Made by a program: the position numbers and the translations under genes | Source: Nostoc commune NIES-4072 | Lineage (GTDB): Bacteria > Cyanobacteriota > Cyanobacteriia > Cyanobacteriales > Nostocaceae | NCBI RefSeq assembly: GCF_003113895.1 | Contig: NZ_BDUD01000001.1 | Location: 3,934,037 to 3,998,036, forward strand | Reading direction: 5' to 3' | Length of the DNA: 64,000 nt | Shown: positions 1-64,000 of the stretch, in pieces | Position numbering within the stretch: the stretch's first letter is position 1 | How the letters are laid out: each line of letters starts with the position of its first letter | Notes under the pieces: model-generated | What the model was told of the DNA's origin: nothing | The model's input: only the letters and a program-made list of their open reading frames with translations | Database searches by the model: none

Positions 1-1104
1 GCTAATTTCTGTTTGGGGATTTCTCAGAAAATCTTTCCAAGTCGGTGGCACTGCTGCTGGATTCTGACAAATTACAGGTAAGGAAACCGCACAAGGATAT
101 TTATCTTCAATACCATGTAATTTTTCCCTTGATTCTCGTACTGCTAAGTACATAGACTCACCACTGGAAAATTTTTTGAGGAAATTCTTTAAAAATTCTT
201 GTGCTACTAAGTCTTGCACTGCCTCCCGCATAACGATAATTTGTGGTATGTGCAAGTCTTCTAATTGATGTGCTAGTCCTAGTCCATCACAAGAATTAAA
301 AATCGCTAACTGCAACCCTTTGCTGACAGCTTTTAAAAGACCATACTTTAGTTCATCAATTGTCAAGCAATCTGTTTTATTAATATAAATATTGCCACTC
401 TTACCATCCTCAAGGCTCTCACTATGACCTGCAAAAAATAAAATGTCCCAGTCTTGTTCCCAAATTTGTTCATTTAACTGGCTGCGCTGTGGTTCTACCA
501 GAAAAGTTGTTTCTGCATCTGGTAACATCTCCAATAGCTCTCGATCTTTATCAATTAAGATTCCTTCACTATTACCCAGAATTGCTAAGATTTTTACCTT
601 CCCTCTAATAATACTTGTCTTTGATTTTGCCAGATATTCATACTCTGGTGCGCTTAAGGCAACTTCTGCTTGAGAGTAATCCTCAAACAAATCCCATAAA
701 TTCCACGGGAGACGACGTAGCCAAATGTCACTCGTTTTGATTAGTACGCGAACTGTATCATCTAATGTTAGCTGTTTGAGTAATTTCTCTTTAAGTAGGC
801 GAAACGAGTTACAGTTGAGCCAACTATTCATTTGCTGACCTAACTTTTCGTTTAACTCGCGGCATTTTTTAAGATGCTCACTAAGAGAACTTCCGACATG
901 AATGTTCACAGGTGTAAGGCGAAAATTTGATAAACTGCGATAGGTTATTCGCCAAAGCTCATAATCTGCAATAATCTCTGGGTTTGGGGTCAGATAGCCT
1001 TGAACTTCTATACTGGCGCGATCGCCTTCTGCCCCAATTTCGAGTGTGACTTTTACTCCCTGGCTCAAATCACCATCTAGCTTCAACACAACCAACTTCT
1101 GCAT
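1..1104 (-). CDS. CHAT-domain protein, 3' end cut by window edge
   Basis: The minus strand is open from an ATG at 1104 to the window edge, giving 368 residues without a stop. The N-terminal part (about 1-180) looks like the effector-type region that precedes CHAT in many cyanobacterial proteins. The second half carries the CHAT (caspase-like, HetF-associated) signature: 'ILFFAGHSES' with the putative catalytic His at residue 227 and 'AIFNSCDGLG' with the putative Cys at residue 272. Both dyad residues are present, so proteolytic activity is plausible but not shown. Family members of this layout often continue into a CHASE2 domain and membrane helices, which would lie outside the window. The gene follows the DUF1822 and sigma-like genes on the same strand, 26 bp after the DUF1822 stop, so the three probably form one operon. 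Substrate and role are unknown. Confidence 0.85.
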   Translation of the reverse strand, partial: MQKLVVLKLDGDLSQGVKVTLEIGAEGDRASIEVQGYLTPNPEIIADYELWRITYRSLSNFRLTPVNIHVGSSLSEHLKKCRELNEKLGQQMNSWLNCNSFRLLKEKLLKQLTLDDTVRVLIKTSDIWLRRLPWNLWDLFEDYSQAEVALSAPEYEYLAKSKTSIIRGKVKILAILGNSEGILIDKDRELLEMLPDAETTFLVEPQRSQLNEQIWEQDWDILFFAGHSESLEDGKSGNIYINKTDCLTIDELKYGLLKAVSKGLQLAIFNSCDGLGLAHQLEDLHIPQIIVMREAVQDLVAQEFLKNFLKKFSSGESMYLAVRESREKLHGIEDKYPCAVSLPVICQNPAAVPPTWKDFLRNPQTEIS

Positions 1105-1130
1105 GGGTAGGAATCAACCAATGTATGTGT

Positions 1131-2048
1131 TTAAACAACAAAATTTTCAATAATATTAGTATTTCCCAATTCTAAGTTAACGCTAAAACGTTCTCCTCTT
1201 TGAGCATTAAACTCTAGTGTTACATGAGTACTGCCACTTCTAGCCTGTGCTTCCATAACATTAGTACCTTTCTCATCTAACACTTTAATGATAAGATTGT
1301 TAGGTAAGTAGTCTTGCTGATTGGATGGATGCACCTGCAATTTCAGTTGGATTTCTATAGAATCTTTTGGCGTGAGTGTAACAACTAATGCCAGCGATCG
1401 CCCCGGAAGTTCTATCCCCATGTCAATCAGCTTACCCCGCGTCACTCCGTTTCGATAACGAAAAGCTAATTGTGGTGTTTTTGATGCTAAAATTTTTTCT
1501 ATCGGCTGCCAACCTGCATCAATTACATTTTGTAACCAGTAACTCAACTTGACTTCCGTGGTCTTGCTTTCAAGTGAGTCAATATATGCAAGTAAATCCT
1601 CAATAGTCTGTAACTCATTAAATAAAAGTTCACCAGCTTTTACTGTTTTAGTAAACCCGATTAAAGTTGCTTGTTGATGTTCTATGTCTAGCTCAACTAC
1701 AACTACGCCGATTCTATCATCCGGGACTTCTGGTGGAATATAGCAGAGATTACCAGGGCTTGCAGGGCGGCATTCTAAGTAACCCAATCCACTCAACTTG
1801 AGGTCTGCTACATCTGCATAATAGCGCATGGCAGAATTCCAACTATCGCTAGCCTTTGGGTCTGTGGCAATGTTCATCATTTCCATGTAATCATTTACCG
1901 CACATACAGCCAATGTATTAAGATATACCTGCTTTTTCTTTTCTGGTGTTACCTGTTCATCAGCAAAAAAGCCTGCTATCTTTAGTGCTGCTTGGGTAAT
2001 AGCTACCGGAATAGATTTTTCTACTAAGTTTTTAGTGCTATGAATCAT
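1131..2048 (-). CDS. DUF1822 family protein
   Basis: This 305-residue protein matches the cyanobacterial DUF1822 pattern. It has an N-terminal 'PITQAALKIAGFFADEQ' segment followed by 'QVYLNTLAVCAVNDYMEMM', and its total length is typical. No signal peptide or membrane segment is evident. DUF1822 proteins have no established function. In cyanobacterial genomes they recur beside CHAT/CHASE2 genes and sigma-70-like genes, as here. It lies 49 bp downstream of the sigma-like gene and 26 bp upstream of the CHAT gene on the same strand, which suggests co-transcription. A role in an intracellular signalling or protease-regulation module is inference from neighbours only. Confidence 0.85.
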   Translation of the reverse strand: MIHSTKNLVEKSIPVAITQAALKIAGFFADEQVTPEKKKQVYLNTLAVCAVNDYMEMMNIATDPKASDSWNSAMRYYADVADLKLSGLGYLECRPASPGNLCYIPPEVPDDRIGVVVVELDIEHQQATLIGFTKTVKAGELLFNELQTIEDLLAYIDSLESKTTEVKLSYWLQNVIDAGWQPIEKILASKTPQLAFRYRNGVTRGKLIDMGIELPGRSLALVVTLTPKDSIEIQLKLQVHPSNQQDYLPNNLIIKVLDEKGTNVMEAQARSGSTHVTLEFNAQRGERFSVNLELGNTNIIENFVV

Positions 2049-2097
2049 AAGTTTCCTTCCATTTTATAGATAACCTTCTACTTTAGATATCTCTGCC

Positions 2098-2751
2098 TTA
2101 ATTCCAAATTTCGTGATACCCTTGCCTAAGAGCAAAATTCCGTAAGCGAGGTAAGCATTCACGTTTATAGAAGTTGGGCGCAGTTGATAGAGGTAAATTG
2201 AATTCCTCTGCAATGTTTTTCCAGGGAGTTTCTGGAGGTAGGCGTCGCAGGATTAATATTTGGCAAGTTACCTCAGGGCGTCCTTTAACATGGGTGCTAA
2301 CTAAGTCATTGTCTGGATCTGTAAAAGCCCATTGGTAAGTCTCTTCCAAAATTGGTGGAATATCAGCTGCTGCTGGCAAGTTTTCGATTACTCCGGTTGT
2401 ATTTTCAATTTCCAAGCTAAATAGGGGAATAGTCTTAGCTTGAATTTGGGCTTCTCTAGAGCGAAAATCTTGCAGTCGCCACTTGAGACAATTGTCGAGC
2501 CAGGTGATCACACTACAACTCTCCGGGTTATACTGCTCTGGGTTCCGGCAAAAATATAACCAAGTTTGTTGCAAAGCATCATTATAGTAAGGTGTGTTCT
2601 CTTTCCAGAGTTTGCCCGATTTCATTACAACTCTAACTATCTCACTAAGTTTTTGCCGCCGCATCAAACTTTTTGCTGGATGCGAACAAGCTTGAGCAAC
2701 GAGATGTTGGAGTTGTAGGTTTAGATTGCTTACCGTGTGGACATTTGTCAT
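2098..2751 (-). CDS. Sigma-70 family-like protein
   Basis: This 217-residue protein resembles the short cyanobacterial sigma-70-like proteins found upstream of DUF1822/CHAT genes. The central segment 'YYNDALQQTWLYFCRNPEQY' followed by 'WLDNCLKWRLQDFR' corresponds to sigma region 2. The C-terminal part 'PPETPWKNIAEEFNLPLST' resembles a region 4 helix-turn-helix. It is shorter than group 1-2 sigma factors, and whether it binds core polymerase is untested. As first gene of the minus-strand trio it may regulate that trio or the divergent TpsB gene, with 436 bp between the two starts. That regulatory link is inference. Confidence 0.75.
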   Translation of the reverse strand: MTNVHTVSNLNLQLQHLVAQACSHPAKSLMRRQKLSEIVRVVMKSGKLWKENTPYYNDALQQTWLYFCRNPEQYNPESCSVITWLDNCLKWRLQDFRSREAQIQAKTIPLFSLEIENTTGVIENLPAAADIPPILEETYQWAFTDPDNDLVSTHVKGRPEVTCQILILRRLPPETPWKNIAEEFNLPLSTAPNFYKRECLPRLRNFALRQGYHEIWN

Positions 2752-3187
2752 AGAAAATCTCCTGATGAAATACTTGCAGAAGTAGTCTAGAGATGCCTCT
2801 GACTGTTTAAATTTCTAATACCCGAATCCATAACTTGATGTTTAATACCTAGATTATTAAAGCTTATTATCTAGTTATCAAACTCAAGTTCAAGTTTTTC
2901 GCAGAAATTCATAAAAAGTTTTCTGACCAGTATTCCATCGCGGGACTTAGACAAAATTAAATGTTGGGTTACTCTGCGGGACGGTATTGGGGTTACTTCT
3001 GGAAAAAACCAGTATTTCTCCTGACGGCAGTTGTAAAAAATACAGCGAATATTTATATGAAATGATATAACACCCGTTACATTCAAGTATCGGGGCTTAA
3101 TTAGATAACTAGTCATGCAACATAAATTATCTAATTAGGTAAGGGAATTATTAATAGTGAAATGTCTTAAAAAGTGGCTAAGTGTTT
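2752..3187. other. Divergent intergenic region
   Basis: This AT-rich spacer lies between the minus-strand sigma-like gene and the plus-strand TpsB gene and must hold promoters for both directions. I see no convincing repeat, RNA or operator. A minus-strand reading frame at 2871-3116 (81 codons) has no recognisable family, no clear ribosome-binding site and atypical composition, so I do not call it a gene. Confidence 0.5.
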
Positions 3188-5008
3188 ATGCGTATATATT
3201 TAAATATGAAGAAAGAATCAATAATTAAGTATACGCAAAAACAGCAACTGATTCGTAAACTTCGCATAGCAACACTAAAACCTTTAACATTCGGCTTTGT
3301 TGTAGCAGCAGTATTGTGCAACTATGATCGGATGATGTCTACAAAGGGCTGCGCCTACGCCCAAACTTCTAATCCTCAAAGGTTACCGCCTGGCCGGATA
3401 GAAGATAGCCCTGTTATTCCCTTACCTCCGGATATACTACCACAGCCATCAGATCAGAATCAATTACTTCCTTCGCCACAACTACCCGATCAGCCAACTA
3501 TAGGAGAGGATGATTCTAATGCCAAATTCCGAGTTGATCGCATTGAAGTTGTTGGCAGTACAGTTTTTCAACCAAAAGATTTTGCCGCGATTACGGCTCC
3601 CTTTGTGGGACGGGAAGTATCGTTTGCAGAATTGTTGCAAGTCAAAGATGCCATTAGCAAGCTTTACACTGATAACGGCTATGTAACTACTGGCGCTCTA
3701 ATTACACCGCAGACATTAGAAGCTGGAGTCATTAAAATTCAGGTAGTCGAAGGCAGTTTGCAAGAAATTAAAATCGTTGGCAATCGGCGATTGCGTAGTC
3801 AATATATTCGCGATCGCATCCGGCTCGGTGCTGGTCAACCCCTGAATGTACCGCACTTAATAGAAAAACTGCAACTGCTTCGCCTTGATCCGCGCATTCA
3901 AAACCTATCAGCTGAGTTGCAGATGGGTGTACGTCCCGGAACCAATATATTGCAAGTCGAGGTTAAAGAAGCCGATACTTTTTCGCTGACAACAACTTTA
4001 GATAATGGGCGATCGCCTAGTGTTGGCAGTTTTCGCCGGGGTGTGAATCTGCAAGAAGCCAATCTACTGGGCTTTGGTGATACTCTCAGTGTAGGATACG
4101 CCAATACCGATGGCAGTAATACAATCAATCTGAATTATACACTGCCAATTAATGCTCGCAATGGCACTGTATCCTTTGGTTTTAACCAAGGGTGGAACCG
4201 CGTAATTGAAAAACCATTCAGCGTCCTTGATATTCAGTCAAACAGTAGGTCTTACGAATTCGGTTATCGGCAACCATTAGTGCAAAAGTCAACTCAGGAA
4301 TTAGCAGTGGGGCTATCCTTCTCACGCCAAGAAAGCCAAACAGAGTTAGGTCTTGATAATATTGGTGGGTTTCCTTTATCGCCCGGTGCAGATACCAACG
4401 GAAAAACTAAGATTTCCGCCCTACGTTTTATCCAAGAGTATACCCAACGCAGCAATAAACAAGTTTTTGCAGCGCGATCGCAATTTAGCATCGGGGTAGA
4501 TTGGTTCGATGCCAATGTCAATAAAGATGCCCCAGATAGCCGCTTTTTTGCTTGGCGAGGACAGGCGCAGTGGGTGCGGCAATTCGCACCAGACACTCTG
4601 TTATTAGTTAGAGGTGATTTACAACTAGCAGCAGATTCCCTCGTACCTTTAGAGCAATTTGGTCTTGGTGGACAGCTAAGTGTCCGGGGTTATCGCCAGG
4701 ATGCATTACTAACAGACAATGGTATGTTGTTTTCGGCTGAATTTCGATTGCCGATTGTGCGTGCTTCTAAGCTTGGAGGAGTGCTACAACTGACACCATT
4801 TATTGACGTGGGCAAAGGCTGGAATAGCAAGGGCGACAATCCATCATCTAGTACGTTGGTAGGTACTGGGCTAGGACTGCTATGGCAACAGAGCGATAAA
4901 TTCTCAGCTAGGCTGGATTGGGGCATTCCCCTGATATCGGTAGACGGTGAAAAGCGATCGCTCCAAGAGAATGGGCTATACTTCTCACTCAGCTATTCAC
5001 CGTTTTAA
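3188..5008 (+). CDS. Two-partner secretion outer-membrane transporter (TpsB/ShlB/FhaC family)
   Basis: The protein is about 606 residues, the usual TpsB size. An N-terminal export signal ends near 'GCAYAQ'. A proline-rich linker follows ('RLPPGRIEDSPVIPLPP'), then a POTRA domain ('FRVDRIEVVGSTVF' through 'GVIKIQVVEGSLQEIKIVG', roughly 105-195) and a C-terminal beta-barrel from about residue 270 with amphipathic strands, an 'LGGQLSVRGYRQD' segment (the conserved RGY/VRGY region) and a terminal aromatic strand ending in SPF. The reading frame opens with GTG at 3182. The ATG at 3188 is preferred, and an ATG at 3206 is also possible. TpsB proteins thread an exoprotein (TpsA) across the outer membrane, but no TpsA gene is visible in the window. 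The exported CHAT, DUF928 and CHASE2-kinase genes downstream recur around cyanobacterial TpsB genes. Confidence 0.9.
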   Translation: MRIYLNMKKESIIKYTQKQQLIRKLRIATLKPLTFGFVVAAVLCNYDRMMSTKGCAYAQTSNPQRLPPGRIEDSPVIPLPPDILPQPSDQNQLLPSPQLPDQPTIGEDDSNAKFRVDRIEVVGSTVFQPKDFAAITAPFVGREVSFAELLQVKDAISKLYTDNGYVTTGALITPQTLEAGVIKIQVVEGSLQEIKIVGNRRLRSQYIRDRIRLGAGQPLNVPHLIEKLQLLRLDPRIQNLSAELQMGVRPGTNILQVEVKEADTFSLTTTLDNGRSPSVGSFRRGVNLQEANLLGFGDTLSVGYANTDGSNTINLNYTLPINARNGTVSFGFNQGWNRVIEKPFSVLDIQSNSRSYEFGYRQPLVQKSTQELAVGLSFSRQESQTELGLDNIGGFPLSPGADTNGKTKISALRFIQEYTQRSNKQVFAARSQFSIGVDWFDANVNKDAPDSRFFAWRGQAQWVRQFAPDTLLLVRGDLQLAADSLVPLEQFGLGGQLSVRGYRQDALLTDNGMLFSAEFRLPIVRASKLGGVLQLTPFIDVGKGWNSKGDNPSSSTLVGTGLGLLWQQSDKFSARLDWGIPLISVDGEKRSLQENGLYFSLSYSPF

Positions 5009-5392
5009 ACAGATTGCAATCAGCTTTCTACCTTTTAAAATCGATGCCATTGAGGGAATACTAAGTTTGCACCATAAATAGAAACTAGTTTATGAAAGTA
5101 ATTTCTCTTTGGTTAGATTTGGTTAATCACATATTGGCAAGTGTCATGCTGCTGTCATTAAGAATTATCTTCTTTGGGAACAGCCATGCTAAATACATTG
5201 TTGCTGGGTGAGAGGATTTTATATACCACTTGTGGTGCAATGTTGTTTTCATACCACTACTTATATTGTATGTGAATCCTCCCTCAACTGATAGCTGGCA
5301 TTATAAGTTGGGCATTATACATATAGTCATTTTCTAAACACTTGTGCTGTGACTAATTTTCAAACTAACTGCTCAATAATAAATAATTATTT
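5009..5392 (+). other. Intergenic region upstream of TPR-CHAT gene
   Basis: This 384-bp spacer holds no recognisable gene. The perfect palindrome AAATAATTATTT at 5381-5392 abuts the ATG of the downstream gene, and no purine-rich ribosome-binding site is visible there. A promoter for the CHAT-DUF928 genes is likely in this stretch, but I cannot assign boxes with confidence. Confidence 0.4.
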
Positions 5393-7939
5393 ATGGCTTT
5401 CCGAATTAAACAAACTCGTTGGCTATATGCCAGCCTGAGCATTTTAAGTTTGTGTTTAGCATTTACCATTACACCTGTAAAAGCATCTTCACCAATAACA
5501 ACCTCTGTTCTCGCTTCTGCCCAACCTGTTAACAGCCTAGAACAAGGACGAAACTTTTACCAATTGGGAAGTTTTGCAGAAGCTATCAAGGTTTGGCAAA
5601 CGGCAGCACAACAGTATCATAATCAAGGCGATCGCACCAACGAAGCTCTAAGTTTAAGTTACCTCTCATTGGCACAACAAGAACTAAACCAATGGGAAGT
5701 AGCTAAACAATCTATCGAAGAAAGTATAAAAATTTTGCAAACGGTTAGACCGTCTGCCGATACGATTATCTGGGCGCAAATACTGAATACTCAAGGAAAT
5801 TTACAACTACATACAGACAAAACTGAAGCCGCCTTAGAAACTTGGCAACAAGCTCAAAAATATTATGAGCAAGCAGGCGATAAAATGGGCAGCATAGGCA
5901 GTCAAATTAACCAGGCACAAGCTTTACAAACTTTAGGATTTTATCGCCGCTCGAAACAACAATTGGAGGTGTTAACGCAAAACTTAGCAGCAATGCCAGA
6001 TTCGGAAATCAAAGTTAGTGGGTTGCGATCGCTAGGTTTAGCTTTGCAGGCGATCGGTGATAATAAAAGCCAGCAAGTTTTAGAACAAAGTTTAGCCACA
6101 GCGAACAAAATTGTCGCTAAAACTCAGTTAAGTTCTATTCTTTCGAGTCTAGGGAAAGTTGCCTCTGACTTACTCGATCCAGAAGCAGCATTAAATTATT
6201 TTGAAGATGCCCAAACAGCAGCTACGAACCCGAATGAAGCTTTACAAGCGCGTTTAGCTCGTTTCAAATTATTGGTAGATTATAACAAACTAGAATATGC
6301 AATTCCCCTCGCGCCTCAATTACGACAACAGTTGTCAGAACTAGCACCCAGTCATAGTTCCCTTAATGCAGCGATTAATTTTGTAGCAACCTTGAATCGC
6401 TTAGAAAACCCCGATCAAGTTTTACCAAGTAAAGATTTGGCACAACTCATGGCAGACACAGTTAAGTCTGCCCAAAAAATTCAGGATGCAACCGCTCAAG
6501 CCTATGCACTGTATCAGTGGGCACAACTCTATGGTCGCAAAAAACAGTGGTCTGAGGCAAAGGAATTAGCCGAGAAATCCCTCAATATTGCTCGTCAACT
6601 CCAAGCTGACGATCTGATTGCTCAATCAGCATGGCAGGTCGGAAAGTTGTATAAGCAACAAGGCGATCGCTCCAAAGCAATTACAGCCTATACAGAAGCA
6701 GTTAAGTCATTAAAGGCACTGCGAGGCGATATGGTTGCTGTTAACCCCGATGTCCAATTTTCTTTCCGCGAAAGTGTGGAGCCTGTGTATCGGGAACTGG
6801 TGGGTTTACTTCTCGATGAGCAACCAACCCAGGCCGCATTGATGCAAGCGCGTGAATTGATTGAGTCACTCCAAATCGCCGAACTTGATAACTTTTTCCG
6901 CGAAGCTTGTTTAGATAAAGCCCAGCAGATTGACGAAGTTGACCCCACAGCAACAGTTATTTATCCGATTATCTTAAGCGATCGCTTAGGAGTAATTCTC
7001 GCTCACGCTGGACAACCACTGCGTTATTATGTCACTCAAAAATCTCAAGCTGAAATTGAGCAAACTTTAGATAAATTTCTAGTTGCTCTCAACCCAGTTT
7101 CAGACTCAAAAGTTCGGGATCAATTGTCCCAGCAGATTTATGACTGGCTGATTCAAAAAGCAGAAGTAGATCAAGCATTCATTGATACTAAGACACTAGT
7201 ATTTGTTTTGGATGGTCGATTGCGGAACATTCCAATGGCAGCCCTGTATGACGGTAATCGATATCTAATTGAGAAGTATGCTGTGGCGCTCTCACCAGGA
7301 TTGCAACTAATGGCGGCGCGATCGCTCTCTTCAAACCACATTGATGCGATTATCGGTGGTATTAGCCAATCTCGTGCTGGTTTTAGTGCCTTGCCATCTG
7401 TGGAATCAGAAGTAAAGGAAATTTCCCAAACGGTGCCATCTTCGATGTTACTGAACGAAAAATTTACAAGTCTTGCCCTGGCGGCTCATGTCAAATCAAG
7501 TAAGGCCAATGTTATTCATCTAGCAACCCACGGGCAATTTAGCTCTCGTCTCGAAAATACCTTTTTACTTACGTGGGATGGAGAACTTAATGTGAAGGAG
7601 CTATCCGAACTTCTCAAAAATCGTAGTGGTGATTCATCAAAAGCGATCGAATTATTAGTATTGAGTGCCTGCGATACTGCAACAGGAGACAATCACGCTG
7701 TTCTTGGACTAGCAGGCTTGGCTGTTAAATCCGGTGCGCGTTCCACCATTGCCACACTTTGGCCAGTCAAAGATAAGGCAGCCCAAATGCTCATGACTCG
7801 CTTCTATGACCAACTACGGCTACCCAGAATAACCAAAGCTGAAGCACTACGGCAAGCACAAATTAACCTGATTCGCCAAACTGATTTCCATGATCCGTTC
7901 TTTTGGTCTGCCTTTGTTTTAGTTGGAAACTGGCTGTAA
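5393..7939 (+). CDS. Exported TPR-CHAT domain protein
   Basis: This 848-residue protein starts with a Sec-type signal peptide (basic 'MAFRIKQTRW', hydrophobic 'LYASLSILSLCLAF', cleavage near 'VKASS'). Residues about 50-450 form TPR-like helical repeats, for example 'GDRTNEALSLSYLSLAQQEL' and 'GDRSKAITAYTEAVKSLKAL'. The C-terminal third is a CHAT peptidase-like domain: 'NVIHLATHGQFSSR' contains the putative catalytic His713 and 'LVLSACDTATGD' contains Cys760. It ends with the usual 'DPFFWSAFVLVGNWL' motif. The signal peptide places this caspase-like protein outside the cytoplasm, next to an outer-membrane TpsB transporter. CHAT plus TPR is a common cyanobacterial pairing (HetF is the best-known relative). 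Its target is unknown; cleavage or processing of secreted proteins is only a hypothesis. Confidence 0.9.
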   Translation: MAFRIKQTRWLYASLSILSLCLAFTITPVKASSPITTSVLASAQPVNSLEQGRNFYQLGSFAEAIKVWQTAAQQYHNQGDRTNEALSLSYLSLAQQELNQWEVAKQSIEESIKILQTVRPSADTIIWAQILNTQGNLQLHTDKTEAALETWQQAQKYYEQAGDKMGSIGSQINQAQALQTLGFYRRSKQQLEVLTQNLAAMPDSEIKVSGLRSLGLALQAIGDNKSQQVLEQSLATANKIVAKTQLSSILSSLGKVASDLLDPEAALNYFEDAQTAATNPNEALQARLARFKLLVDYNKLEYAIPLAPQLRQQLSELAPSHSSLNAAINFVATLNRLENPDQVLPSKDLAQLMADTVKSAQKIQDATAQAYALYQWAQLYGRKKQWSEAKELAEKSLNIARQLQADDLIAQSAWQVGKLYKQQGDRSKAITAYTEAVKSLKALRGDMVAVNPDVQFSFRESVEPVYRELVGLLLDEQPTQAALMQARELIESLQIAELDNFFREACLDKAQQIDEVDPTATVIYPIILSDRLGVILAHAGQPLRYYVTQKSQAEIEQTLDKFLVALNPVSDSKVRDQLSQQIYDWLIQKAEVDQAFIDTKTLVFVLDGRLRNIPMAALYDGNRYLIEKYAVALSPGLQLMAARSLSSNHIDAIIGGISQSRAGFSALPSVESEVKEISQTVPSSMLLNEKFTSLALAAHVKSSKANVIHLATHGQFSSRLENTFLLTWDGELNVKELSELLKNRSGDSSKAIELLVLSACDTATGDNHAVLGLAGLAVKSGARSTIATLWPVKDKAAQMLMTRFYDQLRLPRITKAEALRQAQINLIRQTDFHDPFFWSAFVLVGNWL

Positions 7940-8126
7940 TTACGTAATATTCCTGGCTGTATATACACAAAAAAAACATCTACTTTATGGAACTTCAGCC
8001 TACATTGGTATATAAATGCTAGTAAGCTTCCCTGCCCTGGCTAGTGTTTAGAAATATTCCCTAACTTTTTAGCGCAGTGATTTCATGTATTTTCTATCAC
8101 TGTTTAATGAAATGAGGTCAAACACA

Positions 8127-8981
8127 ATGAAACGTCGATATTTAACTAGTGCATTGAGCATCATTGCTCTGATAGCTAGCAGTACATGGGCTAGTGCCTA
8201 TGCTGTAACATTTACCCCACCTGTCAAAAATGGCGCTCCAAGCCAAGCAACAGGAGGAGCGTCCCGTGGCAACCTGTTTACCCCAACCAAAGGTAACAGC
8301 GCCCCTAGACAAGCAACAGGAGGAGCGTCTCGTGGCAACCTGTTTACCCCAACCAAAGGTAATAGCGCTCCAAACCAAGCATCTGGAGGCGCTTCCCGCG
8401 TTGGTACTTACTACTTGAATCCTTCGACTGTAGCAGTAGGAGGGCCCGCAGCGCTAATCGCACTTCTGCCCCAAAGCTTTTATGGCACAACAGTGTCTGA
8501 ACGCCCTACAATTTTGGTATACTTACCTACTTCTAATGCAGAAGAAGCTGTGTTCAGCCTCAAAGATGAAGCTGGCAATATACATTATCAAATGACCATT
8601 CCCGTTGCTCTTAAAGCTGGGGTGATCGCAGTCAAATTACCAGCTGATGCACCCGCTTTAGCAGTTGGTAAAAACTATCAGTGGTTTTTGGCACTGAAAG
8701 TGAACGGAACACTTGGCCCAAGTACACCTTACGTTGATGGTTGGATTCAGCGTATCCAGCCTACTGCTGAACTGGCAACAGCGATGCAGCAGAAAGATGC
8801 TTTAAAGCAAGCAGCAGCTTTCGGTAAAAACGGGGTCTGGTATGACTGTGTAGCAACAATGGCTGTGCTGCATACCGCCCAACCCAAAAATGCGGCTATT
8901 CTCAAGCAATGGGAGGAACTTCTTTCCTCAGTAAGCTTAAAGGATATTGCAACAGTTCCCTTTGTAACATCTGGGAATTAA
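8127..8981 (+). CDS. DUF928 domain protein, exported
   Basis: The start at 8127 (MKRRYLTSALSI) gives a clean signal peptide with cleavage near 'ASAYA'; the longer frame from 8085 would put extra residues before it. The mature N-terminus holds three copies of a 22-residue unit built on 'QATGGASRGNLFTPTKGNSAP'. The rest ('PSTVAVGGPAALIALLPQSFYGTTVSERPT' onward, cut here at family-level description) matches DUF928, a cyanobacterial family of roughly 230-300 residues found next to CHAT and CHASE2 genes. It probably lies in the periplasm or at the cell surface. No enzyme motif is apparent. It sits 187 bp after the TPR-CHAT gene on the same strand and may be co-expressed with it. Confidence 0.8.
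   Translation: MKRRYLTSALSIIALIASSTWASAYAVTFTPPVKNGAPSQATGGASRGNLFTPTKGNSAPRQATGGASRGNLFTPTKGNSAPNQASGGASRVGTYYLNPSTVAVGGPAALIALLPQSFYGTTVSERPTILVYLPTSNAEEAVFSLKDEAGNIHYQMTIPVALKAGVIAVKLPADAPALAVGKNYQWFLALKVNGTLGPSTPYVDGWIQRIQPTAELATAMQQKDALKQAAAFGKNGVWYDCVATMAVLHTAQPKNAAILKQWEELLSSVSLKDIATVPFVTSGN
8243..8390 (+). repeat. 66-bp in-frame tandem repeat inside DUF928 gene
   Basis: A 66-bp unit encoding 22 residues is present about 2.3 times with few mismatches. It starts around 'caagcaacaggaggagcg' and recurs 66 bp later, and the last partial copy is more diverged. The period is a multiple of three, so copy-number change would keep the frame. Confidence 0.8.
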
Positions 8982-8986
8982 GGACT

Positions 8987-9090
8987 GGGCAGTGGGAGCA
9001 GGGGAGGCAGGGGGCAGGGGGCAGGGAGCAAGGGAGAAGAGTTTTCCCCTCTTCCCAATGCCCAATGCCCAATGCCCAATGCCCAATCCC
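8987..9090 (+). repeat. G-rich tract plus CCCAATG heptamer tandem repeat
   Basis: Just after the DUF928 stop, 8987-9036 carries many runs of three to five G separated by CA/A spacers. It is followed at 9054-9081 by four perfect CCCAATG heptamers and a degenerate fifth. Such short tandemly repeated repetitive sequences are typical of Nostoc-type genomes. The G tract could form a quadruplex and the following C-rich heptamers could pair with it. It lies between DUF928 and the CHASE2 kinase gene. Confidence 0.85.
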
Positions 9091-9163
9091 CAATTTCAGA
9101 CAAGTGTTACTGGAGTAAAACTGACGAATACTAATCAATATTATTTAAGCCTCTGGCGAAATT

Positions 9164-12001
9164 ATGTGGCGTAAATTCCAAGCTTTCATCCAACGCTCTC
9201 GCAGTGTTTTGATTATTAGTCCCAGCGTTGCTCTGACAGTTATTGTTGGGCAGTCTTTGGGACTTTTTAATTTGCCTGAGTGGAAACTTCGTGATGAATG
9301 GATACGACAGCGATGCCTTCCGGCAAGCCGCTTTGCGTCTACGCAAAATACAATAGCTGACAAAATTATAATTGTCACAGTTGATGAACAAGATATCCAA
9401 TCAGTTGGTAAATGGCCAATTCCAGACTGGTCACTAGCACAATTACTAGAAAAAATCCAGGCGCAACAACCCCGCGCCATCGGTTTGGATCTCTATCGGG
9501 ATTTACCCGAAGGCAGTGGATACGATCAACTTGTAAAAGTCTTCCGCAACAGTGCCAATTTAATAGGCGTTGAGAAAATTACCGGAGAGCATGTCAATCC
9601 GCCACCAGAATTGAAAAAACTCGGTCAAGTCGGATTAGCAGATTTGGTGTTGGATGGCGATCGCCATGTGCGTCGTGCCTTACTTACAGCAGTAGATGCC
9701 AAGGAAGAGGGAACAATTAAAGCAGGACTGGGAACTCTTGTAGCCCTCAAGTACCTTGAAGCCGAAAAAATAACTTTAGAATCCGTTGACGAAAAGCAGC
9801 AGAAGTTTCGCTTAGGTAATCAAATCTACCTACCATTACACAATCAAGAAGCAGGTTATTCTGATGCTGATGTCGGCGGCTATCAAATTTTGCTCAACTG
9901 GTACGGAACAGATGCGGCGTTTCGCACAGTTACGATGCGGGATGTGTTGGCAGGAAAAATTCCAGCAAACCTGATGCGCGATCGCATGGTATTTATTGGG
10001 TCAACTGCTGCCAGTACCAATGACTTTTTTAGCACACCCTTCAGTTCCTCCTTGGTTTCTGCCCAAAAACCTACACCAGGTGTTATTATCCATGCCAATA
10101 TTGCCCATCAACTAGTAGAAGGAGCAAAAACAGGGAAAGCAAACCTGCATGGCATTTCTGGAATGGCTGTGTCGCTCTGGATTCTTTTATGCTCTTTTAT
10201 CGGTTCTGGTGGTAGTTGGTATTTAGCTAGTGCCCGTACCCGGCGACAGATTCCAGGCGGCAAAATTCTTTGGGCAACCGTAGGCATCAGTGGCGCATTC
10301 ATGGGTGGTGGTTACGGGATGTTTTTGCACGGTGTTCTGATTCCCATAACACCCGCCTTAGCTGCCTTCATCAGCAGCGTAGTTGCCACAACCAATGCCT
10401 ATAAACAGCAGAAGTTAGAAGAAGCGAATCGGCAACTAGAAATTGCTAATAGTCAACTATTAGATTATTCCAAAACCTTAGAGTTCAAAGTTGAAGAACG
10501 AACTCATCAACTGCTAGAAGCAAAGCAAGCTGCTGATGCTGCTAACGAAGCAAAGAGCGAGTTTCTGGCCAATATGAGCCATGAGCTACGCACACCGCTT
10601 AATGGCATCCTTGGTTTTGCTCAGGTGCTTGAGGTATCGCCAAACATGACAGAGAAAAACCTAGAAGGAGTCAGCATTATCTACCAATGTGGCACACACC
10701 TTTTAATGCTAATCAATGACATTCTCGACCTTTCAAAAATTGAAGCTCGTAAATTAGAATTAGTTGCGACTAATGTACATCTGCCCACTTTCTTACATGG
10801 TGTCACCGAGATTTGCAGTATTCGAGCCAAGCAGAAAGGAATTGCATTTAACATTTTCATGGGCGATCGCCTCCCACTTGTTATTCAAGTAGATGAAAAG
10901 CGGCTCCGACAAGTGTTGATCAACTTATTAGGCAACGCTATCAAGTTTACAGACAATGGGAGCGTGACATTCAAAGTAGATGTACTGGAGACTGGGGACA
11001 AGGACAATCCCCAATCCCCAATCACTAAGATTCGCTTTCAAATTGAAGATACAGGTATTGGGATGTCACCAGACCAACTAGAGAAAATATTTTTAGCCTT
11101 TGAGCAAGTAGGTGAGGCTGGACGGAAATCTGAAGGTACTGGCTTGGGATTAGCAATCAGTCAAAGAATTGCAGCATTGATGGACAGCCAAATTCAAGTG
11201 CAGAGTTGCCAAGGTGAAGGTAGTCTATTTTGGTTGGATTTGACAGTAATAGTACCAGTTTCCCATGACTGGCAGCCAGTAAACATCCCCTCATCCCAGC
11301 AGAAAATCGTCGGTATTCGAGGTATTGCACCTCAAATTTTGATTGTCGATGACGATCGCAACCACCGTTCTATGTTGACCAGTATGCTACAAGAAATCGG
11401 CTGTCGAACCTTGGAAGCAAGCGACGGCAAACATGGGCTACAGATGGTAACTGAACATCAACCAGATGTGATTGTGCTTGATTTAGCCATGCCCAATATG
11501 GATGGCTTTGAGCTAATGCTTCAGTTACAACAGAATCCCCAAACTCGGATTATTCCGATTATTGTCTCTAGTGCCAGCGTATTTGAAGAAAATCGGCAAC
11601 AAAGTTTACAGGCAGGAGCTACAGCATTCTTGCCTAAACCCCTGCAAATTGATGAACTATTTAATGCGCTGCATTCTGCCTTTGAGGCAGTAGCAAAGCG
11701 ATCGCTACTAGAATTTGACTGGATCTATACTCAATCTAAACCTCAGCAATTATCTCCCAAGAATGAGCAAATAGATAATAGTAAATTGGTTTTGCCATCT
11801 CAGGATATTTTGCAACAACTCTATCATTTAGCAATGATGGGAGATATTCCAGCGATCGAGGGAATTATAGAAGAGCTAATCAAGCAAGACACTCAGTTAA
11901 CTGCCTTCACAACTGAGTTGAGCAAACTCACTGCCAACTTTCAAACCGCAAAAATCCGTAAGTTCCTAAAATCATTTGTAGCAACGGAGTCACATCCATG
12001 A
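9164..12001 (+). CDS. CHASE2-domain hybrid sensor histidine kinase
   Basis: The 945-residue protein has an N-terminal helix (about 18-38), an extracytoplasmic CHASE2 sensor (about 45-325, with '[19 protein letters not shown]' and '[15 protein letters not shown]'), three transmembrane helices at about 330-415 and a coiled coil. It continues with HisKA ('[12 protein letters not shown]', His473), HATPase ('[14 protein letters not shown]', '[16 protein letters not shown]', 'GTGLGLAIS') and a receiver domain ('[14 protein letters not shown]', phosphoacceptor Asp773 in '[14 protein letters not shown]'). The last 60 residues are helical, with no HPt histidine that I can see. It should sense an extracytoplasmic cue and relay phosphate to its own receiver and possibly to the downstream protein, whose start overlaps its stop (ATGA). 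Confidence 0.93.
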
Positions 12002-13299
12002 TGACCGAATCTTTTTTGCAACCAATGCATATCCTGTTGGTGGACGATAATCCAAATAATCTTAAGGTTCTATCTGAAGCGATTCAGGGATGTGGTTGGA
12101 AAGCACTCATGGCAACCGATGGAGAGTCAGCGATCGAACAAACAGAATATGCCCATCCCGATCTGATTCTCCTGGATGTAATGATGCCAGGTTTGGATGG
12201 ATTTGAAACTTGCCGCAGGCTGAAAGCCAATGCCATCACTCAGAATATTCCGGTCATTTTTATGACTGCCTTGACGGATGCCACAGACAAAGTGAAAGGG
12301 TTGGAAATTGGTGCAGTTGACTACATTACCAAACCCTTCCAACACGAAGAAGTAATTGCTCGATTAAAATTACACCTGAAAATCTCCCATCTCACCCGTA
12401 CCTTAGAAGAAAGAGTGCAAGAACGTACCGCAGAATTATCCCAATCTCTACAACAATTACAACAAACCCAACTACAACTAATCCAGAGTGAGAAAATGTC
12501 CACACTTGGACAACTTGTTGCAGGCATAGGTCATGAGATTAATAACCCAATTGGTTTTATTAGTGGAAATTGCTTTCATATTGAGGAATATGTAAAGGAT
12601 CTATTTCATTTGGTGAATCTACAACAGCAAAAGCTAGCACACCCAGATTTGGAAATTGAAGAACTTATTGAAGAAATTGACTTAGAATATATCACTGAAG
12701 ATTTACCAAAAGTTCTCTTATCAATGCACCAGGGAATTGGTCGTCTTAAAGACATAAGCCTTTCTTTAAGAACCTTTGCTCGATCTGATATTTCATCTAA
12801 GGTAGAGTTTCAAATTCACGAAGGAATCAATAGCACCTTAATGTTATTAAAACACCGACTAAAAGACCAAGTAGACCGCCCTAAAATCGAGGTTTTCACA
12901 CAATATGGTGAGTTGCCTCCAATTATTTGCTATCCCGGACAATTGAATCAAGTGCTTATGAATATTATTGCCAATGCAATTGATGCATTTGATGGTCTTC
13001 ATCAAATGTACTCAGATGAGAAGATAGCCGCTTCCCATAACACCATTACGATTACTACATCGGTCGATCATCAGCAAAAAACTGTGACAATTTGCATTGA
13101 AGATAATGCTCTTGGTATGACTACCGAGGTGCAAGCTAAAATTTTTGAGCCATCTTTTACAACTAAACCTGTGGGTAAAGGAACTGGGCTAGGATTAGCT
13201 ATTAGTCGCCAAATTATTGTCGATAAACACAATGGACAAATCAACTGCTTGTCAACCTCTGGTCAGGGAACAAAGTTTATTATTACTCTGCCAATTTAG
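11998..13299 (+). CDS. Response regulator-histidine kinase hybrid
   Basis: This 433-residue soluble protein has an N-terminal receiver ('[14 protein letters not shown]', Asp60 in '[15 protein letters not shown]', Lys in 'DYITKPF'), a coiled coil around 130-165, and a histidine kinase core with His179 in '[12 protein letters not shown]', an N box '[12 protein letters not shown]' and a G2 box '[15 protein letters not shown]'. The gene overlaps the CHASE2 kinase by four bases, so the two are translationally coupled. A natural reading is that this kinase is controlled by phosphate from the CHASE2 kinase and passes it on to a partner not in the window. No DNA-binding output domain is present in either protein. 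Confidence 0.92.
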
Positions 13300-13434
13300 T
13301 TTTTACGTGAGTTCGATTTGAAAAAAGCACAAAAAAAGGCTGGAAGTTTTAGGATGCAGGAGGAGTAGGGCAGTATGAAATCAACAATCGTGATTTTTCA
13401 TTTTTCATAAATGATTTAGGATTTATAGTTAGCT

Positions 13435-13455
13435 AGTCGTCGTGCTGACGCGACT
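13435..13455 (-). terminator. Hairpin just past the Wzc-like gene stop
   Basis: AGTCG(T)CGT-GCTG-ACGCGACT forms an 8-bp stem with a one-base bulge and a 4-base loop. It ends two bases beyond the stop codon of the minus-strand Wzc-like gene, between convergent genes. No T-run follows, so an intrinsic terminator is only possible. Confidence 0.4.
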
Positions 13456-13457
13456 AT

Positions 13458-15635
13458 TTACTTGCTAAGAAAACTATTGTTGGTACTTTTCTGAGCATTA
13501 CCAACTATGCCTAATATATTCAATCGAGAAATTTTTAAGTTATCTAAAGCTACTTGTAGCATTGAGGAATTTGTTTTATTAATCCTAACTACTATTAAAA
13601 GTCCATCAGTATGGGGTGCTATCAGGCTAGCATCGGCTAATCCTACCAAGGAAGGGACATCATAAATCACTAAGTCAAAGCTGTTATGAAAATCTGCTAT
13701 TAGTTGCTTCATTTTTTGAGATGAGAGCAACTTTGTAGGATCTGGTGGTATTGGCCCAGCAGTGATGACAGATAATTGGTTCATGGAAGGTAGTTGTCGT
13801 ATTACTTCTGGCACTGGCAAGTTTGTAGAAATTAAATTACTTAATCCCCATAGATTATTTAAACCTGATAAATCGTGAATTGTGGGTTTACGAAAATCAG
13901 CATCTACAAGTAGGACTCGTTGCCCCATTGCTGTGGCTATTTGAGCTAGATGAAGAGCAACCGTAGACTTTCCATCACCATTCATAGCTGAACTAATAAC
14001 TATGGAGCGAATTGGGCGATCGGAATTGAGTAGTTGAATATTGGTATAAAGTACCCGTAGGGCTTCTAAAAAGTTAGTTGAAGAATCACCATATTCTTGA
14101 TCTGGTAAAACACTCAACTCAGCAATTCCTTGATAAAAATAGTTGGGTATATTTACTAAGGGACTCTTTTTATTAAAACTGCGGTTTTGGTTATTTTTAA
14201 CTTGCTTTTCAAAAGGAATATTCCCTAACACTGGCTGTTTGAGTTTTGTTTTCAGTTCCTCAATAGTATGGTAAGTATTGTCTAACTTATCAATCAATAT
14301 GACAATACCAATTGCTGAGAGTACGCTTGCAACTAATCCCAGGATAAAATTACGTTGGATATTAAAAGAAGAAACAGGAGTATTTGGCGTAGTCGGTGCT
14401 TGAAGTAATTGCCAACCAAGCTCTGTCTGGGATTTTTGAATTTGGATATTTTCGCGGGTTGATAAAAACCGATTTAAACTCTCATTTGCAATTTTTAATT
14501 TGCGCTGTAAGTCAGTGTACTGTCGATTTAAAATTGGCAGTTGGTTGCGGCGTTGTGCAAGTTCCCGTTCTGTTTTAGCCAGCTCTTGGCTTTGTACTTC
14601 TAAGGTCTGAAGTTGCGTTGTTACTTCTGCAAACTTTACACCCAATAAACGCTGCGCCTCTTGACGTAACAAAGGTAAAAGACTCGCTCGTTTCTCTTTC
14701 AATGTTTGGATGGTTGGATTCCTGTCCTGCAAACGGGTTGATTCTGTAGCAATCTGAACATCAAATTCGCGTATTTGAGTAATCAACTGTTGATATAATG
14801 GAGCACTATTAAGCATTGTCGTTGCTCCATCTTTTCCTTGTAGGATAGCCAAATTAGCACGAGCTTGAGCTAACTGTAGATCAATTGCTTGTCTTTTCTG
14901 AGATAATTCAACGGTTTGTGAACTAATTTGTGTTTCTTCGGTTTCGGGATCGTTAAAATTGTACTTTTGCCGGAAAAATTGTAACTCTTTTTGGAGTTGA
15001 TCTACGCGGTTTTGTGTAAATATTAGTTGATTTTCAACAAACTTAAGCCCTTGGCGTAACTTAGTTTGCCTCCTGACTTGACTGTAGTCCAAATAATTCT
15101 CAGCAATTTGCTCTAGTACAAATTGAGTCTGCTTTTGATTACTACTTCCATAGCGGACTTGTATTATCTTTGTCTCACCTAACCGAGTAATCTTCAAAGA
15201 TTCGAGAAGAGAATCATAGCTGATTCCTGGATAGGAAGCTTGTAACTTTTTAAGGGTGCTTCTCATCACTTCAGGACTCTTAAGAACCTGAATTTGACTT
15301 TCATAATCTAAACTAGACACCTGTGAGTTAGAGTCTTTTACGACATCAACAGCTTTGGTGTCATCATTTACAGGTTCCACTAATAGTTGAAAACTGCCTT
15401 CATATTCTGGAGGCTTCCGGTTGATCACCAAGTTAATCACTACAATTGTCATCATAGCAATTGTTACACCTGTCATGACTAGCGCTCGTCGCTGTAAAAC
15501 ACTTAGAAATTCTTGAAAGCTCCTGTCGTCTTTTTGTTCCTCAGTCCACGGAACAAGTTGATTTTGAGGATATGGAGGCACAGAATTATTACTGTGATTG
15601 GAACTGGAGGATTGAGAAGAAGAGTTCTCCATCAT
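13458..15635 (-). CDS. Polysaccharide co-polymerase / BY-kinase-like protein (GumC/Wzc family)
   Basis: This 725-residue protein has an N-terminal Wzz domain with a first membrane helix at about 53-72 ('RALVMTGVTIAMMTIVVINL'), a long periplasmic coiled coil (about 195-410), a second helix at about 430-450, and a cytoplasmic P-loop kinase domain. That domain has Walker A 'SSAMNGDGKSTVALHLA', Walker A' 'VLLVDADFRKP' and a Walker B-like 'FDLVIYDVPSL'. Proteins of this type set chain length and control export of extracellular or capsular polysaccharide. The C-terminus ('GNAQKSTNNSFLSK') lacks the tyrosine cluster that is autophosphorylated in classical Wzc. It is the only minus-strand gene at the start of the polysaccharide locus, divergent from the first glycosyltransferase across 913 bp. 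Confidence 0.92.
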   Translation of the reverse strand: MMENSSSQSSSSNHSNNSVPPYPQNQLVPWTEEQKDDRSFQEFLSVLQRRALVMTGVTIAMMTIVVINLVINRKPPEYEGSFQLLVEPVNDDTKAVDVVKDSNSQVSSLDYESQIQVLKSPEVMRSTLKKLQASYPGISYDSLLESLKITRLGETKIIQVRYGSSNQKQTQFVLEQIAENYLDYSQVRRQTKLRQGLKFVENQLIFTQNRVDQLQKELQFFRQKYNFNDPETEETQISSQTVELSQKRQAIDLQLAQARANLAILQGKDGATTMLNSAPLYQQLITQIREFDVQIATESTRLQDRNPTIQTLKEKRASLLPLLRQEAQRLLGVKFAEVTTQLQTLEVQSQELAKTERELAQRRNQLPILNRQYTDLQRKLKIANESLNRFLSTRENIQIQKSQTELGWQLLQAPTTPNTPVSSFNIQRNFILGLVASVLSAIGIVILIDKLDNTYHTIEELKTKLKQPVLGNIPFEKQVKNNQNRSFNKKSPLVNIPNYFYQGIAELSVLPDQEYGDSSTNFLEALRVLYTNIQLLNSDRPIRSIVISSAMNGDGKSTVALHLAQIATAMGQRVLLVDADFRKPTIHDLSGLNNLWGLSNLISTNLPVPEVIRQLPSMNQLSVITAGPIPPDPTKLLSSQKMKQLIADFHNSFDLVIYDVPSLVGLADASLIAPHTDGLLIVVRINKTNSSMLQVALDNLKISRLNILGIVGNAQKSTNNSFLSK

Positions 15636-15952
15636 GTGCTTAATATTCGGTAATATACTGATCAGGATTAAGTAGAAAGGGTATTAAAAGCTTTAGTGAG
15701 GTAGCTTTGATATAAGCATTAATCTATTCTAAATAAGATATTTATTTGATAAAGTACGCTAAAATCCTCTTCCCTTCTGCGCTTCGGCTTGGTGCAATTG
15801 CTGATGACTAAATGCTTTGATGTTAACGCTATATTATCGCTCTCAGCGTCTTAACGCCAGTTACCCATCTACAGCGCTGGCTGAAGGGATGTAGGGAGAA
15901 AACAAAATGGCACTACTTACCTTCAGCATTGCTATTTGCTGTCTTATACCAA

Positions 15953-16135
15953 CGACAAATAAATATTTATGCCCACTTACTTAGTCACACTTACACTTAA
16001 CTTAGTTATTCAATAACTTGATAGCCAATAAAATAAACTTTTTATCGACAAATATTTATATCCACTTACTTAGTTATTCGGCTACTAAATGGCAATAATT
16101 TGATAGCTAATAACTTGATATTTGAGAACTTAATA
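15953..16135 (+). repeat. Interleaved AT-rich direct repeats
   Basis: Two families of imperfect direct repeats alternate: 'cgacaaat(aa)atttat.cccacttacttag' spaced about 93 bp apart, and 'aataa.ttgatag.caata' spaced 82 bp apart with a further partial copy. The pattern suggests duplication of an approximately 85-95-bp block upstream of the polysaccharide genes. Confidence 0.55.
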
Positions 16136-16384
16136 ACCGATAAAATATTTAGTTTATAAAGATTTAACTTAGATGTATTTTGAGAATATAAATTTTTAAT
16201 GAACAACTTCGTTTAATGTTGAAACATGGTATTGTGAAAATCGAATCTTAAATTTAATGAACATTCATAGTGTAATATGCGTAATATTAAATTTAGTTTA
16301 TTATGAATTTACTATCAATAAAGTAAATCTTTGGATATTTACTAAATTGGTATATTTGAATAGAGAGTTGTGATTCGAGAAAAA

Positions 16385-16468
16385 ATGAATTTCATACTAC
16401 AGTTAATTTGGATTAGTGCGGGATTGGCTATAGTTTCAACGGGTTTAAAGTTGGTTAAATTAATTTAA
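16385..16468 (+). CDS. Possible 27-residue membrane microprotein
   Basis: ATG at 16385 opens a frame of 27 residues ending at TAA 16466-16468. The peptide is one hydrophobic helix (LQLIWISAGLAIVSTGLKL) with a basic end (KLVKLI). It lies 80 bp upstream of the first glycosyltransferase. The short length and the lack of a strong ribosome-binding site make this tentative. Confidence 0.25.
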   Translation: MNFILQLIWISAGLAIVSTGLKLVKLI

Positions 16469-16548
16469 TATTCAAAATGAATGGTTCGCTTTATTTTTCG
16501 TGACGTATTTAAAAAAACTTTATTTATTACAGACTTAGGACATAGCTT

Positions 16549-17898
16549 ATGAGACTTAATGAATGGATTAATCAAAAATTTTTGCAATCCATTTCTACTC
16601 AATTAGATGCCAATAATCAATCTTCGGCAAAAGCTCAAAAATCAATTAAATTGTCTGTAGTTACCCAATTTTTTCCTCCAGATTATGCTGCAACAGGGCA
16701 GTTGATTGAAGAATTAGTGAAACAGTTAGGGAAGCAAGGGGTAGATATTGAAGTCTTTACAAGTCAGCCAGGATATGCATTTAGCTCTCATACGGCCCCA
16801 GCAGTTGAATGCACTGACCAAATCCGAATTCAGCGATCGCGCACTGCCCAACTTTGGCCGGGAAGAATTCGTGGGAAAGCTGTTAATGGTGTTTTATATA
16901 CATTACGTGCTACTCTCTATCTCCTCAAAGCTTGGCGTCGTAACAATATCTTGTTACTAACTACAGCTCCGCCATTTTTACCAGTGATTGGATATCTGGC
17001 TTATATCTTATTCCGATTGCCCTATGTCTGCGTTCTATATGATTTATACCCTGATATTGCGATCGCATTAGGGGTAATTCCAAGGCGTAATTGGCTAGTC
17101 CGCTTGTGGCGTAGGATCAACAAACAGGTTTGGTTAAATTCTAAGGGGATTGTAGTACTTAGTCCAGCGATGAAACAAAAGATAGTAGCGCATTGCCCCG
17201 AAGTAGCTGATAAAATTTCGATAATTCACAGTTGGGCTAACCCAGAAGCGATCGTACCGATTGCCAAGCGAGAAAACTGGTTTGCTTGGAAGTACAACTT
17301 AGTTAACAAATTTACCGTACTTTATTCTGGCAATATGGGTCGCTGTCATGATATCAACACAATGCTGGAAGCTGCAAAAGAACTGCAAGATGAGCCAATT
17401 CAATTTGTTTGCATTGGTGCTGGTGCCAAACGCGATGAATTAATCATGGAAGTAGAGCGGTTAGGGCTGAACAATTTTACGTTTCTACCTTATCAAGATA
17501 AGCAAGTGCTACCTTATTCCTTAACAGCTTGCGATCTATCACTAGTAAGTGTAGATTCAGCTACAGAGGGTTTAGTTGTTCCCAGCAAACTATATTCAGC
17601 TTTAGCCTCTGGGCGACCAGTAGCAGTAATATGCTCCCAGACTTCATATCTTAGACAACTGATGGCTGAAGCAAATTGTGGTGGAACATTTGACAATGGA
17701 GATGGGCAAGGTTTAGCACAATTTATTCGCTTTCTGAATCGAGATCGACAGATAGGAGAGCAGATGGGCAAAGCAGGTCGCCAGTATTTGCGATCGCACT
17801 TCACGCCTAAGGTTATCTCTCAACAATACTTGCATGTTTTACAGCAGGCATTATTCTCTAATGAGATAAAAATTATGTCTCAAAGTGATGTGAAGTAA
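16549..17898 (+). CDS. Glycosyltransferase family 4 (WbuB-like)
   Basis: This 449-residue GT-B fold enzyme has an N-terminal acceptor half with 'TQFFPPDYAATGQLIEELV' and a membrane-associating segment near 135-155 ('LLLTTAPPFLPVIGYLAYILF'). The nucleotide-sugar half has 'VLYSGNMGRCHDINTMLEAA' and 'EGLVVPSKLYSALASGRPVA', the E-x7-E region of family 4. WbuB-type enzymes transfer sugars such as L-FucNAc onto lipid-linked intermediates, but the donor here cannot be inferred. As first plus-strand gene of the cluster it probably acts early in repeat-unit assembly. Confidence 0.9.
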   Translation: MRLNEWINQKFLQSISTQLDANNQSSAKAQKSIKLSVVTQFFPPDYAATGQLIEELVKQLGKQGVDIEVFTSQPGYAFSSHTAPAVECTDQIRIQRSRTAQLWPGRIRGKAVNGVLYTLRATLYLLKAWRRNNILLLTTAPPFLPVIGYLAYILFRLPYVCVLYDLYPDIAIALGVIPRRNWLVRLWRRINKQVWLNSKGIVVLSPAMKQKIVAHCPEVADKISIIHSWANPEAIVPIAKRENWFAWKYNLVNKFTVLYSGNMGRCHDINTMLEAAKELQDEPIQFVCIGAGAKRDELIMEVERLGLNNFTFLPYQDKQVLPYSLTACDLSLVSVDSATEGLVVPSKLYSALASGRPVAVICSQTSYLRQLMAEANCGGTFDNGDGQGLAQFIRFLNRDRQIGEQMGKAGRQYLRSHFTPKVISQQYLHVLQQALFSNEIKIMSQSDVK

Positions 17899-18029
17899 GT
17901 AGACATGTAGGAGTTAATTGAATATTTTTGCTGTATTTTTTAGGAGTTGGACTTCGATGGTCTTATTGATCTCAGTCCCTCCAATATAGCCTTCCTTGCT
18001 CATAGTTTTTGTCTATACAGGAGGTTAAA

Positions 18030-18467
18030 TTGCAGAGAAGGTGTGATCGAAATCGGAAACGTTCCAAACGACGGGCTATTTATTGCCCCATTCATGGCTG
18101 TTATATCGATAGTGTCAGTCAAAAATATAAAATGTTTGCTGACAAAGCAGGTCAATTACAGCAACGAGGGATGAGCCGACGAAATGCATTGATGTTAATA
18201 GCGAACCAAACCGCAGTACCTATAGAAGGGGAATGGTTAGAAGCTTTTTGGTGTCAAGAGTGTCAACAGACAAAATGGTATTACGTTCGGCAAGGTGGCG
18301 ATCGCACATATCAAATTTCACTTGCACCAGCAGAGCTTTGGCAACAAGTCGCAGGAGTAATAGATCCACACGGTAATCCCTCCGTTGGAGAGTTTACCCG
18401 CAGACAAGCAAAGATGCTTACTCACAACAGCATCAGATATTTTAACTGTGTCGGTCAGTACACTTAG
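18030..18467 (+). CDS. Conserved hypothetical protein with CxxH/CxxC motifs
   Basis: I place the start at TTG 18030 because AGGAGG at 18019-18024 precedes it by five bases. An upstream TTG at 18009 would put that site inside the gene. The resulting 145-residue protein begins MQRRCDRN and has a basic N-terminus, 'YCPIHGCYID' and 'FWCQECQQTKWYYVR', consistent with a metal-binding ribbon, then a 'VIDPHGNPSVGEFTRRQAKM' C-terminal segment. I do not recognise an assigned function. It lies between a glycosyltransferase and an epimerase gene, but it looks like a cytoplasmic nucleic-acid- or protein-binding protein rather than a sugar enzyme. Confidence 0.75.
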   Translation: MQRRCDRNRKRSKRRAIYCPIHGCYIDSVSQKYKMFADKAGQLQQRGMSRRNALMLIANQTAVPIEGEWLEAFWCQECQQTKWYYVRQGGDRTYQISLAPAELWQQVAGVIDPHGNPSVGEFTRRQAKMLTHNSIRYFNCVGQYT

Positions 18468-18595
18468 TCTTAAATATATTTGGAAATTGTAAATAGGCTT
18501 TGCAATTTTTATACATTAATCTCTTTAAGATTTCAGGTTGATTTAAACACCTAATATCTGATTTTTTAATTTTGAAATTAATAGAGCATTTACTC

Positions 18596-19660
18596 ATGAA
18601 TATTGTTTTAATAACTGGTTCAGCAGGACTAATTGGTTCTGAAGCTGTAAGTTTTTTCTGTGAACGAGGCTTTGTTGTTGTCGGTATTGACAACAATATG
18701 CGTCAGGCATTTTTTGGTCAAGATGCTTCTACAGAATGGAATCGCGATCGCCTCATACATAAATATGGCGATCGTTATATTCACCATAATGTAGATATTC
18801 GCAATCATGAAGCTATCTCTAGAATTTTCCAGACTTATAGTAAAGATATTAGCCTAATTATTCATACAGCTGCCCAGCCCTCTCATGATTGGGCTGCCAA
18901 TGAGCCTTACACTGATTTTACCGTTAATGCCAACGGCACCTTAGTTTTATTAGAGAATACCCGTCAAATATGTCCAAATGCGGTCTTCATTTTTTGCTCT
19001 ACTAATAAAGTTTATGGAGACACACCTAATCGCTTACCACTAATTGAACAAGAACTACGCTGGGAAATTGAAGAAACTCACCCCTATAACCAGGGTATTG
19101 ATGAAAACATGAGTATTGATAACACCAAACACTCATTATTTGGGACTTCTAAAGTAGCCGCAGATGTATTAGTGCAGGAATACGGACGCTATTTTGATAT
19201 GAAAACTGCAAGTTTTCGGGGTGGGTGTTTAACAGGGCCAAGCCACTCTGGAACAAAGTTGCATGGCTTCTTATCCTATCTGATGAAATGTACAATGGCT
19301 GGGCATGCGTATCAAGTATATGGCTATAAAGGAAAGCAAGTTAGAGATAATATTCATAGCTATGATTTGGTGAATGCGTTCTACCATTTTTATCAAAACC
19401 CACGAGTTGCAGAAATATATAACATTGGGGGTAGCCGTTACAGTAATTGTTCAATGTTAGAGGCTATTCAACATTGTGAAGCGATTACAGAGAAAAAACT
19501 AGACTGGAGTTATATTGAATCCAATCGAATTGGAGACCATATTTGGTGGGTTAGTGATGTCAGTAAATTTCAAAATCACTATCCAGAATGGCAGTTAACT
19601 TATACTGTTCCAGATATTTTAAAAGAGATTTTTTCCCAGAATGTAAATCGTTGGCTTTGA
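18596..19660 (+). CDS. NAD-dependent sugar-nucleotide epimerase (extended SDR)
   Basis: The start at 18596 ([18 protein letters not shown]) places the Rossmann glycine motif at the N-terminus as usual. The frame open from 18572 adds eight unlikely residues. The 354-residue protein resembles the CDP-paratose/tyvelose 2-epimerase group, with '[14 protein letters not shown]', '[15 protein letters not shown]', '[12 protein letters not shown]' and '[13 protein letters not shown]'-like text (here '[13 protein letters not shown]'). At the usual YxxxK site the sequence reads F-G-T-S-K, so the catalytic Tyr position is Phe. It probably makes a modified NDP-sugar for the polysaccharide. The exact substrate is uncertain. 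Confidence 0.85.
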
Positions 19661-19708
19661 AAGTTAAATTTTGATAAGTATTGAATATTTCCTACGAAAT
19701 TGAAAATA

Positions 19709-20116
19709 ATGCTAAAAAAACTTATGAGGAACCGAATAATTAGGTTCCTCATTTGCGGAATAATTACCGCAGCCTTCAATGTTTTACTCATGATGACTAT
19801 TATTGAGGTATTAAAAATTGAACAACCTTTACATCGGAATATAGCAAATATTGTCTCAATTGAAATATCTCTGCTATTTAGTTTCTTTGTTTATCGCACC
19901 TGGGTTTGGCCAGAAGGTAAATGGAATTTTAGATATATTTGCTTAAAACAAATTCCTTTGTATCATGTTTCTTGTGGATTAGTGATAGCAATTAGGAGTT
20001 TAATTCTATTTCCCGTATTAGATTGGTTAGGTATTAGTTACACATTAAATACGTTAATTGGAATAATTATAGGTTCTGTTGTTAACTATATGTTTAGTGC
20101 GAAATTGGTATTTTAA
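19709..20116 (+). CDS. GtrA family membrane protein
   Basis: ATG 19709 is preferred over TTG 19700. The 135-residue protein has four predicted hydrophobic helices, starting 'RNRIIRFLICGIITAAFNVLL' and ending 'GIIIGSVVNYMFSAKLVF', the hallmark of GtrA. GtrA proteins are thought to flip undecaprenyl-phosphate-linked sugars across the membrane. The next gene carries a GtrB-like polyprenyl-phosphate glycosyltransferase domain and two GT-C membrane enzymes follow. This resembles the three-component Gtr glycosylation system. Confidence 0.9.
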   Translation: MLKKLMRNRIIRFLICGIITAAFNVLLMMTIIEVLKIEQPLHRNIANIVSIEISLLFSFFVYRTWVWPEGKWNFRYICLKQIPLYHVSCGLVIAIRSLILFPVLDWLGISYTLNTLIGIIIGSVVNYMFSAKLVF

Positions 20117-20184
20117 TTAAAACTACAAATATAAGAGCGGATTACTAAAATAGCTCTTGTTTCAATAAACCATCAAAAAATATC

Positions 20185-21687
20185 ATGAGTAAAAGCCTTT
20201 TAATTACCGAAAAGCATAGCCAATCTGCAAAAATTCTTAGCATACGTGAACAGTATCGAGATCAGTATTGGTTAAAACGTGATCCAATTTATCAAGATAG
20301 GCTTCTCTGGCGAGCGCAATCATTCCGTCACATGGTACATTTACTACCAGAGCAAACTATCTTAGAAATTGGTTGTGGTCAATGCCTCTTTACTAAAGAA
20401 CTATTAAAAGTTTCTCGTGAAGAAAACCCAATCACTGCTGTAACTTTCACTGACATTGCTAGACCAGATAACTTATCTCAATCTGTTGAATTCATCAATG
20501 CTTACTCTATTCCAGGCGAATTACAAGGAAAACGCTTCGATTTTATAGTTGCAATGGATATTTTAGATCAGCGTAATTGTCCCTGGCTTCTACAAAACGT
20601 TTATGAACTGCTTAAACCCGGCGGTCAGGTAATTTTTTATGAAAGTAATCCCTGGAATGTAGTTCTGAAATTCCGTCGTTTTATTTCCCAATTTTTTGGC
20701 AACAATGATCCTAGACGATTATTAAGCCGTCCTGAACTCTACGAATTAATTTCTGAAATTGGTTTTATTAGAGTATTTGCGATTTACAACGATTTTGTCT
20801 ACGCACCATTGACACGACAACTAATATGGCTACTGCGTAACCTCTCAATTCTCTTAGAAAACCTCTCAGGTATTAAAACTTTAGCTGGAAACATTCTGAT
20901 TCATGCACAAAAGCCTCCTCGTATAGTTGAGCGCCCTCAAATCTCCTTATGTGAGCATGAGCAGTTAAAAAAAGCTGTCTCTGTGGTTATTCCTTGTCAT
21001 AATGAGGAAATGAATATTGGGCCGCTCATTACCGGGTTAAAAGTATTATTTGGCGACTATCTTCATGAAATTATTCCGGTTGATGATAACAGTCGGGACA
21101 ATACCCGTGAAGTAATTAAAAAGCTGGCTAATGAGGATCAAATTATTAAACCCGTATTTCGTACACCACCTAATGGTGTAGGCAGAGCGCTTCAAGATGG
21201 CTATAAAGTAGCTACAGGTCGCTATATTTTAACAATGGATTGTGATTTTCAACATGTTTTGCCAGAAATACGTGATTTATTTGATGCAGCAGCTCAGGGA
21301 TATGATGTTGTAGTAGGTAGCCGTTTTTCTCGTCATAGCGTTCTGCTAAATTACCCATTTCAAAAAATATTTGTTAATCGTGGCTTTCATTTTTTAGTTA
21401 GAATTTTGTTTCTTCGCAATATCCGCGATTTAACAAACAACCTTAAAATCATGCGGCGAGAAGCAGTTGAGAAAATGGAATTTACACAACCAGGCTTTGC
21501 TATTAATGCTGAAACAGGTTTAATACCCCTATCAATGGGTTATTCAATTAAAGAAGTTCCCATTTCTTGGATTAATCGTACTCCAGACATGGGAGTATCT
21601 TCATTCCGTTTAATAAAAGTTGGTGGAGGGTATTGGCAAGTTATACTCAACCTTTGGTTGAAAAACATATTAGGTTTTAAAAAATGA
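20185..21687 (+). CDS. Methyltransferase-polyprenyl-phosphate glycosyltransferase fusion
   Basis: This 500-residue protein has two domains. Residues about 45-240 are a class I SAM methyltransferase ('ILEIGCGQCLFTKELL', then 'FDFIVAMDILDQRNCPWLL' and 'LKPGGQVIFYESNPW'). Residues about 265-500 are a GT2 family dolichol-phosphate-mannose-synthase/GtrB-like domain ('VSVVIPCHNEEMNIGPLI', 'IPVDDNSRDNTREV', DCD in 'ILTMDCDFQHV', 'VVVGSRFSRHS'). No C-terminal membrane helices are obvious, so GtrA may serve as membrane partner. The protein likely charges polyprenyl phosphate with a sugar and may methylate sugar or lipid. The fusion is seen directly, its substrates are inferred. Confidence 0.88.
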   Translation: MSKSLLITEKHSQSAKILSIREQYRDQYWLKRDPIYQDRLLWRAQSFRHMVHLLPEQTILEIGCGQCLFTKELLKVSREENPITAVTFTDIARPDNLSQSVEFINAYSIPGELQGKRFDFIVAMDILDQRNCPWLLQNVYELLKPGGQVIFYESNPWNVVLKFRRFISQFFGNNDPRRLLSRPELYELISEIGFIRVFAIYNDFVYAPLTRQLIWLLRNLSILLENLSGIKTLAGNILIHAQKPPRIVERPQISLCEHEQLKKAVSVVIPCHNEEMNIGPLITGLKVLFGDYLHEIIPVDDNSRDNTREVIKKLANEDQIIKPVFRTPPNGVGRALQDGYKVATGRYILTMDCDFQHVLPEIRDLFDAAAQGYDVVVGSRFSRHSVLLNYPFQKIFVNRGFHFLVRILFLRNIRDLTNNLKIMRREAVEKMEFTQPGFAINAETGLIPLSMGYSIKEVPISWINRTPDMGVSSFRLIKVGGGYWQVILNLWLKNILGFKK

Positions 21688-21923
21688 TTGCTTCATCAAT
21701 CATGTTTATAATTACCTTATAAAATGTAGAGAGCAGATAATTATTATCGCCTATATTATTCTGCTTTCTATAAATTATAGAGTTTAATTATAATATTTAA
21801 TAATTGCAATTTTGAATCAAACTCAATTTAGCTTATTTTGCCTTCTAAAAAGATAAAATTTATCTTACTAAAAAATAGCAATATTTAAATTAGTTTAATT
21901 CGTGACTTTATAATAAAATATAT

Positions 21924-23243
21924 ATGAAATTTATTTTAGGTATATATAATTACATAATATATCAAATAAAGAAAACAAGTAGTTTTGATGGACGGATTAT
22001 AGTTATAACATGTTTGTCAATATATTTCTTGATGATATATTCTTCGACTTTATTTACAAACTACTATGATTTTTGGAATTTACTAGGGGTTCCAGCTAGA
22101 CCCTATCCTTTTGGTGATTTATGGGTAATTACATCAGGGATTGAATGCCATCGTCTAGGCTACAACATTTATAAGGAAAATCCCTGTAATCCTTGGCCTT
22201 ATTTTGCAGAATTTAACTATCCCCGAATATGGTTATCGCTTACTAATTTAGGGTTAAGTAGTAGCCATACTATATTACTCGGAACATCAATCATAATAAT
22301 ATTTTTAGTTATGGTTTTGATAAGTATTAAGAATCTAAATTTTGCAGAGGGACTAATTTATAGCCTTGTATTGTGTTCTCCAGCAGTAATGTTAGGGATC
22401 GAACGAGCAAATAACGATCTAATTATCTTTATCATTTTGTCTATTTCTCTTTTATTGATAAACAGTAGCCAAATCATTTGGCGGCTTACTTCTTATTTAT
22501 TATTATTATTTGCAGCAATATTAAAAATATACCCAATTTTTGCCTTGTCTTTAATTTTGAGAGAAAGCAGAAGAAAGTTTTTTATTATTACCACATTTTT
22601 AACTGGAGTCTTTGTTTCCTATTTAATTGCAGAATTTAATAATTTTAAACAAGTTTATTTAGCAACACCACAAGTAAATTATTGGTCTTATGGTTCCAAA
22701 ATTTTGCTTAGTTCTTTATTTAATCATATTAAAGCCATAATAAAAACTCTAGGTATAAATAAACAGTCTATTTATAGAGTCTTGCCTGATTCTTTTTCTC
22801 AAAAAATAATATTGTTGCTAGCTATTGTGATCTTTGTATCGTGTTTAATATACATATTGTATAAACTCAATTATCAAATAAATGAAAACATTAACATAAA
22901 TTTTATAGATGCTTTTAGATTAGGAGCTAGTATTTATATTGGTAGTTTTTTAATAACTAATAGTTGGGCTTATCGCTTAATTTTTTTAATCTTCACTCTT
23001 CCTCAGATTTTATCTTGGATGAAAAAAGAAAGTTGTCTACGTTTTTTGTCTATGTTTTCAATACTTGCAATAATATTAACAGTTTGGATAAAAATAAAAG
23101 CAGTCGCAGGATTATTATTTTATGTTGATCAGATTATGAATTGGGTTATATTGTTTTACTTTATTTATACTTTAATTTTAACTCTGCCTCAATGGTTTAA
23201 AAAACAGTTGTTTATTATCGATAATAAGGCATCTCAGCTATGA
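21924..23243 (+). CDS. Integral membrane glycosyltransferase (GT87/DUF2029-like)
   Basis: This 439-residue polytopic protein has about ten hydrophobic segments. The first loop contains 'GDLWVITSGIECHRLGYNIY', like GT-C enzymes with an acidic residue in the first extracytoplasmic loop, and 'ERANNDLIIFIILSISLLL' and 'AAILKIYPIFAL' resemble DUF2029/GT87 proteins. Such enzymes use polyprenyl-phosphate sugars on the outer face of the membrane, which fits the adjacent GtrA and GtrB-like genes. It overlaps the next gene by four bases (ATGA). The gene is markedly AT-rich compared with flanks and lies in the HIP1-free block. Family assignment is moderate. Confidence 0.7.
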   Translation: MKFILGIYNYIIYQIKKTSSFDGRIIVITCLSIYFLMIYSSTLFTNYYDFWNLLGVPARPYPFGDLWVITSGIECHRLGYNIYKENPCNPWPYFAEFNYPRIWLSLTNLGLSSSHTILLGTSIIIIFLVMVLISIKNLNFAEGLIYSLVLCSPAVMLGIERANNDLIIFIILSISLLLINSSQIIWRLTSYLLLLFAAILKIYPIFALSLILRESRRKFFIITTFLTGVFVSYLIAEFNNFKQVYLATPQVNYWSYGSKILLSSLFNHIKAIIKTLGINKQSIYRVLPDSFSQKIILLLAIVIFVSCLIYILYKLNYQINENININFIDAFRLGASIYIGSFLITNSWAYRLIFLIFTLPQILSWMKKESCLRFLSMFSILAIILTVWIKIKAVAGLLFYVDQIMNWVILFYFIYTLILTLPQWFKKQLFIIDNKASQL

Positions 23244-24988
23244 GTATTACTAATAATTTAAGTAGCAAAAAGTTCAAACTTTCAATCCTCGATCTAAAGA
23301 ATATTTTAGTAATAATTTTTATATGGAGTGCCACAGTAATTCTGGTAAATCCTCTAGGAAATTTTCCCTTAAATGATGATTGGGCTTATGGGTGGAGCGT
23401 CAAAACATTATTAGAAACAGGAAATTTTCAACTTTCAGACTGGACTGCTACAAATCTTTTACCCCAGGTGTTTTGGGGAGCGCTTTTTTGTCTACCTTTT
23501 GGCTTCTCATTCACTGCACTTCGATTTTCAACTTTGACTTTAGGATTAATTGGTGTCATTACAACTTATGATTTATTGAGAGAGGCTAATTCTAGCCCTA
23601 AATATTCTCTGGTTGGAGCGCTTATAGTCGCACTTAATCCTTTATATTTTGTACTTTCTAACTCATTCATGAGTGATGTGCCTTCTTTTACATTTGCTAT
23701 TTTAGCTTTGTATTTTTTAATACGAGGTCTTAAACGAAATTCTCACTTTGAAATTTTAATTGGTATAGTAGTTGCTTTTGTATCTATCCTTAATCGCCAG
23801 TCTAATCTAATAATTCTTCCAGCATTTGGTTTTGCATACTTGCTAAAAAAAGGTTTAAATAGCCGAAACATTGTTAAGGCTTTTTTTCCAACTTTAGTAG
23901 GTATAGCTTTGTATCTATCTTACTCTAAATGGTTACAGCTTACTGAACGCATACCTATCCTATATAATTTTCAGGCTAAACAATTACTAAAATCTTTTTC
24001 AAGTGGTTTTCTGGAGATAATTTCGATATACTCTGAAAACCTACTTATATTTTCAATATATTTAGGATTATTTTTGTTCCCTTTATTGATAGTTAAGTTT
24101 CCTATTCAATACCACAAATTATCTTTTACTAAAAAAAGGATTAGCTTATTTACTATTTTTATAATAGTGGCAGCAGGAATAGTATATTGTTTAGCTGCAA
24201 AGAAGCAAATGCCTTTAGTAGGTAATGTCATAAATCCTTTTGGTTTAGTTTATGAAGAAGCATTTTTATTAAAACCTATTTCTATAACTATTATTAATAT
24301 AATTTGGAAAAATATTACAATAGTAGGCTTGATTGGTTCTGCTTTATTATTTCAGTATTTTTCAATTGCTTTTTTTAAGCTAGTTAATCAGAAACAAAAT
24401 ATAGAGGTAGAGAAAAAGTGGTTGCTCGTATTAACTCTTTTTACTATTTTTATGTATTTCTTACCAATTGGAGTGTTAAAAAAAATCTATTGGTTTGATC
24501 GCTATCTCATTTTTTTATTACCCTTGTTAATGATGCTTGTCTCAATTACAACGAAAAACGGTAGTAAAAAGAGGATTGCTTCTTGGGCAGTATCTACATC
24601 CTTAATTATGCTTTTGTTGTATGGAGGGTTTACTATTAGTGCAACTCATGACTATCTTTCGTGGAATCGGGTTAGGTGGCAAGCCGTCCATGATTTAATG
24701 CAAGAATTTCAAGTATCTCCCAATCAAATCAACGGTGGGTTTGAATTTAACGGCTGGTATTTCGGGAACAGGCTGGAAAAATGCAACCCTAAATATCAAA
24801 AAAGTCCAAGAGACAGCAGTGGCAACTGGGCTGACTTCACTTGCCTTTGGGGTGGTAATAATTACAAATATACTATTTCTTTAGTACCTCAAATTGGATA
24901 TAAAGTAGAAAAAACATATTCTTATAGAAAATGGCTACTTTGGAGTAAGGAAAACCTTTATCTTTTGCGCCAAAATACAAATGCTTAA
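23240..24988 (+). CDS. ArnT/PMT-like membrane glycosyltransferase (GT39/GT83-like)
   Basis: This 582-residue polytopic protein has an N-terminal helix followed by 'PLNDDWAYGWSVKTLLETG', the D-D type motif of the first periplasmic loop in GT-C transferases, and about eleven further hydrophobic segments. Its soluble C-terminal portion includes 'GGFEFNGWYFGNRLEKCNP'. GT-C enzymes of this type transfer sugars from polyprenyl phosphate onto lipid or glycan acceptors outside the cytoplasm. It is translationally coupled to the preceding GT87-like gene. It probably decorates the exported or lipid-linked glycan. Confidence 0.8.
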   Translation: MSITNNLSSKKFKLSILDLKNILVIIFIWSATVILVNPLGNFPLNDDWAYGWSVKTLLETGNFQLSDWTATNLLPQVFWGALFCLPFGFSFTALRFSTLTLGLIGVITTYDLLREANSSPKYSLVGALIVALNPLYFVLSNSFMSDVPSFTFAILALYFLIRGLKRNSHFEILIGIVVAFVSILNRQSNLIILPAFGFAYLLKKGLNSRNIVKAFFPTLVGIALYLSYSKWLQLTERIPILYNFQAKQLLKSFSSGFLEIISIYSENLLIFSIYLGLFLFPLLIVKFPIQYHKLSFTKKRISLFTIFIIVAAGIVYCLAAKKQMPLVGNVINPFGLVYEEAFLLKPISITIINIIWKNITIVGLIGSALLFQYFSIAFFKLVNQKQNIEVEKKWLLVLTLFTIFMYFLPIGVLKKIYWFDRYLIFLLPLLMMLVSITTKNGSKKRIASWAVSTSLIMLLLYGGFTISATHDYLSWNRVRWQAVHDLMQEFQVSPNQINGGFEFNGWYFGNRLEKCNPKYQKSPRDSSGNWADFTCLWGGNNYKYTISLVPQIGYKVEKTYSYRKWLLWSKENLYLLRQNTNA

Positions 24989-25044
24989 AGCCACATTTTT
25001 AGTTGTAACTAAAATAGTCACGCAGCTTGAAAATAAATTTAATA

Positions 25045-25869
25045 ATGAATAAACAAGAACTAATCATTGAAGCAGGTCGTACTGAAAAGCAGTACTGGAA
25101 AGACTTATGGAAATATAGAGAATTATTTTATTTTCTTGCTTGGCGTGATATTCTGGTGCGGTATAAGCAAACAGCGATTGGTATTGCTTGGGCACTGATT
25201 CGTCCGTTTTTGACGATGGTGGTTTTTACAGTTGTATTTGGACAATTGGCAAAGTTGCCTTCACAAGGTGCGCCTTATCCGATTCTGGTGTTCTCAGCAA
25301 TGTTACCTTGGCAATTCTTTGCAAATTCACTTTCTGAGTGCAGTAATAGTTTGATTGGCAATGCCAATTTAATCTCAAAGGTATATTTTCCTCGCTTGAT
25401 TGTACCCACAAGCGCAGTAGTAGTCAGCTTTGTAGATTTCCTGGTTTCGGGGATGATTTTACTAGGGCTGATGGCTTGGTATAACTTTGTCCCCAGTTGG
25501 CGAATTTTGACACTACCAGTGTTTATTGCTATTGCCTGCGCTGCTTCATTGGGGGCGGGGTTGTGGTTTGCTTCTTTAAATGTCAAATATCGTGACTTCC
25601 GTTATATTGTGCCGTTTATTGTGCAGTTCGGTCTCTATATCTCGCCTGTGGGATTTAGCAGTAGCGTTGTTCCAGCAAAATGGCAATTGCTATACTCTTT
25701 AAACCCAATAGTAGGAGTGATTGATGGCTTCCGATGGGCAATTTTGGGAGGCGATTCAAAGTTATCTTTGCCGGGTTTTTTACTATCTTTTACAGTAGTG
25801 TTTTTATTATTGTTCAGTGGTATTTGGTATTTTCGCAAGACAGAACGGACATTTGCAGATGTAATTTAA
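25045..25869 (+). CDS. wzm: Polysaccharide ABC transporter permease (Wzm-like)
   Basis: I choose ATG 25045 over the upstream TTG 25027. The 274-residue protein is an ABC-2 type permease with six hydrophobic segments and an N-terminal 'KDLWKYRELFYFLAWRDILVRYKQT' amphipathic stretch typical of Wzm/TagG/RfbA. Other features include 'GIAWALIRPFLTMVVFTVVF', 'LPWQFFANSLSECSNSLI' and 'FRYIVPFIVQFGLYISPVGF'. With the next gene it forms an exporter moving undecaprenyl-linked glycan from cytoplasm to periplasm. It begins 56 bp after the GT39-like gene. Confidence 0.92.
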   Translation: MNKQELIIEAGRTEKQYWKDLWKYRELFYFLAWRDILVRYKQTAIGIAWALIRPFLTMVVFTVVFGQLAKLPSQGAPYPILVFSAMLPWQFFANSLSECSNSLIGNANLISKVYFPRLIVPTSAVVVSFVDFLVSGMILLGLMAWYNFVPSWRILTLPVFIAIACAASLGAGLWFASLNVKYRDFRYIVPFIVQFGLYISPVGFSSSVVPAKWQLLYSLNPIVGVIDGFRWAILGGDSKLSLPGFLLSFTVVFLLLFSGIWYFRKTERTFADVI

Positions 25870-25967
25870 AGGGATGAGCTAAAGCTAAATTTAAAAAGGC
25901 GATTGCTCAAACTTTCTTGCATTAAAAATAGAATATAACAACACCATAGTGACAAAATAAAAAGCCA

Positions 25968-27251
25968 ATGTCTGAAAGTTTTATTACAGTTGATAATCTA
26001 GGCAAAAAATACATTATTGGGCATCAGCAGCAAGAAGGCTACACTGTACTACGCGATGTAATTGCCAATGGTGCTAAAGGTTTACTTAAACCGTTCCTAA
26101 ATAGAAAATCCCACATCCAAAATTCCCAAGAAGAGTTTTGGGCGTTAAAAGATGTTTCATTTGAGATTAAGCAGGGTGACAGAGTTGGGATTATTGGGCG
26201 AAATGGTGCAGGTAAATCTACGCTTTTGAAAATTCTTAGCCGGATTACTGAACCCACCAAAGGAAGCATCAAAATTAAGGGGAGGGTTGCTAGTTTGTTG
26301 GAGGTGGGTACGGGATTTCATCCAGAGTTAACAGGTAGAGAAAATATCTACCTTAATGGTGCAATTCTAGGGTTGAGCAAAGTAGATATTAAGCGTAAGT
26401 TTGATGAAATTGTAGCCTTTGCAGAGGTAGAAAAATTTTTAGATACGCCCGTTAAGCGGTATTCATCGGGGATGTACGTGCGGTTAGCGTTTGCAGTGGC
26501 GGCGCATTTAGAACCAGAAATTTTGATTGTAGATGAAGTATTAGCAGTTGGAGATGCTCTGTTTCAGAAAAAATGCCTGGGTAAAATGCAAAATGTTGCA
26601 TCTGAAGGAAGGACAGTGATTTTCGTCAGTCATCAAATGGCTACGATTAGTAATTTGTGTTCTTCTTGCATAATTCTGCAAAGTGGTGAGTTAGCTTTTT
26701 ATGGAAAAACTGAATCCGCTATTAGGCGATATTTAGACACTGGTAATCAACATCAGCAGGAAGTTAAAATTAATTTACAAGCCTTCCGCCCTTCTTGGGC
26801 GAAACCTTTAATTACTTCTGCACGAATTTTAGATTTGAATGGTCACGAACAGACAACTTTTCCTTTAGGAGCAGGGTTAATTATTGAAATGACCTTCAAT
26901 ACGTATGTTTTGACTAAACTCAAGGCTCCTGTAATGGGTGTTGTGATAAATCATGCAACCTTTGGAACGGTTGGGGGAGTCAACACTAGGATGACAGGAT
27001 TTGAGACTGATGAGACAGCAGGTACTGCTGCAACAATGCAATGTATTCTAAAAGAAAGTTGCTTGCTACAAGGAAATTATTATGTAGATGTTTGGTTAGG
27101 CGATGGTTCTACTGATGTTGATACTTTAACAGGTTATTTAAGCTTTCGTATTGAGGAGACAGACGTTTATGGAACTGGTCGTACTCCGTTTGCTAATATG
27201 GGAGTTATTTTTCTTGATCCTGTTTGGAATATTTGCACTATTAATTATTAA
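25968..27251 (+). CDS. wzt: Polysaccharide ABC transporter ATPase with glycan-binding domain (Wzt-like)
   Basis: The 427-residue protein has an ABC domain (about 1-250): Walker A 'GIIGRNGAGKSTLLKIL', signature 'KRYSSGMYVRLAFAVA', Walker B 'EILIVDEVLAVGD' and switch His in 'VIFVSHQMATI'. The C-terminal 150 residues are a Wzt_C-type beta-sandwich ('GHEQTTFPLGAGLIIEMTFN', 'GNYYVDVWLGDGSTDVDTL'). In Wzt systems this domain recognises the modified glycan terminus and couples chain completion to export. The methyltransferase gene directly downstream could supply such a terminal cap, but that is inference. Confidence 0.93.
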   Translation: MSESFITVDNLGKKYIIGHQQQEGYTVLRDVIANGAKGLLKPFLNRKSHIQNSQEEFWALKDVSFEIKQGDRVGIIGRNGAGKSTLLKILSRITEPTKGSIKIKGRVASLLEVGTGFHPELTGRENIYLNGAILGLSKVDIKRKFDEIVAFAEVEKFLDTPVKRYSSGMYVRLAFAVAAHLEPEILIVDEVLAVGDALFQKKCLGKMQNVASEGRTVIFVSHQMATISNLCSSCIILQSGELAFYGKTESAIRRYLDTGNQHQQEVKINLQAFRPSWAKPLITSARILDLNGHEQTTFPLGAGLIIEMTFNTYVLTKLKAPVMGVVINHATFGTVGGVNTRMTGFETDETAGTAATMQCILKESCLLQGNYYVDVWLGDGSTDVDTLTGYLSFRIEETDVYGTGRTPFANMGVIFLDPVWNICTINY

Positions 27252-27282
27252 AATAATCTAGAAAAAGTTGGAGATAATATAT

Positions 27283-28062
27283 ATGAGTAAATCCCATAAT
27301 CTTAAAAATGATTTTTATAAAAAAGAATTTTATGATGCAATTAAATCCTATTCTCTTGAATCTGCTGAAGTAATTGTTCCTTTAATTTTAGATATCATAC
27401 TTTGTAGAAGTATAGTTGATATTGGTTGTGGAGACGGTACTTGGTTAAAGGTATTCCATGACAATGGTGTAAAAGATATATTAGGTATTGATGGTAGCTA
27501 TGTAGATGAAAACATTTTGGTAATTCCTAAATCTAATTTTATTTCTTGCGATTTAGAAAATCCTGGGAAATTAGAAAATAAGTTTGATATAGCTATATCT
27601 TTAGAAGTAGCAGAACATTTACCAATTCAATGTGCTAGCTTATTTATTGATTATTTAACATCTCTTAGTGATGTAATTGTATTTTCTGCGGCTATACCTG
27701 GTCAAGGTGGTGAGAACCATATTAATGAACAATGGCCAGAATACTGGTCGAAAGAATTTAGTAGCAAAGGTTATATAGTTTTTGATTACCTTAGAAAAAA
27801 AGTGTGGAATAACGAAAAAGTAGCTGCTTGGTACAGACAAAACCTATTATTGTTTATCAAGCAAAGTTACTATGAAAAACAACCATTCCTACAGGAAATA
27901 CTCAAGCCATATGAAGTTACAGATTTTTCTTTACTATCTATTGTGCATCCAGAAATTTTCTCCATAAAAATTGATATGCTCAAATCAATGACCATTTCGT
28001 TAGATATAAATAATTATAAAAGACAAACATTTTTGAAAAAAATAAAAACTATTATGAGCTAG
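27283..28062 (+). CDS. Class I SAM-dependent methyltransferase
   Basis: ATG 27283 follows a GGAG at 27270-27273; the frame also opens at TTG 27268. The 259-residue protein has motif I 'SIVDIGCGDGTWLKVFHDNG', an acidic residue at the end of strand 2 ('ILGIDGSYV') and 'FDIAISLEVAEHLP'. This is a small-molecule or sugar methyltransferase fold. Its place directly after Wzt makes a glycan-modifying or chain-terminating role attractive. Confidence 0.82.
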   Translation: MSKSHNLKNDFYKKEFYDAIKSYSLESAEVIVPLILDIILCRSIVDIGCGDGTWLKVFHDNGVKDILGIDGSYVDENILVIPKSNFISCDLENPGKLENKFDIAISLEVAEHLPIQCASLFIDYLTSLSDVIVFSAAIPGQGGENHINEQWPEYWSKEFSSKGYIVFDYLRKKVWNNEKVAAWYRQNLLLFIKQSYYEKQPFLQEILKPYEVTDFSLLSIVHPEIFSIKIDMLKSMTISLDINNYKRQTFLKKIKTIMS

Positions 28063-28080
28063 GGCAAAAAATTAAAATTT

Positions 28081-29403
28081 ATGAACATATTATTAACTAG
28101 CCCTAGTAGTGATGAAAGTCAGACTTTGAAAAGTACTCATTCACAATTAACAATCGCTCTGATGCCTTGTGATGGGCTATTTGAAGACTTTTTTGATACA
28201 GTTGGGGTTTCTTTTGACATCTTTCGTACAGAGCTAACGGGCGGTTGGATGTTTAACTATATCGAAGCTCTGCAACTTGTAGGCGTTCAGGTAGTATTAA
28301 TATTTATTTCATCTCACGTTTCTGAAACATGGCGTTTTCGCCATGAACCCACGGGTGCGACCGTATGTATATTACCAGATTCAATACTTCACCGTGCTTT
28401 TCGCTACAGTACTTATAGGATGGGAGTAGCAAAGAAAGGAGTAATTAAAAGTCTAGATTCTTACCTAGTTTTGCCGTTAGTATTACTTGCTAGTGAACTA
28501 AAGCAACAAGGTGTTGATGCTATATTATTTCAAGATTATGAAAACCCTAGCTTCGATGTTTGCGTTCTGTTTGGAAAATTAATGCAGATGCCTGTTTTTG
28601 CAAGTTTCCAAGGAGGTTGTAGTCAGCGTAGTCGTTTTGAACGTCCAATACGTCCATTTACATTAAGAGCAAGTACAGGATTGATCATCGGATCAAAAAC
28701 AGAAATACAACGCGTAAGTGATCGCTATCAGTTACCATCCCAGAAGTTAATGCAAATCTTTAATCCAATGGATGTAACAACATGGCATCCTATGGATCGA
28801 AAGCAAGCACGAAAAATGTTAGGTATTTCAGATCATGCTCGTGTAGCTATCTCTCATGGTCGTATAGACATTATCCACAAAGGCTTAGATATTTTACTGG
28901 AGGCCTGGAAACAAATTTGTAGTGAGCTTCCGAATCAAGAATTATGTTTGCTTTTAGTAGGTTCAGGTAGTGATGTACAGGAATTAGATCAATGTATAGC
29001 CTCTATGCAAATAACAAATATTTTGTGGGTAAATGAATATATTCGCGATCGCACTCTGCTTTGGCAATATATCTCGGCGGCAGATGTTTATGTTCTCTCA
29101 TCTCGATATGAGGGCTTTCCTGTGGCACCTATTGAGGCGATGACTTGCAAATTACCTGTAGTCGCAACTGATGTTAATGGCATACGGGATATTTTTAACG
29201 AAGGTGAAGCTTCAGGCGGAATAATAGTACCATGTGAAGATGCCACTGCTTTAGCTGCTGCATTAGGTCGGATTTTAGATGATACATCTCTTGGACATGA
29301 ATTAGGAAAACGGGGTCGCCACAGAGCAGAACAAGCTTTTTCATTTGAAGCGATCGGCAAGCAAATGCGTAATTTTATTTTTAAAAACGAAGCTGACAAA
29401 TAA
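28081..29403 (+). CDS. Glycosyltransferase family 4
   Basis: This 440-residue GT-B enzyme has an N-terminal acceptor half with 'GGWMFNYIEALQLVGVQVVLI'. The C-terminal half holds 'ISHGRIDIIHKGLDILLEAW', 'LLVGSGSDVQELDQCI' and the family 4 nucleotide-sugar motif 'YEGFPVAPIEAMTCKLPVVA'. It begins 18 bp after the methyltransferase stop. The donor and acceptor cannot be deduced. The first HIP1 site after the 10-kb HIP1-free block lies inside this gene. Confidence 0.9.
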   Translation: MNILLTSPSSDESQTLKSTHSQLTIALMPCDGLFEDFFDTVGVSFDIFRTELTGGWMFNYIEALQLVGVQVVLIFISSHVSETWRFRHEPTGATVCILPDSILHRAFRYSTYRMGVAKKGVIKSLDSYLVLPLVLLASELKQQGVDAILFQDYENPSFDVCVLFGKLMQMPVFASFQGGCSQRSRFERPIRPFTLRASTGLIIGSKTEIQRVSDRYQLPSQKLMQIFNPMDVTTWHPMDRKQARKMLGISDHARVAISHGRIDIIHKGLDILLEAWKQICSELPNQELCLLLVGSGSDVQELDQCIASMQITNILWVNEYIRDRTLLWQYISAADVYVLSSRYEGFPVAPIEAMTCKLPVVATDVNGIRDIFNEGEASGGIIVPCEDATALAAALGRILDDTSLGHELGKRGRHRAEQAFSFEAIGKQMRNFIFKNEADK

Positions 29404-29510
29404 TCAAATACTTTCTGTTTCTCTGGTAAGCCCCGACAATCTTTCAAGCAGAATTCAGAGATGGGTGTTGTGTTCTGTGATAGCTTTTACCTCATTTGAA
29501 AAAAAATTTC

Positions 29511-29633
29511 ATGAAAATTCTGATGTCTATATCCAAAAATAATAGTGCATTAAAATACATAAAACAGTTAAATAGACTACGTGCTATTGCTGAATTTGCA
29601 GTGTTTTATACCCACGTTATGCCTAAAAACTAG
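29511..29633 (+). pseudogene. Remnant N-terminus of an acyltransferase-3 gene
   Basis: ATG 29511 opens a 40-residue frame ending at TAG 29631-29633. Its 'ALKYIKQLNRLRAIAEFAVF' and 'YTHVMPKN' closely follow the first helix of acyltransferase-3/OafA proteins (KYI..LDGLRAIAV..V...H). The rest of the roughly 350-residue protein is missing, since the next glycosyltransferase starts two bases later. It therefore looks like a truncated remnant left by deletion or recombination. A complete but different acyltransferase-3 lies at 39536. Confidence 0.6.
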
Positions 29634-29635
29634 TC

Positions 29636-30661
29636 ATGAGTAAGCAACACCAGTATAGAGCTAGTATTTCATCGGTGCCAAAAAATACTCTACAACCTTT
29701 GTGGTCAGTTATGATTCCCACATATAACTGTGCAAATTATCTGCGTGAAACCCTGAGTAGTGTATTAGCGCAAGATCCAGGGGCAGATGTCATGCAGATA
29801 GAGGTAGTTGATGATCACTCTACTAAAGATGATCCTGAAGCTGTTGTTAGAGAACTAGCAGGCAATCGGGTTAGTTTTTATCGACAGCCTCAAAATGTAG
29901 GTCATACAAAAAATTTTAATACTTGTTTGCAGCGATCACGTGGAAAATTGATCCATATACTACACGGCGATGATTGCGTGCGACAATGGTTCTACGTCAA
30001 AATGCAGCAGGCATTTAATGACAAACCAGAAGTAGGTGCTGCCTTCTGTCGTCATATTTTTATAAATGAACAGAGTCATTGGCAATTTATCTCTGAATTA
30101 TTGCAGCCTAAAAGTGGACTATTGAATAATTGGTTAGAGGATATTATTGTCAAACAATACATCCAAACACCTTCAATTGTAGTACGACGTGAAGTATACG
30201 AAAGTTTAGGAGGATTTGATTCTCGTTTCAAGTTTTATTATGAAGATTGGGAAATGTGGGTAAGAATAGCTACTCAATATGCAGTGTGGTATGAAGTTGA
30301 ACCACTAGCAGCATATCGATTACGTTCAGCTTCCAATAGTGGACACAGTATACGTACTGGTGAAAATATGCAAGATGTACGTAAAGGAATTGAGATTGTT
30401 CAATCTTACCTTCCTAATTATCTATCTCATGCTATTGTAAACAAGCTATTAAATCAAAATAGAGAGCATTCTGCACTTTGCGCTCTGAATACTGCACAAC
30501 AAATGCTTTCTATTGGTGACGTAGAAACTGTCACTAATCAAATTCAAGAAGCGCTTAAATGTAGCCACTCTTTCACAATCATAAAGCTTGCTGTTAAACT
30601 TTTTCTGAAAAAGACAGTACGTCAAATTTTAAAGCCAGTTAACACGCTCATTGAGAGCTAA
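29636..30661 (+). CDS. Glycosyltransferase family 2
   Basis: This 341-residue GT-A enzyme has 'WSVMIPTYNCANYLRETLSS' at the N-terminus, 'QIEVVDDHSTKDD', the DxD-like 'LIHILHGDDCVRQWF', and an acceptor-side 'FKFYYEDWEMWVRIA' with the ED/W catalytic-base region. The C-terminal 90 residues are helical. It starts two bases after the acyltransferase remnant stop. It transfers an unknown sugar in repeat-unit assembly. Confidence 0.9.
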   Translation: MSKQHQYRASISSVPKNTLQPLWSVMIPTYNCANYLRETLSSVLAQDPGADVMQIEVVDDHSTKDDPEAVVRELAGNRVSFYRQPQNVGHTKNFNTCLQRSRGKLIHILHGDDCVRQWFYVKMQQAFNDKPEVGAAFCRHIFINEQSHWQFISELLQPKSGLLNNWLEDIIVKQYIQTPSIVVRREVYESLGGFDSRFKFYYEDWEMWVRIATQYAVWYEVEPLAAYRLRSASNSGHSIRTGENMQDVRKGIEIVQSYLPNYLSHAIVNKLLNQNREHSALCALNTAQQMLSIGDVETVTNQIQEALKCSHSFTIIKLAVKLFLKKTVRQILKPVNTLIES

Positions 30662-30892
30662 ACTTCCTTTATATCTAGCCAGAAGAAAAATTTTATTTTG
30701 GATTTTGATGATTAAAATAAAAAACAATCATTGCCAATGCTAAATAGTTTATTGCTAAATGTTTGTCATAATACACGTACTCGTTGAATAAAGTGAATTT
30801 TCTAATTAACTACACATATAAAAAAATAATATCTAAAAATTTAAACTTTTTAGATTAAAGACTAAAAGCTGAGATTAATTAACAACTAAATT

Positions 30893-31834
30893 ATGTCACT
30901 ATCAACTCCTGTAGGCTTCCTCATATTTAACCGACCCGATTTAACCGAACAAGTATTTGCAGCTATTGCCCAAGCTAAACCTCAGAAGCTATTTGTCATA
31001 GCTGATGGGCCACGCTTTCCTGAAGAAGAAGAAAAGTGTCAGCAGGCTAGGTCAATTATTAATAAAATAGATTGGAAATGCGATCTTATAACTGATTTTT
31101 CTGATGTAAACTTAGGATGTGGTCGTCGGGAAGCTACTGGATTTGATTGGGTTTTTTCTCAAGTGGAAGAAGCAATATTTTTAGAGGACGATACATTACC
31201 AGTACCATCTTTTTTTAGTTTTTGTGAAGCAATGCTGGAGCGTTATCGACATGATGAAAGAATAATGCATATTAATGGTGATAATTCTGTTAATCAGGAT
31301 AGAACCGAATATAGCTACTACTTTTCAAAATATATGCATGGGTGGGGCTGGGCTTCTTGGCGAAGAGCATGGCAACATTATGATTACAGAATGAAAACTT
31401 GGCCCGAGTTTAAAAAACAAGGCTTAGTTAAACTCATTTTTGAAAATTTATATGAGCAAAAATATTGGACAAGCATATTCGATCAAATGTATGATGACCC
31501 ACAAATAATAGATACATGGGATTATCAATGGACGTATGCTTGTTGGTCGCAAGGGGGATTAGTCATTGAACCAAACAAAAACTTGATTTCTAATCTTGGC
31601 TTTAATCGTTTAGATGCTGCCCATACAGTAAATGACGATCCACGATCTAAATTACCAATAAATGATATCTGGGAAATCAAGCATCCTCCATTTATAGTCA
31701 GACATAAAGAGGCAGATATGCACAGCTTTGACCAAATTTTTGGAGGTCAAGAAATGCGAGAGCAGGATAAACCGTTTGTAAAAATCCGTCGGCGCTTGTC
31801 TTCAATTAAAAGAAAGCTAACTTTCCAGGCTTGA
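30893..31834 (+). CDS. Glycosyltransferase-like protein (HlpA-like GT-A family)
   Basis: This 313-residue protein begins with 'TPVGFLIFNRPDLTEQVFAAI' and has an acidic metal-binding motif 'AIFLEDDTLPVPSFFSF', followed by 'YMHGWGWASWRRAWQHYD'. Cyanobacterial relatives are often annotated as hemolytic protein HlpA-like, but the motifs are those of a GT-A glycosyltransferase, and nothing suggests a hemolysin. It is separated from the previous gene by 231 bp of AT-rich DNA and followed 44 bp later by a GT4 gene. Confidence 0.78.
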   Translation: MSLSTPVGFLIFNRPDLTEQVFAAIAQAKPQKLFVIADGPRFPEEEEKCQQARSIINKIDWKCDLITDFSDVNLGCGRREATGFDWVFSQVEEAIFLEDDTLPVPSFFSFCEAMLERYRHDERIMHINGDNSVNQDRTEYSYYFSKYMHGWGWASWRRAWQHYDYRMKTWPEFKKQGLVKLIFENLYEQKYWTSIFDQMYDDPQIIDTWDYQWTYACWSQGGLVIEPNKNLISNLGFNRLDAAHTVNDDPRSKLPINDIWEIKHPPFIVRHKEADMHSFDQIFGGQEMREQDKPFVKIRRRLSSIKRKLTFQA

Positions 31835-31878
31835 ACTCTACTACAAAAATAATCAATAGGAACTAAGTAACAATAATC

Positions 31879-33111
31879 ATGAATGTTCTACAGATCAATT
31901 ATTCAGATATTGAAGGTGGAGCAGCTATAGCAGGTTATCGCCTACATGAAGGTTTGCTAGCTAAAGGTATAAATTCCCGATTGTTGGTGGGAGTTGTTAA
32001 AACAGATAGCGATCGCGTAGCGGCTATTTCTCGTGGATACCGTCTTGAAAATCAACTGTATCGCTTCACCGTGCGTTTAGGATTTAACTATATTAACCTG
32101 TTTAGTAGCTTTGATATTCCCAAGCATCACTTCTATAAAGAGGCGGATATCCTTAACTTTCACAACCTTCATAATAATTACTTTAACTACTTAGCAATTC
32201 CCTCATTAATGAAAAGTAAACCTGCTGTATTTACGCTTCATGATATGTGGAGCTTTACTGGTCATTGTAGTTATAGTTATGACTGTGAACGCTGGAAAAT
32301 TGGTTGTGGTAAATGTCCTTATCTGGATACCTATCCAACTATCAACAGGGATAGTACTAGTCTGGAGTGGAAACTAAAAAACTGGGTTTATAGCCGCTCT
32401 CATCTGGCTATCGTCACTCCTAGCAAGTGGCTAACAGAACAAGCCAAACAGAGTATGCTTAATCGCTTTCCAATTCAGCATATTCCTTATGGAATTGATA
32501 CAGAAGCTTATCAACCTCTTGATAGCGAGCAGTGTCGTTCCTTACTAGGTATTCCAATTAACAAAAGAGTTCTCTTATTTGGGGCGCAAAGTTTGCAAGA
32601 CTCTCGTAAGGGTAGCGATCTGTTGCTGAAAGCGTTACACCATCTACCTGAGTATCTCAAAGCTGAGACAGTACTGCTGACATTAGGAGAAGGTGGCGAA
32701 ACAATCACAAAAACCTTGGGAATACAAACTCTAAACTTAGGTTATATTAGCAGCGATCGCTTAAAATCTATTGCCTTTTCTGCTGCGGATTTATTTGTTT
32801 TTCCTACTCGTACTGATAACCTACCTTTAGTTTTACAAGAGAGCATGGCTTGTGGTACACCAATGGTTTCTTTTAAAATTGGTGGTGTTCCTGACTTGGT
32901 AAGACCTGGTATTACAGGTTATTTGGCTGAACCTGAAGATGCGTTAGATTTTTGCAGTGGTATTGTCAAATTATTAGAGGATAAAGAATTACGCGATCGC
33001 ATGAGTGAAAATTGTCGAACGATTGTCCTCAAGGAATATTCCTTGGAACTGCAAGCACAACGATACATTGAATTATACCAACAGGTTTTGTCACAGAAAT
33101 GTTGGAATTAG
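31879..33111 (+). CDS. Glycosyltransferase family 4 (WcaC-like)
   Basis: This 410-residue GT-B enzyme starts 'MNVLQINYSDIEGGAAIAGY'. It has the 'FTLHDMWSFTGHCSYSYDC' and 'GCGKCPYLDTYP' segments typical of WcaC/colanic-type transferases, with a possible metal-binding cysteine group, and the donor-site motif 'DNLPLVLQESMACGTPMVSF'. HIP1 sites are frequent in this gene, unlike the block upstream. It probably adds one sugar of the repeat unit. Confidence 0.9.
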   Translation: MNVLQINYSDIEGGAAIAGYRLHEGLLAKGINSRLLVGVVKTDSDRVAAISRGYRLENQLYRFTVRLGFNYINLFSSFDIPKHHFYKEADILNFHNLHNNYFNYLAIPSLMKSKPAVFTLHDMWSFTGHCSYSYDCERWKIGCGKCPYLDTYPTINRDSTSLEWKLKNWVYSRSHLAIVTPSKWLTEQAKQSMLNRFPIQHIPYGIDTEAYQPLDSEQCRSLLGIPINKRVLLFGAQSLQDSRKGSDLLLKALHHLPEYLKAETVLLTLGEGGETITKTLGIQTLNLGYISSDRLKSIAFSAADLFVFPTRTDNLPLVLQESMACGTPMVSFKIGGVPDLVRPGITGYLAEPEDALDFCSGIVKLLEDKELRDRMSENCRTIVLKEYSLELQAQRYIELYQQVLSQKCWN

Positions 33112-33244
33112 GGCGATGCTTTCGATGGGCTACGCCTACGCTCCTCAAGTGAATATTTGCGATCGCATTAGTCAGAACTGACGAGCCATCAAAGAGAACT
33201 GCAAGCACTTTATCCGTATAGCTTTCACATCAAAATGCCTTCCG

Positions 33245-34279
33245 ATGAATATTAATACTACTTTGACATTAAAAGATTTACCCTCACCACCGGAAAGCAA
33301 AACAGGCTGGCCTTGGACAGAACAGACAGAACCATTGTCAAAGATAATGCTAAACGGTTGTGAATGGCCACGTATTAGTATTGTGACACCTAGTTATAAC
33401 CAAGGGCAATTTATTGAGGAAACAATACGTTCAGTTCTTCTGCAAGGATATCCCAATCTAGAATACATTATTATCGATGGAGGCAGTGTAGATAACACAA
33501 TTGATATAATTCGTAAATATGAACAGTGGATTTCCTATTGGGTTAGTGAGCCAGATCGGGGGCAAACAGATGCTATTCAAAAGGGTTTTGAGCGTTGTAC
33601 TGGTGTGATTTGGAACTGGCTTAATTCAGATGATTTGTTAGAGGTGAATGCCTTACAGGCAATTGCTAAAGCAAATTTACAAGAACCCTTATCAACAGTT
33701 TATAGTGGAAAGTTAAATATATTTGATAATTCAAATCCATCGCTTACATATTTGCATATCGAACGGTTTCAAAAAATATCTGATTTAATTTGTGTCTGGG
33801 AAAAATGGGGAAACCCGCAACCAGTTACATATATGTCATGTTCTGCCTGCCATCTAGTTGGCGGACTTGATGTTTCATTAAAGTATACGATGGACTATGA
33901 GTTGTATTTAAGATTAGCTCTATTGCCAAATTTTAAAGTCAAGCTTATAGATAATACGCTAGCTAAATTTAGATTGCATTCAGACTCTAAAACAGTTAGT
34001 CAGCAGATTGCTTTCAAGTCTGAAATTGCTCAAGTTTTTGATAAATTTGCTAATCAGCATCCAGCAATTATGCCTAAAGGCTGGCGTTCGTCTAGAAGCA
34101 GATTTCAATTTCATCTAGTTCTAGATCAACTAAGTAGTCACTACAGTCATAAGATTCCTTTAACCGAATTTATACAACAGTCTTTTTCTTTATTACCACA
34201 CATTTGGAACTATCGGTTTTTTTGGGCTTATCTGTTTTCTTACTTAAAATCTCTGCAAATTTTACCTAAAGCCTCTTGA
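33245..34279 (+). CDS. Glycosyltransferase family 2
   Basis: This 344-residue GT-A protein has 'ISIVTPSYNQGQFIEETIRS', 'YIIIDGGSVDNTIDIIRKY', 'DRGQTDAIQKGFERCTG' and the DxD-like 'IWNWLNSDDLLE'. These are the marks of the WcaA-like GT2 subfamily common in exopolysaccharide loci. The last 80 residues are less conserved. It lies 133 bp after the GT4 gene and 46 bp before the methyltransferase start. Confidence 0.9.
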   Translation: MNINTTLTLKDLPSPPESKTGWPWTEQTEPLSKIMLNGCEWPRISIVTPSYNQGQFIEETIRSVLLQGYPNLEYIIIDGGSVDNTIDIIRKYEQWISYWVSEPDRGQTDAIQKGFERCTGVIWNWLNSDDLLEVNALQAIAKANLQEPLSTVYSGKLNIFDNSNPSLTYLHIERFQKISDLICVWEKWGNPQPVTYMSCSACHLVGGLDVSLKYTMDYELYLRLALLPNFKVKLIDNTLAKFRLHSDSKTVSQQIAFKSEIAQVFDKFANQHPAIMPKGWRSSRSRFQFHLVLDQLSSHYSHKIPLTEFIQQSFSLLPHIWNYRFFWAYLFSYLKSLQILPKAS

Positions 34280-34325
34280 ACTTAGAGAATTTCTGCATTC
34301 CTTGTACTGTCATATAAACACCATT

Positions 34326-35078
34326 ATGAATCCTGTAAAGAATTTTTTCTACTATCGGCCTTTTGCGGACTTGGCACTTTGCCACTTTCTAAAAAAGAGG
34401 CTGACTTTACCTAATATTTTGCTTTCAGAACTATTTGACAACTTTGAGTCTCAACCTGTCACGTTCCATCAATTTCCTCGTGGAGCTTGGTCTACTCCTT
34501 TAGCAGATGTCGCCTCTTTACTAAAGGTAATAGTTTGCAGTCAACCTAAAAGACTAATGGAAGTAGGTAGTTTTAGAGGCTATACAGCTCTATATTTAGC
34601 CCAACATATTGCCTCAGATGCCAAAATTATTACTGTAGACCAATATCCAGATCATGGTGAAGCTTACAGAAATACACCTTACTCCTTCATGATTGAAAGA
34701 AGAGTTGGCAAAACTAACGAGGAAATTTTTCAGCAAGATTTACCTGGGTCTTATGATTTCATCTTTCTCGATGCAGATCACTCCTATGCAAGCGTAAAGC
34801 ATGATACTGAACTACTTTTGCCATTGCTTTCACCTAACGGCTTTTTCCTATGGCATGATTATGCCAACTGGGGTTACTTTGATGGTAAAAATGGTGTCCC
34901 AGAGTATTTGAAAGAACTCTCTGAGCGCTTACCCATTGCTCACATTATTGGTTCAGATTTAGCTATTTACTCCCCCGCCTGGGCTGGAGAACAAAAACAG
35001 CTTTATTTGAAAGCGACTCAACCAAAGGTTAATCCTAATCAGGTAGATGTTTGGGAAACAACCTCGTTACGAGGATAG
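34326..35078 (+). CDS. Class I SAM-dependent methyltransferase (MT24-like)
   Basis: ATG 34326 (MNPVKNFFYYRP) is preferred over TTG 34302. The protein has motif I 'RLMEVGSFRGYTALYLAQHI', 'KIITVDQYPDHGEAY' and 'YDFIFLDADHSYASVKHDTE', the pattern of O-methyltransferases in the MT24/class I group, and a 'FFLWHDYANWG' segment often seen in glycan methyltransferases of this locus type. It likely O-methylates a sugar of the polysaccharide. Confidence 0.85.
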   Translation: MNPVKNFFYYRPFADLALCHFLKKRLTLPNILLSELFDNFESQPVTFHQFPRGAWSTPLADVASLLKVIVCSQPKRLMEVGSFRGYTALYLAQHIASDAKIITVDQYPDHGEAYRNTPYSFMIERRVGKTNEEIFQQDLPGSYDFIFLDADHSYASVKHDTELLLPLLSPNGFFLWHDYANWGYFDGKNGVPEYLKELSERLPIAHIIGSDLAIYSPAWAGEQKQLYLKATQPKVNPNQVDVWETTSLRG

Positions 35079-35085
35079 AAAACTG

Positions 35086-36186
35086 ATGATTTTCCTTTAC
35101 TCCGATGTATTGTATCGTGCTGGTGGAATAGAAACTTATTTGCACGCTTTGGCAACTCATCTACACCAAGAAAAAATTCCCTTTCGTGTGGTAGTAGCTG
35201 AGTTAGAATCTTGCCCCTTAGTCGATGAGTTAGTCAATAAAGGTATCAATATTTACCGTCAACCTAGAGTATGGGGCGATCGCTGGTTAGTGAGACAACG
35301 CCTGATGTTGGCTTGGCTCAGTACTCAGTTAAAGCCTGGAGACTGGGTATTTTGTGTACGCCAACCTATGCCAGAATTATATTTAACTATAGTACGTCTG
35401 GTTCATCAGTGCGGTGCGAGAATTGCTGCTAGTTGGATGTTTGCTCCAGAGTTTATCCCTCCACTTCCACCCTACGGACAAAAATTCTGTCAGGCTGTAG
35501 CTGAAACAGATGCTGTTATTTCTGTATCCAGATGTACTGTTGATCAATTTAAACAGGTATATGGTTACACAGGTAAAGTTCATGTCGTGCCATATCACAA
35601 TTTATTACTGTTTCCACAAATAGTTCCTTTATCGTCAAGTCCACCTTGGAAAATAGGATTTTTGGGAAGATTAGAAATAAAACAAAAGAATCTTGATACT
35701 CTACTAAAGGCGATCGCAACGTTAGTTAAAAATGGAAAGCTAGTAGAACTACACCTCTACGGACGCGGGCCGGATCAGCCGAAACTGGAAGCATTAGCAC
35801 TGGAACTGGGTATTAAGCAGCAAGTTATTTTTCACGGTGCTTATGATCATCGCCAAGACTTGCCTGATATCATGGCAAATTGCCATTTATTTGTGTATCC
35901 TTCCAGGTTTGAAGGTGGCCCCTGCTTTACACTATTAGAATTGATGCAAGCCGGACGCTTTTGTGTAGCAGCAAGAGTAGGGGGAATTCCTGACTTATAT
36001 GAGGGATATCCAGAAGTTGGTTCACTGGTTTCACCTGATAATCCAGAAGAATTGAATCAAGCACTTGCCATTGCTCTAGAGAAAATAGCAAATAGTTCTA
36101 TAGATGGTGAAAAAATTCGTGCTAGATACTTTTCTGGCTTTGATATGCAATCTGCTCATCAAACTTGGACTTCTGTAATTGATTGA
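35086..36186 (+). CDS. Glycosyltransferase family 4
   Basis: The start at 35086 (MIFLYSDVLYRAGGIETYL) avoids overlap with the upstream methyltransferase, with GAGGAT just before that gene's stop as a likely ribosome-binding site. The frame is open from 35047, which would overlap by 32 bp. The 366-residue GT-B enzyme has 'IGFLGRLEIKQKNLDTLLKA', 'HLYGRGPDQPKLEALA' and 'FEGGPCFTLLELMQAGRFCV'. Sugar specificity is unknown. Confidence 0.9.
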   Translation: MIFLYSDVLYRAGGIETYLHALATHLHQEKIPFRVVVAELESCPLVDELVNKGINIYRQPRVWGDRWLVRQRLMLAWLSTQLKPGDWVFCVRQPMPELYLTIVRLVHQCGARIAASWMFAPEFIPPLPPYGQKFCQAVAETDAVISVSRCTVDQFKQVYGYTGKVHVVPYHNLLLFPQIVPLSSSPPWKIGFLGRLEIKQKNLDTLLKAIATLVKNGKLVELHLYGRGPDQPKLEALALELGIKQQVIFHGAYDHRQDLPDIMANCHLFVYPSRFEGGPCFTLLELMQAGRFCVAARVGGIPDLYEGYPEVGSLVSPDNPEELNQALAIALEKIANSSIDGEKIRARYFSGFDMQSAHQTWTSVID

Positions 36187-36228
36187 AAACTTTTAGCAGG
36201 AATATTCTTATTAACTAACCTAATATAA

Positions 36229-37164
36229 ATGAAAACAGCATTTTTTGTAGATATTCTACATTGTGTTCAGAAGTCCCCAGAAAATAAAGTATGCAAAGGT
36301 ACTTTAAAGCTGAGTGACGATAAATTAACTTGTGATATTTGTAATTATCAGTATCGACGAGTACAAGGTATTCCAATCCTCAAATCTGAATCTCTTGAAT
36401 CTTCTGATACTTGGTTTGAGCAAATGTATGCTAACCGCAGTCGTACTTTAGAACTTGCCAGTAACTATCTTCAACATGAAAGAGAATTCATGGTGCAGTT
36501 TGTGCGACAGTTTAATATCCAAGGGCCATGCCTAGAAATTGGATGTGGGGTCGGTCTATTCGCTGATATTTCCCCCAAATTTATTGGTCTAGAATATTCT
36601 TTAGAGTCACTTTTCGCCGACGGGTTCGAGTCCTTTAATCGGATATGTGCAGATGCCAGACTAATTCCAATGGCTGATTCTTCTGTTGAATGTATTTTTA
36701 GTTTTAATACTCTTGAACACGTTCCAAATGTTGATTTAGCTTTTTCAGAAATGGAACGAATATTAAAATCTGGTGGCTTACTAGTTTTGAAACCAGCCTG
36801 GCACTGTACTAGCTATAATACTGAGTTGATTCCTGTTCTACCTTATAGCGATCTCAATTTCCGACAAAAATTGGTCAAATTTCTCCTGTCTGTATTAACC
36901 TCAAAACTATATAAGTTTTTCACCAAAATACCTTGGCGTTTATGGCGACGAGTTAATTGTTCTAGAAATAATCCTTTGAGTTGGAAAAAACTCATTCCCT
37001 ATCATGGAGAGCTATGGAGTGGTGGAGATTCTGATGCAGTAGCTAGTATTGACTCGCATGAAGCTATTCTTTTCTATCAAAGCCGAGGTTATGAATGTAT
37101 ATCTCATTCAACAGTATGGAAGCAGATTACAGCAGGACATGACATAGTGATACTTCGTAAATAA
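36229..37164 (+). CDS. Class I methyltransferase with N-terminal zinc-ribbon-like segment
   Basis: This 311-residue protein opens with a Trm112-like region containing 'CKGTLKLSDDKLTCDICNYQY', including a CxxC. It continues into a SAM methyltransferase ('GPCLEIGCGVGLFADI', 'FSFNTLEHVPNVDLAFSEME', 'ILKSGGLLVLKPAWHC'). The combination occurs in glycan-locus methyltransferases. The last codons and the stop are part of a 14-bp tandem repeat that continues into the spacer. Confidence 0.82.
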   Translation: MKTAFFVDILHCVQKSPENKVCKGTLKLSDDKLTCDICNYQYRRVQGIPILKSESLESSDTWFEQMYANRSRTLELASNYLQHEREFMVQFVRQFNIQGPCLEIGCGVGLFADISPKFIGLEYSLESLFADGFESFNRICADARLIPMADSSVECIFSFNTLEHVPNVDLAFSEMERILKSGGLLVLKPAWHCTSYNTELIPVLPYSDLNFRQKLVKFLLSVLTSKLYKFFTKIPWRLWRRVNCSRNNPLSWKKLIPYHGELWSGGDSDAVASIDSHEAILFYQSRGYECISHSTVWKQITAGHDIVILRK

Positions 37165-37190
37165 TACTTCGTAAATAATACTTCCTAAAA
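37150..37190 (+). repeat. 14-bp tandem repeat spanning a stop codon
   Basis: The unit ATACTTCGTAAATA occurs twice perfectly (37150-37163 and 37164-37177) and a third time with a mismatch (37178-37190). The first unit encodes the end of the methyltransferase and, with one base of the second, its TAA stop. It looks like slippage duplication of the 3' end of the gene. Confidence 0.85.
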
Positions 37191-37196
37191 CCTGAT

Positions 37197-38390
37197 ATGA
37201 AAATATGCTGGCTTATTCCTGATAACCGCGGTGGTGGAGTGGCTTCAGTAGCTATATCGTGCTGCGAGCAAGCTGCAAAAGCTGGTTACGAAACCACATT
37301 ACTACTTGTACTTCAACCTACAGCGAGGCTGTTAGCCAATAATTTTCCTTTCCGTGTTGCTTCGTTGGGGCTAGAAGGGGCAGCAGAAGAAACTCCTGTA
37401 GAGTTAATTAAGTGGTTATCTAATCACCCTCAAGATGTGCTGTTTTTGAACGCCTGTGAACAGTCAGATGCTGTAATTCCTTATCTACCTTCTACAGTCA
37501 AGTGTGTCTATGTTGTTCATGATACCGCTTCTCGATACTGGAAAGTATCAGTTAAAGAAGAAGATAATTTGGATGCAATTGTTGCTGTTTCCGAAACTGT
37601 AGCTCGTCAATTTAGACACTATCTAAAAAATTCCAAAAAACTTTCTGTTATTTTAAACGGCTGTATATTTCCTGAACTTCAACAACCTACATTCCGAAAA
37701 GATGACATTATCTTTTTAGGAGGTGATAAGCCTGTAAAAGGTGCATTTGATGGAATTAAGTTGTGGAAAAAACTTTCAAATCATGGATTTATAGGTAAAT
37801 TACACTGGTTTGGTTACATATCTCCTAGTTTTAAAACCAAGATTAAGCAACTACCTAATTCTGAACAAATTTGTATTTATGGTCAGGTTCAACGTGATGT
37901 AATTTTTAGGATAGCGGCATCTTCCAAAGTTTTATTGATGGTCAGTCGTGTTGAACCATTTGGTATGGCAACAATTGAAGCAATGAGCATGGGGTGTATT
38001 CCGGTTGCTTGGGATATTGAGACAGGTACCAAGGAGATAGTTTCAGCTAATAGAACCGCTCTTTTTGCACCATTAGGAAATATCGAGATTCTGGCAAAGC
38101 AAGTTCTTCGAGCCTGTGAAGAGTATGAGGCTTTCGCAAATAATGTGATTGAGCAAGCAAGATCAAATTTTGATGCAACCGTCATGTGGAAGCATTACGA
38201 GTCTCTTATACAACACATCTCTTCACTTCCAGCCATTAGCAGGAGTAATGAGGGTCAGCAACCCACTAATTATCAATCTCCAGTTCGTCGTTTTCAACTC
38301 CTCCCAAGCCCTCTACGTTCAATAATCAGAGATGTTGTGGGGCGATCGCCTCAGCTTGGTTATTTTTTTCGTGACTTTCGGGGCTTTTAA
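37197..38390 (+). CDS. Glycosyltransferase family 4
   Basis: This 397-residue GT-B enzyme starts with 'MKICWLIPDNRGGGVASVAI'. It has a central 'IFLGGDKPVKGAFDGIKLWK' and the donor motif 'EPFGMATIEAMSMGCIPVAW'. The C-terminal 60 residues ('PVRRFQLLPSPLRSIIRDV') are a basic extension. It begins 32 bp after the methyltransferase stop and ends 16 bp before the next start. Substrate unknown. Confidence 0.88.
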   Translation: MKICWLIPDNRGGGVASVAISCCEQAAKAGYETTLLLVLQPTARLLANNFPFRVASLGLEGAAEETPVELIKWLSNHPQDVLFLNACEQSDAVIPYLPSTVKCVYVVHDTASRYWKVSVKEEDNLDAIVAVSETVARQFRHYLKNSKKLSVILNGCIFPELQQPTFRKDDIIFLGGDKPVKGAFDGIKLWKKLSNHGFIGKLHWFGYISPSFKTKIKQLPNSEQICIYGQVQRDVIFRIAASSKVLLMVSRVEPFGMATIEAMSMGCIPVAWDIETGTKEIVSANRTALFAPLGNIEILAKQVLRACEEYEAFANNVIEQARSNFDATVMWKHYESLIQHISSLPAISRSNEGQQPTNYQSPVRRFQLLPSPLRSIIRDVVGRSPQLGYFFRDFRGF

Positions 38391-38406
38391 TTGCTTAATT
38401 TACAGC

Positions 38407-39546
38407 ATGACTAATCTTAGCTTTCTATTCCTTGTTGCCAATACTCCTTGGGTATATGCCTTAGCAGAATCCCTTGCTAGAGATTTTCCAACCCATACCA
38501 TTCGTTCCTATGATTGGCTCAATTACCGTCGTCTAAAACCAAAATGGCCAAGTTCAAATACACCTCTCTATTTACAGCGAACAATGCAATTACTTCCTCC
38601 AGGCTATGCTGGCAGTTTGGGGACTGTATTCCGGCCCTACCTGAACGCGAAAGTCAAACACTGGTGTCGTAGTTTAGAGAAAGAATCTGGAACCACACCC
38701 TGGGTCATTGTACCGTACCCATTTTCAGCACCGTGGGTACGCCAAATTTCATCAGAAAGGTTAATTTATTACAACCTTGACGAATATATCTATTATCAAC
38801 CCTCGCGTAAAGAGCAAATTTTGCACCAAGAAGCGGAATTAGTTAACAGAGCAAAAATTATCCTCTGTATTGCTCAATTCCAAGTCGAAGCTTTACGACA
38901 ACGATATCCTCATCGGGCCGAATCCATTCATCACTTTCCTTTAGGAGTAGTGGAATCTTACTTAAACCCTGAGCCAGATAAATTACCTGAACCAATGACA
39001 GTTGGTTATATAGGCAATTTGATTGAACGGGTAGATTGGCAGCTAGTGCTACAGGTGGCTAAAACTTGCCCAGAAGTTACATTTATTTTTATCGGCGGTT
39101 TAGATGGATTTGCTGGGGATGTGAATGAAAAGGGTTGGAGGGCAAATCGTCAAGCCGTACTATCACTACCCAATGTTCGTCATATTAATGAAATCCCTCA
39201 AGAACAAGTTGCTCAGTATTACTGGTCATTTGCAATAAACTGGATGCCTTATGATATTACCCATCCCTTTAATCAGGCGGCTTGTCCGACAAAAGTGATG
39301 GATGGTATTGCCAGTGGTCGTCCTATGCTCAGTACAGACATTCCAGAGTGCAAGCTTTATCCAGAGTGGATTAATGTGTTTCATTCACCAGAAGAGGCAA
39401 TTACTATAATTAGGCAACAACTAAGTTTGATCGCAACTCAAGACGCATATTATAAAAGCACTCAACAATTAAAATTTGCAGTTAAGCAAACCTGGCAAGC
39501 ACGAGCTACAACCTTAGTAAAATGCTTGGCACAATATGAATCCTAA
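38407..39546 (+). CDS. Glycosyltransferase (GT-B, family 1/4-like)
   Basis: ATG 38407 (MTNLSFLFLVANTPWVYALA) is preferred; a longer frame from 38332 would overlap the previous gene. The 379-residue protein resembles TuaH/GT1-like enzymes: 'LIYYNLDEYIYYQPSRKEQI', 'VGYIGNLIERVDWQLVLQVA' and a donor-site region 'NQAACPTKVMDGIASGRPML'. It overlaps the next gene, an acyltransferase, by 11 bp. Confidence 0.85.
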   Translation: MTNLSFLFLVANTPWVYALAESLARDFPTHTIRSYDWLNYRRLKPKWPSSNTPLYLQRTMQLLPPGYAGSLGTVFRPYLNAKVKHWCRSLEKESGTTPWVIVPYPFSAPWVRQISSERLIYYNLDEYIYYQPSRKEQILHQEAELVNRAKIILCIAQFQVEALRQRYPHRAESIHHFPLGVVESYLNPEPDKLPEPMTVGYIGNLIERVDWQLVLQVAKTCPEVTFIFIGGLDGFAGDVNEKGWRANRQAVLSLPNVRHINEIPQEQVAQYYWSFAINWMPYDITHPFNQAACPTKVMDGIASGRPMLSTDIPECKLYPEWINVFHSPEEAITIIRQQLSLIATQDAYYKSTQQLKFAVKQTWQARATTLVKCLAQYES

Positions 39547-40669
39547 TCTCAAAACTGATGTTCCTCAGACATCCCGCTTTTGGACTCTTGATATTATTAA
39601 AGGAATATCAGTTTTAGCTGTTATTATTTTCCACGTACTGCCAGATGTTAAGTCTGAGAGCAATTTGACTGATTCATCAATCCTCTGGATTAACTGGCTC
39701 AGATATGGAGGAACATTAGGCGTAAGTATATTTTTTGTTTTGAGTGGTTTTGGCATTCATTATTCCCAAGCAAAACAACAAATTGGCGACCCAAAGTTTC
39801 AACCTATATGGAATAAGTTTCTTATCCGTCGAGTGCGACGACTCTATCCCGCCTACTTAGGAGCAATTCTTCTTTCTATAATTATTAACAGTATTTGGGG
39901 TTTAATTCGTCAACAGAACATATTTGCCTATTTACCTCAAATTTGGGATCTCATTGCTCACTTATTATTTCTCCACACCCTCAACCCGAAAACATTTTTT
40001 GGCGTTATTCCTGCGTTATGGTTTGTGGGAACATTAGTACAACTATATCTGCTCTACCCTATTTTTTATAAGTTAGCTAAAGTTTGGGGTATCAGTCGAG
40101 CCTTATTAGCCGTAATCTTATTCACATTAATTAGTCGTCTAATCAGTCAATATCTTAGTTTTGAGCCAATAGGCTACGAATTAGGATCTGTATTGTGGTT
40201 CAATTCTCCTCAACGCTGGTTTGAGTGGTGTATGGGAGCCTGGGTTGCTCAACAAGTAGTTCAAAAAACTCACTTCCCGCTTAATTCTATCTCACTATAT
40301 TGTTTGCTTATCTTGATTTGGTTACGATTAGGTTCCTCAGTCAATTTAGTTTACGAGCCTGTTTTAGGCTGCTTAATTGGTTTGATGATATGGAGCTTAG
40401 TTATTAAAGAAACATATATCAGTTACAGCAAACGCTGGTATCCTATATTAGTTTTAGGAAGAGTCAGCTATCCCGTTTACTTATTGCATCAGATTTTTAT
40501 TCCTTACATTAGCTCGGTCTTATCTCATTCAAGATTTAATACATTTAGCACATTTTTATTACTATTGTTATTAGTGGTAATAGTTACTTTGCCAATATCA
40601 TTATTATTTCACCATTTTTTAGAAATTTCACCCGCTAAGACAAAGCCTAAATATGACTTAATAAAGTGA
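39536..40669 (+). CDS. Acyltransferase family 3 (OafA-like)
   Basis: This 377-residue polytopic protein has about ten helices. The first carries 'DIIKGISVLAVIIFHVLPDV', with the conserved His of acyltransferase-3, followed by 'LGVSIFFVLSGFGIHYSQ' and an 'RRVRRLYPAYLGAILLS' loop (R-R...YP). These enzymes acetylate or succinylate sugars of exopolysaccharides and O-antigens. It overlaps the upstream glycosyltransferase by 11 bp, which implies co-translation. It is convergent with the beta-helix gene. Confidence 0.92.
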   Translation: MNPNLKTDVPQTSRFWTLDIIKGISVLAVIIFHVLPDVKSESNLTDSSILWINWLRYGGTLGVSIFFVLSGFGIHYSQAKQQIGDPKFQPIWNKFLIRRVRRLYPAYLGAILLSIIINSIWGLIRQQNIFAYLPQIWDLIAHLLFLHTLNPKTFFGVIPALWFVGTLVQLYLLYPIFYKLAKVWGISRALLAVILFTLISRLISQYLSFEPIGYELGSVLWFNSPQRWFEWCMGAWVAQQVVQKTHFPLNSISLYCLLILIWLRLGSSVNLVYEPVLGCLIGLMIWSLVIKETYISYSKRWYPILVLGRVSYPVYLLHQIFIPYISSVLSHSRFNTFSTFLLLLLLVVIVTLPISLLFHHFLEISPAKTKPKYDLIK

Positions 40670-40768
40670 TATTCAACGTCATTATTATGCCCAAACTACT
40701 GTTTTATTAGGATAAATACATATTAACAAAGAGCAAAAACATATTTTATCTTTATACTTATTAGTAAG

Positions 40769-42430
40769 TTACAATACTTCATACCACTTCTGGTTATATT
40801 TGTTAAATTTCAGCCTTACTTTCTCACCTTTTGCACTGATAAATCTATCGCTTTGGCATTCAATAGTAGCAGAGTTTTGAGGTAGTTTGACTTTCCTCTT
40901 GATAGTTCCACCTATCACTAATACTTCTTGTCCGTCAACATAACGACTAATATTCATGCTCATTGTTGTAATTGTAGTGCTAGTCATATTATGTAACACT
41001 ACTTCTTCACATTTGGGAGTAACCATATACGGTGTTTCTTGTTCCCACGATAAAACACAAGATCCTTGAGTATCACGTCTTTCTACGTTAATGTATTGAT
41101 TATTTCTGAATAAAGGACGCTCATTAGTAAGATCACCCAACTGCTCAGGTGTACGACAATTTTCAAAAAAATTGTTTTCTATTACTATATTTTTCAAATT
41201 ATCATAATATAATATACAACTAACTTTTGTAACATTAGTTGCTGCCTTATGGAAATTGTCTTTGATTACTACGTTAGATAATTCACCAAAAATGTGAGCC
41301 ATACTTACTGGCTGTGTTTGTCCATATATTTCATTTTGATTAAATTGAATATTTCTATTGACGCCACTAGTGAATAAAACATTGTTAACATCAAAAAATT
41401 TGTTTTTTGTGATTACGAAGTCACTTGCGCCCCCAAAAGGACAAATACCAGAGGGAGAGTTATAAAAACTACAGTTAGTAATTGTTATTTTCCGACCAGG
41501 GTAAAAGTTACCTTGAGCTACAACTAAACCAGATGCGATAGAATCTTGGAATTTACATTGCTCAAAATAATAATATTTGTTGGGTGACACGGGTGCATTT
41601 TCGACCCAAGCATTTGCAGTTTGAGAAAATTCACACTTAGTGACAGTTAGATTTGCATCAAGACTGAGCATTGAGCCATTAGAATTTGCTATTTTTGTAT
41701 TTGATATAGTAACTTTTCCAATTCCTGAACCTCCTCCATAAATTACTTCTCCCCTGAAATCATGTACGTAAACAGAATCAATAGTAATATTATCCAAATA
41801 TTTATCAAAATCTAAGACTATACCCTTGTGGGAAATATCCCACCCATCCCCAGTTTTTGGGTTAGCTGGCCATCCGCGATCGCCAGTAAATCCAGTCAGA
41901 CCACCGTGTAGTTCGAGATTTTTAATTGTAACATTTTTCCGAGGCTGACTAGAATTATTGGTTCCCTGAACCATAATTCCATGCCCTCTCACAACTTGCC
42001 CTTTAATAACAGACCAAGAACCTCTACTTTCAATAATAGTTTTGCCAATCCCATCACCAGCTAGGGTAATATTGTCATAATTTATGACAATTGAAGATGG
42101 ATAATTAACTGTTAAATTTGCTGGTGCTATTTGGTAATAGCCCTTCGGAATATAGATAGTTCCTCCACCTTGCCGACCAACCGTATCAATGGCTTTTTGA
42201 ATTATTTTTGTGTTAGCTGCAATGATGTAATCTTGTTGATTATTACCACTTACAAGTTTTCCAAATGAATAAACATTCACAAAGCGATTTGGTAGTGTCT
42301 GGCTAAGTAAAATCTTATTATTTCTTTTGCTTTCTTGCCCTACTCCTGATGATGTATTGGTAAGTAGTGCATTTAGTGTACTTACTACTGACCCAAAACT
42401 TGCATAAATTAAAAAAGTACGACGATCCAT
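40769..42430 (-). CDS. Secreted right-handed beta-helix protein (pectate-lyase/GH28-like)
   Basis: The 553-residue protein begins 'MDRRTFLIYASFGSVVSTLNALL', a twin-arginine-like signal. The N-terminal domain has a pectate-lyase-3 pattern ('IIQKAIDTVGRQGGGTIYIP', 'NITLAGDGIGKTIIESRG'). Residues about 160-450 form repeated beta-helix rungs ('NVTIKNLELHGGLTGF', 'VTISNTKIANSNGSMLS', 'ITITNCSFYNSPSG'). It is the only minus-strand gene inside the polysaccharide cluster after the Wzc-like gene. A glycan lyase, hydrolase or binding protein acting on the secreted polymer is plausible, but I cannot assign catalytic residues. Confidence 0.82.
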   Translation of the reverse strand: MDRRTFLIYASFGSVVSTLNALLTNTSSGVGQESKRNNKILLSQTLPNRFVNVYSFGKLVSGNNQQDYIIAANTKIIQKAIDTVGRQGGGTIYIPKGYYQIAPANLTVNYPSSIVINYDNITLAGDGIGKTIIESRGSWSVIKGQVVRGHGIMVQGTNNSSQPRKNVTIKNLELHGGLTGFTGDRGWPANPKTGDGWDISHKGIVLDFDKYLDNITIDSVYVHDFRGEVIYGGGSGIGKVTISNTKIANSNGSMLSLDANLTVTKCEFSQTANAWVENAPVSPNKYYYFEQCKFQDSIASGLVVAQGNFYPGRKITITNCSFYNSPSGICPFGGASDFVITKNKFFDVNNVLFTSGVNRNIQFNQNEIYGQTQPVSMAHIFGELSNVVIKDNFHKAATNVTKVSCILYYDNLKNIVIENNFFENCRTPEQLGDLTNERPLFRNNQYINVERRDTQGSCVLSWEQETPYMVTPKCEEVVLHNMTSTTITTMSMNISRYVDGQEVLVIGGTIKRKVKLPQNSATIECQSDRFISAKGEKVRLKFNKYNQKWYEVL

Positions 42431-42829
42431 TCTTTAATTTCCTAATAATTTAAAAAAAATAAGTTTTATATTTTCATATTTATAAAGGATGTTTTTAGTG
42501 AATAATAAGTTAATATTATTATATTACCATATAACCAAATTTGAAAAATATCTTTCCCAAATCAGAATTGTCTGAAAAACCATGCATGTAGTTTTATTAT
42601 TAGAACAAAAAGCTTACTTGCAGGCAAATTGCTGTCTGTTTTTAGATAGATTTAGTAAACAAATAACAGTCAATCAGTCAATACACCCAAAAAATGGCAA
42701 GTTTAGCCTTATACTTTTACAAAAACATCCTACTAAACTCACTAATTGTTCATCATAATACTGCCTTTAATTTTCTTCTAAGAGAATTTTCTGCACTCTA
42801 GGTTGAAGATAAAGGGCTAACCATAAAGG
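42431..42829. promoter_or_regulatory. Divergent intergenic region
   Basis: This 399-bp AT-rich region lies between the minus-strand beta-helix gene and the plus-strand GT4 gene and should include a promoter for each. I see no repeat element, RNA gene or clear operator in it. Confidence 0.45.
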
Positions 42830-44095
42830 ATGGGACTCATAAAAAAATATATAAATAATATGATTCAAAAATTTTCGTCTTGGATTTGCTGTCAACTGGG
42901 AGCGCGTGAGCATTATTCTATTCCCCGATCGCTAAACAAGGCTGGACAATTAACTCACTTGATTACAGACGCATGGGTTCCACCCGATTCTATGCTCAAT
43001 GGACTACCAAAACCTTTGTTAGCTAATTTGCGAGAACGGTTTCATACAGATTTAGCCCCAGCCTCTGTTTACGCCTTTACTAGTTCGTTGATTGGCTTTG
43101 AAATAGCTCAAAGAATTCAAAAAAAGACTGGATGGGAACAGATAATTGCCCGCAATGACTGGTTCCAAAAAAATGCAATTCGATTACTATATAAGCTTGA
43201 CACTCAACTGTTTACTCTCAATTATCGCCCGACATTTTTTGCCTACAGCTATGCCGCTTTAAAACTGTTCCACTACGCCAAGGCTAAAGGCTGGCGTACT
43301 ATTCTTGGTCAAATTGATCCAGGGCCATTCGAGGAAAAGTTGGTTATGGAAGAACACGCTAGACATCCGACTTATCAATCTAATTGGCAACCTGCACCAT
43401 CTCACTACTGGACTAAATGGCATCAAGAATGCTCATTGGCTGACAGAATCATAGTTAACTCACTCTGGTCAAGTGAAGCTTTACAACAAGTCGGCATCCC
43501 TGAGCATAAAATTGACATTATTCCCCTTGCCTATCAACCACCTCAACAAGCGTATGATTTTGTGCGAACTTACCCTTCTGTTTTCTCAGATGAACGTCCC
43601 CTGCGGGTGTTGTTTCTAGGACAAGTGATTTTGCGAAAAGGTCTTGCTGCACTACTAGAAGCTGCTGAACTCCTGAATGACCAGCCGATAGAATTCTGGA
43701 TGGTTGGTTCTAAAGGCATTTCTATACCCCAGCCATCTCACGGTAAACTACAGTGGATTGGTTCAGTTTCTAGAAGTGCTACAGTTATGTACTATCAGCA
43801 GGCAGATGTTTTACTGTTTCCGACCCTTTCTGATGGTTTTGGACTGACTCAATTAGAAGCCCAAGCTTGGAAAATGCCAATTATTACTTCTAAATTTTGT
43901 GGTGAGGTGGTAAAAGATCAAGTTAATGGATTGATTTTGCCCCAAGTGAGTGGACAAGCGATCGCTCAAGCGTTGAAGTTTTGCTTGAATAATCCTTGGC
44001 AATTAGAAGCCTTCGCCAAAAATACCGATACTTCAAGTTTTAACCTGTCGCAATTGCAGCAATCTCTCCAAGCTCTGCCTTATGCTGTTATTTGA
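42830..44095 (+). CDS. Glycosyltransferase family 4
   Basis: The frame starts at ATG 42830. A second ATG at 42860 (MIQKFSSWICCQLGAREHYS) is an equally plausible start. The enzyme has 'LGQVILRKGLAALLEAAELL' and the donor-site motif 'SDGFGLTQLEAQAWKMPIIT'. A central 'GQIDPGPFEEKLVMEEHARH' segment resembles a subgroup common in cyanobacterial exopolysaccharide clusters. It overlaps the next gene by 14 bp. Sugar specificity is unknown. Confidence 0.88.
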   Translation: MGLIKKYINNMIQKFSSWICCQLGAREHYSIPRSLNKAGQLTHLITDAWVPPDSMLNGLPKPLLANLRERFHTDLAPASVYAFTSSLIGFEIAQRIQKKTGWEQIIARNDWFQKNAIRLLYKLDTQLFTLNYRPTFFAYSYAALKLFHYAKAKGWRTILGQIDPGPFEEKLVMEEHARHPTYQSNWQPAPSHYWTKWHQECSLADRIIVNSLWSSEALQQVGIPEHKIDIIPLAYQPPQQAYDFVRTYPSVFSDERPLRVLFLGQVILRKGLAALLEAAELLNDQPIEFWMVGSKGISIPQPSHGKLQWIGSVSRSATVMYYQQADVLLFPTLSDGFGLTQLEAQAWKMPIITSKFCGEVVKDQVNGLILPQVSGQAIAQALKFCLNNPWQLEAFAKNTDTSSFNLSQLQQSLQALPYAVI

Positions 44096-45401
44096 ATTTC
44101 CCGAACTAGCCTCCACCCAAATTGGACTAATCATTTTTAGTGGGATTTGGATGCTATGGCGAAATGATGAAGTACCGTTATTTATCAGCAGTTTCTTATT
44201 TTACATTAGCGGCTATCGGTATTGGGCAGTCACTAGCGGCTTTGGCAAGTGGGTAACTCTTGGTAATTTAGGTGGCTTTAATTCAATCACAACAGAAGCA
44301 GCTCTAGTTGCCTTAAATTACATGGTCTTTGGGGAAATTTGCCTAATTGCAACTTATATGTTGTGCCAAAGGCAATCTCTGCCAGTTATTAAACCTGTTA
44401 GCGATCGCTCCTTTTTAATGTGGCTATCTCCTAAAGTCATTGCGTTCGGCTTGCTTTGCTTACCTCTAGTTTTGTATGCTCGTTTTCGGGTAGGCGCAGA
44501 AGTAGCAGCAGGAAAGTCCTTAGCTTTTGAGGTTAGTGGCTACTTATATTTATTTCCAATGGTTTTAGTAGGAATTGCTACCTTAATTCTTTGTGTATGG
44601 AAGTTTGGCGGTTTTTCGTCAATTCGCACTAAGATTATGGCTTTTTCTATTCTAGTAAGTGTGTCTTATTACACCTTTGGCCCTAACACCCGCTTTCAAT
44701 TTTTGGGATGGATGCTCGCTAGTGCGATCGTTTTGTCATCTTCCTATCGACCAAAAACCCGTATAATTATTTTCACTATTGTTGCTGTCTTAGCTATTAG
44801 CATGTTTGCTGTGGCTGGTGCAATGCGAAGCACAACTTTAGCAGAGAATGCAGTTAATGAGGCAGCCTTTGAGCGGGCATTTAGTGCTGAAGATGCCAAT
44901 ATGCTTGATGGTTTTGTCATGATACAGCAGGTCTATCCCGAACGTTTAGATTATTCTTGGGGTATGGAGCATTTAGAAATTTTAATGCGTCCTATTCCTA
45001 GAGCTTTGTGGCCAGAAAAACCCGTAGGCGGTTATGCGAATAAACTTAATATCACTATTAATAAAGGCAAAGCAACCCTCGGCATTTCACCATCATTAAT
45101 AGGTTCCTTTTATGCCGAAGGTGGGATTATAGGAATTATCTTTTTCTCAATTGTTTATGGCAAAGTGTTTGCTTCTATAGTCCTTTATAGTAAAAGGATT
45201 CACCCCTTCGCTAGCATCCTGGTTCGAGCGATTTTATGTGCCTGTTTAATACCCCTTTTACGTGGGGGAGACTTACCAGGAATTTATGCTTGGTTTGGCA
45301 TGGCTTTTTGGCCATGTTTTTTGCTTCTCTGGACAAAACGGAAATATTTTAGACAGAGGTATCTGTCAACACGTCGCTTTCAATTGAACAACTCAGTCTA
45401 A
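44082..45401 (+). CDS. Wzy-like polysaccharide polymerase candidate
   Basis: This 439-residue protein has about eleven membrane segments and a long extracytoplasmic loop near 255-320 containing 'RPIPRALWPEKPVGGYANKL', followed by 'SLIGSFYAEGGIIGIIFFSI'. This arrangement matches Wzy/O-antigen-polymerase-like proteins, in which such a loop is typical. Sequence identity in this family is low, so the call rests on topology and context. A polymerase would fit the Wzc-like co-polymerase at the other end of the locus. It overlaps the upstream GT4 gene by 14 bp. Confidence 0.7.
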   Translation: MLLFEFPELASTQIGLIIFSGIWMLWRNDEVPLFISSFLFYISGYRYWAVTSGFGKWVTLGNLGGFNSITTEAALVALNYMVFGEICLIATYMLCQRQSLPVIKPVSDRSFLMWLSPKVIAFGLLCLPLVLYARFRVGAEVAAGKSLAFEVSGYLYLFPMVLVGIATLILCVWKFGGFSSIRTKIMAFSILVSVSYYTFGPNTRFQFLGWMLASAIVLSSSYRPKTRIIIFTIVAVLAISMFAVAGAMRSTTLAENAVNEAAFERAFSAEDANMLDGFVMIQQVYPERLDYSWGMEHLEILMRPIPRALWPEKPVGGYANKLNITINKGKATLGISPSLIGSFYAEGGIIGIIFFSIVYGKVFASIVLYSKRIHPFASILVRAILCACLIPLLRGGDLPGIYAWFGMAFWPCFLLLWTKRKYFRQRYLSTRRFQLNNSV

Positions 45402-45422
45402 AAATTATAAATACTAATAGTT

Positions 45423-46604
45423 ATGCATATAGTTGTCATTTTCTACAATATTGGAGGTTATCACGCTGCACGACTACGTGCTGCCTACGCAGCCTGCAAG
45501 CAAAAAGGCTGGACTTTTAGTGCAATTCAAGTTACAGACACGACTAAAGAACATCCTTGGGGTGATGTAGAGCAAGAAATTACATTTCCTTTAAAAACTT
45601 TGTTGCCAATAGCTACAACGTCTCCCTCAACTCTTCGCAATCAAGAATCTACTGTCCCAGCATCCTTATTACCTCCTTGTTTAGACACTTTACAACCGGA
45701 TATCCTTGCTATCCCTGGATGGGGATTTCCGATATCTCGTGCTGCACTAGCCTGGTGTCGAAAACATAATGTTCCTACAATTTTGATGAGTGAGAGTAAA
45801 TGGGATGATGAAAAGCGCCAATGGTGGAAGGAGCAATTGAAATCTTGGCTTTACGTCAAAAAATATAATGCTGCCCTTGTGGGTGGTAAACTACACCGTG
45901 ATTATCTAATTAAGTTAGGCTTTCCCCATGAGCGGATTTTTCTAGGTTACGATGCAGTTGAGAATGACTATTTCAGCCAACGCGCAGAGATAGCAAGACT
46001 CGATCCTGTGAAAGCTAGGCACAGACAGGCAAAAATTCCAGCCAAACCTTATTTTATTGTTGTTACCCGTTTAATCAAACGCAAAAACGTATTTCGGCTT
46101 GTAGAAGCTTTTGCTGCTTATCGCCAACAAATTGGAGATGGACAAGCTTGGGATCTTGTAATTTGTGGTAGTGGAGAAGAAGAATCTTCTATCCGCAATC
46201 TTATTGTTGAACAAAAATTACTAGATTGCGTTCATTTGCCTGGTTTTATTACTTACCAAGCAATTGGAGATTGGTATGGCTTGGCTAATGCTTTCGTGCA
46301 TCCGGCGTTGCAAGAGCAATGGGGGTTAGTGTTAAACGAAGCTTGTGCTGCTGGGTTGCCAGTTTTATGTAGCCGGACTGTGGGAGCTGCGTATGAACTT
46401 ATTGATAATGGTAAAAATGGTCTGTTATTCGATCCACAAAGTAGGGAGGATATAACTCGTACCTTGTTAACTATCCATAAAATGGATTTAGATTCCAGAA
46501 ATAAAATGGGACAATTCAGCAAAGATATTGTAGCTAATTATGCTCCTCAAAGCTTTGCTAATGGTCTTTTAAAAGCTGTAGATACAGCAATAATATCCAG
46601 ATAA
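45423..46604 (+). CDS. Glycosyltransferase family 4
   Basis: This 393-residue GT-B enzyme starts 'MHIVVIFYNIGGYHAARLRA'. It has 'YFIVVTRLIKRKNVFRLVEA', 'LVICGSGEEESSIRNLIV' and the donor motif 'EQWGLVLNEACAAGLPVLCS'. It begins 21 bp after the polymerase candidate and is followed 33 bp later by another GT4 gene. Confidence 0.9.
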   Translation: MHIVVIFYNIGGYHAARLRAAYAACKQKGWTFSAIQVTDTTKEHPWGDVEQEITFPLKTLLPIATTSPSTLRNQESTVPASLLPPCLDTLQPDILAIPGWGFPISRAALAWCRKHNVPTILMSESKWDDEKRQWWKEQLKSWLYVKKYNAALVGGKLHRDYLIKLGFPHERIFLGYDAVENDYFSQRAEIARLDPVKARHRQAKIPAKPYFIVVTRLIKRKNVFRLVEAFAAYRQQIGDGQAWDLVICGSGEEESSIRNLIVEQKLLDCVHLPGFITYQAIGDWYGLANAFVHPALQEQWGLVLNEACAAGLPVLCSRTVGAAYELIDNGKNGLLFDPQSREDITRTLLTIHKMDLDSRNKMGQFSKDIVANYAPQSFANGLLKAVDTAIISR

Positions 46605-46637
46605 AATACTAACTTAAAGGCATCTATTGATTCAGCT

Positions 46638-47822
46638 ATGAAAATTTTATTTATTGCTCCTTATATTGGAGCAATTTATGGTGGAACATCCAAAATGGTC
46701 ACAGACCTGCTAGAAGGAATTGGTCGCCTGGGTGTTACTGTTGATCTGGTCACTACAAACGCCAATGGTTCCAATACTTTAGACGTACCACTGAATGAAT
46801 GGATTACTAGAAAATACTATCGAGTGCAGCATTTTGATTGCTGGTATCGAGATGATTTTATCATTAGTGCATCTTTAATTAAATGGTTAGTTAGTAATAT
46901 AAACAACTACGATATCGTCCATAGTCAAACAGTTTTTTCTCCAATGATTTCAGTTACTCATTTGATATGCAAATATTTCCATATTCCATATATTGTAACT
47001 CCGCATGGGATGCTAGAGCCTTGGGCATTATCCTACAAAATATGGAAAAAACGAATTTATTATAAATTATTTGAAAATCCTTCAATCAAAAATTCTAGCG
47101 CCATCCAAGCTATGTCTAGTTTGGAACTAAAAAATATCAATTCTCTCCAATTGCAGAATACTATCTTTATTCCTAATGGAATTCACTGCAAAGAATTTGA
47201 AACACTCCCAACCCCAGAGATTTTTTATCAGCAGTTTCCAAAAACTAGAGGTAAAACTCTAATTTTGTTTCTTGGTCGGATTGACCCTAAAAAAGGTCTA
47301 GATTTATTAGCTCCTGCTTTTGCCAAAGTCCATAATCAGTTTCCTGACACACATCTAGTTGTAGCAGGCCCAGATAATATCGGATTTATGGATAAAGCTC
47401 AAAACTACTTTTTGCAGGCAGGTTGTCTAGATGCTGTTACCTTCACCGGCATGGTGAGTGGAACATTAAAATATGCTGCTTTAGCTGCTGCTAATTTGTA
47501 TGTTGCTCCTTCTTACTCCGAAGGTTTTAGCATATCCATCTTAGAAGGTATGGCTTCAGGATTACCTTGTATAATTACAACTGCTTGCAATTTTCCAGAA
47601 GCTGCTAAAGCTCAAGCTGCCCATGTTGTTGAGATTGATGTCAATGCTATTGCTAATGCTTTGATTGAGTGTTTAAGTCATCCTCAGCAGGCTACAGAAA
47701 TGGGCGATCGCGCCCGTGAGTTCATTTTCCAAAATTATACTTGGGATCGTGCTGCCCACAAGTTGATACAAGTTTATAAAACCGTTATTGATGGAAAACC
47801 TTTACCAGAATTTCTCGGGTAA
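46638..47822 (+). CDS. Glycosyltransferase family 4
   Basis: This 394-residue GT-B protein has a glycine-rich N-terminus 'PYIGAIYGGTSKMVTDLLEG', then 'PHGMLEPWALSYKIWKKRIY' (typical of the WcaI/PglA-like group), 'LGRIDPKKGLDLLAPAFAKV' and the donor motif 'SEGFSISILEGMASGLPCII'. The stop lies six bases before the GTG start of the YdcF-like gene. Sugar specificity is unknown. Confidence 0.9.
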   Translation: MKILFIAPYIGAIYGGTSKMVTDLLEGIGRLGVTVDLVTTNANGSNTLDVPLNEWITRKYYRVQHFDCWYRDDFIISASLIKWLVSNINNYDIVHSQTVFSPMISVTHLICKYFHIPYIVTPHGMLEPWALSYKIWKKRIYYKLFENPSIKNSSAIQAMSSLELKNINSLQLQNTIFIPNGIHCKEFETLPTPEIFYQQFPKTRGKTLILFLGRIDPKKGLDLLAPAFAKVHNQFPDTHLVVAGPDNIGFMDKAQNYFLQAGCLDAVTFTGMVSGTLKYAALAAANLYVAPSYSEGFSISILEGMASGLPCIITTACNFPEAAKAQAAHVVEIDVNAIANALIECLSHPQQATEMGDRAREFIFQNYTWDRAAHKLIQVYKTVIDGKPLPEFLG

Positions 47823-47828
47823 ACTCAA

Positions 47829-48395
47829 GTGAAAAAATCTATATTTGCTAGGCGATGGAGGTTGATCTGTTTAGCAAGCTTAAGTTTGATTTTGACCCTG
47901 TTGAGTATCATACCTCTACAACTAGCGATCGCCATCAACCAAGCACCCCAACCCCAAGCTTTCTTGATTTTAGGCGGCGATCCCGCTAGAGAAAAATTGA
48001 CTGCCGAACTAGCCCAATGGTATCCATCTCTAGAAATTTGGGTGTCTTCTCCTCCCGATATTCAGAAAACATACGAAACTTTTCAAGCCGTAGGTATACC
48101 CAAGAGTCGTTTACACATTGACATTCATGCAAAAGATACTGTAACAAACTTTACCTCTGTTGTTGGTGACTTCAAACAACGGCAACTTCAACATTTATTT
48201 CTGATTACTTCCGATTTTCACATGCTTAGAGCTAAGGCGATCGCCACCTTCATCCTTGGTAGCCAAGGTATTGCCTTTACCTCCATCTCCGTACCATCCA
48301 AAAAAACTGGCTCAGAATCCCTCCTCCGTATTATTCGTGATATTGTGCGCTCTATACTCTGGATTGCTACAGGATATACGGGAGCCAGCCTTTAA
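47829..48395 (+). CDS. YdcF family protein (DUF218)
   Basis: The start is GTG at 47829. The 188-residue protein has an N-terminal membrane anchor ('LICLASLSLILTLLSIIPL') and a DUF218 domain ('QAFLILGGDPAREKLTAELA', 'HIDIHAKDTVTNFTSVVGDF', 'LITSDFHMLRAKAIATFIL'). YdcF/SanA-like proteins face the periplasm and are linked to envelope and exopolysaccharide biogenesis, but their reaction is not established. It closely follows the GT4 gene, so it belongs to the same transcription unit. Confidence 0.88.
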   Translation: MKKSIFARRWRLICLASLSLILTLLSIIPLQLAIAINQAPQPQAFLILGGDPAREKLTAELAQWYPSLEIWVSSPPDIQKTYETFQAVGIPKSRLHIDIHAKDTVTNFTSVVGDFKQRQLQHLFLITSDFHMLRAKAIATFILGSQGIAFTSISVPSKKTGSESLLRIIRDIVRSILWIATGYTGASL

Positions 48396-48529
48396 CTAAT
48401 CAGTAATTTGCAATTCTTAGCGAAACACTCGCGCGTAATTGTTTTTCTTGGTAGTTTTTAGCTGTTGGGGTCTAAATCCCAAACTAATTCAATTACGAAT
48501 TATTTCACCCTACTCTTGCTTACCCCTTT

Positions 48530-49069
48530 ATGCGTCTAAATCAATATACTGTTGGCGACTATACTCCAGGCGCACCATACTGGAAGCAACTTCTTTGGTA
48601 CTTTGTAGGGTCGCCCTTAGTTGAAAGTTATTGGCTCCCGCTTTCAGCTTTTAAAATTTGGATACTCCGCATTTTTGGGGCTAAAATCGGTCAAGGTGTC
48701 CGGATTAAACCTGGAGTACGGGTAAAGTTTCCCTGGCGGTTAAACATTGGTGATTTTGTTTGGATTGGGGAAGATGCGTGGATAGATAACGTCGCTCCTG
48801 TGACTATCCAAAGTCATGTTTGCCTGTCTCAAGGAGTGTATCTCTGCACTGGCAATCATGATTGGAATCATCCTGATTTTAAATTGATTAGTGCCCCAAT
48901 CCATATTCAAGAGAGTAGTTGGATTGCCGCCAGATCGGTAATTGGGCCAGGAGTAACAGTTGGTCGCGGAGCGGTACTAACTTTAGGTGGCGTTACTGGG
49001 AAATCACTAGAGCCAATGACTATTTATGCAGGTAATCCGGCTCAACCTATCAAGCAACGAAAGCTTTGA
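48530..49069 (+). CDS. wcaF: WcaF-like acetyltransferase (hexapeptide repeat)
   Basis: This 179-residue protein has the WcaF layout: an N-terminal 'NQYTVGDYTPGAPYWKQLLW' segment, then left-handed beta-helix hexapeptides ('IGQGVRIKPGVRVKFPWRLN', 'IGDFVWIGEDAWIDNVAPV') with the catalytic-region 'GNHDWNHPDFKLI' and 'GPGVTVGRGAVLTLGGV'. It transfers acetyl from acetyl-CoA to a sugar of the polysaccharide. It is the last gene of the locus, 135 bp after the YdcF-like gene. Confidence 0.9.
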   Translation: MRLNQYTVGDYTPGAPYWKQLLWYFVGSPLVESYWLPLSAFKIWILRIFGAKIGQGVRIKPGVRVKFPWRLNIGDFVWIGEDAWIDNVAPVTIQSHVCLSQGVYLCTGNHDWNHPDFKLISAPIHIQESSWIAARSVIGPGVTVGRGAVLTLGGVTGKSLEPMTIYAGNPAQPIKQRKL

Positions 49070-49937
49070 TTTATATCCCCCCAAATACCCGTCAACAAAT
49101 TATCAGTTATCAGTTCAGATAATTGGGTTTAAGTCCCCAACTATATCGGCGTTAACTGACAACTGAACAGGACTTACGCAACTGATCAAACATATCTACG
49201 TTTTTTTAATACATTTGTTCTATAAGGCAAGCGATCGCTTGCGCTGTTTTGTCAGTTCGCACTGTACCAGTTGGGTAAGTTCTGCTGAAAACTAATCACT
49301 CTTTGCCGATTAGTGGTAAGCGTAAGTCATGACTCACTGCGGTTTTGTGGTCTACCTAAGTAAAGCAAGTGACGAACTCGTAAGGCCAGGTTTAAACAAC
49401 ACGATCAACCTTTAGTTGCAGCGCAAAGCCGAAACCAAAGATGTTAGCTTTCTGTTACAGAGGTTTACATTATCTTAAATGTAAAGTTTTGTAACAAAAT
49501 CAAATTTTCCCAGAAAAACCTACCTAATAAAACTGATAGATAAATAGAGGTTAGGCAATATAAAGTTGCATCTTTTACCGTAAAGCTGTACCAACAGACA
49601 TTTTAGAAAGCAAAAGGCAGGTGGAACACCTGTTCTAACATAGCGCTTTCAGAATTGGAAATTGATATCAAAATATGGCAAAGACTATTTGCAGATTTGA
49701 AATTATTTAAATCTGCATAGCTAGATGCCAACCTCTAATGGTTATGACAAATGTGCAAAATAAGCTTGAGGCAAAAGCAGATGAGAGAAGAGACGATATT
49801 AGTTTCAGAATTAGAATCTCGTTTAAAAAAAATTGGGTAATTAGGAGGAAAATCTGCACCAGCAAGTCCACTATTAAAGCTGAGTGGAGTTTATCAAAGT
49901 GCATCAAAATAGTTCTCTAGGAAAAGAAATAACTTAT
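49070..49937 (+). promoter_or_regulatory. Long upstream region of the PKS locus
   Basis: This stretch of about 870 bp separates the polysaccharide locus from the PKS locus. It holds a MITE-like palindrome (49168-49285), a 7-bp-stem hairpin ACTAATC...GATTAGT at 49291-49314, and AT-rich DNA with GTAAAGTTTTGTAAC near 49480. The PKS promoter is probably here. I looked for GTA-N8-TAC (NtcA-type) sites and saw none with the right spacing. Short frames near 49738-49920 are not convincing genes. Confidence 0.5.
49168..49285. repeat. MITE-like palindromic element
   Basis: The ends are inverted copies: CAGGACTTACGCAACTGA on the left and CAGTTGGGTAAGTTCTGCT on the right (the latter reads AGCAGAACTTACCCAACTG on the opposite strand). 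The 118-bp element contains the perfect 16-base palindrome GCAAGCGATCGCTTGC at 49227-49242. Elements with AGGACTTACGCA ends are dispersed in Nostoc-type genomes. It has no coding capacity. Confidence 0.65.
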
Positions 49938-52900
49938 ATGGATGCTGACAGTCAAGAACAATTGCATAGTCAACTGCAACGAGTTCCAATTGCCATTATA
50001 GGTATGTCTGCTTTATTTCCCAAAGCTAAAAACTTGCAGGAATATTGGGATAATATTATTGGCAAAGTCGATTGCATTACTGATATTCCCACTTCTCGCT
50101 GGAATATAGACGACTACTACGACCCAGATCCCACATCTCCTGATAAAACCTACTGTAAGCGGGGTGGATTCATCCCAGACATCGATTTTAACCCTCTGGA
50201 ATTTGGGCTACCTCCAAATATTCTGGAAGTAACAGATGTCGCTCAGTTACTCTCGTTGGTTGTGGCGAAAGCGGCGATGGAAGATGCGGGTTACGGCGAT
50301 AGCAACTTTAGTCACGAACGTACTGGAGTTGTTCTAGGTGTAGTTGGGGGATGTATGCAATTAATCACCCCACTGACTAGCCGATTACAATATCCTGTTT
50401 GGCAAAAAGTTCTTAAAAGCAGTGGCTTATCCGACGAGGATATAGAGAAAATTATCCAGAAAATGAAATTGGCTTATGTAGGTTGGGAAGAAAATTCTTT
50501 TCCAGGTTGGCTAGCTAATGTGGTTGCTGGACGGATTGCTAACCGCTTGAACTTAGGAGGAATGAACTGTGTAGTGGATGCAGCCTGTGCCAGTTCGATG
50601 AGTGCTGTCAAGATGTCTATCAGTGAGTTGCTCGAAGGACGTTGCGACATGATGATCACTGGTGGCGTGGAAACTGATAACTCGATTTTCAACTATATGT
50701 GTTTCAGTAAAACACCTGCTTCATCTAAAAAGGACTTTTTGAATCCTTTCGATGCCGAGTCGGATGGAATGATGGTTGGTGAAGGTATCGGGATGTTGGT
50801 GCTCAAACGGCTTGCGGATGCAGAACGCGATCGCGATCGCATTTATGCAATCATTAAAGGAATCGGCACTGGTAGTGACGGTAAATATAAGAGTATTTAC
50901 GCCCCACGGAAAGAAGGGCAAGCCAAGACATTACGTCGGGCCTACGAAGATGCAGGCATTCCCTGTACAAGCATTGAATTGATTGAAGCTCATGGTACGG
51001 GAACTCCAGCTGGTGATTTATGTGAGTTTACGGCCTTAAACGAAGTTTTTAGCGAGAACAACCCTAACAAACAGCATATTGCTCTGGGAAGCGTCAAATC
51101 TCAAATTGGACATACCAAAGCGGCTGCGGGTTCAGCAAGTATAATTAAAGCTGCTCTAGCTATTTATCACAAGGTACTACCACCTACGATTAACGTTACC
51201 CAACCGAATCCCAAGTTTGGGATGGAAAACTCCCCATTTTACTTAAATACAGAGGTTAGACCGTGGCTTCAGTCTGATCCAAACATTCCAAGACGAGCTG
51301 GAGTGAGTTCATTTGGTTTTGGGGGCACAAATTATCATCTAGTTCTAGAAGAATATAACAAAGAGCAGAGCTATGCCTATCGTATACACACCGCTCCTGG
51401 GTCTGTCTTAATTTGGGCTGATACTCCAGAGCAGTTATTAGTTAAGTGCGAAGCCGCAAAGTTACAGTTAGAATCTGGCACTGGCAATCAATACTATCAA
51501 GAACTAATTAATTCTTCTAAATCTTCAGATATTCCAATTCCCACTGCAAGAGTAGGGTTTATTGCTGTATCCAAAGTTGAGGCTGGTGAATTACTACAAG
51601 TTGCAATTAATCAGCTAAAAAAACAACCGCAAGCAGCATCTTGGGAACACCCGCGTGGAGTCTATTACCGTAAGGCTGGTATGTCTCTAGAAGGCAAAGT
51701 AGTGGCTTTGTTTCCTGGACAAGGGTCTCAGTATTTGAATATGGGTAGTAAATTAGCCATTAACTTCCCTGCCCTACGTCAAACCTACAAGTCTCTGGAC
51801 GAGCTATTTATTCAAGATGGTTTACAACCAATTTCTCAAACTGTTTTTCCTCGTCCGACCTTTGATAGTGAGGAAAAAACTAGCCAGACTAAAGCATTGC
51901 AACGAACTGAAAATGCTCAACCAGCCATAGGCGCTTTTAGTGTAGGTTTATACAAAATTCTACAACAGGCTGGGTTCAAGGCAGATTTTGTTGCAGGGCA
52001 TAGCTTTGGGGAATTGACCGCTCTTTGGGCTGCTGGAGTTTTAAGCGACGCAGATTACTTTTACCTAGTAAAAGCTAGGGGTCAAGCAATGAGTAAGCCG
52101 AACAATGGCCCTGATTGTGATACTGGTACTATGCTGGCTGTGAATGGAGAGATTCGGAAAATCCCAGAAATCATCCAGGGTTTGTCGCATCTGAATATTG
52201 CCAACTTTAATTCTCCGAATCAGGTCGTGCTATCGGGTGCTAATCCAGAAATTGGCACTATACAACAAATTCTTAGCAAACGTGGTTATTCTGTTACCCC
52301 ACTACCTGTATCTGCGGCATTCCACACTCGTTTTGTCAGTCATGCTTGCGAACCCTTTGCCGATGCTGTGCGGTCGATCGCCTTCAATAGTCCAAAAATT
52401 CCGGTTTATTCCAATACAACTGGCGAAGCTTACTCAACTAAGCCTGAGATTATTCAAAAAACTTTAGAAAGTCATCTTTTACAGTCAGTGTTGTTTGAGC
52501 AAGAAATAGAGAATCTCTATGCAGCAGGTGGTTATTGCTTCGTAGAGATTGGGCCTAGGCAGATTCTGACTAATTTTGTGAAGACTACCCTTGGCGATCG
52601 CCCACATCTAGCAATAGCTTTGAATCCCAGTCGGGAAAAAGACAGTGACCTCCAGATGCGGCAAGCTGTTATGCAATTGCGTATAGCTGGTTTATCCTTA
52701 CAAGATATTGATCCCTATCAGTTTGAGCCTCAAACCATTGAAGTGGTTAAATCGCCAGTAAACATCACTCTCAATGGTAGTAATTATGTCAGCGATAAAA
52801 CGAAAGCTACTTTTGAGAAAGCTTTACAGGATGGTCACAAAATCCAATCAAGTATACTTAATAGTGCGGAGTTACAACAAGAGATTCAGCACTCTGTAGT

Positions 52901-54146
52901 GAATCAATTTCAGAACAATTGCGTAAATCAGTCTCTTTTAACTGAAGTTATAAATAGCAACACTAATGTAACTTCACCAGAATCTACAGATATCAACATA
53001 AATGTGATTTCATGCCAACAACCCGAACCTGCAAATGTCAACGCAGGTGCAATTCCAACGGAGGTTGTGACTATGACATCCCCTTACACACCAACTGATA
53101 TTGGCGATTCTACAGATTCATACTTCATTATTCCTATCATTGAGTCAAACGAGATGCTGCAACCTATTTCTCCCTCCCGTTCCAATATCGAGCAAATTGT
53201 AGGCACTGGTCTAGAGAAGCTTTTAACACAATTTTGTAACCATCAATCAGAAATTCTGCGAGTACATGAGCAATATCTCAAGAATCAAGCAGAATGTTCA
53301 CAGTCCTTTTTCCAGTTGATGCAGCAACAATACCGTGTGTTATTAGGAAGCAACAACATCAAATCTCAGCAGGTTGAGTTAGCTCTAGAGGAAACACCAA
53401 CTGACAATTTTGCTCCTCAGACACCTGCTAATACTATGGCTTCTAGCACACCTATTGAAGCACCTCAGACCAAAGTCAACAACAACCTGACTATAGTACC
53501 TCCTACTAAAGTTGAGAGTTCATTACCAGAAACAAAGTCAGTAGCATCTGTTGAAACAGTGGATAAAACTGAGTTATTGATGCAAGTCATTAGTAGTAAA
53601 ACAGGCTATCCAGTAACGATGTTGAACTGGGAAATAAACCCAGGTGCAGATTTAGGTATCGATGCTGTCAAATGGATGGACATCATCAGTGCAATGCAAG
53701 AATTACTTCCAGATGTACCAAAAGTTAATCCTAAAGAATTGGCAGAACAGCCAACTCTTCGCCAAGTTGCTGAATATATTCAAATCTGTATTCCTCAGCC
53801 AACATCTCCTCAAATACCAGTATCTACATCTGTTAATATTGAAACTGTTGTCCCACAACCAGTATCTACTGAAGACACTTTTTTAACCGAGTCGCTATTA
53901 AATGTTATTAGTGACAAAACAGGTTATCCAGCAGAAATGTTAGAGACAGAGATGGATTTAGAAGCAGATTTGGGTGTTGACTCCATCAAGAGAGTAGAAA
54001 TCATTGGTGCAATGCAGACATTATTTCCCAACTTGCCTAAGTTGAGTCCAGAGGAATTGGGAGAACAGCGAACCATTAGCAAGATTGCTAATTATTTGGG
54101 GACAAAAATTACAGAAGCTAAAAAAAAATTCCTTATCGCAGTTTGA
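49938..54146 (+). CDS. Iterative type I PKS, KS-AT-ACP-ACP (HglE/PfaA-like)
   Basis: From ATG 49938 the protein has 1402 residues; an upstream GTG at 49884 is less likely. The ketosynthase (about 15-480) has Cys217 in 'VVDAACASSMSAV', the His motif 'EAHGTGTPAGD' and 'GHTKAAAGSAS'. The acyltransferase (about 555-890) has 'ALFPGQGSQYLNMG' and Ser689 in 'AGHSFGELTALWAAG'. After a low-complexity linker come two carrier domains: ACP1 'ADLGIDAVKWMDI', with Ala1243 at the phosphopantetheine site, and ACP2 'ADLGVDSIKRVEI', with Ser1349. This is the front of an HglE/PfaA-type synthase, which normally continues into a ketoreductase. Here the frame stops soon after an A9 run while the expected continuation is open in the +1 frame. 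Confidence 0.9.
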   Translation: MDADSQEQLHSQLQRVPIAIIGMSALFPKAKNLQEYWDNIIGKVDCITDIPTSRWNIDDYYDPDPTSPDKTYCKRGGFIPDIDFNPLEFGLPPNILEVTDVAQLLSLVVAKAAMEDAGYGDSNFSHERTGVVLGVVGGCMQLITPLTSRLQYPVWQKVLKSSGLSDEDIEKIIQKMKLAYVGWEENSFPGWLANVVAGRIANRLNLGGMNCVVDAACASSMSAVKMSISELLEGRCDMMITGGVETDNSIFNYMCFSKTPASSKKDFLNPFDAESDGMMVGEGIGMLVLKRLADAERDRDRIYAIIKGIGTGSDGKYKSIYAPRKEGQAKTLRRAYEDAGIPCTSIELIEAHGTGTPAGDLCEFTALNEVFSENNPNKQHIALGSVKSQIGHTKAAAGSASIIKAALAIYHKVLPPTINVTQPNPKFGMENSPFYLNTEVRPWLQSDPNIPRRAGVSSFGFGGTNYHLVLEEYNKEQSYAYRIHTAPGSVLIWADTPEQLLVKCEAAKLQLESGTGNQYYQELINSSKSSDIPIPTARVGFIAVSKVEAGELLQVAINQLKKQPQAASWEHPRGVYYRKAGMSLEGKVVALFPGQGSQYLNMGSKLAINFPALRQTYKSLDELFIQDGLQPISQTVFPRPTFDSEEKTSQTKALQRTENAQPAIGAFSVGLYKILQQAGFKADFVAGHSFGELTALWAAGVLSDADYFYLVKARGQAMSKPNNGPDCDTGTMLAVNGEIRKIPEIIQGLSHLNIANFNSPNQVVLSGANPEIGTIQQILSKRGYSVTPLPVSAAFHTRFVSHACEPFADAVRSIAFNSPKIPVYSNTTGEAYSTKPEIIQKTLESHLLQSVLFEQEIENLYAAGGYCFVEIGPRQILTNFVKTTLGDRPHLAIALNPSREKDSDLQMRQAVMQLRIAGLSLQDIDPYQFEPQTIEVVKSPVNITLNGSNYVSDKTKATFEKALQDGHKIQSSILNSAELQQEIQHSVVNQFQNNCVNQSLLTEVINSNTNVTSPESTDININVISCQQPEPANVNAGAIPTEVVTMTSPYTPTDIGDSTDSYFIIPIIESNEMLQPISPSRSNIEQIVGTGLEKLLTQFCNHQSEILRVHEQYLKNQAECSQSFFQLMQQQYRVLLGSNNIKSQQVELALEETPTDNFAPQTPANTMASSTPIEAPQTKVNNNLTIVPPTKVESSLPETKSVASVETVDKTELLMQVISSKTGYPVTMLNWEINPGADLGIDAVKWMDIISAMQELLPDVPKVNPKELAEQPTLRQVAEYIQICIPQPTSPQIPVSTSVNIETVVPQPVSTEDTFLTESLLNVISDKTGYPAEMLETEMDLEADLGVDSIKRVEIIGAMQTLFPNLPKLSPEELGEQRTISKIANYLGTKITEAKKKFLIAV

Positions 54147-54897
54147 TAACCAACAGTCTCTGCTAAATCACCATATTCGGCGCTGTCTAGTCAAACTTAT
54201 GCATCTACCTGCACCTGATTTTTGGGAATTTACTCTACCCCACTTCCGTACTTGTTTGCTTACCGATGACGGTTCCCTCATTACCAATAGACTAGCCAAA
54301 CTATTAAGTGAGCGAGGTTGGCAGGTAGTGGTTCTTAGCTTTCCTCAATCTATAGTGAGCGACACCGGAGGCGATCGCCTCCCTCTACCTCAAGGAGTTA
54401 ATCGCATCGAGCTTACAGATTTAAGTGAGCAGCAATTACAACAAAAACTAGTAGCTATCTCAGAAACTTACGGCGCAATAGGAGCTTTCATTCATCTGCA
54501 CCCTGAACATCAAGTCTGCGATGCTAAATCAGAAAAGTCGATCCTCAAGTATGTATTTCTCTTAGCAAAACATTTGAAGCGATCGCTTAATCAAGCAGCA
54601 CTCACAGGACGCAGTTCTTTCCTTTGTGTTGCTCATCTCGATGGTGAATTTGGATTAGGAACAATCATTGACTTTAGTGCCATTAGTGGTGGTCTATTCG
54701 GTTTGACAAAAACTCTTAATTTAGAGTGGGAGAAGGTGTTCTGCCGGGCGATCGATTTGAGTCCCGAATTCAATCCCGAAACTTCAGCACACTTTATTAT
54801 CGCTGAACTTCACGATCCTAATTCCCTCATTTCGGAAGTTGGATATAACTCTCAAGGAAGAGTAACTTTAGTATCTGAAATAGCATCTCTCCCCTAA
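54085..54897 (+). CDS. KR structural-half region, out of frame with the upstream PKS
   Basis: This frame begins at TTG 54085 and overlaps the PKS end by 62 bp; the first ATG is at 54199. Its text 'HHIRRCLVKLMHLPAPDFWE', 'CLLTDDGSLITNRLAKLLSE', 'GWQVVVLSFP' and 'GGLFGLTKTLNLEWEKVFCR' matches the inactive structural half of the ketoreductase that follows the ACPs in PfaA/HglE-type synthases. The region before ATG 54199 is part of that homology, so an independent start there would lose conserved residues. If the A9 run at 54120-54128 were A8, it would be in frame with the upstream PKS. It is either a real split gene, a frameshift mutation, a slippage site or a sequencing error. Confidence 0.7.
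   Translation: MLIIWGQKLQKLKKNSLSQFDNQQSLLNHHIRRCLVKLMHLPAPDFWEFTLPHFRTCLLTDDGSLITNRLAKLLSERGWQVVVLSFPQSIVSDTGGDRLPLPQGVNRIELTDLSEQQLQQKLVAISETYGAIGAFIHLHPEHQVCDAKSEKSILKYVFLLAKHLKRSLNQAALTGRSSFLCVAHLDGEFGLGTIIDFSAISGGLFGLTKTLNLEWEKVFCRAIDLSPEFNPETSAHFIIAELHDPNSLISEVGYNSQGRVTLVSEIASLP
54120..54128 (+). other. A9 homopolymer at the PKS frame break
   Basis: Nine A residues encode three Lys codons in the KS-AT-ACP frame, which then ends at TGA 54144-54146. Removing one A makes GCT-AAA-AAA-AAT-TCC and joins the upstream frame to the KR structural half. It is the only simple spot where a single-base change restores one continuous reading frame. Confidence 0.8.
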
Positions 54898-54903
54898 TAG
54901 TCT

Positions 54904-55006
54904 ATGTCATTAATTTTGAGGAGTAAAAAAGCTCGTAGTAAGAACTTTAATCCCAAAGTTTTAAGTACTGAAGTGCTGACTACGAACTTATCAAAATTAA
55001 CGACAT
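54904..55006. repeat. 103-bp MITE-like palindrome between KR halves
   Basis: The left arm ATGTCATTAATTTTGA (54904-54919) and the right arm TCAAAATTAACGACAT (54991-55006) are inverted with one mismatch. Inside, GCTCGTAGTAAGAACTTTAA pairs imperfectly with AAGTGCTGACTACGAACTTA. The CTCGTAGTAAG...CTTACTACGAAC type of palindrome is dispersed in Nostoc-type genomes. The element starts seven bases after the end of the KR structural-half frame. Confidence 0.75.
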
Positions 55007-55022
55007 GAACCATTATTAATTT

Positions 55023-55093
55023 ACAGGGCTAAGTTAAATAAATCTTCAGGTAGCTCAAAATTCGAGTTTCCTGAAGCTCATCTCAACCCCTGT
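55023..55093 (+). other. Nested hairpin upstream of the KR-DH gene
   Basis: CTTCAGG (55044-55050) pairs with CCTGAAG (55070-55076), extended by further partly paired bases around an AAAATTC-containing loop. An outer ACAGGG/CCCCTGT stem encloses it. It lies 25 bp before the ATG of the KR-DH gene and could be part of the adjoining repeat or a leader structure. It has no T-run. Confidence 0.4.
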
Positions 55094-55117
55094 GTTGAAA
55101 CAATCCAAATAAGCAAA

Positions 55118-56869
55118 ATGAACACAAACGCCAAGATTGATTCATCATCGGTTATTCTTGTCAGTGGTGGCGGTAGAGGAGTGACAGCACAATGTGTTAT
55201 CCAACTAGCGAAGCAATATCAGTGCAAATTTATCTTACTAGGTCGCTCCAAACTTGTCAAAACTGAACCAGAATGGGCTAAAGATTGCTTCGATGAAGCT
55301 GAGTTAAAAAAGCGTATTATGCAGGATTTAATTGCCCAAAATGAGAAACCTACACCGTTAAAAGTTAAACAAGTATTCAATCATTTATTAGCTCAACGAG
55401 AAATTGCAAAAACAATCTCTACCATTCAGCAAACTGGAGGGCAGGTAGAATATCTCAGTGTAAATATTACCAATAGTTCTGCTTTACAGGCAGAAGTAGC
55501 ACCAGTAGTTCAGCGTTTAGGACGAATTACAGGAATTATTCATGGGGCTGGAAATTTAGCAGATAAATTAATTGAGAATAAAACAGAAGAGGATTTTGAT
55601 ATCGTTTACACTACCAAAATAGAAGGTTTAGAAAGCTTACTTAGCTGTGTAGACCCCAGTCAATTAGATTGCATCATTTTGTTTTCCTCGTTTGTTGCTT
55701 TTTACGGTAATCCAGGTCAATCAGATTATGCATTAGCTAATGAAATACTTAATAAAACAGCCTACCTACTCCAGAGGAAATATCCGTATTGTCGCGTAGT
55801 TTCTATAGGTTGGGGGCCTTGGGATGGTGGTATGGTTACGCCACAATTAAAGAAAGTATTCGCTCAACAAGATATAGAACTAATTCCTTTAGAAGTTGGT
55901 GCCCAGATATTAGTTGATGAATTGAAGTCTGCTCATAATGGAATTGCACAAACTCTGGTAATGAGTAACCCAATTGTCGCCCAACCCAAGCAGCTAAATT
56001 CGGAATTACAATCATTTCGTGTGTCTCGTCAATTAAAATTAACAGCTAACCCTTTTGTATACGATCACGTAATTGGCGGTAATCCCGTTTTGCCAGCCAT
56101 GTGTAGCATTGCGTGGATTGCAAATACTTGTGAGCAACTCTACCCAGGTTACAAATTTTTCAGTTGTAGCAATTATAAAGTTCTCAAGGGAATTATTTTT
56201 GATAATACGTTGGCAAGAGAATACTTTTTAGATTTAAAAGAAATCAGTAAAACTGATACTGGAGAAATAGATTTTGAAGTACTACTATGGAGTGAAAGTG
56301 CTAAAGCTATACCTCATTATCATTACAGTACTAAAATAAAAGTTGTGCAGCACATCCCCTCATCTGATACTTATGAATCTTTTAATCACAGTCAAGACCC
56401 GGAAACTTTGAGGCTATTACCTTATGAAAATGGCGCATTATTTCATGGGTTAAGTTTTAAGGGATTAAAGCGGATTCTCAATATTACTCCCGAAAAACTG
56501 ACTGCTCAATGTTGTTTAGATAAGGTTGAAATCAAAAAACAAGGTCAATTTCCTTTGCAAACATTTAATCCTTATACGGGAGATATTTTATTTCAGTGTT
56601 TAGTAGTTTGGGTGAGGCACTTTGATAATTTAGCTAGCTTGCCTTTACAAGTGCAAAGGCTAGAGCAATTTAAAGCCATTCCCTTCGATGAAGAATTTTA
56701 TGTTTCCGTAGAAGTTATTTCAAGAAGTGAAACGAATATTTTTGCTAATATTACAGCACACGATGCTCAAGGCCAAATCTATGTTCATATATCGCAAATG
56801 CAGGTAACTGCAAGCGCTCGGCTAAACCTTCTGTTTTTACAAAACTATTGTTTAGCAAGAGAGAATTAA
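55118..56869 (+). CDS. Ketoreductase-dehydratase protein (C-terminal PfaA/HglE-type part)
   Basis: The 583-residue protein has an N-terminal catalytic ketoreductase (about 10-285): NADPH motif 'VILVSGGGRGVTAQCVI', 'GIIHGAGNLADKLIENK', Ser in 'IILFSSFVAFYGNPGQ' and Tyr-Ala-Leu-Ala-Asn in 'SDYALANEIL', then 'VSIGWGPWDGGMVTP'. The C-terminal part (about 300-575) is a double-hotdog dehydratase with the HxxxGxxxxP motif 'DHVIGGNPVLP' (His317). Its natural upstream partner is the KR structural half encoded 5' of the MITE-like element. Together they would reduce and dehydrate the ACP-bound beta-keto intermediate. No clear Shine-Dalgarno sequence precedes the ATG. Confidence 0.88.
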   Translation: MNTNAKIDSSSVILVSGGGRGVTAQCVIQLAKQYQCKFILLGRSKLVKTEPEWAKDCFDEAELKKRIMQDLIAQNEKPTPLKVKQVFNHLLAQREIAKTISTIQQTGGQVEYLSVNITNSSALQAEVAPVVQRLGRITGIIHGAGNLADKLIENKTEEDFDIVYTTKIEGLESLLSCVDPSQLDCIILFSSFVAFYGNPGQSDYALANEILNKTAYLLQRKYPYCRVVSIGWGPWDGGMVTPQLKKVFAQQDIELIPLEVGAQILVDELKSAHNGIAQTLVMSNPIVAQPKQLNSELQSFRVSRQLKLTANPFVYDHVIGGNPVLPAMCSIAWIANTCEQLYPGYKFFSCSNYKVLKGIIFDNTLAREYFLDLKEISKTDTGEIDFEVLLWSESAKAIPHYHYSTKIKVVQHIPSSDTYESFNHSQDPETLRLLPYENGALFHGLSFKGLKRILNITPEKLTAQCCLDKVEIKKQGQFPLQTFNPYTGDILFQCLVVWVRHFDNLASLPLQVQRLEQFKAIPFDEEFYVSVEVISRSETNIFANITAHDAQGQIYVHISQMQVTASARLNLLFLQNYCLAREN

Positions 56870-56918
56870 GTACTGGTAATTTACTATCACTTTGCTTATA
56901 AATTAGAAAATATAAAAA

Positions 56919-59900
56919 ATGACAGTAAAACTAGCAATTGTAGGCATGGAAGCATTTTTTGGTACGTGTTATGGATTAGATAAATTTGAGCGTAGTATTT
57001 ACGATGCGACTCAGTATTTTATTCCTATTCCTCCTATACGCCGTCAAGACATACAGGCAAAGCTACCAACACTGGAAGAAGAGGACTATCATAACAATCA
57101 AGCATTGTTGGGAGCTTATATCCAGGATTTGGAAATCGATGCGTTTCATTTCAAAATCCCGCCTAACGACATAGACAAACACGATCCTAAGCAATTGTTA
57201 ATGCTAAAGGTGATTGATCAAGCTTTAAGAGATGCAAAGTTAGACCAAAAGCAAAAAAGATTGCAAATGGCTATTGTTGCTGTCATTAACGAAAACCAAG
57301 TTAATCAACTTGATAGAAAGTTGGTTGAAACTGGAGATAATGACAACATTCTTAGTGAAAAAACAAATACTGTTTTCCAAAAAATTTCTACTTTATGGAA
57401 TACTTCAGGGCCTAACTTTGTTGTCAATGCTAAAGAGAATTCCGTTTTTGAGGCGCTAGAAATAGCAAAAACGTTGCTTACTGTCGGCCCAGTAGATTGT
57501 GTGGTGGTAAGTGCTGTGAATTTTGCTGGTGTTGATTGTGTGATGTCTGGCAAACCAACCCTCAGTTATGATTATAATGCCAGTGGCTCGATAGTCGGTG
57601 AAGGAGCCGGAGCTATAGTTTTAAAGCGATATGAAAAAGCCAAGCACGATCGCGATCGCATTTATGCAGTAATTGACGCGGTTAGTCACCTATACGAAAG
57701 TTCAACTAATCCAGCCGAATCAGTTAAACAATCTTGCCAGAAAGCTTTTGCCAAAGCCGGAGTTAGCCCCGTAGACATCGGCTACCTAGAAGTGTTTGCC
57801 GGTGGAAATGAACAGCAGGATCACGCAGAAATCCAGGGTTTAATCGAAGCTTATCAAGTTCCTAACTCCGAATTGAGTTGTGCGATCGGCAGTGTCAAGG
57901 CTAACATCGGACACACTTATATTGCCTCTGGGATCGCCAGCTTGATTAAAACTGCTCTTTGTCTATACAACCGTTACATTCCTGCAACACCGCAGTGGAC
58001 TAGCCCGAAAAACCCCGAAATTTGGCAAGACAGCCCTTTTTATGTCGCTACTGAATCTAGACCCTGGTTTTTAAATTCAGCACAAACAACAAGAGTAGCT
58101 GCTATAAATAGCCTAGCTAGCGATGGAACTTATGCACACATAATTTTATCAGAAGACTCCGGCTCACAAGATTGCAACCATAGGTACTTAGAACAAAGTC
58201 CCTTCTATCTTTTCCCGATCGCTGCTAATAATCAATCTGGATTACTAGAGCAACTTGAGACATTAGAACAGACTATTAAAAATAGTTGCTCTTTGTCTAC
58301 CGTTGCTAGTCAGACCTTTGCCACCTTTCAAAATAATCCACAGGCCATTTATGCTTTAGCGATGGTTGGACACAACCAAGACGAATTGCTTCGAGAAATC
58401 CAGCGCGGACGTAAGGGCATCGCCAATGCCTTTGCTTGCGGGAAAGACTGGAAAAGCCCATCAGGAAGCTATTTCACCGCCAAGCCCCAAGGTAAACAGG
58501 GTCATATCGCTTTTATTTACCCAGGTGCCTTTAATTCCTACATTGGCATGGGTCGGAAACTTTTCTACTTCTTTCCCAAAATTTTTGAACGCGCTACTAG
58601 TTTCGTTTCTCAACCTAACCTATTTTTTCGTGAGAAATTACTCTATCCCAGAAGTCTCAATCAAATATCTAAAAGGCAGCTAGAAGATATAGAAGCAAAA
58701 TTACTCGATGATCCGCTATCGATGCAGGTTTCTGGAACAGGTTTTTCAGTATTGTTAACCCACATATTGAGAGATTATTTCCAAATTCAACCTCAAGCTG
58801 CCTTTGGTTACAGTATGGGCGAAAGCACCATGCTGTATTCCTTGAATGTTTGGACTAGTGGCGACAATGTTAACAAATTTGTTCATTCATCAGAACTGTT
58901 TCAAACACGCTTAGTAGGTGCGAAAAAAACAGTCCGAGATTATTGGGGCTTACCCGAAAATCTACATGAAGACGAAGCTGTGTGGCATAGTTATGTTCTT
59001 ATGGCTCCACTATCTAGCGTTGTCTCTCGCCTCAAACAAGAAACTCAAGTTTATTTGACAAATATTAATACGCCAAATGAAGTTGTGATAGCTGGAGAAC
59101 CCCAAGCCTGTCAGAGAGTAATAGCAGATTTGAATTGCGATGCTTTCCGCGCACCTGCTGACTTAGTACTCCATTGTGAACCGATGGCTAGTGAATACGA
59201 TCAGCTAATTAAACTGAACTCTTCACCAACTCAAAATGTCTCAGGGATTAATTTTTATTCTTCAGCTAATTATGATTTAATGCCCCTTGATAAAGAATCT
59301 CTGGCTCATCGTGTTAGCCAAGGATTTTGTCAGCGCGTTGATTTTCCACGACTGCTTAACCAGGTCTATGAAGATGGAGCTAGAATATTCATTGAAGTTG
59401 GCCCTGGTAACACCTGTTCCCGATGGATTGCTGATAATCTCCAGCAAAAAGAACACGTTACTATTTCCATCAATCGTAGAGGAGCCGATGAGTATACTAC
59501 TATTGTTAAAGCTTTGGCACAACTTTTAAGTCATCGCGCCTCTGTTGATTTGTCACCACTGTACTGTACAAGAGCAGAAAGTAGCAATCAAAAGAAATCT
59601 TTTCTTAGAAATATCAACTTAGAAAAGTATCCATTGATGCCTACAAGTTTGAGTGTAAACAATAACAAAAGCGATGAAAATTTAGATTCAATCCACCTAT
59701 CTCAAAGTACTATTTCTGTCTCGAAAAAGTCTAGTAACGTTATATTTGATCAAGCTGATATACTTGAGTTTGCCCAAGGACAAGTTTCAAAAGTATTGGG
59801 TAAAGATTATGAAATTATTGACCCTTATCCAAGACGAGTAAGGCTTCCCAGTCCTCCATATCTGTTTATCAGCCGTGTAAACAAAATTGAAGGCGTCAGA

Positions 59901-60926
59901 GGTGAGTATGGTTATGGTTTTGTCCAAACTGAATACGATCTGCCTTCTGATGCTTGGTTTGCTGTTGATGGTCAAATTCCTATAGGAATATATGAAGAAG
60001 CAGGTCAAGGTTTCTTACTTTTACTTGGTTACTTGGGAACTGATTTCGATAATCAAGGGCAACGGTCATTTCGCTTACTAGATTTAACTGCTACATTTCT
60101 CAGTGACCAGCCAGAAGACATCAAAACTATGCGTTACGATGTTAAAATCAACTCTGCTGTGAAAACTGCATCAAACTTGGTCGTTTTTTTTAGTGGCGAG
60201 TGTTTTCTTAACGAAAAATTATTTCTAAAAATTTCTGGAGGTTGTGCAGGATTATTTTCTGATGAAGAATTGGAGCAAGGACAAGGTATTATTTTTACTG
60301 AGCGAGACGAAAAAGAAAGAAGCCAAATTCAGAAACAGTCTTTTCAACCGTTACTATCGTGTCAAAAACTTACTTTTGATCATCAAGATTTACTTCATTT
60401 AACTCAAGGAAATATTGCTGCTTGCTTCGGTACTAATTATCAACAAGATGGCTTAAATCCATCACTGCGATTACCCTCAGAGAAGCTGTTGATGTTTGAT
60501 AAGGTGTTATCTGTTGATCCTCAAGGAGGAGCTGCGGGATTAGGTTTAGTCATTGGTACAAAAACTGTAGAGCCAAATGACTGGTATTTTCTCTGTCACT
60601 TTAAAAATGACCCGACTATGCCCGGTAGCCTCATGGTTGAAGGTAGCTGTCAACTATTGCAATTTTATCTGCTATTTTTGGGATTACAAACTTGCACTAA
60701 AAATGCTAGATTTCAAGCTATTGCTCAACTTCCACAAATAGTGCGCTTTCGTGGACAAGTTACGCCAGCTTTTAGTACTTTAACCTATCGATTAGAAGTG
60801 ATTGAAATGGAGCGATCGCCTAACCCCTTTGCTATAGCTAATGTCGAAATTATTTATGGTAATAAAACAATTGCTTATATCAAAAATTTGGGGATACAGT
60901 TATCTGAAAAAAATATAAAGCCATAA
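56919..60926 (+). CDS. CLF-AT-DH-DH protein (PfaB/PfaC-like, HglC/HglD-like)
   Basis: The 1335-residue protein starts with a ketosynthase fold (about 1-410) whose active-site Cys position is Glu173 ('VVNAKENSVFEAL'). The first His motif is also lost ('EVFAGGN'), while 'GHTYIASG' keeps the second. It is therefore a chain-length-factor-like, non-condensing domain. An acyltransferase follows (about 510-880; 'IAFIYPGAFNSYIGMG', Ser632 in 'FGYSMGEST'). Two hotdog dehydratase domains end the protein. The first (about 945-1150) has 'DAWFAVDGQIPIGIYEE' and no His at the usual place. The second (about 1160-1330) has 'WYFLCHFKNDPTMPGS' with His1227. The layout combines PfaB (CLF-AT) with the DH-DH end of PfaC. 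It would pair with the upstream KS. Confidence 0.85.
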   Translation: MTVKLAIVGMEAFFGTCYGLDKFERSIYDATQYFIPIPPIRRQDIQAKLPTLEEEDYHNNQALLGAYIQDLEIDAFHFKIPPNDIDKHDPKQLLMLKVIDQALRDAKLDQKQKRLQMAIVAVINENQVNQLDRKLVETGDNDNILSEKTNTVFQKISTLWNTSGPNFVVNAKENSVFEALEIAKTLLTVGPVDCVVVSAVNFAGVDCVMSGKPTLSYDYNASGSIVGEGAGAIVLKRYEKAKHDRDRIYAVIDAVSHLYESSTNPAESVKQSCQKAFAKAGVSPVDIGYLEVFAGGNEQQDHAEIQGLIEAYQVPNSELSCAIGSVKANIGHTYIASGIASLIKTALCLYNRYIPATPQWTSPKNPEIWQDSPFYVATESRPWFLNSAQTTRVAAINSLASDGTYAHIILSEDSGSQDCNHRYLEQSPFYLFPIAANNQSGLLEQLETLEQTIKNSCSLSTVASQTFATFQNNPQAIYALAMVGHNQDELLREIQRGRKGIANAFACGKDWKSPSGSYFTAKPQGKQGHIAFIYPGAFNSYIGMGRKLFYFFPKIFERATSFVSQPNLFFREKLLYPRSLNQISKRQLEDIEAKLLDDPLSMQVSGTGFSVLLTHILRDYFQIQPQAAFGYSMGESTMLYSLNVWTSGDNVNKFVHSSELFQTRLVGAKKTVRDYWGLPENLHEDEAVWHSYVLMAPLSSVVSRLKQETQVYLTNINTPNEVVIAGEPQACQRVIADLNCDAFRAPADLVLHCEPMASEYDQLIKLNSSPTQNVSGINFYSSANYDLMPLDKESLAHRVSQGFCQRVDFPRLLNQVYEDGARIFIEVGPGNTCSRWIADNLQQKEHVTISINRRGADEYTTIVKALAQLLSHRASVDLSPLYCTRAESSNQKKSFLRNINLEKYPLMPTSLSVNNNKSDENLDSIHLSQSTISVSKKSSNVIFDQADILEFAQGQVSKVLGKDYEIIDPYPRRVRLPSPPYLFISRVNKIEGVRGEYGYGFVQTEYDLPSDAWFAVDGQIPIGIYEEAGQGFLLLLGYLGTDFDNQGQRSFRLLDLTATFLSDQPEDIKTMRYDVKINSAVKTASNLVVFFSGECFLNEKLFLKISGGCAGLFSDEELEQGQGIIFTERDEKERSQIQKQSFQPLLSCQKLTFDHQDLLHLTQGNIAACFGTNYQQDGLNPSLRLPSEKLLMFDKVLSVDPQGGAAGLGLVIGTKTVEPNDWYFLCHFKNDPTMPGSLMVEGSCQLLQFYLLFLGLQTCTKNARFQAIAQLPQIVRFRGQVTPAFSTLTYRLEVIEMERSPNPFAIANVEIIYGNKTIAYIKNLGIQLSEKNIKP

Positions 60927-60989
60927 ATGAAATTAATCTAATTACATAAAAAACGTCAAAATTGTTGTAATTATCATAGGATTTTCAAA

Positions 60990-62663
60990 ATGTTAGGGAA
61001 TGGAAATAAAGCAAAAGATGCCTCCACAATTTTACTAGAAGGTCGTGATGTGACAAGTTCTCTGAATAATATGAACAAAGCTAGGAGTGATTTAGATTCA
61101 ATTGCCTTTGAGGAAATGGAAATCAAATCTCGACTGTTGAATTTGCACCAACCTTGTTATGTTATCCAAGATCAGAATCGGGTTGGTATCGCCAACCAAG
61201 ATAATTTTTACAACCCTAACAACAGTCAAAGTGAAAAATTAGAGACTTTGATGATTGCACCGCCACTACCACCGCAACAGTTAGGCGATCGCGACTTCCT
61301 CACTTCTCACAGTGTAAAATATGCATATATGGCTGGTGCAATGGCAGGTGGCATTGCTTCCGCAGAATTAGTAATTGCTTTAGGAAAAGCAGGCATTTTA
61401 GGGAGTTTTGGTGCGGCTGGTTTGGTTCCTTCCCGCATTGAAGCAGCTATTAACCAAATTCAGCAAGCCCTTCCCCAAGGCCCTTACGCCTTTAACCTGA
61501 TTCACAGTCCCAGCGAAGAAGCCTTAGAACGCCGCGCTGTAGATTTATATCTCAAACACGGTGTTAGAACTGTAGAAGCTTCAGCATTTCTGGATTTGAC
61601 ACCCCATATCGTCTATTATCGAGCTGCGGGACTAAGTTTGAATGCGAACGGTCAAATCGAAGTTAAAAATAAAATCATTGCCAAAATTTCTCGGCAAGAA
61701 GTAGCGACAAAATTTTTACAGCCAGCCCCAAGAAAAATTCTTCAACAACTGGTTGAGCAACAACTGATCACAGAATTACAAGCTACTCTAGCAGAAAAAG
61801 TGCCGATGGCTGATGATATTACCACAGAAGCAGATTCCGGTGGACATACAGATAATCGTCCTTTGGTTTGTCTTCTACCCGCCATCCTTGTTCTTCGAGA
61901 TCAGATACAGCAAAAGTATCGCTATGACAAACAGGTAAGAATCGGTGCAGCAGGAGGTATTGCAACACCTGAATCAGCATTAGCTGCCTTTATGATGGGG
62001 GCTAGTTATATAGTGACTGGTTCTATTAATCAATCTTGTGTTGAAGCTGGCACTTCTGTGCATACAAAAAACTTGCTAGCCCAAGCGAGTATGGCAGATG
62101 TAATTATGGCTCCTTCTGCTGATATGTTTGAAATGGGGGTAAAAGTACAACTGCTCAAACGCGGTACTCTTTTTCCAATGCGGGCGCAGAAATTGTATGA
62201 CCTTTATAGAAGTTACAACTCAATTGATGAAATTCCACTTGAGGAAAGACAAAAATTAGAAGAGCAAGTCTTTGGCAGAAACTTGGAAGCTATTTGGCAA
62301 GATACGGTTACTTTTTTCACTGAACGAGATCCAGAGCAAATCACTAGAGCAAACGATAATCCTAAGCGGAAGATGGCGCTAATTTTCCGTTGGTATTTAG
62401 GATTGTCTTCTCGTTGGTCTTCTTCTGGTGAAAAAGGGCGAGAAATGGATTATCAAATTTGGTGCGGGCCTGCTATAGGTGCTTTTAATGAATGGGTAAA
62501 GGAGTCTTATTTGGCTGAACCAAATGCACGATATGTGGTTGACGTTGCTCACCATATTATGACTGGAGCAGCTTATTTATACCGATTGCAAAGTTTGAAA
62601 TTTCAGGGTTTGCAAATGCCAGCCCACTACCGTTACTATCGCCCAATTCCTTTAGTGTCTTAA
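60990..62663 (+). CDS. PfaD-type FMN-dependent trans-acting enoyl reductase
   Basis: The 557-residue protein has the nitronate-monooxygenase-like TIM barrel of PfaD: 'AGAMAGGIASAELVIALGKA' near the N-terminal third, 'GLVPSRIEAAINQIQQALPQ', 'TEADSGGHTDNRPLVCLLPA' (flavin/substrate region) and the phosphate-binding 'IGAAGGIATPESALAAFMMG'. A C-terminal helical domain ends with 'MTGAAYLYRLQSLKFQGLQ'. In PUFA-type synthases it reduces selected enoyl intermediates in trans, which sets the saturation of the chain. The length is usual for the family. It follows the CLF-AT-DH-DH gene by 63 bp. Confidence 0.93.
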   Translation: MLGNGNKAKDASTILLEGRDVTSSLNNMNKARSDLDSIAFEEMEIKSRLLNLHQPCYVIQDQNRVGIANQDNFYNPNNSQSEKLETLMIAPPLPPQQLGDRDFLTSHSVKYAYMAGAMAGGIASAELVIALGKAGILGSFGAAGLVPSRIEAAINQIQQALPQGPYAFNLIHSPSEEALERRAVDLYLKHGVRTVEASAFLDLTPHIVYYRAAGLSLNANGQIEVKNKIIAKISRQEVATKFLQPAPRKILQQLVEQQLITELQATLAEKVPMADDITTEADSGGHTDNRPLVCLLPAILVLRDQIQQKYRYDKQVRIGAAGGIATPESALAAFMMGASYIVTGSINQSCVEAGTSVHTKNLLAQASMADVIMAPSADMFEMGVKVQLLKRGTLFPMRAQKLYDLYRSYNSIDEIPLEERQKLEEQVFGRNLEAIWQDTVTFFTERDPEQITRANDNPKRKMALIFRWYLGLSSRWSSSGEKGREMDYQIWCGPAIGAFNEWVKESYLAEPNARYVVDVAHHIMTGAAYLYRLQSLKFQGLQMPAHYRYYRPIPLVS

Positions 62664-62667
62664 TACT

Positions 62668-62784
62668 GTTATACCAATTCTGTATGAAGATGCACAGAAC
62701 ATTAAACGAACCGCCAAGTACGCCAAGAGCGCCAAGAATAGAGGGTTACTCCTAAAGTACAGCTTCACATTAAACTGGTATTAC
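62668..62784. repeat. MITE-like element with CGCCAAG tandem repeats
   Basis: The ends GTTATACCAATTCTGTATGAAG and AGCTTCACATTAAACTGGTATTAC are imperfect inverted repeats, with 17 of 24 positions matching by eye. The interior carries three CGCCAAG units with a 9-bp period at 62712-62738. Such elements are dispersed in Nostoc-type genomes. It lies just downstream of the PfaD-like gene and could act as a transcript end, which is unproven. Confidence 0.6.
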
Positions 62785-63087
62785 TTTATTTGTAGCAGAA
62801 AACAAGTTGTATTCTTTATTGTTAGATTCTGCCTTCGTTTGCTCAAGTTTATCTATTGTCTAACTAAAAATACAAATTTTTGTAAAAATAGCATAATTTG
62901 TTGATTTAGAACTGAAAAGTTAAAAGAGGTTGGTAGTTTTAGCTGAATAAGATAACTAAAAGTTCTTGATTGTATTCCCAAAACTTATTAATAAAAATCA
63001 AGATTAAATACTGCGAAGCTCTTAGTAATTCAGCAAATTAATTAACTACAATACATTTATTTTAAATAAAAATAAATTGCTTAATTT
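62785..63087 (+). promoter_or_regulatory. AT-rich region upstream of the stand-alone ACP
   Basis: About 300 bp without a gene, rich in A and T, separates the hgl/pfa-type genes from the ACP and the next PKS. A separate promoter for the ACP-PKS pair is likely in this stretch. No clear boxes, operator or RNA structure is visible. Confidence 0.4.
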
Positions 63088-63390
63088 ATGCAAATAAACC
63101 ACCTGATTACTATTTCAAATTCTGGACAGTCTCAAATTGCAGAGACTATTCAAGCTTGGTTAGTTAACCAGTTTGCCGAGCGGCTGGAAATTGATCCAGA
63201 AGATATAGATATTCATGAGCCTTTTGATAACTACGACTTAAATTCAGTAGAAACAATTATCCTATTGAAAAAGTTAGAAAATTGGCTGGGACGCAATCTC
63301 AATCCTACCCTAATCTTTAATTACCCAAATATTGCAGAACTTGCTAAACGCCTAGCTGAAGAAACTAGTGCAACAAGGCAGAAGGCATAA
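63088..63390 (+). CDS. Stand-alone acyl carrier protein
   Basis: This 100-residue protein is an ACP/PCP-type four-helix domain: 'IQAWLVNQFAERLEIDPEDI', the phosphopantetheine site 'FDNYDLNSVETIILLKKLE' with Ser53 (reading L-N-S rather than the usual L-D-S), and 'LNPTLIFNYPNIAELAKRLA'. It is discrete and precedes a type I PKS by 110 bp. It may carry the product of the hgl/pfa-type enzymes to that PKS or serve as a loading carrier. A phosphopantetheinyl transferase would have to activate it, and none is in the window. Confidence 0.9.
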   Translation: MQINHLITISNSGQSQIAETIQAWLVNQFAERLEIDPEDIDIHEPFDNYDLNSVETIILLKKLENWLGRNLNPTLIFNYPNIAELAKRLAEETSATRQKA

Positions 63391-63500
63391 GAACAGAAAG
63401 CTGTGTTGAGTTAGAACTCAATTGTGAATACTCATTGTTCAGTATTCAGCACTATTTTAACGATGACAAAAATGTGGTGCAATCAAAGAAGGTAATTGAA

Positions 63501-64000
63501 ATGGAAGCGATCGCAATTATTGGTATTGGCTGCCGATTTCCTGGGGCAAAAGATCCAGAGGCTTTTTGGCAACTTTTGTGTAACGGAGTTGATGCCATTA
63601 CAGAGATCCCTAAAAATCGGTGGGATCTGGATAAATACTATGACCCAAACCCAGAAGTTATTGGTAAAACAAACTCGCGCTGCGGCGGTTTTTTGCAGCA
63701 AGTAGACCAGTTTGACCCTCACTTTTTCGGAATTTCGCCAAGAGAAGCCATGTCTCTAGACCCCCAGCAACGCCTCTTATTAGAGGTGGCTTGGGAAGCA
63801 TTAGAAGATGCTGGACAGGTGCGAGAACAGCTATCCGGCTCACGCACTGGCGTGTTTGTAGGTATTTCCACAAACGATTACACCTTAATTCAGGGAGAGG
63901 GTTATTCTCAGCAGATCCAAGGCTACGATCTGACCGGTAATGTGTTGAGCCTTGCTGCTGGTCGCCTTTCCTATGTATTTAACTTCAAAGGGCCAAGCAT
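63501..64000 (+). CDS. Type I modular PKS, N-terminal ketosynthase, cut by window edge
   Basis: ATG 63501 has AGAAGG eight bases upstream. The 166 visible residues start a standard type I ketosynthase: 'EAIAIIGIGCRFPGAKDPEA', 'ITEIPKNRWDLDKYYDPNPE', 'FFGISPREAMSLDPQQRLLL', 'GVFVGISTNDYTLI' and 'AAGRLSYVFNFKGPS'. The active-site Cys lies just beyond the edge. There is no loading domain before the KS, so it needs an acyl starter from elsewhere. The preceding stand-alone ACP and hgl/pfa-type genes are candidates. Unlike the HglE-like KS it belongs to the usual modular/cis-AT cyanobacterial type. Confidence 0.93.
   Translation, partial: MEAIAIIGIGCRFPGAKDPEAFWQLLCNGVDAITEIPKNRWDLDKYYDPNPEVIGKTNSRCGGFLQQVDQFDPHFFGISPREAMSLDPQQRLLLEVAWEALEDAGQVREQLSGSRTGVFVGISTNDYTLIQGEGYSQQIQGYDLTGNVLSLAAGRLSYVFNFKGPS

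What the first reader, a model, noticed from the sequence alone, without database searches (positions are those of the whole stretch)
49938..64000. Hgl/Pfa-type lipid synthase directly upstream of a stand-alone ACP and a modular PKS
The order KS-AT-ACP-ACP, KR half, KR-DH, CLF-AT-DH-DH, PfaD-type ER is a full reductive iterative synthase with one active KS. It is followed by a discrete ACP and a PKS that opens with a KS and no loading module. This suggests a hybrid pathway in which an hgl/pfa-type acyl chain primes a modular PKS. The known heterocyst glycolipid locus is followed by other genes (hetM/hglB, hetN, hetI), none of which appears here. The product is unknown to me.
Basis: partly seen in the sequence, partly recalled or inferred. 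Interest (0 to 1): 0.75.

Follow-up and report, generated by a model that had tools for sequence, protein, structure and literature searches.

The report
Lipid synthase feeding hybrid polyketide-peptide line
A Nostoc-like cyanobacterium carries, beside its ordinary heterocyst-lipid genes, a second lipid-making enzyme set joined to a polyketide-peptide assembly line; this kind of cluster was described in 2026, but here its parts are seen to be swapped between strains like cassettes.

Summary
In an 8.2-Mb genome (Nostoc, judged from its closest named relatives), window 49884-62663 encodes a Pfa/Hgl-type iterative lipid synthase with one active KS. A stand-alone ACP of the Asl1650 family follows, then (past the window) three PKS modules, a trans-acting A-C NRPS protein and an MFS exporter. 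The order is kept in 7 of 8 relatives; in the eighth the parts lie on three contigs. It is not the heterocyst-glycolipid locus: that one, with hetM and hetI, lies elsewhere in this genome.

The kind is known: 'clade II' cyanobacterial PUFA-PKS-NRPS triple hybrids, product unknown (PMC13291983, 2026). My additions: the 'Rossmann protein of unknown function' is the detached structural half of the KR; hgl loci coexist with the hybrid in 9 of 9 genomes, against that paper's general statement; five related back ends carry FAAL-ACP or ligase-ACP loaders instead of the lipid synthase; and two lipid-synthase types and two PKS1 reductive blocks (with or without C-methyltransferase) occur in all four combinations on a nearly constant back end, with tree conflict (AU p < 1e-50). 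Chain hand-over through the ACP is inferred, not shown.

The parts
49884..54146 (+). PfaA/HglE-like protein, KS-AT-ACP-ACP (likely start ATG 49938); one active KS (Cys235, His370, His410), AT GHSFG, first ACP with Ala at the Ser site (GIDAVK), second intact (GVDSIK)
   Evidence: TIGR02813 1584.9 bits; Pfam KS, AT and PP-binding; motifs
54199..54897 (+). stand-alone structural (pseudo) half of the PfaA ketoreductase; the 'protein of unknown function' with Rossmann fold of the published clade
55118..56869 (+). catalytic KR plus PKS-type DH
   Evidence: PF08659, PF14765, PF21089; KR motifs GGGRGVT and YALAN
56919..60926 (+). PfaB/PfaC-like fusion: inactive KS-like domain, AT (GYSMG), one FabA-type DH
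   Evidence: Pfam; TIGR02816 161 bits, cut-off 144.3; Cys to Glu and His to Phe in 9 of 9
60990..62663 (+). PfaD-type enoyl reductase
   Evidence: TIGR02814 683.1 bits
62660..62786 (.). copy of a dispersed genomic repeat in the gap between PfaD and ACP, next to where the mosaic pattern changes
   Evidence: 38 of 45 rows fall on this stretch, many over only 30-40 bases; not found in the PfaD-ACP gaps of the relatives compared
63088..63390 (+). stand-alone acyl carrier protein of the Asl1650 family (LNS phosphopantetheine site)
   Evidence: PF00550; PDB 2afd Asl1650, 109.7 bits, next best 36.1
63435..64000 (+). start of PKS1 (KS-AT-DH-cMT-KR-ACP, 2246 aa; likely ATG 63501); continues outside the window at C1:3997471-4004211, followed by PKS2, PKS3, A-C protein and MFS

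Best explanation
It is a PUFA-synthase-like/PKS/NRPS triple-hybrid gene cluster of the published cyanobacterial 'clade II'. Shown: gene content, order, conservation, active-site residues, mosaic history. Inferred: the Pfa-type complex (one active KS, KR built from two proteins, DHs, PfaD) builds a long acyl chain on PfaA's carrier domain. The chain is passed to the Asl1650-type ACP, which stands where related clusters have a FAAL-ACP or ligase-ACP loader, and then to the KS of PKS1. PKS1 extends it by a C2 unit, methylates (cMT) and reduces/dehydrates it; PKS2 adds a beta-hydroxy unit; PKS3 adds a beta-keto unit. The PKS3 C domain joins an amino acid (perhaps Ser) that the A domain loads in trans onto the PKS3 PCP. 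The terminal C domain releases the lipo-polyketide-peptide onto an unknown nucleophile and the MFS protein exports it.
For: Domain content. Order kept in 7 of 8 relatives with the stand-alone KR half, among them two from other genera; the same parts in permuted order in G436 and, as far as fetched, G428; pfa, ACP, PKS1 and PKS2 with an 11-kb gap after pfaD in a member of another family, G084:C2. Apart from the NRPS A domain no adenylating loader is among the cluster genes. Of 6 related back ends without pfa in the stretch fetched, 5 show a loader with a carrier domain that matches this ACP at 38-66 bits: FAAL-ACP in G246 and G310, an AMP-binding protein with PP-binding domain in G361, G351 and G436b; the sixth, G417, is cut off by its contig end. 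FAAL loading of an ACP ahead of a PKS is established (passages of PMC11837247). Direct transfer of a C22 acyl from a Pfa complex to a first KS is proposed for chitinimine (PMC13291983 section 9). C domains keep His and Asp in 8 of 8.
Against: No product or transfer has been observed. In G350 the pfa genes, ACP-PKS1-3 and A-C lie on three contigs, and housekeeping genes follow pfaD. G111 has pfa and ACP without a PKS in the stretch fetched. The lipid block and the back end have different histories, which modularity explains but loose coupling would too. PKS1's KR has His at the catalytic Tyr position in 4 of 4 cMT+ copies, so its reduction state is uncertain.
Confidence: 0.74

Rival explanations
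1. Two parallel assembly lines joined late, as described for zeamine: the lipid synthase makes its chain separately and a condensation domain joins it to the PKS-NRPS product.
For: Zeamine is described that way (PMC13291983 introduction, passage). The line ends in an unassigned C domain with HHIIADM in 8 of 8 that could use a lipid nucleophile.
Against: No aminotransferase or thioester reductase hit among the cluster proteins scanned, so the lipid has no evident amine or alcohol terminus; PKS1 would then lack a starter; the ACP sits where loaders sit in related clusters.
Confidence: 0.14
2. Neighbours without a shared product: the lipid synthase makes an envelope or other lipid by itself, and the ACP-PKS-NRPS line is primed by a FAAL in trans, for example the one about 30 kb downstream.
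For: A FAAL-like protein exists at C1:4048578-4050434. Lipid block and back end recombine separately. G350 has them apart. Related back ends use FAAL or ligase loaders.
Against: That FAAL has an ACP next to it (C1:4047931-4048176) and its own PKSs. Linkage is kept in 7 of 8 relatives and in other arrangements elsewhere, which chance neighbours would hardly show.
Confidence: 0.1
3. A second heterocyst-glycolipid synthase (hgl paralogue).
For: 52-66% identity to the own hgl proteins.
Against: The canonical hgl locus with a HetM-type thioester reductase and HetI lies elsewhere, and its PfaD-HetM pair is present in 9 of 9 genomes; no thioester reductase in this cluster. A 2020 paper's title, seen only in reference lists, says HglEA but not HglE2 makes the glycolipids in Anabaena PCC 7120; that HglE2 belongs to this clade is recall.
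Confidence: 0.02

Closest known systems
Clade II cyanobacterial PKS-NRPS-PUFA synthase-like triple hybrids (PMC13291983, 2026)
   Same: Split pfaA with an intervening Rossmann-fold gene, fused pfaBC with one or two DH, no CLF, PKS-NRPS directly flanking; three PKS modules as in the named Nostoc strains; proteins labelled N. flagelliforme CCNUN1 match the KR half (79%) and the ACP (77%)
   Different: The paper states that these strains lack the capacity for heterocyst glycolipids and leaves the Rossmann gene unassigned; here the hgl locus is present and the gene is the KR's structural half. I read sections 7 and 9 and passages; its supplement was not available to me.
Chitinimine / megapolipeptin pathways (clade III)
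   Same: Pfa complex thought to hand its acyl chain to the first KS of a PKS-NRPS (PMC13291983 section 9)
   Different: Here a separate ACP lies between; no aminotransferase, pyruvyl transferase or thioesterase hit among the proteins scanned; short NRPS part
Zeamine / fabclavine pathways (clade I)
   Same: PUFA-synthase-like plus PKS-NRPS
   Different: Those have aminotransferase, extra KR and thioester reductase; zeamine joins two lines late
Heterocyst glycolipid (hgl) locus
   Same: Homologous HglE, KR-DH, KS-AT and PfaD proteins
   Different: hgl fuses the structural KR half to HglE, has a second KS with all three catalytic residues in the 1583-aa protein, and is followed by a HetM-type reductase, an SDR and HetI
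FAAL-primed PKS-NRPS clusters with a C-A-C back end (G246, G310 here; hapalosin in the review PMC11837247)
   Same: A-C part 63% identical, MFS, ACP ahead of the first KS
   Different: Primed by a ligase on a ready-made fatty acid instead of a dedicated lipid synthase

Membership tests
Clade II triple-hybrid clusters (PMC13291983) | pfaA split into two genes with a Rossmann-fold gene between | tested here: met
Clade II triple-hybrid clusters (PMC13291983) | fused pfaBC with AT and one or two DH, no CLF | tested here: met
   one KS-like domain, lacking Cys; AT; one FabA DH. Whether to call that domain CLF or dead PfaB-KS is a matter of naming.
Clade II triple-hybrid clusters (PMC13291983) | pfa genes directly flanked by PKS-NRPS, two or three PKS and one NRPS module | tested here: met
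Clade II triple-hybrid clusters (PMC13291983) | PfaA-KS falls in the published clade on the tree | not tested
   the paper's sequences were not at hand; proteins labelled N. flagelliforme CCNUN1 match at 77-79%
Clade II triple-hybrid clusters (PMC13291983) | strain lacks heterocyst-glycolipid genes (as the paper says of its strains) | tested here: not met
   hgl PfaD beside a HetM-type reductase in 9 of 9 genomes; HetI 444.7 bits, cut-off 370, in the own one. This is a remark about strains, not a structural feature of the cluster.
Heterocyst glycolipid (hgl) locus | hetM/hglB, hetN, hetI next to the PKS genes | tested here: not met
   not among the genes after pfaD here; counterparts at C1:6479619-6483222
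PUFA synthase-like (Pfa) lipid synthase | PfaA, PfaB/C and PfaD homologues above curated cut-offs | tested here: met
   TIGR02813 1584.9, TIGR02816 161, TIGR02814 683.1 bits
Asl1650-type acyl carrier protein | sequence relative with Asn before the Ser of the phosphopantetheine site (defining role of the Asn is recall) | tested here: met
   109.7 bits to 2afd, same NS in the alignment; LNS in 7 of 8 orthologues, LTS in G422
Zeamine/fabclavine pathways | aminotransferase and thioester reductase in the lipid half | tested here: not met
   no such hit among the proteins scanned

The most novel reading that the evidence does not exclude
These clusters are a natural combinatorial system. A lipid-synthase cassette (two types, alpha and beta) and a PKS1 reductive-block cassette (with or without C-methyltransferase) are exchanged independently by recombination onto a near-constant NRPS back end, and on a longer time scale the whole lipid synthase takes the place of a FAAL-ACP loader. 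The stand-alone ACP is the adaptor that makes the front end exchangeable, so each combination gives a different lipo-polyketide-peptide.
Probability: 0.5. Interest if true: 0.65.

Novelty: new member of a known kind. Interest (0 to 1): 0.45.

Why it matters
Pfa-type lipid synthases coupled to assembly lines are a recently recognised, product-poor class. This set of Nostoc genomes holds two lipid synthases and two reductive blocks in all four pairings with a nearly fixed back end, a ready-made natural experiment: comparing lipid extracts of these strains could assign each structural feature to a cassette. It also gives a role to a gene the 2026 survey left unassigned, and shows that the pathway is not a replacement for the heterocyst-glycolipid locus.

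Tried and rejected
Frameshift: ORFs 49884-54146 and 54085-54897 overlap near an A run, which suggested a broken hglE. Rejected: the second gene has its own ATG at 54199, 52 nt after the stop, and relatives keep this gap (L050: stop 1263, ATG 1316; the same 52 nt in most loci, not in G377, where the reported ORFs overlap).

Heterocyst-glycolipid paralogue: rejected, see rivals.

A plasmid copy: the source label of P0006/P0127 says '(plasmid)' for N. flagelliforme CCNUN1, but the plasmid collection gave only two Persicobacter records with partial matches; not followed further.

Amino acid: the A-domain pocket letters, read off the alignment and the sequence, give D-I-W-S-I-S-L-I-D-K, close to Ser codes that I know from recall; which columns form the code is recall too; not tested.

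Literature for a product or for mosaicism: searches brought none beyond PMC13291983; the library is open-licence only.

Low-identity loci: of 12 (10 from other families, G077 and G094:C42 from the own family) only G084:C2 has ACP and PKS; the others carry other followers.

A slip of mine: the script printed minus-strand ORFs in reversed coordinates; the genes after pfaD in G350 were rescanned with right coordinates.

Full report
What is there. The first protein is a PfaA-type KS-AT-ACP-ACP (TIGR02813, 1584.9 bits against a cut-off of 1010.1). Its second ACP reads GVDSIK; the first reads GIDAVK, so the usual Ser is Ala, here and in G381 and G350, while the other six orthologues have one ACP with GIDSIK. 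Then come a KR half, a KR-DH protein, a KS-like-AT-DH protein and a PfaD reductase (683.1 bits, cut-off 449.25), then a 100-aa ACP and a KS-first PKS. The window lies at C1:3934037-3998036 of an 8.2-Mb genome. The closest named relatives are Nostoc strains (3 loci: CHAB 5715 94%, CCCryo 231-06 93%, Chitinophaga YR573 51% in the best segment of PfaBC).

Beyond the window. PKS1 is KS-AT-DH-cMT-KR-ACP (2246 aa), PKS2 KS-AT-KR-ACP (1701 aa), PKS3 KS-AT-ACP-C-PCP (1588 aa), followed by an A-C protein (1006 aa, no carrier domain found) and an MFS transporter. So the A domain would load the PKS3 PCP in trans, and the line ends in a condensation domain. No thioesterase hit was seen in the eight proteins scanned. 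The C domains read NEHLISDA and HHIIADM and keep these motifs in 8 of 8 copies.

One active condensing domain. The KS of the PfaA-like protein has Cys235, His370 and His410. In the KS-like domain of the 1335-aa protein the Cys column is Glu and the first His column is Phe in 9 of 9 orthologues; the second His varies (Tyr in G377, Asn in G422). The corresponding protein of the own hgl locus starts with a KS that keeps all three residues, so the two synthases differ here.

Not the heterocyst-glycolipid locus. The own genome has that locus at C1:6479619-6497523 with HglE (1789 aa), KR-DH, a 1583-aa protein, PfaD, a HetM-type thioester reductase (TIGR01746 355.8 bits, cut-off 213.35), an SDR in the hetN place, and HetI (NF042922 444.7 bits, cut-off 370). 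In 9 of 9 genomes searched (own plus the eight relatives) the best hgl PfaD match lies beside the best HetM-type match, about 5-12 bases apart in eight and 212 in G422. The survey says the strains of this clade lack the capacity for these glycolipids; for the nine genomes examined here that does not hold. I could not show that they are the survey's own strains.

Linkage. The family-wide search with the KR half (217 genomes) gives eight relatives at 73-93% identity. In seven (G381, G349, G343, G365, G377, G439, G422) the whole order pfaA - KR half - KR-DH - pfaBC - pfaD - ACP - PKS1 - PKS2 - PKS3 - A-C is present (G381's contig starts inside pfaA; G422's PKS1 is in two ORFs; extra ORFs stand between PKS genes in G381, G349, G343 and G439). 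In G350 the pfa genes are followed by housekeeping genes (URO-D, RNase PH and 6-phosphogluconolactonase-type), ACP-PKS1-3 start 460 bases from the end of another contig, and A-C is on a third. CHAB 5715 shows the order from pfaBC up to PKS1 where its contig ends. G436 has the order ACP-PKS-PKS-A-C-pfaA...pfaD-MFS, and G428 shows A-C before pfaA and MFS after pfaD in the stretch fetched. G317 has pfa-ACP-KS-AT, G111 pfa and ACP without PKS in its stretch. Of 12 further loci, ten from other families, one, G084:C2, has the cluster up to PKS2 where the fetched stretch ends, with an 11-kb gap after pfaD and a cMT in PKS1.

What the ACP does. It is a close relative of Asl1650 of Anabaena PCC 7120 (PDB 2afd, 109.7 bits; next best 36.1). 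Back ends related to the A-C protein at 60-68% occur in other genomes. I looked at six that have no pfa genes in the stretch fetched: G246 and G310 begin with FAAL-ACP-KS; G361, G351 and G436's second locus have an AMP-binding protein with a carrier domain ahead of the first PKS (Pfam confirms AMP-binding and PP-binding for G361 and G351); G417 is cut off by its contig end. The carrier domains there match this ACP at 38-66 bits. A FAAL loads a fatty acid on such an ACP ahead of a PKS (passages of PMC11837247). The simplest reading is that the lipid synthase takes the place of the ligase and the ACP stays as adaptor. This is inference from anatomy.

Mosaic history. Gene by gene, own and G381 are 92-94% identical from the KR half to pfaD, while own against G349, G343, G365 and G377 is 73-86% over the pfa genes. 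Yet over all 15 pairs of these six genomes PKS3 is 93-97% and A-C 96-99% identical, against 73-96% for pfaBC, and the hgl PfaD and HetM of own against the other five are 96-98%. Within PKS1, own and G349 share a DH-cMT-KR block at about 94% nucleotide identity, while G381, G343, G365 and G377 lack the cMT and are 57-79% there. There are further switches: the first part of the PKS1 KS in G349 and G343, the ACP region of own, and the start of own PKS2. G350 is alpha and also has the cMT. So alpha/cMT+ (own, G350), alpha/cMT- (G381), beta/cMT+ (G349) and beta/cMT- (G343, G365, G377) all exist. Trees agree: on the lipid block own+G381+G350 is a branch with 100/100 support and own+G349 is rejected (AU p 7e-51); on the DH+KR block own+G349 has 100/100 support and own+G381 is rejected (p 1e-58). 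On PKS3+A-C neither pair is one clade (own+G381 p 0.02, own+G349 p 3e-9), and the beta group is rejected too (p 0.008). On the lipid block the genus is not one clade (p 6.6e-5), on PKS3+A-C it is (100/100). I named these groups after seeing identities, so the p values are descriptive. The alpha block's donor is unknown. All four cMT+ copies seen (own, G349, G350, G084) have His at the KR Tyr position and all five cMT- copies checked have Tyr, so the exchange may change more than a methyl group. G084 lies in another family, so the cMT+ form is not confined to this genus; which form is older I cannot say.

Literature. Searches. The one paper found that describes the kind is PMC13291983. I found nothing in print on mosaicism of these clusters or on the function of the KR-half gene, within an open-licence library and without supplements. 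The FurA paper (passages) lists all1649 and all1647 of Anabaena PCC 7120 under 'siderophore/cyanotoxin biosynthesis'; that these belong to the Anabaena form of this cluster is recall plus the Asl1650 match.

Verdict. A real, conserved and well-formed cluster of a kind that was catalogued recently, with a product still unknown. What is new here is the assignment of the KR half, the coexistence with hgl, the loader comparison and the four-way cassette mosaic.

Noticed in passing
C1:4029267-4050434 of the own genome (L017, L018), minus strand, about 30 kb downstream: A second cluster: FAAL-like protein with an ACP beside it, a weakly AurF-like protein, two PKSs, a TubC_N docking-domain protein, SDR, MGDG-synthase-like glycosyltransferase, UDP-galactopyranose mutase, methyltransferase and MFS; perhaps a glycosylated lipid-polyketide.
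   Followed up: partly
window 62660-62786: Dispersed repeat (38 of the 45 rows) sitting in the PfaD-ACP gap where the recombination pattern changes; not found at this place in the relatives compared. Could have served as a recombination site.
   Followed up: partly
window 37197-49069: Run of glycosyltransferases, an acyltransferase, a beta-helix protein, a DUF218 and a hexapeptide-repeat protein upstream, looking like a polysaccharide locus; no sign that it belongs to the cluster.
   Followed up: no
L051 (Chitinophaga sp. YR573): A Pfa-type locus in a genome labelled Chitinophaga whose PfaBC counterpart is 51% identical in its best segment, followed by a thioesterase-like gene; no PKS-NRPS recognised among the proteins scanned.
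   Followed up: partly
G084:C10, G185, G042, G160 (L105-L111): Pfa-type loci followed by an AurF-like protein (about 408 aa) and a shared set of genes, with no PKS in the stretch examined; looks like another uncharacterised lipid pathway.
   Followed up: no
G216, G174, G077, G094:C42 (L112-L114, L118, L119): Pfa-type loci followed by a roughly 100-aa HetM-like ACP and a 620-650-aa protein that I did not identify, a recurring arrangement different from both hgl and the hybrid.
   Followed up: no
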